A DNA stretch of 64,000 nt, from contig RPFO01000310.1 of the NCBI GenBank assembly GCA_009746045.1, forward strand, positions 4,593,317 through 4,657,316, given 5' to 3'. Of this stretch, positions 1-64,000 are shown piece after piece. The translations under genes were made by a program, and so were the position numbers. The number at the start of each line of letters is the position of its first letter. Positions within the stretch are counted from its first letter, which is position 1. Source of the stretch: Mesostigma viride. Its lineage: Eukaryota; Streptophyta; Mesostigmatophyceae; Mesostigmatales; Mesostigmataceae. Below the pieces are notes generated by a model, which ran no database searches, was not told the DNA's origin, and saw only the letters and a program-made list of their open reading frames with translations.

Positions 1-252
1 TTGACCTGCGTGTGGCAGTAAGGACAGGGCAAGTGTGCACGCGCCATGGGCAAGTGTATAGGCGAGCGTATGTATAAGAAAGCATATATAGACAAGCATA
101 TGGGTCATCGGCTGCCCCAAACGAGAGGCATCTAGCCCGGTGCACTAGGCCGAGCGGCAAGCCTTGTAAAAAGTATGGTGGCAGGCAGTCGAGCGGGCGA
201 TGCAGGTGGAATCGGGAGCACCAGTCTACCCACTACTAGCCTCTTACTGAGC

Positions 253-677
253 AAGGGAAGCAAGGGAAGCAAGGGAAGCAAGGGAAGCAAGGGAAGCAAG
301 GGCAGCAAGGGCAGCAAGGGCAGCAAGGGCAGCAAGGGAAGCAAGGGAAGCAAGGGAAGCAAGGGCAGCAAGGGAAGCAAGGGCAGCAAGGGAAGCAAGG
401 GCAGCAAGGGAAGCAAGGGCAGCAAGGGCAGCAAGGGCAGCAAGGGCAGCAAGGGCAGCAAGGGCAGCAAGGGCAGCAAGGGCAGCAAGGGCAGCAAGGG
501 CAGCAAGGGCAGCAAGGGCAGCAAGGGCAGCAAGGGCAGCAAGGGCAGCAAGGGCAGCAAGGGCAGCAAGGGCAGCGAGGGCAGCGAGGGAGGCAAGGGC
601 AGCAAGGGCAGCAAGGGCAGCAAGGGCAGCAAGGGCAGCAAGGGAAGCAAGGGAAGCAAGGGAAGCAAGGGAAGCAG
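253..677 (+). repeat. 9-bp minisatellite (AAGGGMAGC)n
   Basis: About 47 copies of a 9-bp unit, AAGGGCAGC or AAGGGAAGC, with two GAGGGCAGC variants near 577. All six frames stay open through it (Lys-Gly-Ser on the plus strand, Leu-Pro-Leu or Ala-Ala-Leu on the minus strand), so the long open frames here are repeat artefacts. It begins about 12 bp past the proposed kinesin stop codon and would therefore lie in its 3' UTR. Confidence 0.95.
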
Positions 678-689
678 GGCACAGTGTAC

Positions 690-3600
690 TCATTTAATTG
701 CATGGCAGTGCTGTGCCGCCATCTCCAGCGCATGGAAAGCACTATTTCCTGACAACAGCATGCGTCTGGGAGTATCGCCCAGGGAGCTCAGCTGGGAAAG
801 ACACGAAGCGCTGCCACATCATCACGATCATGGGGCTTGCTTTGGAAAAGCTCGGGTCCTGGGCTGCATAGTATGTTTCTATAGCCACACCATCAGACCC
901 CACACATACATTAAAAAATGATGGTATAGCATTCCCTCCATCCACCCCACCATCCACCACGCCCCCCCCCCCCCCCTCACACACCGAGTCTCCCTCCCCC
1001 GCCCCCCGCCCCTCAACCGTGTCTCTGCCCCCCACCCACCGCGTCGTGCTCCTCGATGACGTGCGCCAGCACCTCGGAGCCGCGCAGGGTCCCTGCATCA
1101 ATCCTCTGGGTATGTGCGCCTTTCTCGGCGCGCGTCTCTGGCTCTACGTGCGCAGGTGGCGGCGTTGCTGGAGCACGGCACACAGAGTGCGCGGCAAACA
1201 GAGTGCATGGTTTGCAGTCGTGTAACACCACCCAAGGGGGTGGAATCCTTAGTTTTGGAAGGAGGGGTGGGGACACAGAGAAATCCAGCAAGCTCGACAG
1301 CCTGAATAAGTCGAGCTGTGGTGACGGCTGCAAGCTCGACAGCCTGAATAAGTCCGGCGGTGACGGCTGCAAGTTCGACAGCCTGAATAAGTGGTGGTGA
1401 CGGCTGAGGGAGCATTTTCCCTCCTTGAAGTGACGGGTGTGACCGTGGCATGGTCCCACAGGGGTAGACACTGGCCAAGTCTCTACCTTCATGAGGGATA
1501 CGCGAAAGGTCAAAAGGTGAAAAGGGGCCATTTCAGAGGGCTGTAAGGCCGAGGTGGCCCGTCAGCCCTCTGCATTCAGTGACCCTTGCAGGCCGCTTTT
1601 CTGTTATGGCGATAGAGGCATGGCCGCAGGATGGAGTTGCTCTCCCCGTGCCCACGATGTGACACGTGTCCATGGTGCGGCGCTCAACAATCGAGCATCG
1701 ATTGCCATGCAAGGCATGACCACCGCATGAGGCAACGCCTTGTCTAGCACGAGGGTGCTGCTAGCACAGCCCACTCCGCAGCTTTTCATAAGCGCGCACG
1801 CCTGTAAGTGAGAAGGTGGCGCCGGGGACCTGATAGCTCCATGGAGCAATCAAGCATGTTGGAATGATCGATCAAGCAATCATCGTGTAGGGAAGGAGCG
1901 ATGCGTGTGAGCGCATCATGGAGCGATGGCCTCGTTTATGGAAATAAATACCTGACGATGAAGCATCGGCGGAGGCAGGGCTTCTTGCCGCTCGGTCCAA
2001 CGCCGCCCGCAGCTCTGCCATCTGTGCCTCTGCTACCCCCTGCCACCAAACCCACATGCACAAATGTGACCACGGGCAAGAGACAAGGCATGGGCAGAGG
2101 CATGGCATGACAGGAGTTGTCAGCCGATGGTGCCAAGAGGCCGCGACAACTGAAGCCCTTTGTGTGTGGCGAACAGCGCTCACACAGGAATGAGCAGACT
2201 ACCCATGCAGTAGAACCAGGGCAGGCACCGCCTGTACCTGTATTGCGGAGACTATGCTAAGAGGGTGTTGCAGATGTGTCAAAATGACAAAAGCAGAAGA
2301 GAGAACAGTACACACACCCCTAGCAAGTTGACGCTCATGTGCATGATGATCGGTCATCCCCATGAGCCCGGCTGCAGAGACCGGCGCAGGTGGTCAGGTG
2401 CTTGTGGCGTGCCCTGGCACATTGACCGCACTCCGCCAGGCATGTTGACTGAACTCCGCCAGGCGACCAGCATTGTGATTATCGTGGCAAGAGCACTGGC
2501 TACGGGATCTGGAGTGGCTATCATGGCAGGGGCAAGCCTTGCTACGCATCCACCAGCCCAAATCCCGCACTCCCACATACCAAGCGTCCCGTGCTCCCAC
2601 CCACCACACGTCCAGTACTCCCATACGTCAAGCCTACCTTCTCATCCAGCAGCTTGTCCCTCTGCGCGGCAGTCTCCCTCGCCAGCTTCTTCAGCGCTTT
2701 GATCTCGGTGAGCTGGGTAGTGCCGGGGGGGGGGGGGGGGGGGGGGGCAAGCCCAGGGATGCAAGCAGTCGGGCCACATCAGGGGGAAGCATCATTGGAA
2801 GAAGGGCTCTGCGATGTTTTTAAGCCTGGTCCATCGTCTGTGATGTTTTTCCCTAATCTATAGTTTGTAATGCGACCCTGCCAGAAAAACGACGTGGTAG
2901 AATATGAAACCCGCAATATACTAACATCCCGAGCTGGCACATGAGCATGACGGGTGCCGCCCCAGGCCGAGGCATACCAGCCAATCTTGGGGTAGACGCC
3001 TGGGGTCATACTGGCCATGGCCCTGCGTCCGATCAAACTATAAACCTACACTATTAAACTATAAACCTACCAGCCCCATAGCACCTACGACCGATCCTGC
3101 CAATTGCCTTGCAAACAATGTGTGCTCCTGTTCACCTTCTCAGCGAAGATGAGCTCGTCGCGCGCCAGGTCATCGCGGGCCTCCTGCAGCTCGTGGCCAC
3201 GTTGCTGCGCGACGTCAAATCACAGCCATAGCGGATGCCCAATGTCATGCGGCCCGGTTCATGCACGGCGTCACGCCATGGCTGCATGTCCCAGGATGTA
3301 CGCGGTCATGCAGATAACTATAAAATCTAGAAATACATAATCATGGCATATGGATGAGGGGTCATGACTTGGCTTGATGGGCATGCTGCCCAGAACACGG
3401 TGGAGCATGCTTGGGACCAGTGGCGCAAGGATCAGCGATGACTATACAGCTTTGTGAAGGATCAGCGATGACTATATAGCTTTGTGAAGGATCAGCGATG
3501 ACTATATAGCTTTGTAAAGGACTTGTGATGACTATATAGCTTTGTGAAGGATCAGCGATGACTATATAGCTTTGTAAAGGACTTGTGATGAGGATATAGC

Positions 3601-6600
3601 TTTGTGAAGGATCAGCGATGACTATATAGCTTTGTAAAGGACTTGTGATGAGGATATAGCTTTGTGAAGGATCAGCGATGACTATATAGCTTTGTAAAGG
3701 ACTTGTGATGACTATATAGCTTTGTGAAGGATCAGCGATGACTATATAGCTTTGTGAAGGATCAGCGATGACTATATAGCGTTGTGAAGGATCAGCGATG
3801 ACTATATAGCTTTGTGAAGGATCAGCGATGACTATATAGCGTTGTGAAGGATCAGCGATGACTATATAGCTTTGTGAAGGATCAGCGATGACTATATAGC
3901 TTTGTGAAGGATCAGCGATGACTATATAGCTTTGTGAAGGATCAGCGATGACTATATAGCGTTGTGAAGGATCAGCGATGACTATATAGCTTTGTGAAGG
4001 ATAAGTGATGAGGATATAGCGTTGTGAAGGATCAGCGATGACTATATAGCTTTGTGAAGGATCAGCGATGACTATATAGCGTTGTGAAGGATCAGCGATG
4101 ACTATATAGCGTTGTGAAGGATCAGCGATAACTATATAGCTTTGTGAAGGATCAGCGATGACTATATAGCGTTGTAAAGGGCTTGTGATGAGCGTGTTTT
4201 TCAGCAGGCTAGCTGCATCACGCAAGGTGTTGCAGGGGACCGCGCGTCCCGTGGCATGGCACCGCTATCTCCCACCAACTAGTACCGTAAGGACTGGGGC
4301 GCACCTATCTCGGTCAGCCTTGGTCAGCTGGACAGCCGCATGGTTAGCAAGTAGTGCCGGATGACAGCCTCCCATTGAAAGACTCGCAGCGATGGCTATC
4401 GCTGCTGCAAAGTTCTCGCAGTACCCCAGTGGCAGGAAAATATGCAGCGGGGGACGGTATAGCTCTCTGGCCATGTGGAAAACCCTACACCATGTGGCCA
4501 GTATTAAATGTCCCTGCTACCCCCCCGCCTTCAAGCTTTGCGATGAGTGGGAAGCGGGGCATGGACAACAGGTGGCGAGGGAGATGAACCGCATCACTTG
4601 GCCTGCCCAATCAACGCTTGAGGCCAGGGAAGGAGGATGCACCTCAGTGAGAGGCTGCCCAGCATGGCTTGCAAGCCATGACCCAGCCAGGTGACCAGGC
4701 GGGAGGGTCAAAGGGTACACGTCGGGAAGGGCCACGCACCTCTAGCAGAGTGTCACGCGCCGCCAGCTGGCGCTGGAGCTCTGTTCGGAACGAGCGGTGC
4801 AGGTGACGGCGAGATGGCAGAGTGTAAACAGCCTATAGAGCGTAAAATCTGCATAAATACGAGAGATTTGTTACCGCTACCTGCCGGCACTGTCCTGCGC
4901 TTCTCGATCCCATGGAGGAAACAGTATGTACATTTGAGACATGTGAGAGCGATGAAACATGTGAGAGCGTGTGCGTAGGAAGCACGTCTTAACGCGGGTC
5001 CATTGCCCCCCCGTGTTCCTTGACCTTTGGTTCACTGAACCACCACAACTGAGCCCATCCACGAGATGTTACCAACGGTGTTACTGCAAGCAGATGTAAT
5101 GAACTCATAACAGAACACATGCGTGCCAAGCAGATATCATGAACGAATAACACCAAATCACGTGCTCACGCCAGCCAATGCATGGTTGTGTAAATGGCAC
5201 GGAAACCGGACATGCTCGTGGCCTTCCAGGTCGAAATGGCACATGACTGCACAGGTCAAAGGCCCGCCAAGTGTTCTAGGCAAGTATATGCTTGGCGAAT
5301 GCAAGCTGCCATGTCGCTCCACCGCCCATCGCAGGCAACCCGGCTATCAAGCCACACTATGGGCATAAGAAGTCACAGTTGCGTGGGAGGGTGTCTACCT
5401 TTCATCTGCTTCATGTAGAGGCCTGTTGTGGCTTTGCGGCGCCGCTCGTCCGCGTCATCCTGCTGCGGATGCCAGAAGGGTGCACACAAAAAGACACACA
5501 CACGTACTTTTGTGAGAATTGTCAGCAACGAGGCATCCGTTCCTTTACCTAGTCCCTAAAAACAAAATTGATGCTTATATTTTACTGGTTCATGATGAGG
5601 TTTAGCATGGGAACAAGGCCAATATATCAGCTTCTTGGTTCACGATGAGGTTTAGCATAGACACGAGGCCAGTATGTCAGCTACTTGGTTCATGATGAGG
5701 TTTAGCATGGACTTGAGGCCAGTGTATCAGCTACTTGGTTCATGATGAGGTTTAGAATGGGCACGAGGCCAGTATGTCAGCTACTTGGCCCATGATGAGG
5801 TTTAGCATGGACACGAGGCCAGTATATCAGCTACTTGGTTCATGATGAGGTTTAGCATGGGCATGAGGCCAGTATATCAGCTACTTTGTTCAGGATGAGG
5901 CCAAGCATGGACATGAGGCCAGTATATCAGCTACTTTGTTCAGGATGAGGTTAAGCATGGACATGAGGCAAGTATCTCAACTGATAGATCCATCCATTAT
6001 CGATCAACGACATGGGCCCCTTGTATGAGTATCGTCTGATGGGACGGTGCTGCATGCACAGGCACACCCTAATCCGTGAATGTACACATCCAGTGTCAAG
6101 GGCGGCACTGGATGTGTACATGCATGGACGCAACATAGACATTATGAAACCCAAGCATGGAAGGGACGAAACATGGCGGGTGGCAGATGCTAGCACACAC
6201 CGTGGCCTTGGGCAGTGGCGCTGTGCTGGCCAGCCGGTCGTGCGCCCGCTCTTGTTGCACACGGTCGAGATGCTCCTGCGCGGATGCCAGCAAGAGCACG
6301 CGGACAGAGGGTGACTGGGGGTGCCAGCATGGTAATCATGGGGGTATAGGATAACGTGCTTACCCATGGGGGTGTAGGACCATGTGTTCATCCCAAACTG
6401 CTCGAGTACGGTCAAATTCGTATTCGTCCGTGTTCCTTACAACCAGTGCTCCTTGAGGATGTATAGTGGGCACGCTGGGATGCCATGATAGAGAGGGAGG
6501 GAAAGGGGCGAGTGAAATGGGCAGAAATATCCCGATGAAGCATGGGAGGATGATCCCAGCCTGTATTGCAAAAAAACTTGAGCGTATGGACCGCAGCAAT

Positions 6601-9600
6601 ACGACTAGAGCAGGCCCGCATGCTAAACTTCTATGCAATGCAGCCTGGCACTGGCCTCTAATGATTTTGATTCATGTAGATGTGGCTGGGAAGTATGAAA
6701 GCATGAGCGCTGACGCACGAGCAAGGCCTGTCCGCTTGGTGGGTTGCCCACAGCACCATGGTCATCGCCTCAGAAATCACGATGATATCACTCAAACCAG
6801 GCGCCGCATCGTGGGTACTATAGGGCGACCATACCACCGAGGTGTGACATTGAGCCATATTTTTATGCCTAACAATGTCACTCTATGCAACTCTGCGTGT
6901 AGGACCGGCCGCACGTGCCTGCAGCGCATCTCGTTCAGACCGCAGCTCCATCGCCTCCCCCGATAGCACCTCAAAGTCCTCCTTGGCTTCCTGCTTACAG
7001 GTGGCAAGCAGTCCAGGTGGCAATGGCGGACACCAGTGGCATTCCACGACATCAGCAATGAGTGACTTCCGCAAAATCAGCATATGCCATCACCAGCACC
7101 AGCACCGCGAGAACGCCGTGCTGCAAGACAAAGGTATTGCAAGACCAGGGGGGAGAACCCAGGAGCCCGGACGTGTGCTGGTCTACTCCAGTGAGGTGAC
7201 GCATAATGGCCATAGCACATGGCCTCCCCTGCTCCTCACATACGCACAGGCACCCACGGGTGCATGTAGTAGCTGATACGGTCCCACTGTGTCCACAGCA
7301 TGCACGCCACGGCCACCATACCATGCTGCGGACGCTGGGCTACCGCAGGGGCATGTGTTTGATACAGGCTGCATGTTGCTACACCGCCATGGAGCCATGT
7401 GTTCCATTCAGTAATGCTGCACTGCCACAGAGGCAGGTTTTTGGCTAGTGCTCTGCCACGGTTTGCACACCTGCAGCTTCGCCCTCAGCTGTTGGATCTC
7501 CTGCGCTTGCTGCGCGTAGAGGGGCGCCACATTCTCTATATTAGACTTGTCGCCGAGCGCGGTCAATGGGGCCGCAGCGCGTGACGCCAGGGCCCCTGCT
7601 TGGCCTGCGCCTCCAAGCGCCTTCGGTCTGGCAAGGAAGACCGGTACATGGCATGGCACGGCGAGTGTGTGTGCGACACGGAGGCATCCCAAACCAAGGT
7701 CGGTGATAAATCAAGATGGAAGTGTTGAATGACTTATAACCGCATTATCGAAACGTCCTTTCACAGAGTTCCGGTTGCTTGCGATCCTCAACACCATGAC
7801 CTCGCGTTCTCAGCGCCATGGGTCACCCCATGTTGGTGCGGGTGAGGCTTCCCGGCTGATGCAGCGGATTGCTTTCGTAACAAATCTCGGATGGCAGCTC
7901 AAGCAAACTTTTGCTTGAAGTGCCAACGAGAACAGATATTGAGGGCCACAGGGGTTATGCAAACGCTGGAGCTTGCGGGTCCGAAGCCGCAATGTCTGCC
8001 AGGTAACAAGGGAAGGGAGGAATCCCACCCATGGTTTCGACCCCGCATAGCAATAACCCCGATGATGTCTGGGGAACAAGCCATGGAGGGCACGCTCCCC
8101 CTCGCACCAATCCAGCATGCTCCGTTCGCAGATACGGGCTGGCTCCGCTTCTACACAAGCAGGTAGCTGATGCCTTCCGCAACAGGCCCTAGATGTGCTC
8201 TCGCTTTTCCCCACAAATGCTCTCCTACCTACACCTCCAACACCACACGGGTACTCTCGCCTGGCCAAACATGACCTTGCGTGGCCCAACCCACAGTACC
8301 ATGCTGCAAATGCAATGGCTATGCTCATGTGAAGACCGTTTTAGACGAGGGGCACGAACTTGGCATTAGTGCTGACGGGCAGGTTGGATTGGTCGGCCAG
8401 GGGTGTGCGTGTCCCGGTGGGCTGTGCCGGCAGGGCCGCTCGATGTTGCTCAAGCTCCTGCTGCAACGTCTGGGAGGGGGACGAACGCAGGCCAAAATAT
8501 CCGCATGGCCTGTGGTCAGCGTGGCCACATGTCTATGAATACAGGCAGGCAAGAGATGAGTGCATGACAAGCCAAGGCGAGGCAGTGACGAGGCTCCGCA
8601 ATGGTCACCCATGAGTGCTGGCTGCCAGTAGAGTGATGTGAGCTTCCTTAGGCTTTCATCTGTCAAACCAAGAGGGAAGCGAACGGATTCGGCCTCCTAA
8701 AGTTACTCAAGTGTTCGCATGCACTTGGGACTTGCTAGGGCTACCTAGGCCATTGAAACATGAGCAGCATGCCAGGAGTAGAAGCAAACGACTCAAAGTG
8801 GGAACACGGCCAATGGTGGCAAATGGTGACCAATGGTGGCAAATGGTGGCAAATGGGGGCGAATGGGGGTGAATGGGGGCGAATGGGGGCGAATGGGGGT
8901 GAATGGGGGCCAATGGGGGTGAATGGGGGCGAATGGGGGCGAATGGGGGCGAATGGGGGCGAATGGGGGCCGATGGGGGCCAATGGGGGCCGATGGGGGC
9001 ACACGGTGACAAATCACATCAAGTGGGAACACAGCATGGCTTTATGGGCAATGAGACGAATGAAGAGCAAACGCCCATTGCAGGATAAAATCACAGTAGT
9101 ATCGCGCAATGTGTCAATTGATTGTCATTAGAGTTAAGAGGTCACTCATTCCGATAGTCGCGTTAACGTTGATATGGCAACATCTCAGTAACGTACCTGG
9201 ATCTCCCCTCTCAGTTGCGCCAGCTCAGCGCTGTGTGCGTCCACGTTTACCACCGGCCGGTTCTTGATGTTGCGTGCGCGGTTGGCGTATTTGAGTGTGC
9301 TGAGCGACTCGTCAAAGTTGATGTCCGCCGTGCTGGGGCGAGGTCAAGGGGGTCCACACAAGAAGTGGCCATGGTGAGGGCCGTGGGGCCGAGGTGAGGG
9401 CAGTGAGAGAGAAATGTGAGGGCAAAGGGGCCAAGGGAAGGGCAAAGGGGCAAGGGGAGGGAAGCAGGAGGGGGGCGGGGGGGCCTGGTGGCATTCTTAG
9501 CCGGGTGAAGCTTTCAAATCAAGGTGTGGAGAAAAGAGTCGACAAAGACACCACATAGCCACATAGTAGCATAGCCTCTCGAAGCAAGGCTGGAAGACGG

Positions 9601-12600
9601 ACCTAGCCTTTACAAGCCTGCTGCCGGCATTATACGCGAGACTCGGCATCAAGCCTGGCTTCTACAGTAAAACAGCAGCTTGCCCTATCATTGATCGCAG
9701 AAGACATGCTGAGCAGCATGCTTTCCGAACCACAAGGCTTGCAGGATCTTCCACCATGACCAAGTGTGCCAAGTAGCAGCCAACCGTACTCTAGCAGCCC
9801 CAACTGCATGTAAGTGCATGTAAGAGATGGCATCCTGCGGCAGCCGCGTGTGTGGTGCTGCCATTTGGCACTCAGGCTAGCATGGGACAGGTATGCATAT
9901 ACTACACACATAGCAAACTGCGACGCCCCAAATTTGTCTGCCGTGGCACCTCCCTCTATAGGGACCGGTGCCTATGCATCTCAAAGTCGCTTGCCCATTC
10001 TCACAGTGCCGTTCACTGGCATACAGTGCACCTGTGCATGAGGCCACCCCATACATATTGTCAACGTGTTATTACCTGATGCAAGCGATCATGCAAGTCA
10101 TGCTGTTGCCGCCCAGTGAGTCCTGTGCAAAGCAAGCAAGGCAATAAGCAGCACTTTTAGCTCTTGTCTGCGAACTCGTGCTAGGGAAGCACTGTTATTT
10201 CGGGGATTGTTGAGTCATAGTTTAACGAATGAATCAGAAACAACATCGCAATCCCATGCATACCCCAGAACAAATGAATAAGAAACAACATCGCAATCCC
10301 ATGCATACCCCAGAACAAATGAATCAGAAACAACATCGCAATCCCATGCATACCCCAGAACAAATGAATCAGAAACAACATCGCAATCCCATGCATACCC
10401 CAGACAACAAATAAATCAGAAACAACATCGCAATCCCACGCATACCCCAGAACAAATGAATCAGAAAGAACATCGCAATCCCATGCATACCCCAGACAAC
10501 AAATGAATCAGAAACATCATCGCAATCCCATGCATACCCCAGAACAAATGAATCAGAAAGAACATCGCAATCCCACGCATACCCCAGAACAAATGAATAA
10601 GAAACAACATCGCAATCCCACGCATACCCGAGAACACATGAATAAGAAACATCATCGCAATCCCACGCATACCCCAGAACAAATGAATAAGAAACATCAT
10701 CGCAATCCCACGCATACCCCAGAACCTCCAGTACATCCCCAAAAACCATGTGTGCCAACAGGTTGGTAGTCATGCGGGTGTCTCTTTTGTTGCACAAGAG
10801 GATGGCGGGTCGGCGTGGCCAGGCCTCCTTTCGAAAAGGGTGGCTCATGGCTGATGGCATGTGTGGGGGCTACTAGGAACATGCCATGTGGGTTCTTCTT
10901 ATAAGAAAAACGCGCTAGGGCCCGCGCGGGTAACCCCCAAAGCCACGATACATACTGCTGTCGAACTAACAGCACTGTCAAACAGCAGCACTGTCATACG
11001 CGATGGGGGGTCATACCTGCCTGCATGTCGCGATGGGCCAGAGAAACTTTAGTGGCCAGAGAGTGATGTGGGGGGGGGAAGGGGAGGGGGATGGATGGAT
11101 GCGTTTGTGTGTGCATAACCTGGCCCACCTGCAGCAGCCGCGTGAGCTTGGATTGCCGATAGGGGACGTGGCTGACGGTATGCCGCCCACCACCCAACGC
11201 ACTAAAGGACGAGTGCCAGGGACAGCAGCGATGCCACAGGTACAGCGAAATGGGAGGTAAGGCAAGGCATCATGCGATGTGCAGTCAGCAGTAATATACC
11301 GATACCATAACCCAGAGAGCAAGTACAAGGAAAAAGGCCTCGAGAAAGGGTTGACCCCTCAAGTATAGAGCTACAGTTAGTCAGTTACTAGTCTCGTACC
11401 CAGAAACCTCTAGGCTCTGCGGGCATTGCGCCCGATTGGACGCCATACCTCGTACAGACCATTCCCAATAGCCATGCTTGTAGCAGGCCATCCCCACTAG
11501 CCTATACTGGTAGCAGATCATTCCCATTAGCCATGCTGGTAGCAGATCACTCCCATCATCGCGTGTGTGGTGGACACCGGAGGAATGAACACCCCATCAT
11601 CCATGCTGGTAGCAGGTCGTTCCCACTAGCCACCCTAAACCCTAAACCCTAAACCCTAAACCCTAAACCCTAAACCCTAAACCCTAAACCCTAAACCCTA
11701 AACCCTAAACAGTTCCCATCAGCCATACTTGGAGCAGACCATTCCCATCACCCATGCTGGTAGCAGATCACTCCCATCATCGTGTGTGTGGTGCGCACCT
11801 GATGACATTCCCCAGCGCGAGCAGCCCCGTGTTGATGCGGATCGACTCCTTGAGGCGGATGCCCGTGTTCCCCGTGCGCTTGTTGCGCTCCGACCCGGCC
11901 AGGTCAACCTGGGGACAGCGCGCAGCAGAAGAGAGGGTATGTTAAAGACCACAACCTTACACTCTGGTAGGTTGGGACAAGGAGTCCCCTGCAGACGGCA
12001 GCCCAGCAAACATCGGTAGTAGTGGTCCTGGGCGCGCTTGGCTTGGCAGGAGAGCTTGGCACGAGAGCTTGGCTGGGCACGGCAGTTATTACAGCTGCTG
12101 CCATTTATATGCGGTCATATGTGTGGTGGGGAAGAAAGAATTCAACCGCAACCCACAGGGCAAAGCTTAGGGAAGACGGCACACCATGCGCGAGGGCACC
12201 ATGTCTTCAGCTCAAACCACTTTGCAGGGCATGGGTTAGCGATGGGCACCCCCCCCCGCATCTTGCGCCCATCCACCCATCATCCGTGTCCACGCATGGT
12301 TTCGCGCTCACCAGGTGGAACTTTGCAGTGATGTACTGGCAGCCGGCAAGCGGCCCCCCGCCAGCAAGGCCTGCACCAGAGACAGCCGCTTCCCCCCCCG
12401 TTGCGCTCGCGACCGGCACCCTTTGCTCCAGCTGGATGGTGAAGATGGCGTGGGAGCGGCTGGACGCCTGGTTCATCAGCGTGCTGCCGGTGGTGCGCGC
12501 ACTACATCCGAGCTGAAGCAGCCTGCATGGGGACAAGGGGGGGGGGGGGGCAAGCAACAGGCACCAGTGGTGAAGCCAGTTGGGAAGCCAGCTGTAAAGA

Positions 12601-15600
12601 GCGAGTACTCACACAGGTATCTGCAAAGCACCACTGGTGCGGCGTGCGGACTAACACAGTGGGGGGAGGGAGGAAATGACCAAGAAGCCATGCTGCTGAT
12701 GCTGTGAGAACATCCTATTACAATGCTGCCAAGTCCACGCTGAGAATATTTCTGCTGACTCCCCCCGCTACGGTGCGAGAGAACCTGAGCGGCACTTGGC
12801 GCTCCACTGATGCAGCACGGCTGTGATCAAGCCTCATTTGTGGGCAAAAGCTACTATACTATAACCATGGCCCCTATCATAACCGGGTAGCGAGTGACAT
12901 GTTAACAGCGACGGGCTAAATTTGTCCGGTTAAGACGTGTTAAGGTGGGGCAAGATGCGCCGGGCACTTACCTCAGCATGTCCTCCTGTGATGTCACCAA
13001 GACCTCCCGCACGCCCACCAGCACGATGCCGCCGTCGCCCCGCTCGCGGATGGTGGCCGGCTCGACGCCCTGGGGGATGTCCCTGTGCGCCACCATGGGC
13101 CCCAGCAGGTCACGGATCTCCTCGTTGTACACCTCGATGTAGGAGCACCGGACCTGCAGGAGCGAGCAGCCGTCGCACACGAGGAGGAGAGAGTGATGGG
13201 ATGGATTAGGATGGACTTGTTGCATGGGCGATATGTTGATGGCCTGCGGCTGCGCAATCAATAAGATAAAATAAAATAAAGACGCGCTACTGAAAGACAC
13301 ACTGATAAAATGCGCTGTTCAAGGGGAAAGGGGGGACAGCAGTTTTGAGGGAGGGTGATGAGCGAGAGGCTTTTTCCTTTGAGGTTCAAGGGAACGTTGC
13401 CAAGAGGCTGTGGGGCCCTTGGGCATTTGAGCGCGGTTGTGTGGGTGGAGATATGGGCGCATGTATTTCAGGGCTGACAGGCCAGCCATCGAGCGATCCC
13501 AACCAAGTCAGCTCCGTGATCCTGGCCAACCCTGCTCCATTCCAATAGGCCATGGGAGCAGTCCTACAGCTAGCCATGTGCATGGCATTCAAAGCCCCCT
13601 CTCGTCACAGATGAGTTGAAGTAGCGACCAGCAGCCCTGATGATGCTACCATGCATCATCTGCACTGATCGTATCACACTAGCTTCAAACCACAGAGGTG
13701 GTGAGACCAGAAACCAGATTTGCCAAAGCAGGGACGACTATTGTGCCGATGCATTCTGGGTGGTACAGAGTCCGTTGGAGGGGCTGCGGCATGGCCAGGT
13801 CCGTTTGACTGCTGGTTCCCAGGCTCATGATGACATGTGGCGCGTGCAGGCACTCACACACACAACCACACACACATACATGCAGACACACACGTGCGCA
13901 CGCGCGCACACACACACACATGTACGAACGCACACACACGCGTGCACAAACACAAACCCTCCTAAAGGCACGAGCGGCCCTTCACACAAGCACACACACA
14001 CATGCATGCATGCACGCACGCACCGTGACGTCAGCGCAGCCAATTCTCTCGTCCACCGCATCAAAGACGTCGTAGACCACGCGCGGGATGACGCCCACCT
14101 CGTCCTCCAGCGCGTCCAAACAGTTGCCGCTGCCCATGGTGTACGTCTGCAAAGGGGGTGAGGGGAAGGGAGCAGCATCCATGATGTAGACTGTTAGCAT
14201 CGCATGATGTGACATGGAACGACAGCATTTCGCATGACCTGATAGGGAACGACAGCATCGCATGACCTGACATGGAACGAGAGCACCATGATGGTGATGT
14301 AGCATCGCATGGCACAGCATGGTACATTGACACGGTAGACACCAACTCGCCCGCTGGCCGATGCTGCCCTAGAGTGCACTTGCATTTCAAGACATAAGCT
14401 TGGAACGCAAGCAGGGTGGGGCTGGAGAGAACATACCATTAATGGGGAGATGATGGCATTTAAGGAGCAAGGGAGGAAGAGTCCCTTTCTGTAGATCCAT
14501 GCATCCTGCGTCTGCGCCAAGCCCTGCTCTGACAGCTGAACCAGGAACAAAGCAGGCGTAATAAGCAGGCGTTCAAGTGGAGTAACTGACAAGCCAAATC
14601 AGCCACTAGGTGGGAGTGTCCATGGCAAGAGGGCAACCCCTGCAGAAGCTCTACCACCCGTTCTGCCATGTAAAGCGCCGGGGCATGACCATGCAGCAGC
14701 TGTGTTCGCAGCCGCCTGTGTGGTGTTTGTGCTGTCTGCCACCCACCTTGCCCGACCCTGTCTGTCCGTAGGCAAACACAGTCGCGTTGTACCTGCAAGC
14801 ACGGACCACAACACACCGCACGTATGCATGTGGTAGCACACCGCACGCAGCCATGTCACGATGACGTCGGTCCCTGCAACCAGATGGTTTTTACAGTCTC
14901 AACAAAACTGCAAACATCCTCGACATGTGGCTGCCTTACGAGCTGCATCCCGCCTGATGGTATTTTTGCTACTGCGAAGCAGAAGGGAACCTCCTATCCT
15001 ATTGTTAACATCCTTCTATTTGCTACTGCGAAGCAGAAGGGAACCTCCTATCCTATTGTTAACATCCTTCTATCTGCTACTGCGAAGCAGAAGGGGACCT
15101 CCTATCCTATTGTTCACATCCTTCTAGACACTTCTCTTCTTGCTAGCCGCTACCATCATATCTCGTCATGCCAGCCCTGGGTCGTGTGTAAGTGACCATG
15201 GCCCCCCTTCGGCTACGGTGCTCCCCGGACCCCTATGTTCCACCAGGGTGCCCTCAAATGCCTTGAGGGTACGCTTGCATGGGCATTGCCGGCCACACAG
15301 TGCTGATTGTCTGGCCGGGGCCGGCCGGGGTTGCATGGTAGCATAAGGGGGCTATGATAACACACACGCGTCTTAGATAGTTGATACCAAAAGCCAGGAC
15401 GATACTTCAAAATTTTCATCAGATCTGTCATCAATCAGACTTCCATCCTGCTGGCATAGAAGCAGCAGCTTATAAATCGTTCCGATTGGTGCATCGCTTC
15501 AGATCCATAACTCTGCCTACGATGCCCCGTCCGTGAATTTAGGCCAGGAAACTTTCCAGCTGTAGTGAGAATGCCAAAGCCCCGTTGCCAGCTAACACCA

Positions 15601-16005
15601 TTGGCATCTACCTCTCCTTCATCGAAGCTACTCGGGAGTGACCGTGTTCTTATGGAAAGATCGCCACCATATCCTGGCATCCCTGTCTCGAATCACGAGT
15701 GTGTCTTCGTCGCGCAAATTTGCTTGACTGAGCGTTTGAGCCATTACACGGCGTATGCCGTCTTACCCATCGAAGCAGCTCTGCACTAGCGGGGCGACGC
15801 AGGATTGGTACACCGCTAGCTGGGTCGTTGCAGGCGCAAAGACCTTGTCAAACGTGAACCGTCTGTCCTTCCCAATAAGAATACTCCCCTGACGCTCGTC
15901 CACCTGCACACAGTCTGCGCAGCGCTGCATTCTCTCCACGGGTAGCTTAGGCCGCGCCCGGACAGCAACCCGCACCCTGGTATCGGACCCGTCATCCTCC
16001 CACAT
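690..16005 (-). CDS. Kinesin-4 type motor protein (KIF4/KIF21/FRA1-like), 21 exons
   Basis: ATP-driven microtubule motor. Exons, 5' to 3' on the minus strand: 16005-15767, 14792-14747, 14146-14024, 13153-12972, 12522-12312, 11908-11799, 11201-11129, 10122-10076, 9332-9197, 8469-8360, 7627-7471, 6990-6919, 6275-6201, 5459-5399, 4780-4740, 3204-3136, 2712-2638, 2039-1952, 1801-1775, 1092-1040, 791-690. Intron phases agree throughout, giving about 698 aa. The motor domain (residues 1-345) has P-loop GQTGSGK (89-95), switch [10 protein letters not shown], switch II DLAGSER (269-275), [14 protein letters not shown], and the kinesin-4-like LGNVISALG and [20 protein letters not shown] neck follows ([14 protein letters not shown]), then coiled coil with [15 protein letters not shown]. 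The start is the ATG in [19 protein letters not shown]. One intron (6918-6276) appears to use a GC donor (CAG|GCACGT). The motor is certain; the last three exons are less so. The tail is shorter than in most kinesin-4s. Confidence 0.9.
1289..1402. repeat. Three imperfect ~41-bp tandem copies in a kinesin intron
   Basis: The core AGCTCGACAGCCTGAATAAG occurs at about 1291, 1333 and 1373 (AGTTCGACAG in the third copy), separated by GTGACGGCTG. It lies in the intron between the exons at 1092 and 1775. Confidence 0.85.
3428..4190. repeat. 30-bp minisatellite, ~25 copies, kinesin intron
   Basis: The unit is GGATCAGCGATGACTATATA plus GCTTTGTGAA, exactly 30 bp, so two copies fill each 60-base line. 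Variants (ACTTGTGATG for ATCAGCGATG, GTTGTG for TTTGTG) are interspersed. A 287-codon open frame across it on the minus strand is a repeat artefact. It occupies the intron between exons 4780-4740 and 3204-3136. Confidence 0.95.
5584..5981. repeat. 50-bp minisatellite, ~8 copies, kinesin intron
   Basis: The 50-bp unit begins TTGGTTCATGATGAGGTTTA and continues GCATGGACACGAGGCCAGTA, then TATCAGCTAC. Copies drift progressively toward the right end. It lies in the intron between exons 6275-6201 and 5459-5399. Confidence 0.93.
6081..6120. repeat. Perfect 15-bp inverted repeat with 10-nt loop
   Basis: Arms TGTACACATCCAGTG (6081-6095) and CACTGGATGTGTACA (6106-6120) are exact reverse complements. 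The hairpin lies in a kinesin intron about 80 bp downstream of the exon at 6201-6275. It may be the remnant of a short TIR element; function unknown. Confidence 0.85.
8814..9002. repeat. 10-bp minisatellite (GAATGGGGGC)n, ~19 copies
   Basis: Units are GAATGGGGGC, GAATGGGGGT or CAATGGGGGC, grading into CAATGGTGGC at the left. It is G-rich on the plus strand and lies in the kinesin intron between exons 9332-9197 and 8469-8360. Overlapping open frames (His-Ser-Pro-Pro repeats) are artefacts. Confidence 0.93.
10226..10727. repeat. 45-bp minisatellite, 11 copies, kinesin intron
   Basis: The 45-bp unit begins GAATCAGAAACAACATCGCA, then ATCCCATGCATACCCCAGAA, then CAAAT. Two copies carry an extra CAA (ACAACAAAT). 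It lies in the intron between exons 11201-11129 and 10122-10076. Confidence 0.95.
11457..11795. repeat. ~30-bp degenerate minisatellite around a telomere tract
   Basis: Degenerate copies of CATGCTGGTAGCAGATCA + TTCCCATTAGC occur on both sides of the CCCTAAA tract at 11633-11710. One copy is separated by a longer spacer containing CATCGCGTGTGTGGTG, repeated near 11779 as CATCGTGTGTGTGGTG. It lies in the kinesin intron just downstream of the exon carrying DLAGSER. Confidence 0.8.
11633..11710. repeat. Interstitial plant-type telomere repeat (CCCTAAA)11
   Basis: Eleven uninterrupted copies of CCCTAAA, the C-rich strand of the TTTAGGG telomere repeat of land plants and many green algae. The tract is internal, lies within a kinesin intron, and is embedded in a different minisatellite. 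It may be a scar of telomerase-mediated break repair (inference). Confidence 0.97.
13850..14018. repeat. CA/CACG-rich microsatellite, kinesin intron
   Basis: Imperfect (CA)n and CACG(CA)n sequence, ending in CATGCATGCATGCACGCACG immediately beside the donor of the exon at 14024-14146. The donor (CACG|GTGCGTGCGTGC) merges into the repeat. Confidence 0.85.
14200..14310. repeat. Short degenerate repeats (CATCGCATGACCTGACATGG)
   Basis: Four to five degenerate copies of a ~28-bp motif, GCATCGCATGACCTGACATG + GAACGACA, in the kinesin intron between the exons at 14146 and 14747. Confidence 0.7.
14964..15126. repeat. 54-bp tandem repeat, 3 copies, kinesin first intron
   Basis: The unit begins TTTGCTACTGCGAAGCAGAA and ends TAACATCCTTCTA; the third copy has two or three substitutions. 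The CTGCGAAGCAG portion is itself palindromic. It lies in the first intron (14793-15766). Confidence 0.92.
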
Positions 16006-16576
16006 TCTGCTTGCACCTAAAACGACGCCCAAAATGAATTTCTTACAAGGCTACAACTTTAATCACGTAGTTCTGCATATCATCGCGGCCACTGCGCACA
16101 TATCATCGCTGACGACTAGGCGGTCTCCACCTAGCAAGAGGGATGGGAGACACTAAACTACATCGTGCTCTTTGGTCTCATCGCCTGCTTACTAAAGGTA
16201 GATTGCGTCGTGCTCCTTCTAGGGTCGAAATCCTCCTATTCATTATTCTGCAATCGTGCCATTGGATGTCATGCTTGCGTGTATGGTAATTATTCCCTTT
16301 ACCAGGGTGAAGTGCATGAGAAATGATGCAAGTCATTTTTGCTTGTGCGTCCACCGCAATCGTTTTGGTGCGCGTTCAACGGGTCAAATTTGGCGCCAAA
16401 TGGACTCCTGTTTTACACTATTGGTGAGCTATCTTCCGTACAGACCGTACCGCATCGACGTGGACGGCGACCACGAAGACACTCATTCACATGTCACAAC
16501 CACGCATGTGAGGCATCGAATGCCATCGTGGTGATCATCAACGTCTTTTCACTTTTGGCACGTGGGGACCGCGTAG
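16006..16576. promoter_or_regulatory. Kinesin upstream region; left half of an interrupted divergent intergenic region
   Basis: 571 bp between the kinesin start codon and the left target duplication of the giant element. No TATA box or other motif is convincing. It should contain the kinesin promoter and 5' UTR (inference from position). The last 10 bases, 16567-16576, are GACCGCGTAG, repeated at 32999-33008. Confidence 0.5.
16567..16576. repeat. Target-site duplication, left copy (GACCGCGTAG)
   Basis: This 10-bp direct repeat is identical to 32999-33008 and abuts the inverted-repeat termini, which both read GGTATTTC inward. Confidence 0.85.
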
Positions 16577-18971
16577 GGTATTTCTTATTCCGGGGCCCAA
16601 TGGCCGGCGCCGCGCCAGACTCGCCCGCGTTTGGGCTTTGGGCGTCTTGGAATTTGGCTTTGGGCGTCTTGGAAGTTGGCTTTGGGCGTTTGCTCTTTTG
16701 GCAGATTTCTACACTACACTGGTACTACGTAAAAAAGCACAGACTGGTGCGACGTAACATTTTTAAACTTGGTAAAATTACCGCCGCACAGCCAGCCAGA
16801 ACTGGACAAGGTGATGGCCGCAAGTAGTCGTTGCTGGGCTATCGTATTTGTAGCATGGGGCGTTTCACCGAGTCTACGGTTAGCATGATGGGGAGGATTC
16901 CTAACCTTCATTATGTGGGTTAAGTAGGGGTGCTCATAGTGGCCGGTTTCCCTCGCTTCCTTGTAAACCAGGCTCTGCGTCAAGATCACAGACGACCGGG
17001 TAAGTAGTTGTTCCAGTCTGTTCTAGTTTGTATGACGCCTGCTATTAGGCGTTCTTGTTATTGTCGTTCATCATCGCCGTGACCGTCGTGGCCAGCAGCG
17101 TGCTTTTTTTACATACCGGATGGTGTCGACTTGTTTATTGATAGCGCATTGGTGAATATCGCTGCATGGAGGAATATCGGCTACAACCCGCGGGAAAGTG
17201 CTGGCTCCAATGTTCTTTTTGTATGCAGGATGACGGCACTGCCAAGCCGGAGACGAATATGACGCTCGTTATAATGCCAGTCATTCAGACCGACTGCGCG
17301 ACTGGTTGTGGGATACACGTTCCTGGTTGTGGGATGTGTTCCTTGTTGTGGGATACTTGTTCCTGGTTGTGGGATGCACGTTCCTGGTTGTGGGATAGTC
17401 GTTCCTGGTTGTGGGATGTGTTCCTGGTTGTGGGATACTTGTTCCTTGTTGTGGGATGCACGTTCCTGGTTGTGGGAAACACGTTCCTGGTTGTGGGATG
17501 TGTTCCTGGTTGTGGGATACTTGTTCCTGGTTGTGGGATACACGTTCCTGGTTGTGGGATGCACGTTCCTGGTTGTGGGATGTGTTCCTGGTTGTAGGAT
17601 ACTTGTTCCTGGTTGTGGGATGTGTTCCTGGTTGTGGGATGCACGTTCCTTGTGTTGCTGGTTGCGGGATGTGTTCCTTGTTGTGGGATACTTGTTCCTG
17701 GTTGTGGGAAACACGTTCCTAGTTGTAGGATACACGTTCCTGGTTGTGGGAAACACGTTCCTGGTTGTAGGATACACGTTCCTGGTTGTGGGAAACACGT
17801 TCCTGGTTGTGGGAAACACGTTCCTGGTTGTGGGATACTTGTTCCTGGTTGTGGGAAACACGTTCCTGGTTGTAGGATACACGTTCCTGGTTGTGGGAAA
17901 CACGTTCCTGGTGGTGGGAAACACGTTCCTGGTTGTAGGATACACGTTCCTGGTTGTGGGAAACACGTTCCTGGTTGTAGGATACACGTTCCTGGTGGTG
18001 GGAAACACGTTCCTGGTTGTGGGAAACACGTTCCTGGTTGTGGGATACTTGTTCCTGGTTGTAGGATACACGTTCCTGGTTGTGGGAAACACGTTCATGG
18101 TTGTGGGAAACACGTTCCTGGTTGTGGGAAACACGTTCCTGGTTGTGGGAAACACGTTCCTGGTTGTAGGATACACGTTCCTGGTTGTGGGAAACACGTT
18201 CCTGGTTGTGGGAAACACGTTCCTGGTTGTAGGATACACGTTCCTGGTTGTGGGAAACACGTTCCTGGTTGTAGGATACTCGTTCCTGGTTGTGGGATAG
18301 TCGTTCCTGGTTGTGGGATACTTGTTCTTGGTTGTGGGAAACACGTTCCTGGTTGTGGGAAACACGTTCCTGGTTGTGGGAAACACGTTGCTGGTTGTGG
18401 GAAACACGTTCTTGCTTGTAGGATACTTGTTCCTGGTTGTGGGAAACACGTTCCTGGTTGTGGGAAACACGTTGATGGTTGTGGGAAACACGTTCCTGGT
18501 TGTGGGATACACGTTCCTGGTTGTGGGAAACACGTTCCTGGTTGTGGGAAACACGTTCCTGGTTGTAGGATACTTGTTCCTGGTTGTGGGAAACACGTTC
18601 CTGGTTGTGGGCTGCACGTTCCTGGTTGTGGGATACACGTTCCTGGTTGTGGGATGCACGTTCCTAGTTGTGGGATAGTCGAGCCTAGTTGTGGGATGTG
18701 TTCCTGGTCCAAATATAAAGGGGCACGGGAATTAGCGATAGCAGAGGGGGCTCGGGAATAACGTTAGCAGAGGGGCACGGGCACTAACGTTAGTGAAGGG
18801 GCACGGGCACTAACGTTAGCAGAGGGGGCTGGGCACTAACGTTAGTAAAGGGGCACGGGCACTAACGTTAGCAGAGGGGGCTGGGCACTATCGTTAGTAA
18901 AGGGGCACGGGCACTAACGATAGCAGAGGGGGCTGGGCACTAACGTTAGTAAAGGGGCACGGGCACTAACG
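16577..18971 (+). repeat. Left terminal inverted repeat, ~2.4 kb
   Basis: It matches 32998-30574 in inverse orientation. Order from outside: ~730 bp of unique sequence (including a GGCTTTGGGCGTCTTGGAA direct duplication near 16640-16690), the 21-bp array (17306-18707), a short spacer CCAAATATAAAGG, then the first units of the AACGTTAG array. The right arm carries about 8 extra bases (TGTGTCAC) in the outer part, and the array lengths differ. Confidence 0.93.
17306..18707. repeat. 21-bp minisatellite of the left TIR, ~67 copies
   Basis: The unit is CCTGGTTGTGGGAWACACGTT, with alternating sub-types GGGAAACACG, GGGATACACG, AGGATACACG, GGGATACTTG, GGGATGCACG and GGGATGTG. Because 21 is divisible by 3, several frames stay open for hundreds of codons on both strands. 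These are artefacts, not genes. Confidence 0.97.
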
Positions 18972-19455
18972 TTAGCAGAGGGGCACGGGCACTAACGTTA
19001 GTAAAGGGGCACGGGCACTAACGTTAGCAGAGGGGGCTGGGCACTAACGTTAGTAAAGGGGCACAGGCACTAACGTTAGCAGAGGGGCACGAGCACTAAC
19101 GTTAGTAAAGGGGCGCGGGCACTAACGTTAACAGAGGGGGTGTGGGAATAAAGTTAGTGAAGGGGGGTGGGCATTAACGATAGCAGGGGGGGGAGGGCAC
19201 TTACGTTAGCAGAGGGGTGTGGGAACTAATGTTAGCAAAGGAGGGGGGGCACTAACGTTAGCAGAGGGGGCTGGGCACTAACGTTAGTAAAGGGGCACGG
19301 GCACTAACGTTAGCAGAGGGGGATGGGCACTAACGTTAGTAAAGGGGCACGGGCACTAACGTTAGCAGAGGGGTGTGGGAACTAATGTTAGCAAAGGAGG
19401 GGGGGGCACTAACGTTAGCAGAGGGGGCTGGGCACTAACGTTAGCAGAGGGGTTG
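18740..19455. repeat. ~27-bp AACGTT-containing minisatellite
   Basis: The unit is GGGCACTAACGTTAGCAGAG + GGGGCTG, alternating with GGGCACTAACGTTAGTAAAG + GGGCAC, about 26 units. Each unit contains the palindrome CTAACGTTAG. The first ~9 units belong to the inverted repeat and recur at 30574-30800; the remainder exists only on the left. Confidence 0.92.
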
Positions 19456-19461
19456 TGGGAA

Positions 19462-19855
19462 TTAGGGCCACGCACTGCCGGCAGTTACCACTCCCTGTGA
19501 TGATTGCATGGATGGCTTGTGGGTTCTGGCATGGGGTAGCACTGCCGGCAGTTACCACTCCTTGTGATGACTGCATGTCCCCGGCTTGTGTGTTCTTGCA
19601 TGGGGTGGCACTGCCGGCAGTTACCACTCCTTGTGATGACTGCATGTCCCCTTGACGCAAGGACGGCTTGTGGGGTCTTGCATGGCGTGGCACTGCCGGC
19701 AGTCACCACTCCTTGTGATGACTGCATGTCCCCGGCTTGTGTGTTCTTGCATGGGGTGGCACTGCCGGCAGTTACCACTCCTTGTGATGCCTGCATGTCC
19801 CCTTTATGCAAGGACGGCTTGTGGGGTCTTGCATGGGGTGGCACTGCCGGCAGAG
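19462..19855. repeat. Alternating ~64/77-bp tandem repeat with CTGCCGGCAG palindrome
   Basis: Five copies of GCACTGCCGGCAGTTACCAC followed by TCCTTGTGATGACTGCATGT and then either CCCCGGCTTGTG or CCCCTTGACGCAAGGACGGC. The last CTGCCGGCAG runs directly into a further short stretch of the 21-bp TIR unit (19860-20010). Confidence 0.88.
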
Positions 19856-20228
19856 GATACTTGTTCCTGGTTGTGGGATACACGTTCCTAGTTGTGGGAT
19901 AGTCGTTCCTGGTTGTGGGATACTTGTTCCTGGTGGTGGGAAACACGTTCCTGCTTGTGGGATACTCGTTCCTGCTTGTGGGATGCACGTTCCTGGTTGT
20001 GGGATACTTGTTCCTTCACATGTTCGCCGTTATTCCTCCATGCAGTTATTCCTACACGCACATCAAGATAGAGCTATTAAATATTTCCTTGTACATCCAA
20101 TGATGCTACGTCTTGGCTATGCTCACATTACTTGCCCACGCTCCTTGTTATGATAAGCTCACATGGGTCTCATTGCACCCACAGATCTTGCAGGATCGTT
20201 TAGCGTGTCCGATTGCAGCTGTGGCATT

Positions 20229-20427
20229 AATTAATTAATTAATTAATTAGACTCGTGCTCCCGTTTGGGAGTCACGCAGCTGTGGCATGCCTCTAGCATG
20301 AAGGAGAAAGGGGGTCTCTGACCTTCCTTCCTGTTGTGCAAACAAAGGGATGAAAGGCAGTTCGGGCTCCGTGACTCCCCAACGGGAGCACGAGTCTAAT
20401 TAATTAATTAATTAATTAATTAATTAC
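20229..20427. mobile_element. ~200-bp short TIR element (MITE-like) flanked by (TTAA)n
   Basis: Terminal inverted repeats AGACTCGTGCTCCCGTTTGG (from 20249) and its near-perfect complement ending at 20398 enclose ~110 bp. Both ends abut (TTAA)n runs. A related half (AGACACGCGCTCCCGTTGTG) occurs at 48155 beside another (TTAA)n run, so this is a dispersed family. No coding capacity. Confidence 0.7.
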
Positions 20428-20966
20428 CTACCTACCTGACCTACCTATCAAGTTCTAACTAGCTCACTAGCTAACTAACTGACTAACTATTTTAACTAAG
20501 TAAGTACTAACTAACTACTAACTAAACAACCCCCGTTGCTCTGCCGAACTAAGTAGATGCCCTTCGATTAAAACGCACAAATCGTGAATGATGCAAGCTA
20601 CCGTGCCGACGCACAATTGATTCTTGCCCCCCTACGCGTCTAAATCTTGTATTGTTGTCAGTAAGCGCTCAACGTGCATGGGGCTAGCTGCCCAAATATG
20701 AGATTCCACGGACAACACCGAAAATGAGAAACCACAGTAGCTACCAGCAAGTTACGAACACAGGACCTCCCTAAATCTAGTATCAAGTAACGTTATTTCC
20801 CCGTTTCGACGAACTTGGTCCATTCACATTTATAGCGGTGAATTAATTGTCACACCTTGCTCAGGCAAAGTGCGCCAAGTCCTACAGCATGTCTCCCCAT
20901 GTCATTCACTTAAATAAGGAAGGGAAATGTAAAGCCATGCATCGTGAAGCCGCGTATGAAAGGGCA
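20428..20966. other. Non-coding element interior; CTAACT-rich at left
   Basis: 20428-20530 is low-complexity ACTAACTAAC sequence. The rest shows no convincing gene or repeat. Confidence 0.6.
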
Positions 20967-20979
20967 TAACCACCCAAAT

Positions 20980-23900
20980 TAAGTTGCGTCTGCTTCAGGA
21001 TGGCTCCTTTGCAGCATTCTTTGATGGGCACAGGATTACAGGTGTTCCGATTAACACCCCCGGAGCGGAGTCTCGTCAGGCGTCTAGCCAGAAGGGTGCT
21101 GCCTCTGTTGGTAGACAGTAGGTAGACAACCTTCCTCGTCGGCTCGCGGCTAACAGGCTTCGGGGACAGCCTCTAAATAGTCCCGTTCCACTACCATGCA
21201 TCGACCTAACAGTCGACTGAGACACATGGTGGTGCCGGTATCTCGGGCCAGAACGACAGCTCTCAGCAGCAAGATTAGCAACACCCAACGCATGCTAGAT
21301 TTCCTACGCCTCTGCGTTGCGCAAGCATCCCCGAATACCCAGAGCAGGCGGCAGGCTCGCATCCTACGCTTGCAGGACAAAATAAATGCGATGAAAAGCA
21401 CTATTTCTACCGCTTCCCTTCCCCCCTCCGTTTCACCCCCACCTCCACCCCCCGCCGCATCCACCCCCATCACCCATCGTCGTCCTCCCCTGGTGGGCCA
21501 GCAGGCATCCTTGGCCCTTGCCACTTTTAACACCCGCACATTGCTAGATGACGACCATAGCTGCCGGGTAGAGGAGCTAGTCGCATTCTGCATTGAGCAT
21601 CGTGTGTCTATATTAGGCGTCCAGGAACACCGCCGCACGGTGCCACTTGGCATGGTGAGCACTGATCGCTTGGCGGGTGGCTGGCGGTTTTTCTTCGCTG
21701 GCAGCGGTACGTCTGGCCAAGGTGGTGTTGGTCTTTTGTGTTCGCCGCTGGCAGTTGCTAGCCTCAGCACGCTTAAGTTTCTAACGCCACGCCTTATGGT
21801 AGCACACTTCACCTCCGTCGAGGGGCGGTCTAAACACCACCTCACGGTGGGGGTGGGCTACGCACCCCATAGTGGTCTACCTGCGTTGGAACGCCAGAAG
21901 TTCTTCGAGGACTTGCATAGCCTTGAGGGGGCCACCCCGGCCCGCCACTTTTTGGTTATGCTGCTAGACGCCAATGCCACGCTCCCCGTGGGTACTGCTG
22001 GCAGTCGCTTTGCGCCTGCTGACACTGCTGCTAATGACAACACTCCCCTGTTTTCTGCCTTTTTGCGGGATAGCGGGATGGTTGCTGTCAACTGCCACTT
22101 CCAACGTCCCTCCCAGGACTTGGTCACTTTTCGTGGCCCTAACGGCCGTCAGGCCTGTCTGGACTACGTGGTGGTACGGCAGCCCAGGTGTACCTCGGTT
22201 CTGGACACCCGAGTGTTTGACACGCCCACGGTGTGCTCTGACCACCGGTTGGTGCGCGCGACCCTTCGGCTCCGGTTCCACGTCCCCGCGCGCCGCGCCC
22301 CAGTGGTCCGCCCTGACTGGTCTGCTCTACGTCCGGTCAAGGGAGATCCTGAGGACTGGACGGACGCCGAGCACGAGCGGAACTGGTGCCGACGGAAGTA
22401 CCTGTCGGCACTGGACGCCCGGGCGGACGTCGACGAGCTGGACAAGGGTGCCCCCAACGCAGCCATTTTTGCGGGCTTTGCGGCCCGTGCCCCGTTGCTG
22501 GCGGCCCGGCACCTGCCGGTCATGCCCCGCCGCCGCCCCGGCCCGCTCTACCGCCAGGACCCCAAGGTCTTGGCCGCCCGGCACCGCCTCAAGCGTAACC
22601 GGGACCCGCTGCAGAAACCATTGCTCAAGGCCGCCCTTGTGGAGGCCTACGAGCATGCTCAGGACGCGGAGGCGGCCCAGTGCATCGCGGATGCCAAGGC
22701 CTGCCAGGCTCGCAACCAGGGCAAGGACATGTGGTACCACCTCGACCGGCTCGGCGGCCGGCGGCAGCGCACCCCGGTGGAGCACACGGGGGACGGCACG
22801 GCGCCGGTAAGCCTTGACCGCTGGTTGGCCCACAATGTTTCCTTGACCGGTGGGGCTCGCGCCCCCCCCCGCCGCTTCACCCCGAGACGGCCGCCCGCCT
22901 CGGGGTCGCCGGACCCCCGCCGCCGCCAGCGCCCCCCTCCTCGGCCGCGGACTACCAAGTCCCCGCCTTGAAGGAGGGCTGCCTTGCCACCAACGACGTC
23001 GTCCACCCCTTCACTTTGGAGGAATTGGACGGCGCCCTTGCTCGCCTGCGGTACGATGCGGCGGTCGGGGCCGACCACCTTTCTGCTGAGCTGCTGAAGA
23101 CCCCTGATCTGGCGGTTAGGGATCTTCTGCTGGCGTTCTGCAACCGTGTCCTGCTCTCTGACGAGCCTCCGCCTGCTGAGTGGCAGACGGCCATCCGCGT
23201 CATGCTGTACAAGAAGGGCTCTGCTGCTGACCCCGGTAACTACCGGGGTGTCTGCCTCCAGAGCGCCGCGCTGAAGGTCTTCATGCGCATGATGCTGCAC
23301 AGGCTCCGCGCCGCGCTGGACCCACACCTGGGTGAGTCTCAGATGGGTTTCCGTAGTGGTCGTAACACTGTCATGGCTGTGTTTGTCGCGCGCCGGTTGA
23401 TGGAGGAGGTGCGTCGCCTTCCCCCTGACAGTTTGCCGCTGGTCCTCATTTTTGTTGACTATATCAAGGCCTTTGACACGGTCCTCTGGGAGGCTCTTTG
23501 GGCCATCCTAGCTCTGGACCGCGTGCCACCAGCGTTTATTGCTGCCATTCGCCGACTGTATGAGGGCTCACAGGCAGTAGTGCGGACTGCGGAAGGCACC
23601 ACCCCACCATTCCCCCTTCACCACGGGGTGTGGCAAGGTTGTGTCCTGTCTCCATACCTGTTCATTATTGTCGTGGACCACGTCATGCGCCAGGCACGTG
23701 CGCGCTTTACTGCTCTTAAGGGGTTCGAGCCAGGCTTGGACATCCTTAACGAGCGTGGGCACGGCGGGGTTAGCACGGGTTACCGCCTGGCTGACCTGAT
23801 TTACGCGGACGACACCACCCTCATCGCGCGCCCCGAGCACATTCAGACCTGGCTGGACTGTCTGGGCCTGGAGGCGAGGGCGGTGGGGTTGGAGATTAGT

Positions 23901-24794
23901 GTCAAAACTGAGGCGATGGTGATTGGGGCCTCCAGTCGCCCACCGCTGCCGCGCCTGCTAGACGGGACGGAGGTCCCACTCCGCGACCGCTTCAAGCTGT
24001 TGGGGAGTTGGCTTCCGGACACTGCCGACGATGTGGACACCCGCATCGGCCTTTCCTGGGCCAAGCTCCGTTCGCTCAACACCTACTGGCGCTCCAAGGG
24101 CCTGGACGAGCACCGCAAGCGCATGCTCTTCAAGGTCCTCGTCCTCACGGTGCTCACGTATGGCGCCGAGGCATGGACACTCACGGCAACACTGGCAGCC
24201 AAGCTAGACGGCACGGTAACCCGGATGCTCCGACAGGTCCTGAATGTCGGGTTTTCTCAGCGTAGGTCCTTAGAGTCTTTGTATCACGGTATGCCGCGTA
24301 TTTCGGACGAGATTAGACAGCGTAGGATAGCATTTGTAGGACATCTTGCTCGCACCAGCCAGGTCGACACCGCCCTTGGTCTGGCCGGTCCCCAGCGGCT
24401 CGGCCAACCGGGGCGGCACATTTTGACCTGGCCTGGCCCCAAGAACATTCCTAAAAAGGTAGGGAAACATGCCATGACCTATACCCAGATGTTGCTGGAC
24501 GACCTAGTGGTCCCAGCCCAGTTTGAGTACCGCATCCACTCTCTCTCCCGTCTTTGGACTGCCATGCAGGACAAGGAGCGGTGGAAGAAGATTGTCAAGG
24601 CACACACGCCCGACCCTGTGGGCAAGCCACCTCCCCCCAAGCGGAGGAGGCGTTTTGATGAGTAGTGTAGTTAGGCTTTTCTAGATAGAGTTAGGATAGT
24701 TCGATCACGCGGCTTCCTCCACCCCATCCATCATGAAATATGTGCTACATGACCTCCCCACGGAGGCATGTTATAATTTAATTTTAATTTAATT
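20980..24794 (+). mobile_element. Near-complete non-LTR retrotransposon (LINE, APE-type)
   Basis: 3.8 kb flanked by the 13-bp direct repeat TAACCACCCAAAT (20967-20979 and 24795-24807). It has a ~215-bp 5' leader, one endonuclease-reverse transcriptase coding region, and a short 3' region ending in a T/A-rich tail. It carries no ORF1. Well-defined duplication ends suggest full-length insertion into the giant element. Confidence 0.85.
21196..24665 (+). pseudogene. LINE endonuclease-reverse transcriptase, split by one frameshift
   Basis: The protein would nick target DNA and copy the element RNA into the genome. The first frame, 21196-22971, has a ~105-aa N-terminal region, then an APE/EEP endonuclease with ATFNTR (~110), GVQEHRR (~143), LLDANAT and a terminal SDH. 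The second frame, running to 24665, is the reverse transcriptase: GNYRGVCL, GFRSGRNT, FVDYIKAFDTV, the catalytic YADDTTLI at 23802-23825, then GAEAWTL and a basic C-terminus (KRRRRFDE). The second frame stays open upstream to the run of nine C at 22862-22870, and the first derails just after it. A single-base indel there separates the frames, so it may be a recent mutation or an assembly error. No RNase H or zinc knuckle is evident. Confidence 0.9.
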
Positions 24795-25197
24795 TAACCA
24801 CCCAAATAATCAAGTTGGTACGTATAGTGTCAACCATGCGTGTCAGCCGTGCGTCGGTGTCTTCCGAAAACTATACAGCATATCAAGGAGACAACCATAT
24901 AGTCATGCTTCATCAACCACCGCAAATTGAAACGCAAATTGAAAAATAATGTTTCATGTCCCACGTAGCTCCCACAAAAACCAGCATCTTCATTAAAACA
25001 ATAAGTGGAAGCATACATGTGACACTATTGACATGCCCGGAGGCACGCCGTTCAAGGCCCTTCATGAAGTACGTTGCCCTAGAGGCAACCAAGACAAGGG
25101 TGGGTGGGTGGGGAGCAAAGAAAGAGGCCGACAAAACCAGCCAGAGCGGCTTTTAGTCGCAAAACCTCCCTTATCCCTAGCTAACTGACGTCATTAA

Positions 25198-25455
25198 ACC
25201 CTTATCAAAGAGACAACCAGCGCAGGCCAGAAATCGGGAGAATCCGGACCATGGTAGCTCGAGCCTGCCGTTATCTTTTCCGCGTTTTCGAGTCGTTCAG
25301 GATGATGAAGATGAATGGTGATGGAAATGTGTATCCTTGTGCATTGAAATTATGGCTGGCTTACGTGTGGAGCGACTAGATGACCTAGACGGTGGGGCCG
25401 GAAACAGCATGCTTGATCAGGGCGTGTGTTTCTAGCCTAACTGGCCGGGAGTGCC
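25198..25455. mobile_element. 258-bp insertion, dispersed family (second copy near 62.2 kb)
   Basis: It is absent from the equivalent point of unit 2, where B joins C directly. It is flanked by CCTTAT on both sides. The first ~130 bp (GAGACAACCAGCGCAGGCCA onward) recurs at 62166-62300, outside the giant element. No open frame of note; type undetermined. Confidence 0.7.
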
Positions 25456-25700
25456 TTATGTTCAGTGATGCTAGTAAGACGCTAACCGTACAGACCGGGG
25501 GTAGAATATCCCGAATCTGCACGGCTAGTAATAAATAATGCGTAGGTTGTTCTTTTCAGGGGCACTGCACCTCACGCCCCGTTCCGCCCGGGTATAATCA
25601 ACCCAAGCGCGGAACGCACATTTTATTTAATTCATTTTTCAACCATGCACTATACTGCATCTACTAATCACAAAAGCTCTAGCCAAACAGCTACGAGAAA

Positions 25701-27647
25701 TTAATTAATTAATTAATTATCAACATCACTCCGTTGGGAGTCAATGTAGCACATATCCCTGAGAAGGGGCATATGGCTTTAAATACATCCTAGGCTACTT
25801 CATGCAAGGGTGGGAATGTAAGCAACACTTGCTCTAGGTGCCGCAAGGGCACCGGCACCACCATGCTGTCTCAGGTTCAACCCAGCTAAGGGGATCCTGG
25901 CACGGGGGAGGAAGATCATCATGGCTATGCAAGGGCTAGGGCATGGCTTCTCGACAGAGAGCATCTCTCTGCATGGCATAGCATGGCTAAGTTCTTATCT
26001 TAATGCAACATCCATGGGGGTCCCATTATAGACAAAGCATGGCTAAATGTTGAAGGCATCATCCATGGGGGCCATTATGGGCGCACATGCGCGTGGGCCA
26101 CATGCTAGGCTAAGCCTTACTAATCTACACTACTGGTATATATATTCCTAGTCTGAGGTGGCAGGAGGGGGCTGCCAGGGCTTGTGGTCAACGTGGATGA
26201 CCGCCCCCCTCCAGTATACCGGCTTCCCCCTTGCGCTCTGCCGGAGCTGAAGGTAGGCCGGCCATAGCTCGCGTCGCCGTTGTTGCTGGGCCAGGGTCAA
26301 GTCGTCGTCCAGCGTGAAGCGAGTCTCCGAGAGCTTCTTGCGGCATTTAAGGAACGCCAGCTTGTCCGCCATGTACTTAAAGGTGAGGAGCACGGGGGCC
26401 GGGCCAGCCTTCCCCCGCGCGCGGGGGAGGCGGACAGCCGACATGTCCAGCTCACCAGTGAGTAACATGGGGGCAAGAATGGCGCGCTTAAATGCCTCAA
26501 GAAGGCTCGTGGAGGTCTCACCTGCCTGCTGGTCGAAGTGCTTGACGATGACATTGTGGCTGCGCCGGGCGATGTCGGCTTCCTCGCGAAGGTCGAGGGC
26601 TTGTTGCTTGAGTTGTGCCGAGATGGTGGAGGTGGTGGAGGTGGTGTGCTGCTTAAGCAAGTCCGCCCAGGTGGAGGGAGCATCGCCGGCCGAGCCAGCA
26701 GGCGCCGGCTGGGCGGCGATGTCCTTCACCGCCTGGGCGGTGAGGCCGGCGGTGTCATGCAAGCTCTCAAGGGCGTTGGCGGTGGCTTGAAGGCGTTGGT
26801 CGAGGTCGAGGAGCTGGGCTTTGATGTCGGCAGTGGAGGCGGAAATGGCCGTGGAGGTGGAGGCGGCGGCGGTGGAAATGTGAGGAAGTTCAGCAGTCAG
26901 CGTGCCGCCGATTGCTGCTATGTCGGCAGCAAGGGGGGTCACGTGCTGCTGATTAAGGCTTCCGTGAGGATGGAGCGGAGGGTGGGGACGGAAAGGGGTG
27001 GAGCCCAGATCTCGCCGTCAGAGCGCTGGAGAAGGGAGTTGAGGATGGCGTGCTGGAGATGGGGGCGGACGCAGCCGGACAGCCCGTAGATGTTGGCCCA
27101 GCGGCTGCCGTCCGGGGCGAGGAGGCGATTGATGGAGTGGAAATGGAGGCACAGGTCGTAAAGCGAAGCGTAATCCCCGAAGAAGATGCAGCGCAGAGCA
27201 TCGGTCGGAGAAATGGTGGCCCAGTCGTAATCTGCGACCTTGAAAGGCCGGGGCCGAAAGCTCGGTTCTGGGCGTGAAGACCCTCCTGTGTCGTCGGCTG
27301 GGCGGGTGCGCTTGGGGTCAGGCGATGCAGATGGCGAGGCGTTAAGCCCGGGGGGTTGCTGGACGACCACCAGTGCACGACTAGTGTCATCGCCGCCTGC
27401 CGGACCTGAAGGCGAAGCTGCAGCCTGAGCTGCAGAATTTTCATTGCCGAGCGCAGCCGCCAGGCTGCGTTGCGTCGAGGCGCGTTTGTGCGCCATATAT
27501 TGCGTTTTAGATTCGGAAAATTATATCAGCATGTGCGTCTTAGAAAGACGAAGCGATAGTGATATTCACGGCTAAATTCGGTGCTCAAACGTGAAAGTTA
27601 TGAGCTCCGACAGCCATGGCTACCTCGTGGCCGGAATTTTGTGGATG
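25701..27647 (-). mobile_element. ORF1-only non-LTR element ('half-LINE', HAL1-like)
   Basis: 1947 bp bounded by the 11-bp duplication GCTACGAGAAA (25690-25700 and 27648-27658). In minus orientation it has ~150 bp of 5' leader, an ORF1-like coding region (27496-26148), ~450 bp of 3' region and a terminal (TTAA)n tail. No reverse transcriptase is present. ORF1-only derivatives (HAL1) are known from mammalian L1, and this looks like an independent case. Confidence 0.75.
26148..27496 (-). pseudogene. LINE ORF1-like protein, two overlapping frames
   Basis: It is probably the RNA-binding, nucleic-acid-chaperone partner of a LINE. The first frame (27496-26939, 185 aa) starts at ATG with a basic, low-complexity N-terminus and a moderately conserved region containing DYDWATISPTDALRCIFFG. 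The second frame (26942-26148) continues in another register. It has a likely coiled coil (LLDLDQRLQATANALESLHD) and a C-terminal domain with PVLLTFKYMADKLAFLKCRK, LAQQQRRRELWPAYL and VYWRGAVIHVDHKPW. This C-terminal pattern matches LINE ORF1 C-terminal domains and degenerate copies at 49.0, 49.8 and 63.2 kb. The frames meet at a C6 run (GTGACCCCCC), so one indel separates them. Confidence 0.72.
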
Positions 27648-27744
27648 GCTACGAGAAAACACTACGACATATAAGCCGCTCATCCAGCGGCCTCTTGTTC
27701 CCGCATTCACGTATAGAAGAAACTCCGTTCAAAGAACCCCGATT

Positions 27745-29121
27745 CATGTCCCACGTAGCTCCCACAAAAACCAGCATCTTCATTAAAACAATAAGTGGAA
27801 GCATACATGTGACACTATTGACATGCCCGGAGGCACGCCGTTCAAGGCCCTTCATGAAGTACGTTGCCCAATCACCCCCGCCCTGGCTTTCCCTTGAAGC
27901 CGCACTCCACCTTGCTCGTTGTCACAAGTGACCGCCCTGCCGCAAAACGGGAGCCCCCCCACATCGGGAGGCGTGTGCCCGGCGGCTGTGGATGCAAGGC
28001 CAGGCCCAAAAAGGCCCAGCGCATTTGCACTGCGATTGCGCACGGCGAGCCTATCATGACCCCTCTCGGGGCCCCGAGTCGGTACCGCTATGGCCGTCTC
28101 CCCATAGACCCGGGGTGCTTCGAGAAAAAACGTGGACCTAGCCCAGGCCCCGCCAGCCCGGATGCCCGAGGCCACAGCCCCAGGCACCTGGCTGAACGAG
28201 AGTCCGTTCAGCCAAGACCGCATTCCCCCCGAGGTTTCTATGCGTGGGGAAAAAATTTCTAGCTTAAGCGCTTTTCCCATCGCCGTCCCCAGCCCCAACC
28301 ACCCCCCCTCGGCGGAAGGCAATTGCAAAGTTTGCTGGCCAGCAGCAATTTCCGAAGAAAAAGCCTCAGGCCGCGGACCGAGACACGGGTCGCCAGTGCC
28401 AGCCATCCGGCTCCAACCCGGGGTGCAAGCATCCCCAGGTACGGAGCACCAGCTCGCGCACTGGGCCGACCAAGCGACAGTTGAGCACCTGTCACGGCAC
28501 CCGGCCCACCAAAGACCCCAAGCTGGGGAAAAGGTGCGGACCGGAGGTAATCATTTTCTTTTCTTTTAGTTAACCGGGCGAGGAACTACGCCTGGCCGGT
28601 TAACAACTGGAAGTCTCACCACTGGCCAAGTGGCCGGTGCGACCAGTGCTTTTGGGATTTTGCTCCGCAGCACCCATAGCTGCGGCTGCCGCCGCAACGA
28701 CAACGAGCAAAGAAAGAGGCCGACAAAACCAGCCAGAGCGGCTTTTAGTCGCAAAACCTCCCTTATCCCTAGCTAACTGACGTCATTAAACCCTTATGTT
28801 CAGTGATGCTAGTAAGACGCTAACCGTACAGACCGGGGGTAGAATATCCCGAATCTGCACGGCTAGTATTAAATAATGCGTAGGTTGTTCTTTTCAGGGG
28901 CACTGCACCTCACGCCCCGTTCCGCCCGGGTATAATCAACCCAAGCGCGGAACGCACATTTTATTTAATTCATTTTTCAACCATGCACTATACTGCATCT
29001 ACTAATCACAAAAGCTCTAGCCAAACAGCTACGAGAAAACACTACGACATATAAGCCGCTCATCCAGCGGCCTCTTGTTCCCGCATTCACGTATAGAAGA
29101 AACTCCGTTCAAAGAACCCCG
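27745..29121. repeat. Composite unit 2 (modules A'-B'-C'-D')
   Basis: It follows module D of unit 1 immediately. A' is 27745-27870, then an 835-bp GC-rich block, B' is 28706-28799, C' 28798-29037 and D' ends at 29121. B'-C'-D' are contiguous here, which exposes the insertions in unit 1. Confidence 0.8.
27871..28705. other. 835-bp GC-rich block of unknown origin inside unit 2
   Basis: It replaces the ~26 bp that separate A and B in unit 1. Composition is sharply different, with many C runs and hairpins, for example GTTAACCGGG with CCGGTTAAC near 28569-28604 and CTCGGGGCCCCGAG near 28066. A pyrimidine tract ending TTCTTTTCTTTTAG (28556-28569) resembles a splice acceptor. No frame gives a recognisable protein. 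It could be a captured gene or organelle fragment. Confidence 0.5.
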
Positions 29122-29392
29122 AATCACAGGCTCAACCGGAACTCCCGATCAACACGTCAGTACCACCCTCTGTAGGCAAGTCCATATCGAACGGACGTAA
29201 CGCCACTGAGAGACGGCGTAACTAACAAAGATAACCCGCCCCCCCCGCCCCCAACAGGTAGGGAGCCCCTTGCAGCAGTAGAGAGGACCACGATAAAAAC
29301 AAAGTAAGATAGCGGGTAATCATGAAGTAGACCTACGCATCCCATGACTATGCCACCACCAATTAGCTTCCCATTACGCAGTGAGAGTTACG

Positions 29393-29475
29393 TCATCTGG
29401 TGGGATTCGACCGACTAGCCAATCGGTGCAGGGGCTTACCACCTCCATCAATTGAGCCACCTCCCCCCAATGGTG
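29393..29475 (-). mobile_element. tRNA-like sequence, probable SINE head
   Basis: On the minus strand, GTGGCTCAATTGATGG (29460-29445) resembles a pol III A box and GGTCGAATCCCA (29412-29401) a B box, at tRNA-like spacing. The acceptor ends do not pair, so a functional tRNA is unlikely. Best read as a degenerate tRNA-derived SINE or tRNA pseudogene. Confidence 0.4.
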
Positions 29476-30573
29476 GTTCCCCTGACTGCCTGGAGGAGGG
29501 CTTGCCGGGGCGGACGGCATCCAAGGCAGGACTCCCACCACGAACAATTACACTCCCACTTGGTAGTGAGTAGGCCAACTAATGATAACACACACAAAGG
29601 ATGCACACTACATACCGGAGCACCCTCACAGGCGTGCGCAGGGCGGGTCTACAACCCTCTACCCTACACTCCATCGCTGTGCAAGTTGCCACGTTTTTCT
29701 CAATAAAAGCTCCATAGAGGCCCTTTAGTGCTGGACATCTGTATCGGTATCGGGAATGGGTTAACACAACCGCGAGCAACTCTTCTTCAGCACTTGAGCC
29801 ACAGGAGGATGTCGCACAGGTCGCGCTCGTTCGTCCCACGTCAGGTGTGGCGGTGTCTTCCCGGTATACCTGCTCCTTCTACCTCTAGGTCAGGGCCTGC
29901 ATGCATACAAAGGAAGACAAGAAGATATTATCGGACTTGGGAACATGCCAAACACGCCCCTGGTAATAAACCCGCGTTCTGCTAAGCGTATGTGTGTGCC
30001 ATTCTTGACATATGTAAATTAACAAAAAAAAGTATACCTTACCGAGACTACCAAACCGAGAACCGATCGACATCATGTGTGGGTGCATGGTCATGTGTAT
30101 TGGACAATTTGTGTGTGTTTTCCTGTGAGCAAAAATATATGGCCATGTACAAAAAAGCAATCCGGCATGTAGTTCAGGTAGAGAACAACTTACAAAAACT
30201 TAAATGATACTACAATCAAATGCGAACAAATCAACAACATTGTTAGGTTGTTATTCATGTGTATAAAACATACATCACGATTCACCTGTCAAGTCCTCAA
30301 TGCAGGTCCGGGCATCTTCCCGAACACCAAGAGAGGAGCTTTGACCTCCCACCATGACGTCACGGTCTGCATGCATTCACAAAAAGACATTTATTTCAAA
30401 GGTTTTTATGTAAATTAGTTTAATGCAGTAGTAGATTCCTCAAAACCCGGCCTCTCCCCCAAGTTATAGATTTACTACCTCGCTTTCTCAAAGCTGGCCT
30501 ATCTCACGTTACCATAAATAGGTCCCAAGCGATCCCGAGCGTCATGTGAGCAAACCCTTGTGGTAAAGACTTT
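29476..30573. other. Non-coding right interior of the giant element
   Basis: No gene, known domain or tandem array was recognised. AT content rises after 30000. Confidence 0.55.
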
Positions 30574-32998
30574 ACGTTAGTGCCCGTGCCCCTTTACTAA
30601 CGTTAGTGCCCAGCCCCCTCTGCTATCGTTAGTGCCCGTGCCCCTTTACTAACGATAGTGCCCAGCCCCCTCTGCTAACGTTAGTGCCCGTGCCCCTTTA
30701 CTAACGTTAGTGCCCAGCCCCCTCTGCTAACGTTAGTGCCCGTGCCCCTTCACTAACGTTAGTGCCCGTGCCCCTCTGCTAACGTTATTCCCGAGCCCCC
30801 TCTGCTATCGCTAATTCCCGTGCCCCTTTATATTTGGACCAGGAACACATCCCACAACTAGGCTCGACTATCCTACAACCAGGAACGTGTTTCCCACAAC
30901 TAGGAACGTGTATCCCACAACCAGGAACGTGTATCCCACAACCAGGAACGTGTTTCCCACAACCAGGAACGTGTTTCCCACAACCAGGAACGTGTATCCC
31001 ACAACCAGGAACGTGTTTCCCACAACCAGGAACGTGTTTCCCACAACCAGGAACAAGTATCCTACAACCAGGAACGTGTTTCCCACAACCAGGAACGTGT
31101 TTCCCACAACCAGGAACGTGTTTCCCACAACCAGGAACGTGTTCCCACAACCAGGAACGTGTTTCCCACAACCAGGAACGTGTTTCCCACAACCAGGAAC
31201 GTGTTTCCCACAACCAGGAACGTGTTTCCCACAACCAGGAACGTGTATCCCACAACCAGGAACGTGTATCCTACAACCAGGAACGTGTTTCCCACAACCA
31301 GGAACGTGTTTCCCACAACCAGGAACGTGTTTCCCACAACCAGCAACGTGTTTCCCACAACCAGGAACGTGTTTCCCACAACCAAGAACAAGTATCCTAC
31401 AACCAGGAACGTGTTTCCCACAACCAGGAACGTGTATCCCACAACCAGGAACGTGTATCCTACAACCAGGAACGTGTTTCCCACAACCAGGAACGTGTTT
31501 CCCACAACCAGGAACGTGTTTCCCACAACCAGGAACGTGTTTCCCACAACCAGGAACGTGTTTCCCACAACCAGCAACGTGTTTCCCACAACCAGGAACG
31601 TGTTTCCCACAACCAAGAACAAGTATCCTACAACCAGGAACGTGTTTCCCACAACCAGGAACGTGTTTCCCACAACCAGGAACGTGTTTCCCACAACCAG
31701 GAACGTGTTTCCCACAACCAGGAACGTGTTTCCCACAACCAGGAACGTGTTTCCCACAACCAGGAACGTGTATCCTACAACCAAGAACGTGTTTCCCACA
31801 ACCAGGAACGTGTATACCACAACCAGGAACAAGTATCCTACAACCAGGAACAAGTATCCTACAACCAGGAACGTGTTTCCCACAACCAGGAACGTGTTTC
31901 CCACAACCAGGAACGTGTATCCTACAACCAGGAACGTGTTTCCCACAACCAGGAACGTGTATCCTACAACCAGGAACGTGTTTCCCACAACCAGGAACGT
32001 GTTTCCCACAACCAGGAACGTGTTTCCCACAACCAGGAACAAGTATCCCACAACAAGGAACACATCCCACAACCAGGAACGTGTATCCCACAACCAGGAA
32101 CAAGTATCCCACAACAAGGAACGTGCATCCCACAACCAGGAACACATCCCACAACCAGGAACGACTATCCCACAACCAGGAACGTGCATCCCACAACCAG
32201 GAACAAGTATCCCACAACAAGGAACACATCCCACAACCAGGAACGTGTATCCCACAACCAGTCGCGCAGTCGGTCTGAATGACTGGCATTATACCGTGCG
32301 TCATATTCGTCTCCGGCTTGGCAGTGCCGTCATCCTGCATACAAAAAGAACATTGGAGCCAGCACTTTCCCGCGGGTTGTAGCCGATATTCCTCCATGCA
32401 GCGATATTCACCAATGCGCTATCAATAAACAAGTCGACACCATCCGGTATGTAAAAAAAGCACGCTGCTGGCCACGACGGTCACGGCGATGATGAACGAC
32501 AATAACAAGAACGCCTAATAGCAGGCGTCATACAAACTAGAACAGACTGGAACAACTACTTACCCAGTCGTCTGTGATCTTGACGCAGAGCCTGGTTTAC
32601 AAGGAAGCGAGGGAAACCGGCCACTATGAGCACCCCTACTTAACCCACATAATGAAGGTTAGGAATCCTCCCCATCATGCTAACCGTAGACTCGGTGAAA
32701 CGCCCCATGCTACAAATACGATAGCCCAGCAACGACTACTTGCGGCCATCACCTTGTCCAGTTCTGGCTGGCTGTGCGGCGGTAATTTTACCAAGTTTAA
32801 AAATGTTACGCCGCACCAGTCTGTGCTTTTTTACGTAGTACCAGTGTAGTGTAGAAATCTGCCAAAAGAGCAAACGCCCAAAGCCAACTTCCAAGACGCC
32901 CAAAGCCAAATTCCAAGACGCCCAAAGTGTGACACAAAGCCCAAAGGCGGGCGAGTCTGGCGCGGCGCCGGCCATTGGGCCCCGGAATAAGAAATACC
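30574..32998 (-). repeat. Right terminal inverted repeat, ~2.4 kb
   Basis: Inverse copy of 16577-18971. It contains the AACGTTAG units (30574-30800), the spacer, the 21-bp array (about 30841-32262, ~68 copies) and ~735 bp of outer sequence. The non-array parts are almost identical to the left arm, implying recent insertion or gene conversion between arms. Confidence 0.93.
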
Positions 32999-33008
32999 GA
33001 CCGCGTAG
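32999..33008. repeat. Target-site duplication, right copy (GACCGCGTAG)
   Basis: Identical to 16567-16576, immediately after the right terminus GAAATACC. Confidence 0.85.
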
Positions 33009-33382
33009 GCACTAGGCACCACGACCCTCTACAATACATGCCGTCACGGCCCAATAACGACACACTTAAGCAGTACTTTACCCTTGCTTTACCTACCTAC
33101 ATCTGTAGTGTGTACACTGTCACGTGTTAAGTGAAGGGTGACCCTTCCATGAGGACAAGCAGAACTCCAGTCCAGTGAATAGTTCCACTGTAGTTCTGGC
33201 ACGAATACTGATTAAATGGCAAACAGAAAATACGATGGGTATGCCACAGTAAGAACAAAAAATGTCATGGAAATATAATTAACTATTGGCCTTCCTTTCA
33301 TGTTACCGGGGATTGTGGGGCAGAGAATCGCCGTGTTCGCAGTTGAAGGACGCTCGACCGCGTCCGCTTAGTGTTCGTCATC
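33009..33382. promoter_or_regulatory. RabGGTase-alpha upstream region; right half of the interrupted divergent region
   Basis: 374 bp between the element and the ATG at 33383. No core promoter element is clear. Together with 16006-16576 it would have formed a ~935-bp divergent intergenic region before insertion. Confidence 0.5.
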
Positions 33383-36300
33383 ATGCACGGAAGGCCGAGG
33401 ACAGGAGCCCATCAGGATGAAGCAAAGGAAGCTGAGACACGCAAGAAGGTCCAGCTGTATTGCAGACTTAGCAGCGACGTGATTGCACGCCGAAACCAGC
33501 GCCGGTAAGTTACAACTGGTTCACCCGAACTGCCAGGGTCTCGTTGATTTCCAAATAAATCTTGAAATGAAAAGCTTATGAAGTTCCTCAGCTTGATGTT
33601 AGTTAGCGATTCGGGACCACCGCCTGCTTTTCAGTATAAGAACCGCTGAAAATTTTCCACGTAAGCCGATCGCTGATCACTTGTAGTCACCTGGTGCTTC
33701 AGTATCATACCACCAGGATCCCCCAATATCCCGCTATATAGCATGTGATGCGTTTTGTCGCCAGCCGAGAGGCTGGTCTTTTGCATGCGGTTGGTACAAC
33801 TGCGTGACTAGCTTATGCATCCACTGTTGCATTGGGCCAATGATGACGGAATTGTCTCGTAGCCGTTCCACCGATTTTCTATCGAATGGCCACATATTCG
33901 GTTCCTGGCTCCTGCAAAAGCAAGTTGCTTTCCCCATACCTGCGTACCTGCACATTTTTTATTCACCGCATCTCATTAACAACGTCTTCTCCGTCTGGCC
34001 TACAAGAGAGCATTTTATCATCCAAAGTACAGCTTCCGCACAAAAAATGTGGTAATTAATTGTGGTAAGCTGTGTAGCTCAGTTTTTTTCTGGCTGTCCA
34101 TGGCGGTTCCTTGCCTTGTCGCCGCTTACTTCATCCGTATCATCAAACTTCATTCGATGAGTTTTCCTATCCTTGATCACGGGTCTGTATGTCAGGGCAT
34201 GGCGCCCGCAGCCACATCGTGTTTGCTTCCATGTCTCTTCCTATATGAGGAGAGAGTCAACATAGCCGGTTCCCCTTCGTGCATGCTACTGCTTGGATGG
34301 CTGCAAGGGACTCCTTGCCTGCATCTAGCAGACAAAACAGCAGTTTGAGCGTTCGATCGTGTCCCCTCACATCCTGCCTACAGTACTGTAGACTTCCGGA
34401 GGACCACCTCTCCCCCAACCAGGCTCATAGCATGCACACTCCACTGCACTCTACCATCCGTCCCACTTGGGACAAGCCCACCTTACCATTACCGATTGCT
34501 GTTTTCTCATCCCCCAACCACGGGGCGCCACACGTGGGCGTATGTATATATACCTCCCAGGTTTGACCCTGAGTCCCTGGGCCTGACCGCAGCACTGCTG
34601 GAGCTGAACCCTGAGTTCCTGACAGTATGGAACTACCGCCGCGACGCCGTGACGCACTGGCTGGAGCAGCATGCACCGAGGGATCACGCGGCGGCTGACC
34701 CTGTTGTCGCTGCCGCCGCCACCACCTCTGCACATCCGCAGCAGGCGCAGGATGCGCCCGCTGCTACTGGCAACGGGCACTATAATGCTGGCGCCGCTGC
34801 TGCTAGCATCAATGGTGGAGCCCTGGATGGCCATGTGGCGGATGCAGGCAGGCCTGACGAGGGCAGGGATGTGGCAGCAGGGGCGGCGGCAGCTGTGCCG
34901 GCACCTGCGGGGGCTGACGAGGGTGCGCGTGAGCATTTCCCCCAGAAGCTGCGAGAAGTGGTGGAGGAAGAACTCAAGCTGGTGAGTGGCAGGTTTGGGG
35001 AAAACCCTAGCTGTGAGTGGGTAGGGTTGGTATGACATGAAGTCTGGTTGGAGGCAAGTGCGGTGTTCTTGTACGCACGTTCGTGGGTTGCGTGTGTAGG
35101 AGCCGTGCAACTATGGTGTTTGATGTTCGCATCAGCGGATGTGCTTGGTGGCTGTCACCTAACCGCCATGTTCCCTGGGCGTGCGTGCCCTTTTTGTGAC
35201 GCCCCTGCACGCCGCTGTCTTTCTCTTCCATGCTTCCTAATTACAGGCCGAGAAAGCACTGCGCAAGAACGCCAAGGCGTACGGGCCGTGGTACCACAGA
35301 AAGGTGAGGTTTCGATGCCCCTGTATCATCCTGGGCACGTGGGGGTGAGGGGGGGGGACATTTCCTGGGCGCTCGCCACCCGCCTGTGTGTGCAGATAGT
35401 TCTCTTCGTACTTAAATTGCCATCCAGCATGCGTCATCGGTGCTTTGAACGGAATGTCCGTCTTGAAGCCAGGGATCCCGCTTGTTTCCTTTTCTCTACA
35501 TCTTGCATCAATTATGCGGACGTGTGTACCTCCTGGCACTAATACGTCCCAATGTTACTTGGTTGTATTATGCATGCCCCGAATGTGTCGTTTTCCCTTG
35601 GCTCCAGTGGGTACTGTCCCTTGCCCTCCGCCACGGCATTGGCTCCGACCTGCTGCAGCGCGAGCTCCTCCTGTGTGCCAAGCTGCTGGATGCCGACGAG
35701 CGCAACTTCCACGGGTGGCTGCACCGCCGGTTTGTGGCGGAGCAGCTCGGGCGGTCGCCAGCGCAAGAGCGTCAGTTCTGCGAGCAGAAGATCAACCAGA
35801 ACTTCAGCAACTACTCGGCGTGGCACTATCGCAGGTGTGTGCGACCGTGGGGGGGAGGGTGACAGCCTGGCTGTGCTTGTCGGGTCTTGGACATTGCCTG
35901 TGTTTGTGTGAAGCTGCGCCCCACTGACTTGCACCGCTTCTCGTTCCGTCCTATAATCCTCCAATCCCTGCTCGCACGCGCTGCTCCCTGAACAGCTCCC
36001 TCCTGCCCCTGGATGGCGTCAAGCCCACCCCACTGCACGGGACACCTGGCACAGACGTGCTGGCTTCGCCGGCATCCTTAGACGCCAGCATACCCGTCAT
36101 GCGCTCCGAGTTTGAGCTTGTGCAGAACGCCTTCTTCACCGAACCCGAGGACCAGAGCGGGTGGATGTACCACCGCTGGCTGCTGGCACGCGCGGTGAGC
36201 CCCTGCACCCTTTACCCTATACCCTATACCCTATACCCTTTACCCTATACCCTATTCCCTATACCCTATACCCTATACCCTCTACCCTATGCCCTACACA

Positions 36301-39300
36301 CTATACCCTAGACCCTAGACCCTAAACCCTAGACCCTAGACCCTAGACCCTAGACCCTAGACCCTAGACCCTAGACCCTAGACCCTAGACCCTAGACCCT
36401 AGACCCTAGACCCTAGACCCTAGACCCTAGACCCTAGACCCTAGACCCTAGACCCTAGACCCTAGACCCTAGACCCTAGACCCTAGACCCTAGACCCTAG
36501 ACCCTAGACCCTAGACCCTAGACCCTAGACCCTAGACCCTAGACCCTAGACCCTAGACCCTAGACCCTAGACCCTAGACCCTAGACCCTAGACCCTAGAC
36601 CCTAGACCCTAGACCCTAGACCCTAGACCCTAGACCCTAGACCCTAGACCCTAGACCCTAGACCCTAGACCCTAGACCCTAGACCCTAGACCCTAGACCC
36701 TAGACCCTAGACCCTAGACCCTAGACCCTAGACCCTAGACCCTAGACCCTAGACCCTAGACCCTAGACCCTAGACCCTAGACCCTAGACCCTAGACCCTA
36801 GACCCTAGACCCTAGACCCTAGACCCTAGACCCCAGACCCCAGACCCCAGACCCCAGACCCCAGACCCCAGACCCCAGACCCCAGACCCCAGACCCCAGA
36901 CCCCAGACCCCAGACCCCAGACCCCAGACCCCAGACCCCAGACCCCACACCCCACACCCCACACCCCACACCCCACACCCCACACCCCACACCCCACACC
37001 CCACACCCCACACCCCACACCCCACACCCCACACCCCACACCCACACCCCACACCCCACACCCACACCCCACACCCCACACCCCACACCCCCACACCCCA
37101 CACCCACACCCACACCCCACACCCCACACCCCACACCCCACACCCCACACCCCACACCCACACCCCACACCCACACCCCACACCCCACACCCACACCCCA
37201 CACCCCACACCCCACACCCCACACCCCACACCCCACACCCCACACCCCACACCCCACACCCCACACCCCACACCCCACACCCCACACCCCACACCCCACA
37301 CCCCACACCCCACACCCCACACCCCACACCCCACACCCCACACCCCACACCCACACCCCACACCCCACACCCCACACCCACACCCCACACCCCACACCCC
37401 AGACCCCAGACCCCAGACCCCAGACCCCAGACCCCTGACCCCTGACCCCTGACCCCTGACCCCTGACCCCTGACCCCTGACCCCTGACCCCTGACCCCTG
37501 ACCCTGACCCCTGACCCCTGACCCCTGACCCCTGACCCCTGACCCCTGACCCCTGACCCCTGACCCCTGACCCCTGACCCCTGACCCCTGACCCCTGACC
37601 CCTGACCCCTGACCCCTGACCCCTGACCCCTGACCCCTGACCCCTGACCCTTGACCCCTGACCCCTGACCCCTGACCCCTGACCCCCGACCCCGGACCCC
37701 CGACCCCGGACCCCCGACCCCGGACCCCCGACCCCGGACCCCGGACCCCACACCCTCCACCCTCCACCCTCCACCCTCCACCCTCCACCCTCCACCCTCC
37801 ACCCTCCACCCTCCACCCTCCACCCTCCACCCTCCACCCTCCACCCTCCACCCCCCACCCTTTACCCTCCACCCTCCACCCTCCACCCTCCACCCTCCAC
37901 CCTCCACGCTCCACGCTCCACCCTCCACCCTCCACCCTCCACCCTCCACCTTCCACCCTCCACCCTCCACCCTCCACCCTCCACCCTCCACCCTCCACCC
38001 TCCACCCTCCACCCTCCACCCTCCACCCTCCACCCTCCACCCTCCACCCTCCACCCTCCACCCTCCACCCTCCACCCTCCACCCTCCACCCTCCACCCTC
38101 CACCCTCCACCCTCCACCCTCCACCCTCCACCCTCCACCCTCCACCCTCCACCCTCCACCCTCCACCCTCCACCCTCCACCCTCGACCCTCGACCCTCGA
38201 CCCTGGACCCTGGACCCTGGACCCTGGACCCTGGACCCTGGACCCAGGACCCTGGACCCTGGACCCTAGACCCTGGACCCTGGACCCTGGACCCTGGACC
38301 CTATACCCTATACCCTATACCCGAGACCCTAGACCCTAGACCCTAGACCCTATGCCCTATACCCTATACCCTATACCCGAGACCCGAGACCCGAGACCCG
38401 AGACCCGGTACCCGAGACCCGAGACCCTAGACCCTAGACCCTAACCCCTATACCCTATACCCTATACCCTATACCCTATACCCTATACCCTATACCCTAT
38501 ACCCTATACCCTATACCCTATACCCTATACCCTATACCCTATACCCTATACCCTATACCCTATACCCTATACCCTATACCCTATACCCTATACCCTATAC
38601 CCTATACCCTATACCCTATACCCTATACCCTATACCCTATACCCTATACCCTATACCCTATACCCTATACCCTATACCCTATACCCTATACCCTATACCC
38701 TATACCCTATACCCTATACCCTATACCCTATACCCTATACCCTATACCCTATACCCTATACCCTATACCCTATACCCTATACCCTATACCCTATACCCTA
38801 TACCCTATACCCTATACCCTATACCCTATACCCTATACCCTATACCCTATACCCTATACCCTATACCCTATACCCTATACCCTAAACCCTATACCCTATA
38901 CCCTATACCCTATACTCTATACCCTATACCCTATACCCTATACCCTATACCCTATACCCTATACCCTATACCCTATACCCTATACCCTATACCCTATACC
39001 CTATACCTTATACCCTCTACCCTATACCCTATACCCTATACCCTATACCCTATACCCTATACCCTATACCCTATACCCTATACCCTATACCCTATACCCT
39101 ATACCCTATACCCTATACCCTATACCCTATACCCTATACCCTATACCCTATACCCTATACCCTATACCCTATACCCTATACCCTATACCCTATACCCTAT
39201 ACCCTATACCCTAACCCCTATACCCTATACCCTATACCCTATACCCTATACCCTATACCCTATACCCTATACCCTATACCCTATACCCTATACCCTATAC

Positions 39301-42300
39301 CCTATACCCTATACCCTATACCCTATACCCTATACCCTATACCCTATACCCTATACCCTATACCCTATACCTATACCCTATACCCTATACCCTATACCCT
39401 ATACCCTATACCCTATACCCTATACCCTATACCCTATACCCTATACCCTATACCCTATACCCTATACCCTATACCCTATACCCTATACCCTATACCCTAT
39501 ACCCTATACCCTATACCCTATACCCTATACCCTATACCCTATACCCTATACCCTATACCCTATACCCTATACCCTATACCCTATACCCTATACCCTATAC
39601 CCTATACCCTATACCCTATACCCTATACCCTATACCCTATACCCTATACCCTATACCCTATACCCTATACCCTATACCCTATACCCTATACCCTATACCC
39701 TATACCCTATACCCTATACCCTATACCCTATACCCTATACCCTATACCCTATACCCTATACCCTATACCCTATACCCTATACCCTATACCCTATACCCTA
39801 TACCCTATACCCTATACCCTATACCCTATACCCTATACCCTATACCCTACCCTACACCCTACACCCTATACCCTATACCCTATACCCTATACCCTATACC
39901 CTATACCCTATACCCTATACCCTATACCCTATACCCTATACCCTATACCCTATACCCTATACCCTATACCCTATACCCTATACCCTATACCCTATACCCT
40001 ATACCCTATACCCTATACCCTATACCCTATACCCTATACCCTATACCCTATACCCTATACCCTATACCCTATACCCTATACCCTATACCCTATACCCTAT
40101 ACCCTATACCCTATACCCTATACCCTATACCCTATACCCTATACCCTATACCCTATACCCTATACCCTATACCCTATACCCTATACCCTATACCCTATAC
40201 CCTATACCCTATACCCTATACCCTATACCCTATACCCTATACCCTATACCCTATACCCTATACCCTATACCCTATACCCTATACCCTATACCCTATACCC
40301 TATACCCTATACCCTATACCCTATACCCTATACCCTATACCCTATACCCTATACCCTATACCCTATACCCTATACCCTATACCCTATACCCTATACCCTA
40401 TACCCTATACCCTATACCCTATACCCTATACCCTATACCCTATACCCTATACCCTATACCCTATACCCTATACCCTATACCCTATACCCTATACCCTATA
40501 CCCTATACCCTATACCCTATACCCTATACCCTATACCCTATACCCTATACCCTATACCCTATACCCTATACCCTATACCCTATACCCTATACCCTATACC
40601 CTATACCCTATACCCTATACCCTATACCCTATACCCTATACCCTATACCCTATACCCTATACCCTATACCCTATACCCTATACCCTATACCCTATACCCT
40701 ATACCCTATACCCTATACCCTATACCCTATACCCTATACCCTATACCCTATACCCTATACCCTATACCCTATACCCTATACCCTATACCCTATACCCTAT
40801 ACCCTATACCCTATACCCTATACCCTATACCCTATACCCTATACCCTATACCCTATACCCTATACCCTATACCCTATACCCTATACCCTATACCCTATAC
40901 CCTATACCCTATACCCTATACCCTATACCCTATACCCTATACCCTATACCCTATACCCTATACCCTATACCCTATACCCTATACCCTATACCCTATACCC
41001 TATACCCTATACCCTATACCCTATACCCTATACCCTATACCCTATACCCTATACCCTATACCCTATACCCTATACCCTATACCCTATACCCTATACCCTA
41101 TACCCTATACCCTATACCCTATACCCTATACCCTCTACCCTCTACCCTCTACCCTCTACCCTCTACCCTCTACCCTCTACCCTCTACCCTCTACCCTCTA
41201 CCCTCTACCCTCTACCCTCTACCCTCTACCCTCTACCCTCTACCCTCTACCCTCTACCCTCTACCCTCTACCCTCTACCCTCTACCCTCTACCCTCTACC
41301 CTCTACCCTCTACCCTCTACCCTCTACCCTCTACCCTCTACCCTCTACCCTCTACCCTCTACCCTCTACCCTCTACCCTCTACCCTCTACCCTCTACCCT
41401 CTACCCTCTACCCTCTACCCTCTACCCTCTACCCTCTACCCTCTACCCTCTACCCTCTACCCTCTACCCTCTACCCTCTACCCTCTACCCTCTACCCTCT
41501 ACCCTCTACCCTCTACCCTCTACCCTCTACCCTCTACCCTCTACCCTCTACCCTCTACCCTCTACCCTCTACCCTCTACCCTCTACCCTCTACCCTCTAC
41601 CCTCTACCCTCTACCCTCTACCCTCTACCCTCTACCCTCTACCCTCTACCCTCTACCCTCTACCCTCTACCCTCTACCCTCTACCCTCTACCCTCTACCC
41701 TCTACCCTCTACCCTCTACCCTCTACCCTCTACCCTCTACCCTCTACCCTCTACCCTCTACCCTCTACCCTCTACCCTCTACCCTCTACCCTCTACCCTC
41801 TACCCTCTACCCTCTACCCTCTACCCTCTACCCTCTACCCTCTACCCTCTACCCTCTACCCTCTACCCTCTACCCTCTACCCTCTACCCTCTACCCTCTA
41901 CCCTCTACCCTCTACCCTCTACCCTCTACCCTCTACCCTCTACCCTCTACCCTCTACCCTCTACCCTCTACCCTCTACCCTCTACCCTCTACCCTCTACC
42001 CTCTACCCTCTACCCTCTACCCTCTACCCTCTACCCTCTACCCTCTACCCTCTACCCTCTACCCTCTACCCTCTACCCTCTACCCTCTACCCTCCACCGT
42101 CCACCGTCCACCGTCCACCGTCCACCGTCCACCGTCCACCGTCCACCGTACACCGTACACCGTACACCGTACACCGTACACCGTACACCGTACACCGTAC
42201 ACCCTCCACCCTCCACCCTCCACCCTCCACCCTCCACCCTCCACCCTGCACCCTACACCCTACACCCTTCACCCTACACCCTACACCCTACACCCTACAC

Positions 42301-45300
42301 CCTACACCCTACACCCTACACCCTACACCCTACACCCTACACCCTACACCCTACACCCTACACCCTACACCCTACACCCTACACCCTACACCCTACACCC
42401 TACACCCTACACCCTACACCCTACACCCTACACCCTACACCCTACACCCTACACCCTACACCCTACGCCCTACGCCCTACGCCCTACGCCCTACGCCCTA
42501 CGCCCTACGCCCTACGCCCTACGCCCTACGCCCTACGCCCTACGCCCTACACCCTACACCCTCCACCCTCCACCCTCCACCCTCCACCCTCCACCCTCCA
42601 CCCTCCACCCTCCACCCTCCACCCTCCACCCTCCACCCTCCACCCTCCACCCTCCACCCTCCACCCTCCACCCTCCACCCTCCGCCCTCCGCCCTCCGCC
42701 CTACACCCTACACCCTACACCCTACACCCTACACCTTACACCCTACACCCTACACCCTACACCCTACACCCTATACCCTACACCCTAACACATATCACTA
42801 CTGTGTGCTGATGTGGCAGGTCACCATGGCAGGGCCTCCTCTCCTTGGCAGCTTCCCATCGCTTGGGTCAACACTGCATGTCGCCCCCAGCAGCACCCAG
42901 GATGTCCCGCCAGGAACGCTGCACCTGCCTCCCGCTTCAGCTGTCCCAAGCGCTCAACCTCCTCGCATCACGCTCATCTTTGCGGCCCCGGTGGCCGATC
43001 CAGGCACCAGGGTGCACCTGAGGGTGCTGACTGGCATGCTTGACGTAGGGGCAGAGCTTAGCAGCGCAACTTGTCCCTCTGGCAGCGTCGCTGGGGTCGG
43101 AGACCGTCACGGTGCCTGGGTGTCCGTGCCAGTGACCTGGGAGCCTACCGTGCTGTCTACTGGCGTACCATTCAAGGGTGACAGCTGTGCAGCGGGGCCC
43201 AGCAGCGCGGCTACGATGGGGTCGCCAGCCGATGCCGATGCAGGGGCGAGGCCGGCGATGGCAAGGACGTCACGGTTGCCGCATGCTCAAGTCTGGTCGT
43301 GCCAGCTGCCTCGTAGCCTGACTGCGGCGAGGATGCCAGGTGTGCCGGAAGGGGATGCTGGAGGCAGGGGCGTTGAGGTGAAAGCCTGCCTGGTTTTCGA
43401 GGATGGTGAGTTGCACATTATCTTTTGCTCATATCCACCGGTCTCCACTAGGCTAGACGACAACATTTTCACAGACCAACCCCCTTTCAGTAGGACCGCA
43501 AGGAACGGGGGTGGAACCTGCGTACCTTGGTGTTAATGCAGAGGCCCTTGTTTTGGTCCCTGGGTTTTGTCCAGCTGGGTGTGTCCCCTGTCCCTGGTCA
43601 CATGCCCCTGGTTTCGCCCGTGTGCCTCTCGCTTCAAACGCGTGTCTGTCACACCCTCCTTTGCACGCCGCCCAGCTTGCGTCCTTCTGTGAATGGGTGT
43701 CAGATATTGCCTTGGATTCCTATGACAAAGCCCAGCCCAGCGGAGGTTAACAAGATATGCCCTTCCTCTTGTGGATCGGCAGGGGGGCTGGAGCAAGGCA
43801 GGCAAGGCCTGGGATCGGACCAGCCCGGCAGCACGCACAAGAGGGTGGTGCCGTTCTGCATCGCCGTGCAGAGTGGGGATGAGAGCTCTTCGACCGCGGC
43901 AGATGGCGTCCACGCCACGGACGCAGCAAGCGCTTGGGCGGAGCTGGACGGCCGGTGGCCTGAGAGAAATGTGGAGGCCGTGGCAACGAGTGCAGAGGTT
44001 TCTGCGGAGAGGGGTGCGGCCGTTGTGGTCCAGGAAGCGGGGCAGGGAACTGATCCTGTGCAGGGCATGTTGCGGGAGCAGCAGGCCATGTGTGAGCAGC
44101 TGCTGGAGCTGGAGCAAGACAGGTAAAGCTTGACCCATGATTCCATGTGCTGCCATCATGCTCCGTGCTGGCCACCGGGGCTCCATGGTGCTGCTCAATG
44201 ATGCTGCTCGGTGCTGATCAATGGTGCTGGTCAGTGATGTTGCTGAATGATGTCTCTCAGTGCTGGTCAATGGTGCTGCTCAAGGATGTTGCCCAATGGT
44301 GCTGCTCAAGGATGTTCAATGGTCCTCCACGATGCTGCTGCCTGGGTATACCATCTCTTGTGTGCGGTGAGGATGATTATGTGATAGTTGATTATGTGAT
44401 TGGATACCGCACCATCTCATGCTCCGCCCACTTGCCAAGGCAAGTCAGCCGAGGGGGGGGGAGCGGGGTGGACCTGTGCCGCAAGCATGCTTCTGGCATG
44501 GGCAGGGTGGGAATGAGTAGCCATCGACAGGGCCAGCTGCAGCTTTTGTTGTATGTTTGGATGATTGCAAACCTGACACAGGCCTGTATATCCTGGTTGT
44601 GTTCTTGTAAATCCATGCATCAGTGTCAAAGTCTTATGGAACATCGGTGGCGTGTTGCATGTGGACGGCGATGCCCTGCTCAGTATGCCATCTAAATTAA
44701 ATTTAAAAAATAAATTGGAACATATTTCCGTGGGAAGCACATGTAGCACATATCATATGCCATCTAGTATGTAATTTCACGCAAGAAGCGGACATGGCTG
44801 TTGTCTCATGGCATGGATTTTCTGATGTCCTCTTTCGTGCTCCTGCTCTTCTCTTCTTTGGCCATGGGTGTACCTGGCATCACCGTGTAGTGTTTCCCTG
44901 GGTGCCCCCTCTCAATCACCCAAGCATGCGCCCATTCACCCATCAGGCATGACTTCCCTTCTCCTCAGTTCTCCAACTACCCCAAGTCTTACTTACCTCC
45001 CTCCTAAGTCCCCCGGGCCCTTGTCCCCATCTCACCCGGTATTTGCCCCGCTATCTTTTGGCCCCCGTGTCCTCCCCACACACCCTCCTACTTCCCTGCC
45101 CTCTCCGCTCTCTCCCGTCAGCAAGTGGCCCATGCTGACGCTGGCACGCGTGCTGGAAGCGCAGCAGCTTGTCGACCAGTGCGCACGCAGCACCGTCAGC
45201 GTTTCTTCGCTGGATGACATTGACTGGCAGGCACTGGATGCAAGGGTGAAGGTGGGTCGCTTGTGCAGGGTTGCAACCTCCGTTTGCTGTGCAATTTTTG

Positions 45301-47974
45301 CCCTCGTCGGGGCTCTGTTTCCCCTGACATGGGCACCATGCTCTGTAGCTGGGGCTCCACTGTGACGGTCTTGTGGAGCACAGCCGTTGCAAAGCTCAGG
45401 GAAATACGGAAATGCCCTCGTCAATGTTTCTATAAGTTTTCATAGGTTGCATGACATTGTGCGCTTGCTTGTGCGTGAACCTCCCGTGCGGTTGGTGGGT
45501 GCTTTGGGTTCCCGCACCATTTGTCATGCGGGTTGCCAGGCCAACAGCATTGGGGAGAATGTGCTCCAGCATGGCAGCAGGGTGCGGGAGCTATATCACC
45601 GCCTCACGCAAGTGGACCCTGCCAGGCAGCAATATTACCACGCCTGCCTCAGCGACCTATCTCTGGACCAGGTGAGTGGCTGGGCCCTACACATTTAATT
45701 GTGATGCAGCCAATCTGGTTTTTCGAGCCTCTGGGATCCGAGGGGCATGCCTTACCCAAATTTGCAGATAGTTCTAGGCCCGTATGAGATGCCATGGTAA
45801 TAAGTAGCTAGCCTACGTACCACTGAGATTGCCTGGCCATTTGTACCAACTTATTTGCCATGGATTCCTATCTAATGCCCTGTGCACTTCAGGCTGTTCT
45901 TTTCACCCTGGATGCTGGTTACCCAGGGTTCCAATGTTGCCCATATTTAGCGTTTTGTGTACAGAGCTGCGTTGTGTCTCCCAACCCCCAACCCCCAGCT
46001 CCAACGCCAAAGCATGCTCCCTCACCAGCGTATGCATGGTTTGGCAGCTGCATCCGTTGGCTTCTCAAATGTGATTGGTCTTCGCATCAAACCAGTCAAA
46101 TGTGATTGGTCTTCGCATCAAACCAGGTGACAACGCGTGGCAACAACTCTTCCTTCTGCCCATGTCCTACGTAAGAGGTCCAGTTGAAACTGAAACGGTC
46201 TCCATCAATCCGCTCTCTTTCTTTTGCCAGGCTGACTCATAGATGCTGCTCTGGCAAAATGTGGCGGTGGCGGCTACCTACATATGCAGGGGCTAGCGGC
46301 ACACAAGCGGGCAGGTGAGCTGCCAACCCCACCACATGGTGCCCTCTGGGTGAACCTGTCGCGGCTAGGACTGCACCGCGTCACCCTGAAGGGATGCTCG
46401 CAGATCTGCCATGTGCGGCGACTCGACCTGAGCCACAACCATCTTTTTGAGGCCACAGGTACGGGTTGTACCAGACACCTTGAATTCACCTTATCGTGGC
46501 AGTGCTTGCGATGGGCCTCCAGTGCTTCGTTTTGCCATTGTTGTGTGTTTTCATGTATGTAACCTTGCAATTACCAACCACCCTGGCGGATGCACAGAGA
46601 ACCATGCAGCTTCAACATCTCACCATGCACCTTTCTGGATAGTCGTCAATTCCCTTTGTGACTTGAACTTGTTTGTCATGGTAGATTCTCTCCCTGATGG
46701 GAACAGCCAGAGCAGGCATGGCTCGCTTCACCTGTGTGTAAGCCTAGTTCCCTCTAGAGAGCGAGCTGCCGTGTACCCTCAGTAGCTGAGGCATTTGGTT
46801 TGCAACCCTCATTGTTGCTTGTCTTGTCATAGTGCTACACGGCATCGCTCTCCACCGTTGCTGGTGTGGTCCACTGACGCAGTTTGGCGTTTCGTGGCGC
46901 AGAGACCGGTGCTTGTTGGAGAAACCATGGCTAAAGCCAGCTCAGCATGGGCATACCAGTGGATGTCGTCACCACCCTGGTTCATAAATTAAGTGAAACA
47001 ACTAAATAAATAAATGTCCTCCAGGGGGACTTTTTGCGTTTTTTATTGAACCACCAAACCTTTCTCAGAAAGCATTTGCAGAATCGTCTGTCTCGCTCCC
47101 TCCTGCACCCACATCAGCCGCGTGATTGTTGGCGCCACTGCGAGACGCGATGAGTGCCGAATCCCAGCGCATCCGCATGGGGAACTTGCGGTGGGACTGT
47201 GTGGCGAGGTTGACATATCTGGCCTGGAAGAGTTAGTGCTCCTGCGGCTCCCCAGCGGGACTGCGGGACTAATCAATTAAGTAATTAATGTCTGCCCTGG
47301 CAGTGCCGTTGGCATGGATGCAGATGTCGGTGCCAGCACTGTAAACAACATGCCAGCCGTACACACACGTTGGTGCACCTTTGCACTGCATACATGTCAC
47401 CCGCTGATCCGACACATTTCCTCTCATGAATGCTTGACACCCTGGCCCGCTCAAATGTACCCGTTCATATATGTACCTGTTACAGTGTGTCCGCTGAACC
47501 CAAGGCCGTCGTCTCCTTGGCCCCATCGTGCATGTCATGCAACGTGACCTCGCTGGCTTCTGGCACGCAGGTCTGGAATGTCTGCAGCAGCTGGTGTCCC
47601 TGGATCTCAGCCACAACCGCATCCGCTACATGGCGGACATCCTGCCTGGGCTCTCCGGTCTACCGCAGCTTCAGGCTTTAAACCTGAGCCACAACCTGAT
47701 GGGTGCGCCGTCTCATGGGGCCCATGGTGGCGGTCAACCAGAATTTGAAGGTGGTGATGAGCAGACCAAGGAGTTGAATGGTCGTGCACAGGCAGCAAGC
47801 GTTACCGATGCATTGATGATGTCAGCAGTGCGAGGCCTCAGCGGTTTGGTGGCACTGAGGTCGCTCGACATGACGGGAAACCCTGTGTGTGCTTGTGTTT
47901 CCTACATGGAGAGGATGCGGTCTGTCGCGCCCTCTCTCTTGTGGCTTGATGGGGAAAGGCTTGTCGTCAGCTAA
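33383..47974 (+). CDS. RABGGTA: Rab geranylgeranyltransferase alpha subunit, 11 exons, 928 aa
   Basis: With the beta subunit and Rab escort protein it attaches geranylgeranyl groups to Rab GTPases in the cytosol. Exons: 33383-33504, 34561-34981, 35247-35303, 35608-35834, 35996-36194, 42820-43405, 43783-44122, 45122-45251, 45540-45671, 46290-46458, 47571-47974; phases agree and the total is 2787 nt. The start MHGR matches the family N-terminus. Prenyltransferase-alpha repeats: NPEFLTVWNYRR, NAKAYGPWYHRK, DERNFHGWLHRR, NFSNYSAWHYRR, DQSGWMYHRWLLAR. Exon 6 encodes the insert domain (HAQVWSCQLPRSL resembles the animal Ig-like insert). Leucine-rich repeats close the protein: VRRLDLSHNHL, LVSLDLSHNRI, LQALNLSHNLM, LRSLDMTGNPV. 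Odd points: a ~95-residue Ala-rich linker in exon 2 and a 6.6-kb satellite intron 5. Confidence 0.93.
36195..42819. repeat. 6.6-kb telomere-like heptamer satellite filling intron 5 of RABGGTA
   Basis: About 940 heptamers related to CCCTAAA, in homogenised blocks. Approximate order: CCCTAGA (36305-36830), CCCCAGA (to 36945), CCCCACA (to 37398), CCCCTGA (37431-37682), CCCCGAC/CCCCGGA (to 37748), CCCTCCA (to 38180), CCCTGGA and mixed (to 38445), CCCTATA (38446-41132, ~384 copies), CCCTCTA (41133-42090, ~137 copies), CCGTCCA, CCGTACA, CCCTACA, CCCTACG, CCCTCCA and CCCTACA (to 42790). The last ~30 bp supply the acceptor (GATGTGGCAG). Canonical CCCTAAA is almost absent. Gly/Val/Trp-rich frames across it are artefacts. 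Confidence 0.97.
44165..44340. repeat. Degenerate GGTGCTGCTCAATGATG repeats, RABGGTA intron 7
   Basis: About nine degenerate 18-20 bp copies of CAATGGTGCTGCTCARKGATG. The remainder of intron 7 (44123-45121) shows nothing else except a G9 run near 44453. Confidence 0.75.
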
Positions 47975-48940
47975 AAGTGCTCTCTTTTCGGATGCATGAA
48001 GAATGCAGCCCTAAGGCCCACAATTTTATTAAGTGAGACAACAATGGACAGCTGAGGAGTTACTTACATGGACACTTGCCCAATACGGCACAAGTGTTGC
48101 TGGAGCAACACTTTGTGGTGACTGGCACTGGCTTACCTAATTAATTAATTAATTAGACACGCGCTCCCGTTGTGGAGTCACGGAGCACAATAATAGAGAG
48201 TTTAGGTGCGCTTTAATTTTGATCATCCCTGTATGTTGCACACTGGAAAGGGGGCGCAGAGACACCCGTCTCTCCTCATGCCTGCGGAGGCATGCAAGCC
48301 AAAGGCTGCTGCAATCGAAATTACTTACGAGGATAGTCTGGCATCACTGTAGGTGCATATGCACTCCTACACACAGATCTCGAGTGATTTATCTAGTACC
48401 AAATCCGAAAGGCTTGCATCACTCCCCGGAAAGGAGAACTTTTGCGGATGACTGTAGGTGTAAGTTGGCGATGCCATGGTAACCGGAGACGTCCGTCCTA
48501 TAATCAGCGAAAGTTGGTGCGAGAGGTACGTCCCCAGTTCGATTCCGGTCGGATTCATTTGCAGATCGCGTTTTTCCACGTTTTCCGCGGCCCGGCACTG
48601 AACGCAAATGGTTTTCACCTTTGCGGAGTGCCTGATCAGAATATGCGCGCATAATTAAATGTGCGTGGGTGACATGGCAACTAATTAATTGTGCGTGGGC
48701 CGGTGACATGGCGGGGCCGGCGTTGTCTGGCACAATGAAACTGTAGACTGTAGTGTGCGGGTCGACATGCGGGTGCATGGGTTGAAGAACCATGAAGGTA
48801 CTATATGCCGAGCCATGCATACACGGTGCTACGATTTACGAAGGCCAGTATGCAGGTGGCTAGGCCATACAACATTACATCAACATCATGCAACCCTATC
48901 TGAACCTACTGCAGGATATAGACATAATGGATCCTGCATG
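47975..48940. other. RABGGTA 3' flank; half TIR element at 48138-48185
   Basis: No gene is recognised. (TTAA)n at 48138-48155 joins AGACACGCGCTCCCGTTGTGG, related to the short TIR element at 20229-20427. Near 48535 AGTTCGATTCCGG resembles a pol III B box, but no matching tRNA fold was found. Confidence 0.55.
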
Positions 48941-48949
48941 TCACATGGG

Positions 48950-50710
48950 TGGAACCCATAGCTTGCTGTTAATGTATACAGGTCCCTGCCCTGCCCTAGT
49001 GGAAGTCCTTTGGGCTTCTTGCCCAGGCCGGGCGGCCAGCCGGATGGCTTGTGGCGGATGAAGGTGGGCCGGCCACAGCTCGCGACGCTGCTGCTGCTGC
49101 GCGCGGAAGCTAGTCAGGTCATATATATGTGCCGCTGTGGCTGAGCGCGACAAGTTTGCCTCCTACGGCAATGTGGGGCCCCACCGGGTCATCCCCTTTG
49201 TCCTTGAGGAGTTCGGGGCCATGGGCCCCAAGACAGCGGAGTTTTTCCACGAGTGCTGCCAGCGCCGTGAAGACCGCCTCGACCTCGAGGGTCAGACCGC
49301 CCCGTGGTCGGCCCGTACGTGGTCCTCGTATTGGCGGCAGCGTCTGTCACTCGCCCTCACTCGCAGCGTGGCTGATGTGTTATTCCGCCACACCCGGGCC
49401 GACTTTGTAGCGACCCATGCGGTCTAGATTCCTTCCAGGCCTGCATGGTGGGCCGGCAGCGCTGTTGCTGCGTGTAGTTTTGTGATGTATAGTTAGTTGT
49501 ACCTTGTGCCGCTGGCGTGATCCTTGGATGTCTGTGTCAGATTACTATTAATTTCTTCAGGGTTATTCTCCCAGTTCTCGGGTTTTTCCTTATGTTGCAT
49601 GCCTATCTCACCTCCGTAATCTATCATTCTCAATGAATATATATGTGCCAAATCAGAATATATATTAAAAATATAATTACTTACAGCAGAGTGAAATCAC
49701 TCAAACCAAAGCAAACGCCCAGCTATAAACCTATATACAGAGCCATCAGAATATATATAGTCCAGCGACCATATGGGATGGAGCTAGTGCAGAGTCTTGC
49801 GCTGCCGAAGTAAAGCGCATGTTTATCCTCTGGAAATTACACAAAGGTGAGCAGCACAGGCGGGGGAACTTCCTTGTCCCGATTAGCGGCGCGCAGACGG
49901 TTCCCTCGCAGTGTGATGTCACCTTTGCCCCCGACACGGGGGGTGAGCCCTGTGCGGGTATTCCTAAAGGAGTGTGCCCGTCAGCTTAGCGTCAATAGAC
50001 TCGGCATCCTCCCCTTTGAAGGTCCATAGGGAAAAGCGACGCAGAATCACCCGGCAGCTGCGCCGCGGTCGCGCTCGGTGGCCTCCTGGCGCTAGGCATC
50101 CAGCTCCTGGAGCGGCTTGGTGGCGATGGCGTCGGTGGTTGAGGCCGGCCGCTTGGGATCGACTTGAGCAGGTTGGCACAGCCGCCGGCCCGGGTGTGCA
50201 CGAGGGGGGCCTCCGCCGCGTGCCCATGCAGCGTGCTGGGCGGCCATGGTGGCCGTCTGTGCGCAGCCATCTCGCGCACCTGTAAGGCCAGGGCCTCAAT
50301 CTGCTTAGCAGTCTGCTTAGCGCCGCCGCGTCTACTGGCGAGCTCCTTGAAGTCCTGCATGCACCACCTTGCTCTCCAGCTAGCGCTGTTGCAGGCCAGC
50401 GAGGGTGGATTTGGTGCTCTCGGAGGCGAGCGCGGCTGATCGATTTCTCCCGCTGGGTGGTAAACAAAGGCTGCAATTTTGTTGGCAACCTTGGTTGGTC
50501 TCGACATTCGAGACCTTGGCCTCCAACGCATTCAGCATCTTGGCAAATGCGTCCAACGGGTCGACCTTATCCGCCAGCGCCCAGGTCATGTGCTCCTCGA
50601 GCACTGCGCGGATATATCGTCCTTGATTATAAGCATGGAGGCCGCAGCGGCAATGGCAGCGGCATGGCAGCCGCATGCAGCAGCCGGGGGCAGCTAGCAG
50701 CAGCAGCAGC
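48950..50710 (-). mobile_element. Decayed LINE ORF1 copy, interrupted by a second retroelement fragment
   Basis: On the minus strand, several frames together give ORF1-like pieces in order: NQGRYIRAVLEEHMTWALAD (50630-50570), KQTAKQIEALALQVREMAA (around 50300), PVLLTFV with a following stop (near 49850), and QQQQRRELWPAHL with VYINSKLWVPP (49100-48955). They line up with the ORF1 of the half-LINE at 26148-27496, including its PVLLTFKYMAD and LAQQQRRRELWPAYL segments. Multiple frameshifts and stops make it a pseudogene. 49129-49750 is a later insertion. Confidence 0.65.
49129..49750 (+). mobile_element. 5'-truncated LINE insertion: RT C-terminal remnant and 3' tail
   Basis: The open frame 49137-49427 has PFVLEEFGAMGPKTAEFFHE and WSSYWRQRLSLALTRSVADV, a pattern I associate with the extreme C-terminus of LINE polyproteins. 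An AT-rich 3' region follows (AATATATATTAAAAATATAA). It interrupts the minus-strand ORF1 copy between its LD and DLT residues. ATATATAT lies on both sides (49121-49128 and 49751-49758) and is the likely target duplication, though such a simple sequence is weak evidence. Confidence 0.55.
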
Positions 50711-50730
50711 AGCAGCAGCAACAGCCAGGC
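50697..50730. repeat. (CAG)n microsatellite
   Basis: About ten CAG/CAA triplets at the upstream end of the decayed ORF1. The Leu-rich frame on the minus strand is an artefact. Confidence 0.85.
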
Positions 50731-50759
50731 CTGCTGGTGCCACAGCTAATGTTAACTGT

Positions 50760-52857
50760 GAGACAACTATTCCTGGGCGCATTATGAGATTCTGTACTTA
50801 GGACAGATTGCTTTTGCATCCTCCCCAATCATGATCATCATTTTTTTCGATATTATAATTAGCGTGAATTGGTTGTGTTCCATACAATGCTGATCGAAGG
50901 CGCCGGGCGGTGAGAACTGAGACAGTGCCCGCGCAATATATCGTCGATCAACTCGCGGTGCATGCCGCAGCCATAAGATTTTTTACTAATTCCTTAATGG
51001 GAACCGCAATAAGAGATTTTAATAATTCCCTAATCCACTTTCTGCTGAATAGATAAGTGGAATGGCGTGCTTTTCCAAGGATTCAATACTCATGGTTTGG
51101 CCAGCCTCAAAAGGCTAATTATAAGCGCATGAAGTATACTGTTATATAGCCTGCGACCCGACCAGCTGGAACTAAAAGCTTCTAGCTTAAAGTTCTAACC
51201 AGATTTCCACAGAGATCTTTCTTCTCTGTGACTAATAGCAGGCGCGCCGTTGGCCTTCTGATTGATCAACCCACGTGCTAGAATCTGCCAACGAGCAGTA
51301 AGATTGAACCTGTGGCCGGCCTTTCAAGGCAACCAGATTATGGGGTGGTCCCTGCCCCCTTCTTGCGGTGCGTCAAGAAGGGATGCATGAAAGATACCCC
51401 ATGACCAACGGAGGCGCGTGAATGAATGAATCAATCATCAATAAATCAATGAACGTGCACTCATGCTTGAGCTGTATGAAATCCAGGCCGGCCGGCTACT
51501 AATGCTCACGTCATCATGAGTGCTGCTGTATTTAGCAAGTACCGCGGACGGACGGTGCATTAATCGTTACCCTGTGGCGCAATCCGGGCGATCGCGACGT
51601 AATTTTTTGTATACCCCATGCCACGCAAATGGATGGTTCCCCGAGCACCAAGGCTGCACAGCAAAATCCTCACATTACCCCGTAATACATCAACGACCGT
51701 CAGCGGTATAACCTGAACTGGGATTGCGCCCGGCCCACGAAAAGCACCAGCGGCTTGACTTGACTAGTGTGCCCTGCTTGGGGGGAATTGGAGACAGCCA
51801 TGTGCTGATTATTATAAAAACTGTTCAACTGATGTCTTGATTCCCATATCAGCATCCGCGAGCACGCATACAAATTCACAGCTTCTCCTCGACATGTCGG
51901 CGTCCGTCTATGTATGAAAGCTAGACCTTGCCAGGATCTCGGCTCCACTCAGGCTTTGCGAAGCGCGGCCCCATTGCAGTATTAGGGCCAATTGGACTGG
52001 ACGCTCATCAATCATATGTCGATCAACGTAGCATTCTGTTTTTGAATCCATGCAGGGAAACGGGTGGGAATTGGGGAATGGTATCGTATATCGAGAGCTA
52101 ATGATCCGGACAACAGCGAGTTGAGTTGAGTTTATTCCCGCGCCGGTGTTCCGACAGGATTATCTGTAGGGAGGAAAGTGGCCGAAGATAGTACACGTGT
52201 AAATAAATGGTAAGACCGTACCGTAGTCACAAACTTGTGGCATAGAAGCCCCGGAATGCATGACACACGTCATACTCCAGTTCCGCCAGGTCATATGCGG
52301 TGCTGAACTTCTACCACTATAACTGTCGAGGGAATGGTGTTCTATTTAATTTTCTGTGTTGACCAATGACCGGACCTGACGGAGTAGCTTCTCAAATCCC
52401 AGGTTAGGTACGGTATACCGTAGTTATGAACGCCTAGCTGCGTAGTCAATTTCTCCGAACGAACCGATGTTGCAACTGCCAAGCCACCGCGCAGAGAGCG
52501 CAGAGAGCGTTCGGCTGGCTGCCGGCTGGGCCGGCCTTCCAGAACGGACAGGCTCAGCCCAGGTTCGACAACTCGACGGACGTCGACGGCCAATCGCTCC
52601 ATGCCGACTGAACACTTGCGTATTGACGTTGCAGGTCGCCAAAACGCCAAGTCTGTCTGTCACCGGCACGCTCACGAGACTCAACAGACTTGCTAAGTTA
52701 TGGCTGTTAATTGCAGGAAGACGCAGAAAATGAGCGCCTTCCGCGGCTTCCGTTTTACAGAGATGAACGATGGAACCGAAAAGGCTGGAAACAGATGTGA
52801 CAATTGTGCATTCGCCTAACGACTAGAGAGCCTAGTGAGTTTTGAGTACTCACCAAC
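50760..52857. other. Intergenic region, no gene recognised
   Basis: About 2.1 kb of mixed composition with short AT-rich stretches, for example ATGAATGAATCAATCATCAA near 51420. The right end should hold the promoter and 5' UTR of the membrane protein gene. No convincing core motif is seen. Confidence 0.5.
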
Positions 52858-55800
52858 ATGTCGTATACAAAGATGTCCTACGAGCGGCTAGGCCGCTTCT
52901 CCCTGGGTCGGATATTCGATCCGCCAATTAAAAAAATCCGGGGGATTCTTTCATCAGTCCCATTTCGCCAAGCGATGCAGGTATGTTCTCGACAACTTTT
53001 TCAGCTGTCAGTAATGCCGTGGGCCCTCGTTTCGTAAATGCGTTGGGCTTGCATTTGTTGGCAACTTGGGCGATATCGCCTTGGCAGGGGGGGGGTGTAA
53101 GAATATCGAAGGACTTCTTCCTGTTATAGTTGTAGTTTCGCAAAGCTCGACAGCTAGATACCACCTTATGAACTTATCCCTCATGTTACTTTCTAAACTT
53201 TTCTTTTCTGGCCCGTGCTTTTTTGTGCGGATTATTTTATGCATGAGCAGGTGGCGCTGGGCTGTCTTGTATCATATGCCCCAGTACTCGTGCCCGGCTT
53301 GCAGTTCCAGGGAGCTTGTCTTACTACGATTTTGTTTCTTACTGCCAGCCTCCTTCATACGGCTCAGCCGTTTGTTGGAGCCAAAATTTTTGCCGGCATA
53401 ACAATGGTGTCGGCCTCGGCGATCTCCGCGGTTTTGGGAGGCGTCACCATGGTTTTAGCGCATGCAATAGCTCCTGGAGATGATGGGGACACGTATGTCC
53501 TAGCTCTCTGCATTCTCACTGCCATCGGCCTGTGCCTGTTCGCGTCGCTACGGACATTCCTGCCGATGGCCCCTCAAGCTGTGATCGCCACGTTTCTTTA
53601 CGGCATGACGGTGGGTCATCGTTTGCACTTCCATTGACTTCATGCACCAGTGTCCGGAATCAGCATGTAGGCTTTCGTTAAGCCTGGCCTGCACTCGTAA
53701 CCAATGCTGAGGAACACACTTTTCTACGGAGAGTTGAGAACTGGCCTCATGTGTATGTACAAGGGACGGGCAGAGTGTACTTAAGGGCTGGAATGTATCT
53801 AAAAGAGACCGTGCATACGATGCTTGTGTGCCCGATCTCCACACCACCTGGTGTGACCGGTGCAGGCAACAGTGCCATCTATCTATATATGCCAGCCAGC
53901 CTATGCTGCGCCAATTATTCATTCATTCCTTTTTAAAGTTGCTTCCATGGACACGCCAACCATGCATGCGTGTTACTTTTCCTATCCCGGGGGCATCACG
54001 CCTATCGCGCTCAGCCATAGGGGCAAGAACTAATGTTTGTTTCCATAAGGCCTAGTCAGCATGCGGGTCCGCCACCTGTACAGTGGCGCCTCTCGTTGAC
54101 CTATAGCAGCCTCCCTGCCAATACTTACTCCCACCGCCCCTCTCATCCTGTGCATTGCATGCATACATGCGTGCCCCCGCCCCCCATACCATGCCCCCAT
54201 TCCCCGCCCCTCACCCCCAACGTTCTCTTGCCCCCTTGTTCCCCTAATGGCTCCCCGTTCCCTGTTGCTCTCCCGTTCCCCTGCCCCCCCACCCCCCTTT
54301 CATCCGGCCACTAGATCATGCGCGGGCGCTATGTGGACCCACCGCGTGACCTGTGGCGGCTGGCCGTGTGGCCCATCTTTGGCATGGGGGCGATCGGCGG
54401 GATCATCGTCGTGCTGGGCGGGATGCTCTTCATGCCCGACCTCGCCTTTGACGCGCTCGTCAAGGAGCTCTCCGGCGCGGTCGTGTCGCTCGGCCACTCT
54501 ATATCCTGGTACTCCACCGCCATGTGGGATGATGCCATGGACGGCAAGGTGCCCGGGTCGCGCCGCGTGTGGGATCCGCGCAAGGGCAAGTTTGTGCGCG
54601 CAAAGGGCATCAAGAAGTCGGCCAGCCAGAGCAGCCTGACCAGCACGCCCGTCACGCCCATGCAGAGCGACATGAGCACCAACGGGCACAACACGTTCGG
54701 GCCGGCCACGCCGGGGGAGACCACCGACGGCGCCGGTTACTACACCGAGGGGTCGGTCGTGAGCGGATACCCGGATGACAGCCGCCTGGGAGGGTCCTCC
54801 ACGGAGGTGGACATGTCAACTCGGGGGGTCATCCCTCCCCCCTCGGTAGCCGAGACGTCGTCCTCGGACGATGAACCCGAGCTGGGTCCCGAGGAGGAAG
54901 GTGTGCTAAAAATAGACCACGCGGTACCGACGCGCCTCCTGAACACGGCGCGCAAGCACAAGAAGCCGGCGCCCGTAGGCGGCAGCAGCAAGAGCCGTCG
55001 CGCGGCAGCGCGTGCGCAGGCGCTCGCTCGCAAGCGCGCAAAGGACGTGAAGCTGCCACCTGGCATCACGCTCACGCCGATCCGGACAAGCGTGGACAAG
55101 TCAGCGGGGCAGCTGCCCAAGGCGCCCAAAGCGGCCAAGGGCAGCGACAGCAACCCTCAGGGGACCAAGGTCCCGGGGAAACTGTACAGCCTCCCGTTAC
55201 CGCAGACGGACATGGGCCGGCTCTGGCCGGTGATTGACCGCACGCGCGACCTGCTGGTGATGGCGCGGAACGAGCCGGCGTTCCTCTTCCCCTGGGGCCG
55301 TGGTTGGGGCTGGCAGATGCGCGACGCAGATGGAAAGGACTGCAAGCGGGACGACCCCGCGGTGCACATCGCCGAGCTGGACGCGTGGAAGGTGGTGATC
55401 GACAAGGTGGAGGCGCTCCAGTCCGCCATGGTGGCGCTCGCCGTCGTGTTTGACGGCGGCAAACGGCGCTTCTCCTCGCGCACACTCTGGCGGTGGCTGG
55501 ACAGCGAGGCGCAGGGCAACCTGCGTGCGGCCTTCGCGACGATGGGCGCCGTCTGCCAGGCGGTCGGGCGCGACATCATCTTGGTGCTCGGCGACCCCAC
55601 GCGCAAGAAGAAGAAGAAGAAGGGCGGGGAGGGCGCGGACCTCCCGTTCAAGTACGACGTCGCTCCGGAGTTTTCGCATGACGCGCCCACTCGGTCGCAA
55701 CTTCTGGCGTCCGTGGAACACTCGCTGGGCATGGTGCTGGCGGCGCTGCAGCAGCAGCTGTCTACTGACATGCGCCACGCGTACGAGGGCCACTGGGCGC

Positions 55801-58800
55801 CTATGGGCGGCGGGCCAATTAGCCCCAAGATGAACACGTGCCCGATGAACGAGGTGGGTGTGGCAGCACCGCATCACACACACGGTATCGCATGCCACGT
55901 GCCCTCATGTCCCAGCATGCCCATGGAAATACGGAAAAGCTGATTATGTTCTTTCCTGACCCAGTGCGTCTCTAGGCGGGCAGTGGCAGATGGTGCATGC
56001 TGCCCTTGTGCTTTGGCTCATGGTTGTCCGGGGTGCGTCCCCAGTGCTGCCATGCCATGTGCTTGTTTTTGTTGTCTTCTCGTATGTCATTCCACGGGTA
56101 ACCATTGCACAACCCCTCCAATCCTGATAGTCCTTTTTGATTGCGCTGTCCCCAAACAGACACGCCCACTCTCGTCGCCTCCGCATTGGGCCATATATCT
56201 CTGCCAGGATCTACCAGGTGCAGAGGTAGCATAAAGAGGTAGGGGCCCGTACCCTGATAGCAGCAAGAAAGCAACCCCATTCCCTCGTTCTCTTCTCGCT
56301 TCATGCGGAGACTCTGTACTGAGGACGGGAGGGGGGGGGCATGGGCTGGCATTGCCTGTGGCAGGGTGCCATGTTTGCGCATACGCTGCCCCTGCCTGAT
56401 CTGGGCCTGAATCGCGGTGATACTACTCTCATTCCTATGGCGCAGTATTCCTCACGCATCAACAATCGCCCGACGTAGCTAGCAAGGTGCTGTCTGTGTG
56501 TCTGGGCTGGCTTTTGATGCCCTACATTGGCGGAATATCCGTTGAATCGACAAAAAAAATAGCTCTCGCTTGTCCTGGTCTTGTCGCTGCGCTCCGGCCC
56601 CTGGTGTTGTCCCTGCTCTCCCGTTAGAACATTTCTAGTCTGTCGTTGTAGGACTGCTCATCGCTCCACGTCAGCTGACTCTGCTTCCCATCCCTTTTGT
56701 CGTGGGGTCAGCTCCCCCAAATACCGCAAGAGTGCAATGGCCAGAAGCCCGTGTTTCTGCATGACCCACCCCCGCACACCTCCAACCAGCGCACTTGTGC
56801 ACCTTCTCACTGTCACCTCCACGGCCGTTTCGCATCCGTCATGCCCTGACCCCCCCTCGATCGCGCCACCTGGCAGGAGCACGCGCTCATCTACGCGATG
56901 ATGATATCCCAGTCGGTCATCGACGCGGCCATCGCGCTGGATAAGGCCGCCGCCGCCGCAACCCAGTTTCGCAAGAAGAAAGCCGCGCTGCCAACATCCG
57001 GCACAATGCGCAAGCAGTACTCGACCGGCCCTCGCGAGACCGATGGCACTTCGGAGCGGCCGCTGTCCCCCCTGGGGCGAGAGGCCCGCAAGCGGAGCGG
57101 CGTGCAGCTGTCACATGTCCATCTGGACGAGGAGGGAGGCACGCCTCAGACGGATGGCTTGGAGGGGAACGGGTTTGGCCCGTCCCCTCACAGTCACAAT
57201 GGGGACATCAACCATGTGCCGGCACAAGATGAGCCGTGCTTGCATAATGTGGGCCACATGAATGGCATCCCGCAGCCATGCCCGGCCGTGTGCGCCTGCC
57301 CCTGCGCTAGCTGTCACATTGGCCGCGTGGGTCACGCACCGGACGGCGCGCCGGCCGGCGACGAGCTGGCGTACAGCACCAAGCGTGCCGACTGGAAGAA
57401 GGTCGAGTCGAACCAGTTCGTGGACCTGTCGCTGGACGATGAGGACGACATGAAGGGCCACAGCATGCGGCCGGGGTGGCAGAAGTTAAAGCAGCCCCGC
57501 AAGGCGCGGCTGGACCATGAGGATTCACTCTCCCGGCGTGACGCGGAGCATGACGCGCCACCGGAGGGGCTGAGGACGTTTCGTGCGTGGTTCCGGGACC
57601 AGACGGCGTTCCTGTGGCCAGCCCTCGAAGGTCTTCTGCTGGTGCACTTCACGCGGCACGTCCTGCGGGGGCTGAAGCTGATCGCCAAGGCACCGCGCAC
57701 GCACAAGGGGCAGGAGGGCATCACGCGCGGCCGGCTGTTCCAGTTTGGGTTCAAATACTGGCTGGTGTGCGCGGGGTTCCTGCTGCTCGTGCTCGCGCTC
57801 AGCCCGATCCACCACTCGCGTGTGCACCGCTGGAACGGGATCTGGATGTTTGTCACGGCCACCACGGTCATGCTGCCCAAGGTCGAGGCCACGGCGTTCA
57901 AGGCGGTGCTGCGGTGCATCGCCACGTTCAGCGCGGCCGGCACGGGCTACGTGATCATGATGGACGAGCGGGTGGCGGGGGAGCCCGCGATCATCTCGGC
58001 CATCCTCTTCTGCTTCACGCTCGTCGCGTGCTACAACATTACGTGTCCCTACCGATATGCCGGTGAGCACAGGGCAGTGGCGTACAAGCAAATGATCCGT
58101 TGCTATGTACCGTTGCAGGGTGGGGGGTGGGTGCGGGGGTGGGTGGGCGTGGAGCTCGGGGGAAGAAGCGACAGACGGGCAGATGTTTGGGTGGAGAATG
58201 GACGCACACGGTGATCACCGGAAGTTTGCGGGGATGAAAGGATGGGGAGATGGAGGCAAGGAACTCGGGAACAAGCTAAGAAGGGTGGCTAGTTAGGCTT
58301 AACCCTGGAAGCCCTTTTCTATATTCGGGGTCGGTGGATGATCGGTGGGTCTTAAGTGGCTGGGTGTCAAGCTCGCCGGTGGGCTCCGTGACAAGAAGCT
58401 CTACCAGCGAGCTTGAGCTGGGTCGCTGAAACGTTCATGCCGAATATGCAAAGTACTTACTATTGTACGTGCTTCGTGCTCTGCTACCACCATTCCTTCC
58501 CCACCCACACACCCACACCCACACCCACACACCCACACCCAACCCCCACACCCACACCCACACCCACAACCACACCCACACCCACACTCACACCCACACC
58601 CACACCCACACCCACACCCACACCCCACCCACATCCACCGCCACTTGCCCTCACCATACCCACCCACTCCCCACCCCACCCCACCCCCCACACACAAACG
58701 CCCCCACGTGCAAACCCTCTCCAGTGTACCTGTTCATCGAGACGTTGAACATGATCGTGCTGTGCCAGTACGTGCCGCCCAATGCCATGTCCCTCCTGCC

Positions 58801-61072
58801 GCCCTGCTCCGAGAATGACACGCTGATCGACCGCGAGCCGAGGGGCAACCTGGAGGACGACATCGAGGACGGGGAGTTCCCGCTGGAGTGCGCACTGCCC
58901 AACGAGGTCGGCGTGGTCCAGCCACGCACGGGTACAGCCACCTATGCGCTCAGCCGCGCGGCCACGATCGTGATTGGCAGCATCAGCGTGGTCCTGGGCA
59001 ATGTGCTCATGCCTTGGTACGCGAGCCAGCAGGCGCGCGTGTGCCTCTCGCGCGCACTCGTGGAGACGGACCGCATCTACTCGCGGCTCTGGTCGAACCT
59101 GCTCTCCGAGGCCTCGCGCTGCAAGGCCGAGTACGAGGACAAGTTCAACGATCGCTCACGCAGGAGGGCCACGCATGGGAGCACCGATGGCGGGGGCGCC
59201 GAGGAAGAGGGGGAGGACGGGGAGGGGGAGGGGGAGCAGGACCAGGATGAAGCAGCCATGACGGCATTGGCAGCGGAGTCGGACGCCGAGGTGGACAAGC
59301 TGCAGCAGGAGATCCAGGGGGGGTCCAGCAGGAGGCGGGGGGCCAGTCGGCCGAGGAAGAAGGACAAGAAAGCGGCCAAGACCCCCGTGGCCAAGACTTC
59401 ACCGCCATCGCTGGACGTGATGCGCCAGAACCTGGTCTCTGTCCAGCTCATGCTGCGCGACGAGGTGGTGTCCTGGCGGCGGGGCGTGCTGGTCATGCCA
59501 CCAGTCGTGTGCGAGGCGCACGCGACGATGACCAAGCTGGCCAACCGTATCACGTCGCTGAGTTTGATCGGGGGCGCGCCGCCGCGCATGACGGGCGTGT
59601 ACACGGGCCACGGCGTGCACATGTTTGCTCACCAGCTGCGCAACGAGATCCATGAGATGCTCATCGCGACCGACGAGGTCGTCCAGATCTCCGCGCGCCG
59701 GCTGCGGCATCCGGGCGACTCGGACAAGCTGGTGCATGAGCTGGTCACCGAGGGGCACAAGCAGGAGGAGCGGCGGGGGCTGCTCGGCTGGCTGTTCCCG
59801 CGCAAGAAGAAGATCAAGCCGATGCTCAGTGGCAGCTATTTCGTGGCCTTGGACGCCGCGGCCGACAACAAGTTCTGCCTGCAGGGGCTGCTGGGGGCGA
59901 TCAAGCGGCTGGAGAACGCGCGCGACCGATTCTGGCGAAGGTGCGTGGGCGCAAGTGCAAGGGTTACGAGGCGAGGGTGGCAGAATAAGCAACAGCACAG
60001 GAGAGGTTGATGGGATAGAGGGCCATAGTTAGTACGAGGCAATCGCCTGCCGCAGGGCTCTTCCTGGCTTCTGTGGGGCATTCTGCGAGGTTGCCACGGA
60101 CAAATACAAACAAGGATACCAAGCTCATAGGGGCGTGTAAATACCCCTGGTCTGTGTTGGGGTCACAGCTGCTGATCAGTTTGGCCTTGTCGACTCCATG
60201 TTAGGAAGTTGGGTGCCAATCATCCGTGCTGAGAGGGTTGTGGATTATGGGTCGTTGCTGACGTGTCTATTGCAAACGTGTTTTTTCCCCCCATTCACCG
60301 CCAGTGCTTGCAAGGTTCCTTGGTTGTAAACTGCTACAAAGAGCTTGAATTTGCAACATTCTAGGCCAGATGGGTGGGGCCGTGATCCAATCATTTGTTT
60401 TAGGGTTCTTGAAAGATGGCGGAGGCTGGGTATAGCTCACGGATGACAGCGGCGAGAGTACACGCATAGCAGTTTCACATAGACGTGCATAGGCCCGATT
60501 TTCAGTTCATAATTGCAGGTGCAAGGCTTCGGAGGAAAGGTTTTGTGCAGGCACACTTCTTGGGCCTGCATGCAGGCGTGCTCTGGTATGGTCATGGTGC
60601 TTTTGCAGTTTCGGCTGGAACTGTGGTTCCTGACAGCCTGACCGGTTCTACGGCAACAGATACCTAGAGTGCTGCACTTATTAGGCCTGTTTCTTTCGTG
60701 TCTGCTCTACCTTGCCTTATACATGTCCCTGGCTGTTCCCTGCCTGCATGCACGGGCACTTCACTACCAATCTGCAGCCAGACTGTACTAACTATCTGCT
60801 CCGTGATGGGTGGGTCATATGGTTGCGCGGCCGCCTCGGTCGCACGCACGTGCAGGTACCACGACATCCGGATGGACCTGTTCCACGGCGACATGCGGCG
60901 CATGCCCGGCGGGTTCAACGAGGACACTCCCATGTTCCTCAACGCGGACGACGTCTTCCTGCTCAAGTCTTGGCAGTTCGCTCACATGGCCTTCCTCGAC
61001 AAGATCATGCTCGTCGCCAAGGAGGTGGCGGCCGCGGACGGGGAGGTGGAGGAGAATTGGATCATGATGTAG
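52858..61072 (+). CDS. Large FUSC/ArAE-like multi-pass membrane protein, 6 exons, 1546 aa
   Basis: Exons 52858-52980, 53251-53610, 54315-55853, 56877-58062, 58725-59940 and 60856-61072 join in phase (4641 nt). Module 1 has about six hydrophobic helices (residues ~42-200: VALGCLVSYAPVLV, LTTILFLTASLL, ITMVSASAISAVLGGV, VLALCILTAIGLCLFA, PQAVIATFLYGMT, IFGMGAIGGIIVVLGGML), followed by a helical segment VKELSGAVVSLGHSISWYST. A long polar region follows, then module 2 (~920-1170), with WLVCAGFLLLVLALSP, IISAILFCFTLVACYNI and ATIVIGSISVVLGNVLMPW, then cytosolic coils with an acidic stretch (~1230) and a Lys-rich one (~1280). The two-module layout resembles fusaric-acid-resistance/aromatic-acid-exporter proteins such as fungal BRE4-like ones. 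Substrate unknown. The start is the ATG giving MSYTKMSYERLGRF. Confidence 0.75.
58500..58690. repeat. (CACACC)n microsatellite in intron 4 of the membrane protein gene
   Basis: About 25 units of CCCACA/CACACC end 35 bp before the acceptor at 58724. Thr-His-Pro open frames running through it into exon 5 are artefacts upstream of 58725. Confidence 0.9.
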
Positions 61073-62145
61073 AGCATGCGCGGCGGCGGCTCAGCCAGTT
61101 GCTGCTCGACGGAAGGATGTCAAGTGCACACTGGATCACAGGGTGGAGCTGACACATAATACTTCTGTCTACCGCCCCATCAAAAGGGTGTAGAGCGCGC
61201 ACGGCTCCACTGACACGATGTATAGCAGAGCACATGGCTCTACCGATTCTGCACTGCTCCGCGTACACTGCCCCACCAGATGATGCCAGAGACCCTGCGG
61301 CTGGATCCTTGGAGTACCCCATTCAACTCCTCAACCGTGCTCCTGACCCGTTTCTCCCGAGGGCAAGCTGCTGGCACGAATTGCAACCCAGGCCAGGGGT
61401 GCGCAACTTGGGTATGGTCTGGCACTGCCTAGCAAGGGGACAAGGGATGCGTGGACGATGAATGCAAATTGGGATGGTGATGGTCATGCTCCCTTTCCTT
61501 AAAAATGCGGCGGGTTCACTCATGCATGCGGCACCGGTTTGTGCTTGAACCGGCTGTTTTATTGCCTGCACCAACCTTGGAATGATGCATGCTGAATACG
61601 TCGGTGGCGAGGAGCTGTATACTATTGATGAACTTCGTATGAAAGGATGTATAGCCCCAGGCACAGGTTGGACAACGGATGGCTTTTTTCCACACTGTTA
61701 GGTGGCCTTACTGCAAGTTTGTAGGCACATGTTTATTACGCCTGTGAGGTATGGACACTGACAGGAACCTCCAGAAAGTTGTGTGGCTTTTGAGGAGACA
61801 ACAAATGTTTTATGATGGATTTACGCATGCATCTATGCAAGTGTTTTCTTGGTAGTAAGTAAGTGGAGTACCCGTACTTCTTCGGTCTATAAAGACATCA
61901 ACCGTATGCATGTTGAGTAATTTAACAATGTTCTTATCTATCGGCCTGACCCAATTTGCCTGTTCACATGCATGCTAGTGTCTATTGAAGCACTGACTCT
62001 GTGTCTCTGTCAAAAGCTATTAGTAAGTAAGTACTTGTGTGTCATGCGCATGGCCGGGCATGCCACGGAGAACTACGCTAATCTCATTAGAAAAATAATT
62101 CCATGAAAGTTACAAATATTGTCTGCATCATGGCCCAAACATATA
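61073..62145. other. 3' flank of the membrane protein gene, no further gene seen
   Basis: Contains the 3' UTR. GTAAGTAAGT motifs near 61855 and 62022 are not linked to any exon. Nothing else recognised. Confidence 0.5.
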
Positions 62146-62310
62146 TCAAGGAGGATCAGAATATATCAAGGAGACAACCAGCGCAGGCCAGAAATCGGGA
62201 GAATCCGGACCATGGTAGCCCGAGCCAGCCGTTATCTAATTTCCGCTTTTTCGAGTCGTTCAGATGGTGAATTTATGAATGGAGACGGAAATGCGTAGCC
62301 TAGCTTGTTC
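62146..62310. mobile_element. Second copy of the dispersed insertion found at 25198-25455
   Basis: GAGACAACCAGCGCAGGCCA (62171 onward) through GAATCCGGACCATGGTAG and TTTTCGAGTCGTTCAG matches 25209-25300 with scattered differences, then diverges. Both copies start just after an A/G-rich AAGGAG/AAAGAG. 62311-62640 holds no recognised gene. Confidence 0.65.
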
Positions 62311-62968
62311 ATGTAGAGTCTTGCTGAAACACATGATGATATATAGTGACCAGACGGGGGATATAATCCCCATCGATGAGCTGTCCTCTAGATACTGTGA
62401 TGGCAGACGAGGCGGTAGTGTAGCGACTATCCTCAGGCACAACTGTACCTCACCGGCATTGTACCCTGCATTCTACCGATGGGCCGCGGGGGCCGTGGGG
62501 AGAAAACATGCAGGATCATGCCCCTCCTGAAGGAAGGTGCTTATCGCAGACGGCAGCCCATTTCTCCTTGTCTATCATGCGCAGGCGAGGAGTACAGATA
62601 GTCCCAGAAGCCCTGCATCCTAGCTCAAGCAATTGTGTCACTTAGGTCCGGCCGGGTCGCGCCGCGTCGGTGCGGGGCCGGCGCTTGCAAGTTTGCCATG
62701 CAGTGGTTTGCGACGCACGTGACAAGGGTACCCTGCCATAGGAGGATTGGGTGTCTACCTGGTTGGCCAGTCCAAAGCCCGCCGGCAGGGCCCACATCGG
62801 TATTCACCCGGTCTGTGCGGGTAAGATGGCCGGCAAATTAAGAGGAGGCGGCGGTGTCGGATCGATGGTATGGGTGACAAGAGGGAGCTCGCAGTATATC
62901 TCAGCCCGTGTGCGGCGCTCTTGGTAGCGGACGCCGAGCCGGATGTGACGGAGCATTAGAACTAGTAT

Positions 62969-63140
62969 CAGCGCACAGCGTTTTAGTACCTTCAATTAGT
63001 TCTGGCACCTTGTGGCCATCAGCTTGCGCCTTAGCCGACGTCTAGCTTGAGCCCACCTCACCTTTGTAGCATAAGCTATGCGTCAGCCTACCTATGGTAT
63101 TGCACTGGTTGTATTGCACCCACAGTGTTGCGCCCCGGCA
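62969..63140. repeat. ~170-bp direct repeat, first copy
   Basis: Matches 63350-63517 at over 90% by eye, from AGCGCAC through TTGTATTGCACCCACAGTGT to TGCGCCCCGGCA. The two copies bracket the ORF1 fragment at 63141-63296. Confidence 0.85.
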
Positions 63141-63296
63141 CAGCAACGCCGCGATCAGTGGCCCGACTACATCCGCCACAAGACCAACCCCGAGAAGCCC
63201 CAAGTATACTGGCGGGGCGGGGACCTTGATGTCAACAAGAAACTGTGGAAGCCCCCCGGGCTCCCCCGGGATAGAGCACTCAAGCTAGTTGTCTAG
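63141..63296 (+). pseudogene. LINE ORF1 C-terminal fragment
   Basis: QQRRDQWPDYIRHK followed by VYWRGGDLDVNKKLWKPP, ending at a TAG. It aligns with QQQRRRELWPAYLQLR and VYWRGAVIHVDHKPW of the element at 26148-27496. The fragment begins abruptly where the preceding direct repeat ends. Confidence 0.65.
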
Positions 63297-63349
63297 ATGG
63301 GGGCAATCGATTATGGGATAGCTTAGGCATTACAGCACTTGAATGATAT

Positions 63350-63517
63350 TAGCGCACTGCGTTATAGTACCTTCAATTAGCTCTGGCACCTTGTGGTCAT
63401 CAGCTTGCGCCTTAGCCGATGTCTTGAGCCCACCTCACATTTGTAGCATAAGCTATGCATCAGCCTACCTAAGGTATTGCACTGGTTGTATTGCACCCAC
63501 AGTGTTGCGCCCCGGCA
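63350..63517. repeat. ~170-bp direct repeat, second copy
   Basis: Second copy of 62969-63140, followed by unrelated sequence (TACACCATGCTGTGG). Confidence 0.85.
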
Positions 63518-63689
63518 TACACCATGCTGTGGAGAGAGCGCTCTGTGGCCTGCCCACTTGCGGCAGTGAGAGAAGCTAGGGCGCCCTCCCTCCTTCTCGC
63601 TGTGTATCTAGGGTTGACGGTTCCTTTACTCTGTATTGGCACCCACGTGACGCAGTCACGTGCTTATTAATTATATTAATTGTTAATTA

Positions 63690-63908
63690 GAACTAGTGAC
63701 GGTGCCGTCAAGCTGCTTGCTCAGCGCCTGGTCCAGGGTCCACGCCTCGCAGCTGTAAAGGAGGATGCTGAGGACAAGGGCCTTGAACAGAATTCGCTTG
63801 CGCCGCTAGCTCACTCAGGTAGCGACATGTACGTCCAGCTAGAACATGTCGTGGCGGCGGAGGGCCGCCATGGCCTGGCCAATGCGGACGTGCTAGTCAG
63901 GCCTAGCT
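63690..63908 (-). pseudogene. LINE reverse-transcriptase C-terminal fragment
   Basis: The minus-strand frame reads RRKRILFKALVLSILLYSCE then AWTLDQALSKQLDGTVT. It corresponds to HRKRMLFKVLVLTVLTYGAE and AWTLTATLAAKLDGTVT of the LINE at 20980-24794. Two in-frame stops lie upstream in the fragment. It is a different, diverged lineage of the same LINE type. Confidence 0.7.
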
Positions 63909-64000
63909 AGCCGTGGCCTTAATTGTACATGTACGCCTACTAAAGGCACTATACCAGCTGATGCCTTAGCACTCTTAAGTCATGTACATGTGTGACTATG

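Follow-up and report, generated by a model that had tools for sequence, protein, structure and literature searches.

A foldback Mutator-like element with minisatellite arms in Mesostigma viride, and a shared junction that may mark the origin of its arms

Structure of the element

The window, the whole stretch of 64,000 nucleotides from Mesostigma viride analysed here, carries an element of 16,422 bp with inverted ends, minisatellite arms of about 2.4 kb and a perfect 10-bp target duplication (Table 1). Its 20-base terminus, GGTATTTCTTATTCCGGGGC, is present once per strand (16577-16596, plus; 32979-32998, minus), and GACCGCGTAG is found in the window at the two flanking positions only. The arms align over 2,396 bp on the left and 2,425 bp on the right with 94.2% identity, in line with an earlier note on this DNA, which had described inverted arms of this size between perfect 10-bp duplications and had counted about 67 and 68 units of the 21-bp minisatellite, measured here as 66.6 and 67.6. 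That note missed the inequality of the 26-bp arrays, the derivation of the long arms in one subfamily, and the later retrotransposon insertions inside. The 26-bp array is indeed strongly unequal between the two sides, judging from its unit numbers in Table 1.

Table 1. Features of the element and their positions in the window.
Feature	Position	Strand	Remark
Target site duplication GACCGCGTAG, left copy	16567..16576	.	sequence match
Left arm (right-end type), long terminal inverted repeat	16577..18972	+	94.2% to reverse complement of right end
21-bp minisatellite, left, 66.6 units	17302..18697	+	
26-bp array (AACGTTAG), palindromic core CTAACGTTAG, left, 28.1 units	18720..19452	+	
69/82-bp array and second short 21-bp array	19472..20015	+	kinds as in form A
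Backbone segment	20595..20979	-	95.7% to transposase-bearing element, part downstream of transposase gene
LINE, later insertion	20980..24794	+	target duplication; uninterrupted site in C998 copy
LINE endonuclease ORF	21181-22971	+	Pfam domain; frame differs from reverse transcriptase ORF
LINE reverse transcriptase ORF	22818-24665	+	Pfam domain; frame differs from endonuclease ORF
Backbone segment	24795..24956	-	98.8% to transposase-bearing element
Second inserted block	24957..29122	.	at or near site with insertions in the other four fetched form-B copies
Backbone segment	29123..30572	-	96.3% to transposase-bearing element
Founder junction, backbone to inverted right arm	30566..30590	+	same in 11/11 form-B elements
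26-bp array (AACGTTAG), right, 9.8 units	30574..30827	-	begins at founder junction
Right arm, long terminal inverted repeat	30574..32998	-	inner limit is founder junction
21-bp minisatellite, right, 67.6 units	30849..32261	-	
Target site duplication GACCGCGTAG, right copy	32999..33008	.	sequence match

The earlier note had seen no transposase inside the element, and Pfam scans bear this out: the eight window ORFs gave a LINE endonuclease and a reverse transcriptase as the only domains above cut-off, and these ORFs together with ten from sister elements yielded no transposase, the LINE domains being accompanied by three matches below cut-off. As the sole coding domains above cut-off in this copy, the LINE genes might be thought to have moved the whole element, an idea with next to no likelihood: the LINE has its own 13-bp target duplication (TAACCACCCAAAT, at 20967-20979 and 24795-24807) and a TTTAA-rich tail, its target site is single and unbroken in a transposase-bearing copy elsewhere in the genome (C998), and its coding part had no match among the 15 other elements compared. 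The LINE genes are thus a later insertion. The last 250 bp of the LINE match a fragment in 11 copies of form A (see below) at about 92% identity, and this fragment appears to be the remaining tail of an older relative that was truncated. The second inserted block carries minus-strand ORFs (26148-27520) which presumably resemble a LINE first ORF and had no Pfam match.

The family in the genome

In the 440-Mb genome the 20-base terminus was counted 116 times, against zero in a reversed control, and its recurrence is therefore not due to chance; such genome counts may include assembly duplicates, since L071 and L007 share 1,540 identical bases. From 100 listed termini of the 116, 30 convergent pairs were drawn. 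Perfect target duplications flank 23 of these pairs (10 bp in 18, 9 bp in 5), within the 8-11 bp that characterise Mutator-like elements (MULEs). Among 870 mismatched combinations of left and right flanks, a single one shared 9 bp or more, and it joins two neighbouring ends that would form the outer limits of a compound unit. Seven pairs have no target duplication; two of them share one across the compound unit and five are unexplained. The spacers between outward-facing termini in L069 and L070 have nothing in common except the termini, so that the idea of a compound unit rests on one shared outer duplication.

Two forms were distinguished. Form A (17 of the 30 pairs) has inverted ends of about 210 bp and a single minisatellite-rich right end; in form B (11 pairs, the window element included) the right end is present on both sides. 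In the two remaining pairs one end matched no reference end. The search of the genome for further copies, which the earlier note had proposed, thus returned many termini, duplications of 9-10 bp and relatives that bear a MULE transposase. The family was not found by name in the literature searched.

Transposase-bearing members

An ORF of 848 aa in the C1548 copy contains PF10551, the MULE catalytic domain (46.2 bits against a cut-off of 27.6; E 6e-12), and PF21056. The assignment to Mutator, a guess in the earlier note, is accordingly supported by members that combine this transposase with the same ends and 9-10 bp duplications. MULE transposases have a conserved D-D-E and C..H catalytic pattern, and D401, D465, C487, H490 and E592, identical in the four proteins aligned, fit it. 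The family transposase also contains a Cys-rich insert without Pfam match. A PHD finger was not detected in the 848-aa protein at E 0.01 in the Pfam scan, which a weak, divergent finger could escape. When the protein search was widened it recovered three relatives, including one from the same alga; solved structures searched by sequence and phage records gave no match, and the predicted structure (mean pLDDT 36) was too poor for use.

The transposase is linked to the family termini. In one score class of MULE matches, 8 of 11 have a listed terminus no more than 20 kb away and three fall inside pairs; among the other 95 matches the numbers are one and none. This count uses 100 of the 116 termini, with class limits set after the scores had been seen. 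The three linked-class matches with no listed terminus within 20 kb are C777, C1525 and C2178. In the copy read end to end, the right end and the minisatellite arrays follow the transposase gene; in C998, which is 22,044 bp long, the arrays lie between 17720 and 21342, after the transposase. Between its two ends, C998 shows no more than 82.5% identity over 212 bp, a value lowered by a gap of one 22-bp unit.

Long, internally repetitive terminal inverted repeats (TIRs) evolve in unrelated superfamilies, and a foldback of another kind, such as a Galileo-like P element, might merely resemble a MULE. We regard this as very improbable, given that the MULE-bearing copies share both ends and backbone with forms A and B and that PF10551 matches at E 6e-12. 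On sequence grounds, the window element is very probably a non-autonomous, foldback-form (form B) member of a cut-and-paste Mutator-like family; in form B an inverted right end takes the place of the left one.

Comparison of forms A and B

Long TIRs, usual in MULEs, are found in both forms: they align over 215-216 bp at 93.5-94.4% in 11 form-A copies and over 1.5-2.4 kb in five form-B copies, and the form-B arms span 1.9-3.7 kb when measured to the founder junction. The non-array backbone of the 11 fetched A copies is 99.2-100% identical to the C1548 transposase locus over 1.1-2.7 kb. Five of these copies, aligned to the full C998 copy, match its two ends and have the middle missing, with left segments at 99.4-99.9% among the matches listed and alignments through the arrays at 95-99%. 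Form A copies therefore look like shortened versions of the transposase-bearing element, some with further inserts. At least four elements (L012, L013, L015 and L016) carry blocks absent from other elements.

Both arms were fully read in five form-B copies and are long inverted arms of short tandem repeats, as in foldback elements; the six further copies were read as 401 bp per end and a stretch round the junction. The draft assembly is repeat-rich, the 2.6-kb stretch L071 having an identical portion in another contig as mentioned above, and a palindrome might in principle stem from an assembly error or from an inverted duplication of the chromosome, with no transposon involved. This has very little probability. 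The outer 715-bp arms of the window element differ by 0.7% (gap columns excluded), sequence specific to each arm is found again in the four other form-B copies fetched, the same arm being 99.6-100% identical between copies, and 9 of the 11 form-B elements are each flanked by a target duplication of their own, every one different.

The junction between backbone and inverted right arm is the same to the base in all five fully fetched copies and in all six others, which indicates that the long arms arose once. Indeed, the 26-bp array ends at an identical position in the five fully fetched copies (9.8 of 28.1 units), and the form-A left end is absent from form-B ends. Growth of palindromic arms step by step at both ends, by expansion of tandem repeats and by drawing in inner sequence repeatedly, is unlikely in view of these three observations, although 21-bp arrays do differ in length between form-B copies, gradual expansion is a published proposal for foldback elements discussed in PMC3169594, and recruitment of inner sequence has been proposed for Galileo. 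Taken together, the common junction, the common stop of the 26-bp array and the missing A left end point to one event followed by change in the 21-bp array.

Proposed origin of the foldback arms

We infer a single origin of the long arms, in which the left end was lost and an inverted copy of the right one took its place. In an ancestral element, a break at the left terminus would have been repaired with the right end as template, through about 210 bp of homology; the copy tract would have run about 2 kb into the minisatellites before rejoining internally, and the palindromic form would then have spread to other sites. Form-B copies may be moved in trans by the transposase of full-length copies. 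The tandem motifs of 22, 21 and 26 bp may be arrays of putative protein-binding sites. Retrotransposons entered the window copy later.

The 21-bp array has about 20 units in all 11 form-A copies and about 39-105 in the five form-B copies measured, a difference in stability that is confounded with array length, since longer tandem arrays change faster anyway. Perhaps the palindrome drives this variability: arrays would bind transposase and arms would fold back during repair, favouring more units and symmetry. The complete proposal, a foldback transposon born in a single step that reached no fewer than 11 of the 30 sites sampled and whose palindrome itself made the 21-bp minisatellite hypervariable, is put forward tentatively, as a possibility with somewhat less than an even chance of being right.

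Comparison with known systems

Minisatellite-bearing MULEs and foldback elements are already known, including Rehavkus, Phantom, Tm1, FB and Galileo. FB of Drosophila has long TIRs made of short tandem repeats. The family described here resembles FB and composite FB in its tandem-repeat TIRs and compound units, compared by description; in composite FB (Ising), compound units are described as moving DNA between two elements (PMC6431247). Tetris of Drosophila virilis is likewise a non-autonomous foldback with internal tandem repeats of 220 bp in its TIRs, apparently without an identified autonomous partner in the account given (PMC4079207).

Arms built of minisatellites were considered unusual in the earlier note. 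Minisatellites in or beside MULE ends are already known from Rehavkus and Phantom, and the arms of foldback elements contain tandem repeats. Rehavkus is described with a minisatellite before the 3' TIR, a PHD finger and TIRs of 26-400 bp, and aphid Phantom elements with a minisatellite after the transposase; the hosts given are animals, with Phantom also in an ichnovirus, and MULE TIRs are put at 14-500 bp in the text of the survey and at up to 640 bp in its table (PMC6446971). Our family shares with them a MULE-type transposase, an 8-10 bp duplication and a minisatellite between transposase gene and 3' TIR, the arrangement described for Rehavkus and seen in C998. It differs in its streptophyte alga host, in the Cys-rich insert of the transposase, in the length of the form-B arms and, from Rehavkus, in the PHD finger, which the Pfam scan did not detect here.

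Tm1, the Mutator/Foldback element of root-knot nematodes, has TIRs with 1-9 units of about 14 bp and was judged inactive by its authors; it resembles our family in its MULE transposase, 9-bp duplication, non-autonomous derivatives and a TIR repeat number that varies between ends and copies (PMC3169594). By contrast, arrays here have up to 105 units and the copies are almost identical to one another. In Drosophila, Galileo carries internally repetitive TIRs of the foldback type, which lengthen through growth of their tandem repeats and, it is proposed, by copying the flank of one end to the other (PMC3573991). Its transposase is of the P superfamily, unlike the MULE transposase here, where one founder junction is kept in 11 copies.

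In the papers cited here, the debate on the origin of foldback arms relies on copies that differ considerably. In the present family a single genome holds a relative with the transposase, shortened derivatives and the palindromic form, their backbones about 96-100% identical, and the founding junction is readable to the base in 11 copies; this makes the question of origin directly testable. The family may equally be regarded as a natural experiment on whether palindromic arms make minisatellites unstable. Very large MULEs in an early-branching streptophyte are recorded as well: one copy measures 22 kb with a 5-kb insert included, and two pairs flanked by perfect duplications span 25.7 and 27.9 kb, lengths to which later nested inserts may contribute.

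A recently mobile MULE family

The copy in the window derives from a MULE family that is real and moved recently; it has the foldback form and contains nested retrotransposons. The members of the family have common ends and target duplications, some encode a MULE transposase, and others are shortened derivatives. The positions of the 20-base ends, the 10-bp duplication and the inverted arms, as read in the earlier note, were all confirmed in the window sequence. The arms are 94.2% identical, aligned over 2,396 and 2,425 bp; their 21-bp arrays, estimated at ~67 and ~68 units, measured 66.6 and 67.6, and the 26-bp AACGTTAG array is unequal (28.1 units left versus 9.8 right). The motif CTAACGTTAG occurred 23 times and the 21-bp core GGTTGTGGGA 101 times inside the element, and neither was present in the remaining 47,558 bases of the window.

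The search for further copies (440 Mb, 2,243 contigs) returned the 20-base end 116 times (52 forward, 64 reverse), with none in a reversed-sequence control. A long-read Mesostigma assembly is described in PMC6947507 as 2,363 scaffolds. Pairing was based on 100 of the 116 places, 60 of which could be joined into 30 pairs of convergent neighbours, spanning 6.8 to 49.8 kb among the matches listed. The duplication length first noted in the window recurred: 23 of these 30 listed pairs had perfect duplications, of 10 bp (n = 18) or 9 bp (n = 5), and the remaining 7 had none, flanks having been read in all 30. Only 1 of 870 mismatched combinations of left and right flanks shared at least 9 bp, namely the left flank of L013 with the right flank of L027. 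It should be noted that L071, a 2.6-kb stretch on contig C1913 in which two termini point the same way, has 1,540 bases identical to L007 on contig C335, so some terminus counts may represent recent or assembly duplicates.

Coordinates of the features discussed
Feature	Sequence	Coordinates	Details
Element without duplications	Window	16577-32998	16,422 bp
LINE with endonuclease and reverse transcriptase domains	Window	20980-24794	TAACCACCCAAAT on both flanks
Last 250 bp of LINE	Window	24543-24795	
Fragment matching the LINE tail	Element L017	4911-5166	Among right-end arrays
Second inserted block	Window	24957-29122	At or close to a site with insertions in the other four fetched B copies too
ACCCTAT array	Window	36207-42787	6.6 kb, ~942 units, 98%
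ACCCTAA array	Window	11632-11710	Short, 11 units
Transposase-bearing pair	Contig C1548	3713-29435	10-bp duplication
ACA trinucleotide array	C998 copy (L053)	4119-4605	~162 units, upstream of transposase gene
Stretch covering L013, L069, L027 and L028	Contig C1106	706083-731044	

The transposase

A relative encoding a MULE transposase, sought at the suggestion of the earlier note, was found in the C1548 copy, whose 848-aa ORF carries PF10551 and PF21056. Among 106 PF10551 matches in the genome, the linked transposase class was defined as 48-50.5 bits, limits set once the scores were known; 8 of its 11 members had a listed end at 20 kb or less and 3 fell inside a pair, with 100 of 116 ends listed. 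For the remaining 95 matches the corresponding counts were 1 and 0. Residues D401, D465, C487, H490 and E592 were invariant across four aligned transposase proteins. A C..C..H stretch near residue 700 resembles a SWIM finger, and the Pfam scan reported none there. Directly before the MULE catalytic domain lies a Cys-rich stretch with many CxxC (L032:1946-4492, residues about 315-372), which had no Pfam match and was missing from two distant relatives in the alignment. Among database proteins, the best match to the family transposase came from Mesostigma viride (JGI), with 96% identity across 77%. The 106 matches split into several score classes; 53 score 61.9 bits, mostly with a 631-codon open frame, which suggests another young MULE family.

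Form A

Eleven fully fetched elements (form A) had one left-type and one right-type end, aligned as an inverted repeat of 215-216 bp (93.5-94.4%), and in all 11 the C1548 transposase locus matched 1.1-2.7 kb of the backbone at 99.2-100%. The full copy on contig C998 (22,044 bp, 9-bp duplication) has a transposase gene interrupted by a 5.2-kb insert; the identity between its ends is 82.5% over 212 bp, with one extra 22-bp unit on the left. Five of the 11 form-A copies (L010, L014, L017, L019, L021) were aligned to it and, among the matches listed, all five fitted its two ends minus the middle; L017, for example, corresponds to positions 1-742 (99.9%) and 16048-22044 (99.5%). Alignments crossing arrays were lower, at 95-99% among the matches listed. 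Blocks unmatched in other elements occurred in L012, L013, L015 and L016. Pairwise comparison of the form-A copies gave zero substitutions in 55/55 cases for the outermost 720 bp of the right end and in 45/55 for the outermost 715 bp of the left end; this near-absence of substitutions indicates that the family moved recently.

L013 (form A) and L027 (right-type ends on both sides, form B) lie 1 kb apart. Neither has a duplication of its own in the flanks read, and their outer flanks together share the 10-bp CTCTCTGCCC. In this single case the simplest reading is one joint move of the two, as a 25-kb unit, via their outer ends.

Form B and its founder

Right-type ends on both sides were found in the window element, L018, L023, L025 and L027. 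In all five, the element backbone meets the inverted right arm at the identical base. Of 13 further pairs whose ends were typed, 6 were B and 5 were A, and the other 2 had one end without a match, so that the 30 listed pairs, C998 copy included, comprise 17 A, 11 B and these 2. The 25-base junction was identical in 6/6 further B pairs; a single founder junction is thus present in 11 copies at different sites, at 1.9 to 3.7 kb from the terminus. Nine of the 11 have their own target duplication, the exceptions being L027 and the 49.8-kb C1801 pair. With gap columns excluded, the outer 715-bp arms within one B element were 99.1-99.4% identical (five elements), and the same outer arm compared across B elements 99.6-100%. 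On these alignments, the two B arms can be told apart and go back to one founder, which argues against an assembly fold-back as the source of the palindrome.

From a mechanistic point of view, the left end of the B founder may have been repaired from the right end via their shared 210 bp, with a copy tract that would have run into the arrays, the same repair model as that proposed for TIR lengthening in Galileo (PMC3573991). The MULE transposase would act in trans on both forms, the tandem motifs being putative binding sites.

The 21-bp right-end array held 19.5-20.1 units in 11/11 fetched form-A copies and was identical over the sampled 460 bp in 8 of them. In the five B copies it ranged from 38.6 to 104.6 units at the 5' side and from 43.6 to 67.6 at the 3' side, array length being confounded with palindromic context; the 3' 26-bp array was identical in 5/5. 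In general, 21-bp unit strings mostly agreed at array ends and differed in the middles, L018 deviating at some ends.

The earlier note had considered minisatellite arms unusual and the family possibly undescribed. Precedents exist for the former: according to PMC6446971, Rehavkus has a minisatellite before the 3' TIR and aphid Phantom one after the transposase. As to the latter, searches of open-licence papers did not turn up the family. Foldback MULEs with 9-bp duplications in nematodes (PMC3169594) and MULEs with tandem TIRs in plants (PMC3310237) have been described. The same searches yielded no foldback form whose origin had been pinned to one founder event at base resolution beside its living relatives, and the main texts of two Mesostigma genome papers do not contain the word Mutator.

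Passengers and neighbouring repeats

The backbone of the window copy matches the C1548 locus in three segments (95.7-98.8%) and an additional 98 bp (87.8%). Between them, the LINE and the second block are read as passengers. The LINE target site TAACCACCCAAAT is single and uninterrupted in the C998 copy, and the LINE coding part had no match in the other 15 elements compared. Its last 250 bp are ~92% identical to a fragment in the 11 form-A copies. This fragment probably derives from the end of an older, truncated LINE relative and seems to belong to the right end of the family. The second block may be a passenger element that was rearranged repeatedly. In the window copy, L023, L025 and L027 it shows direct repeats of 247, 123, 95 and 93 bp, whose order is rearranged; it encodes a 232-aa ORF, whose cluster is present in three elements. 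Outside the element, the window holds a 7-mer ACCCTAT array, which resembles the plant telomere repeat in a variant form, and an ACCCTAA array.
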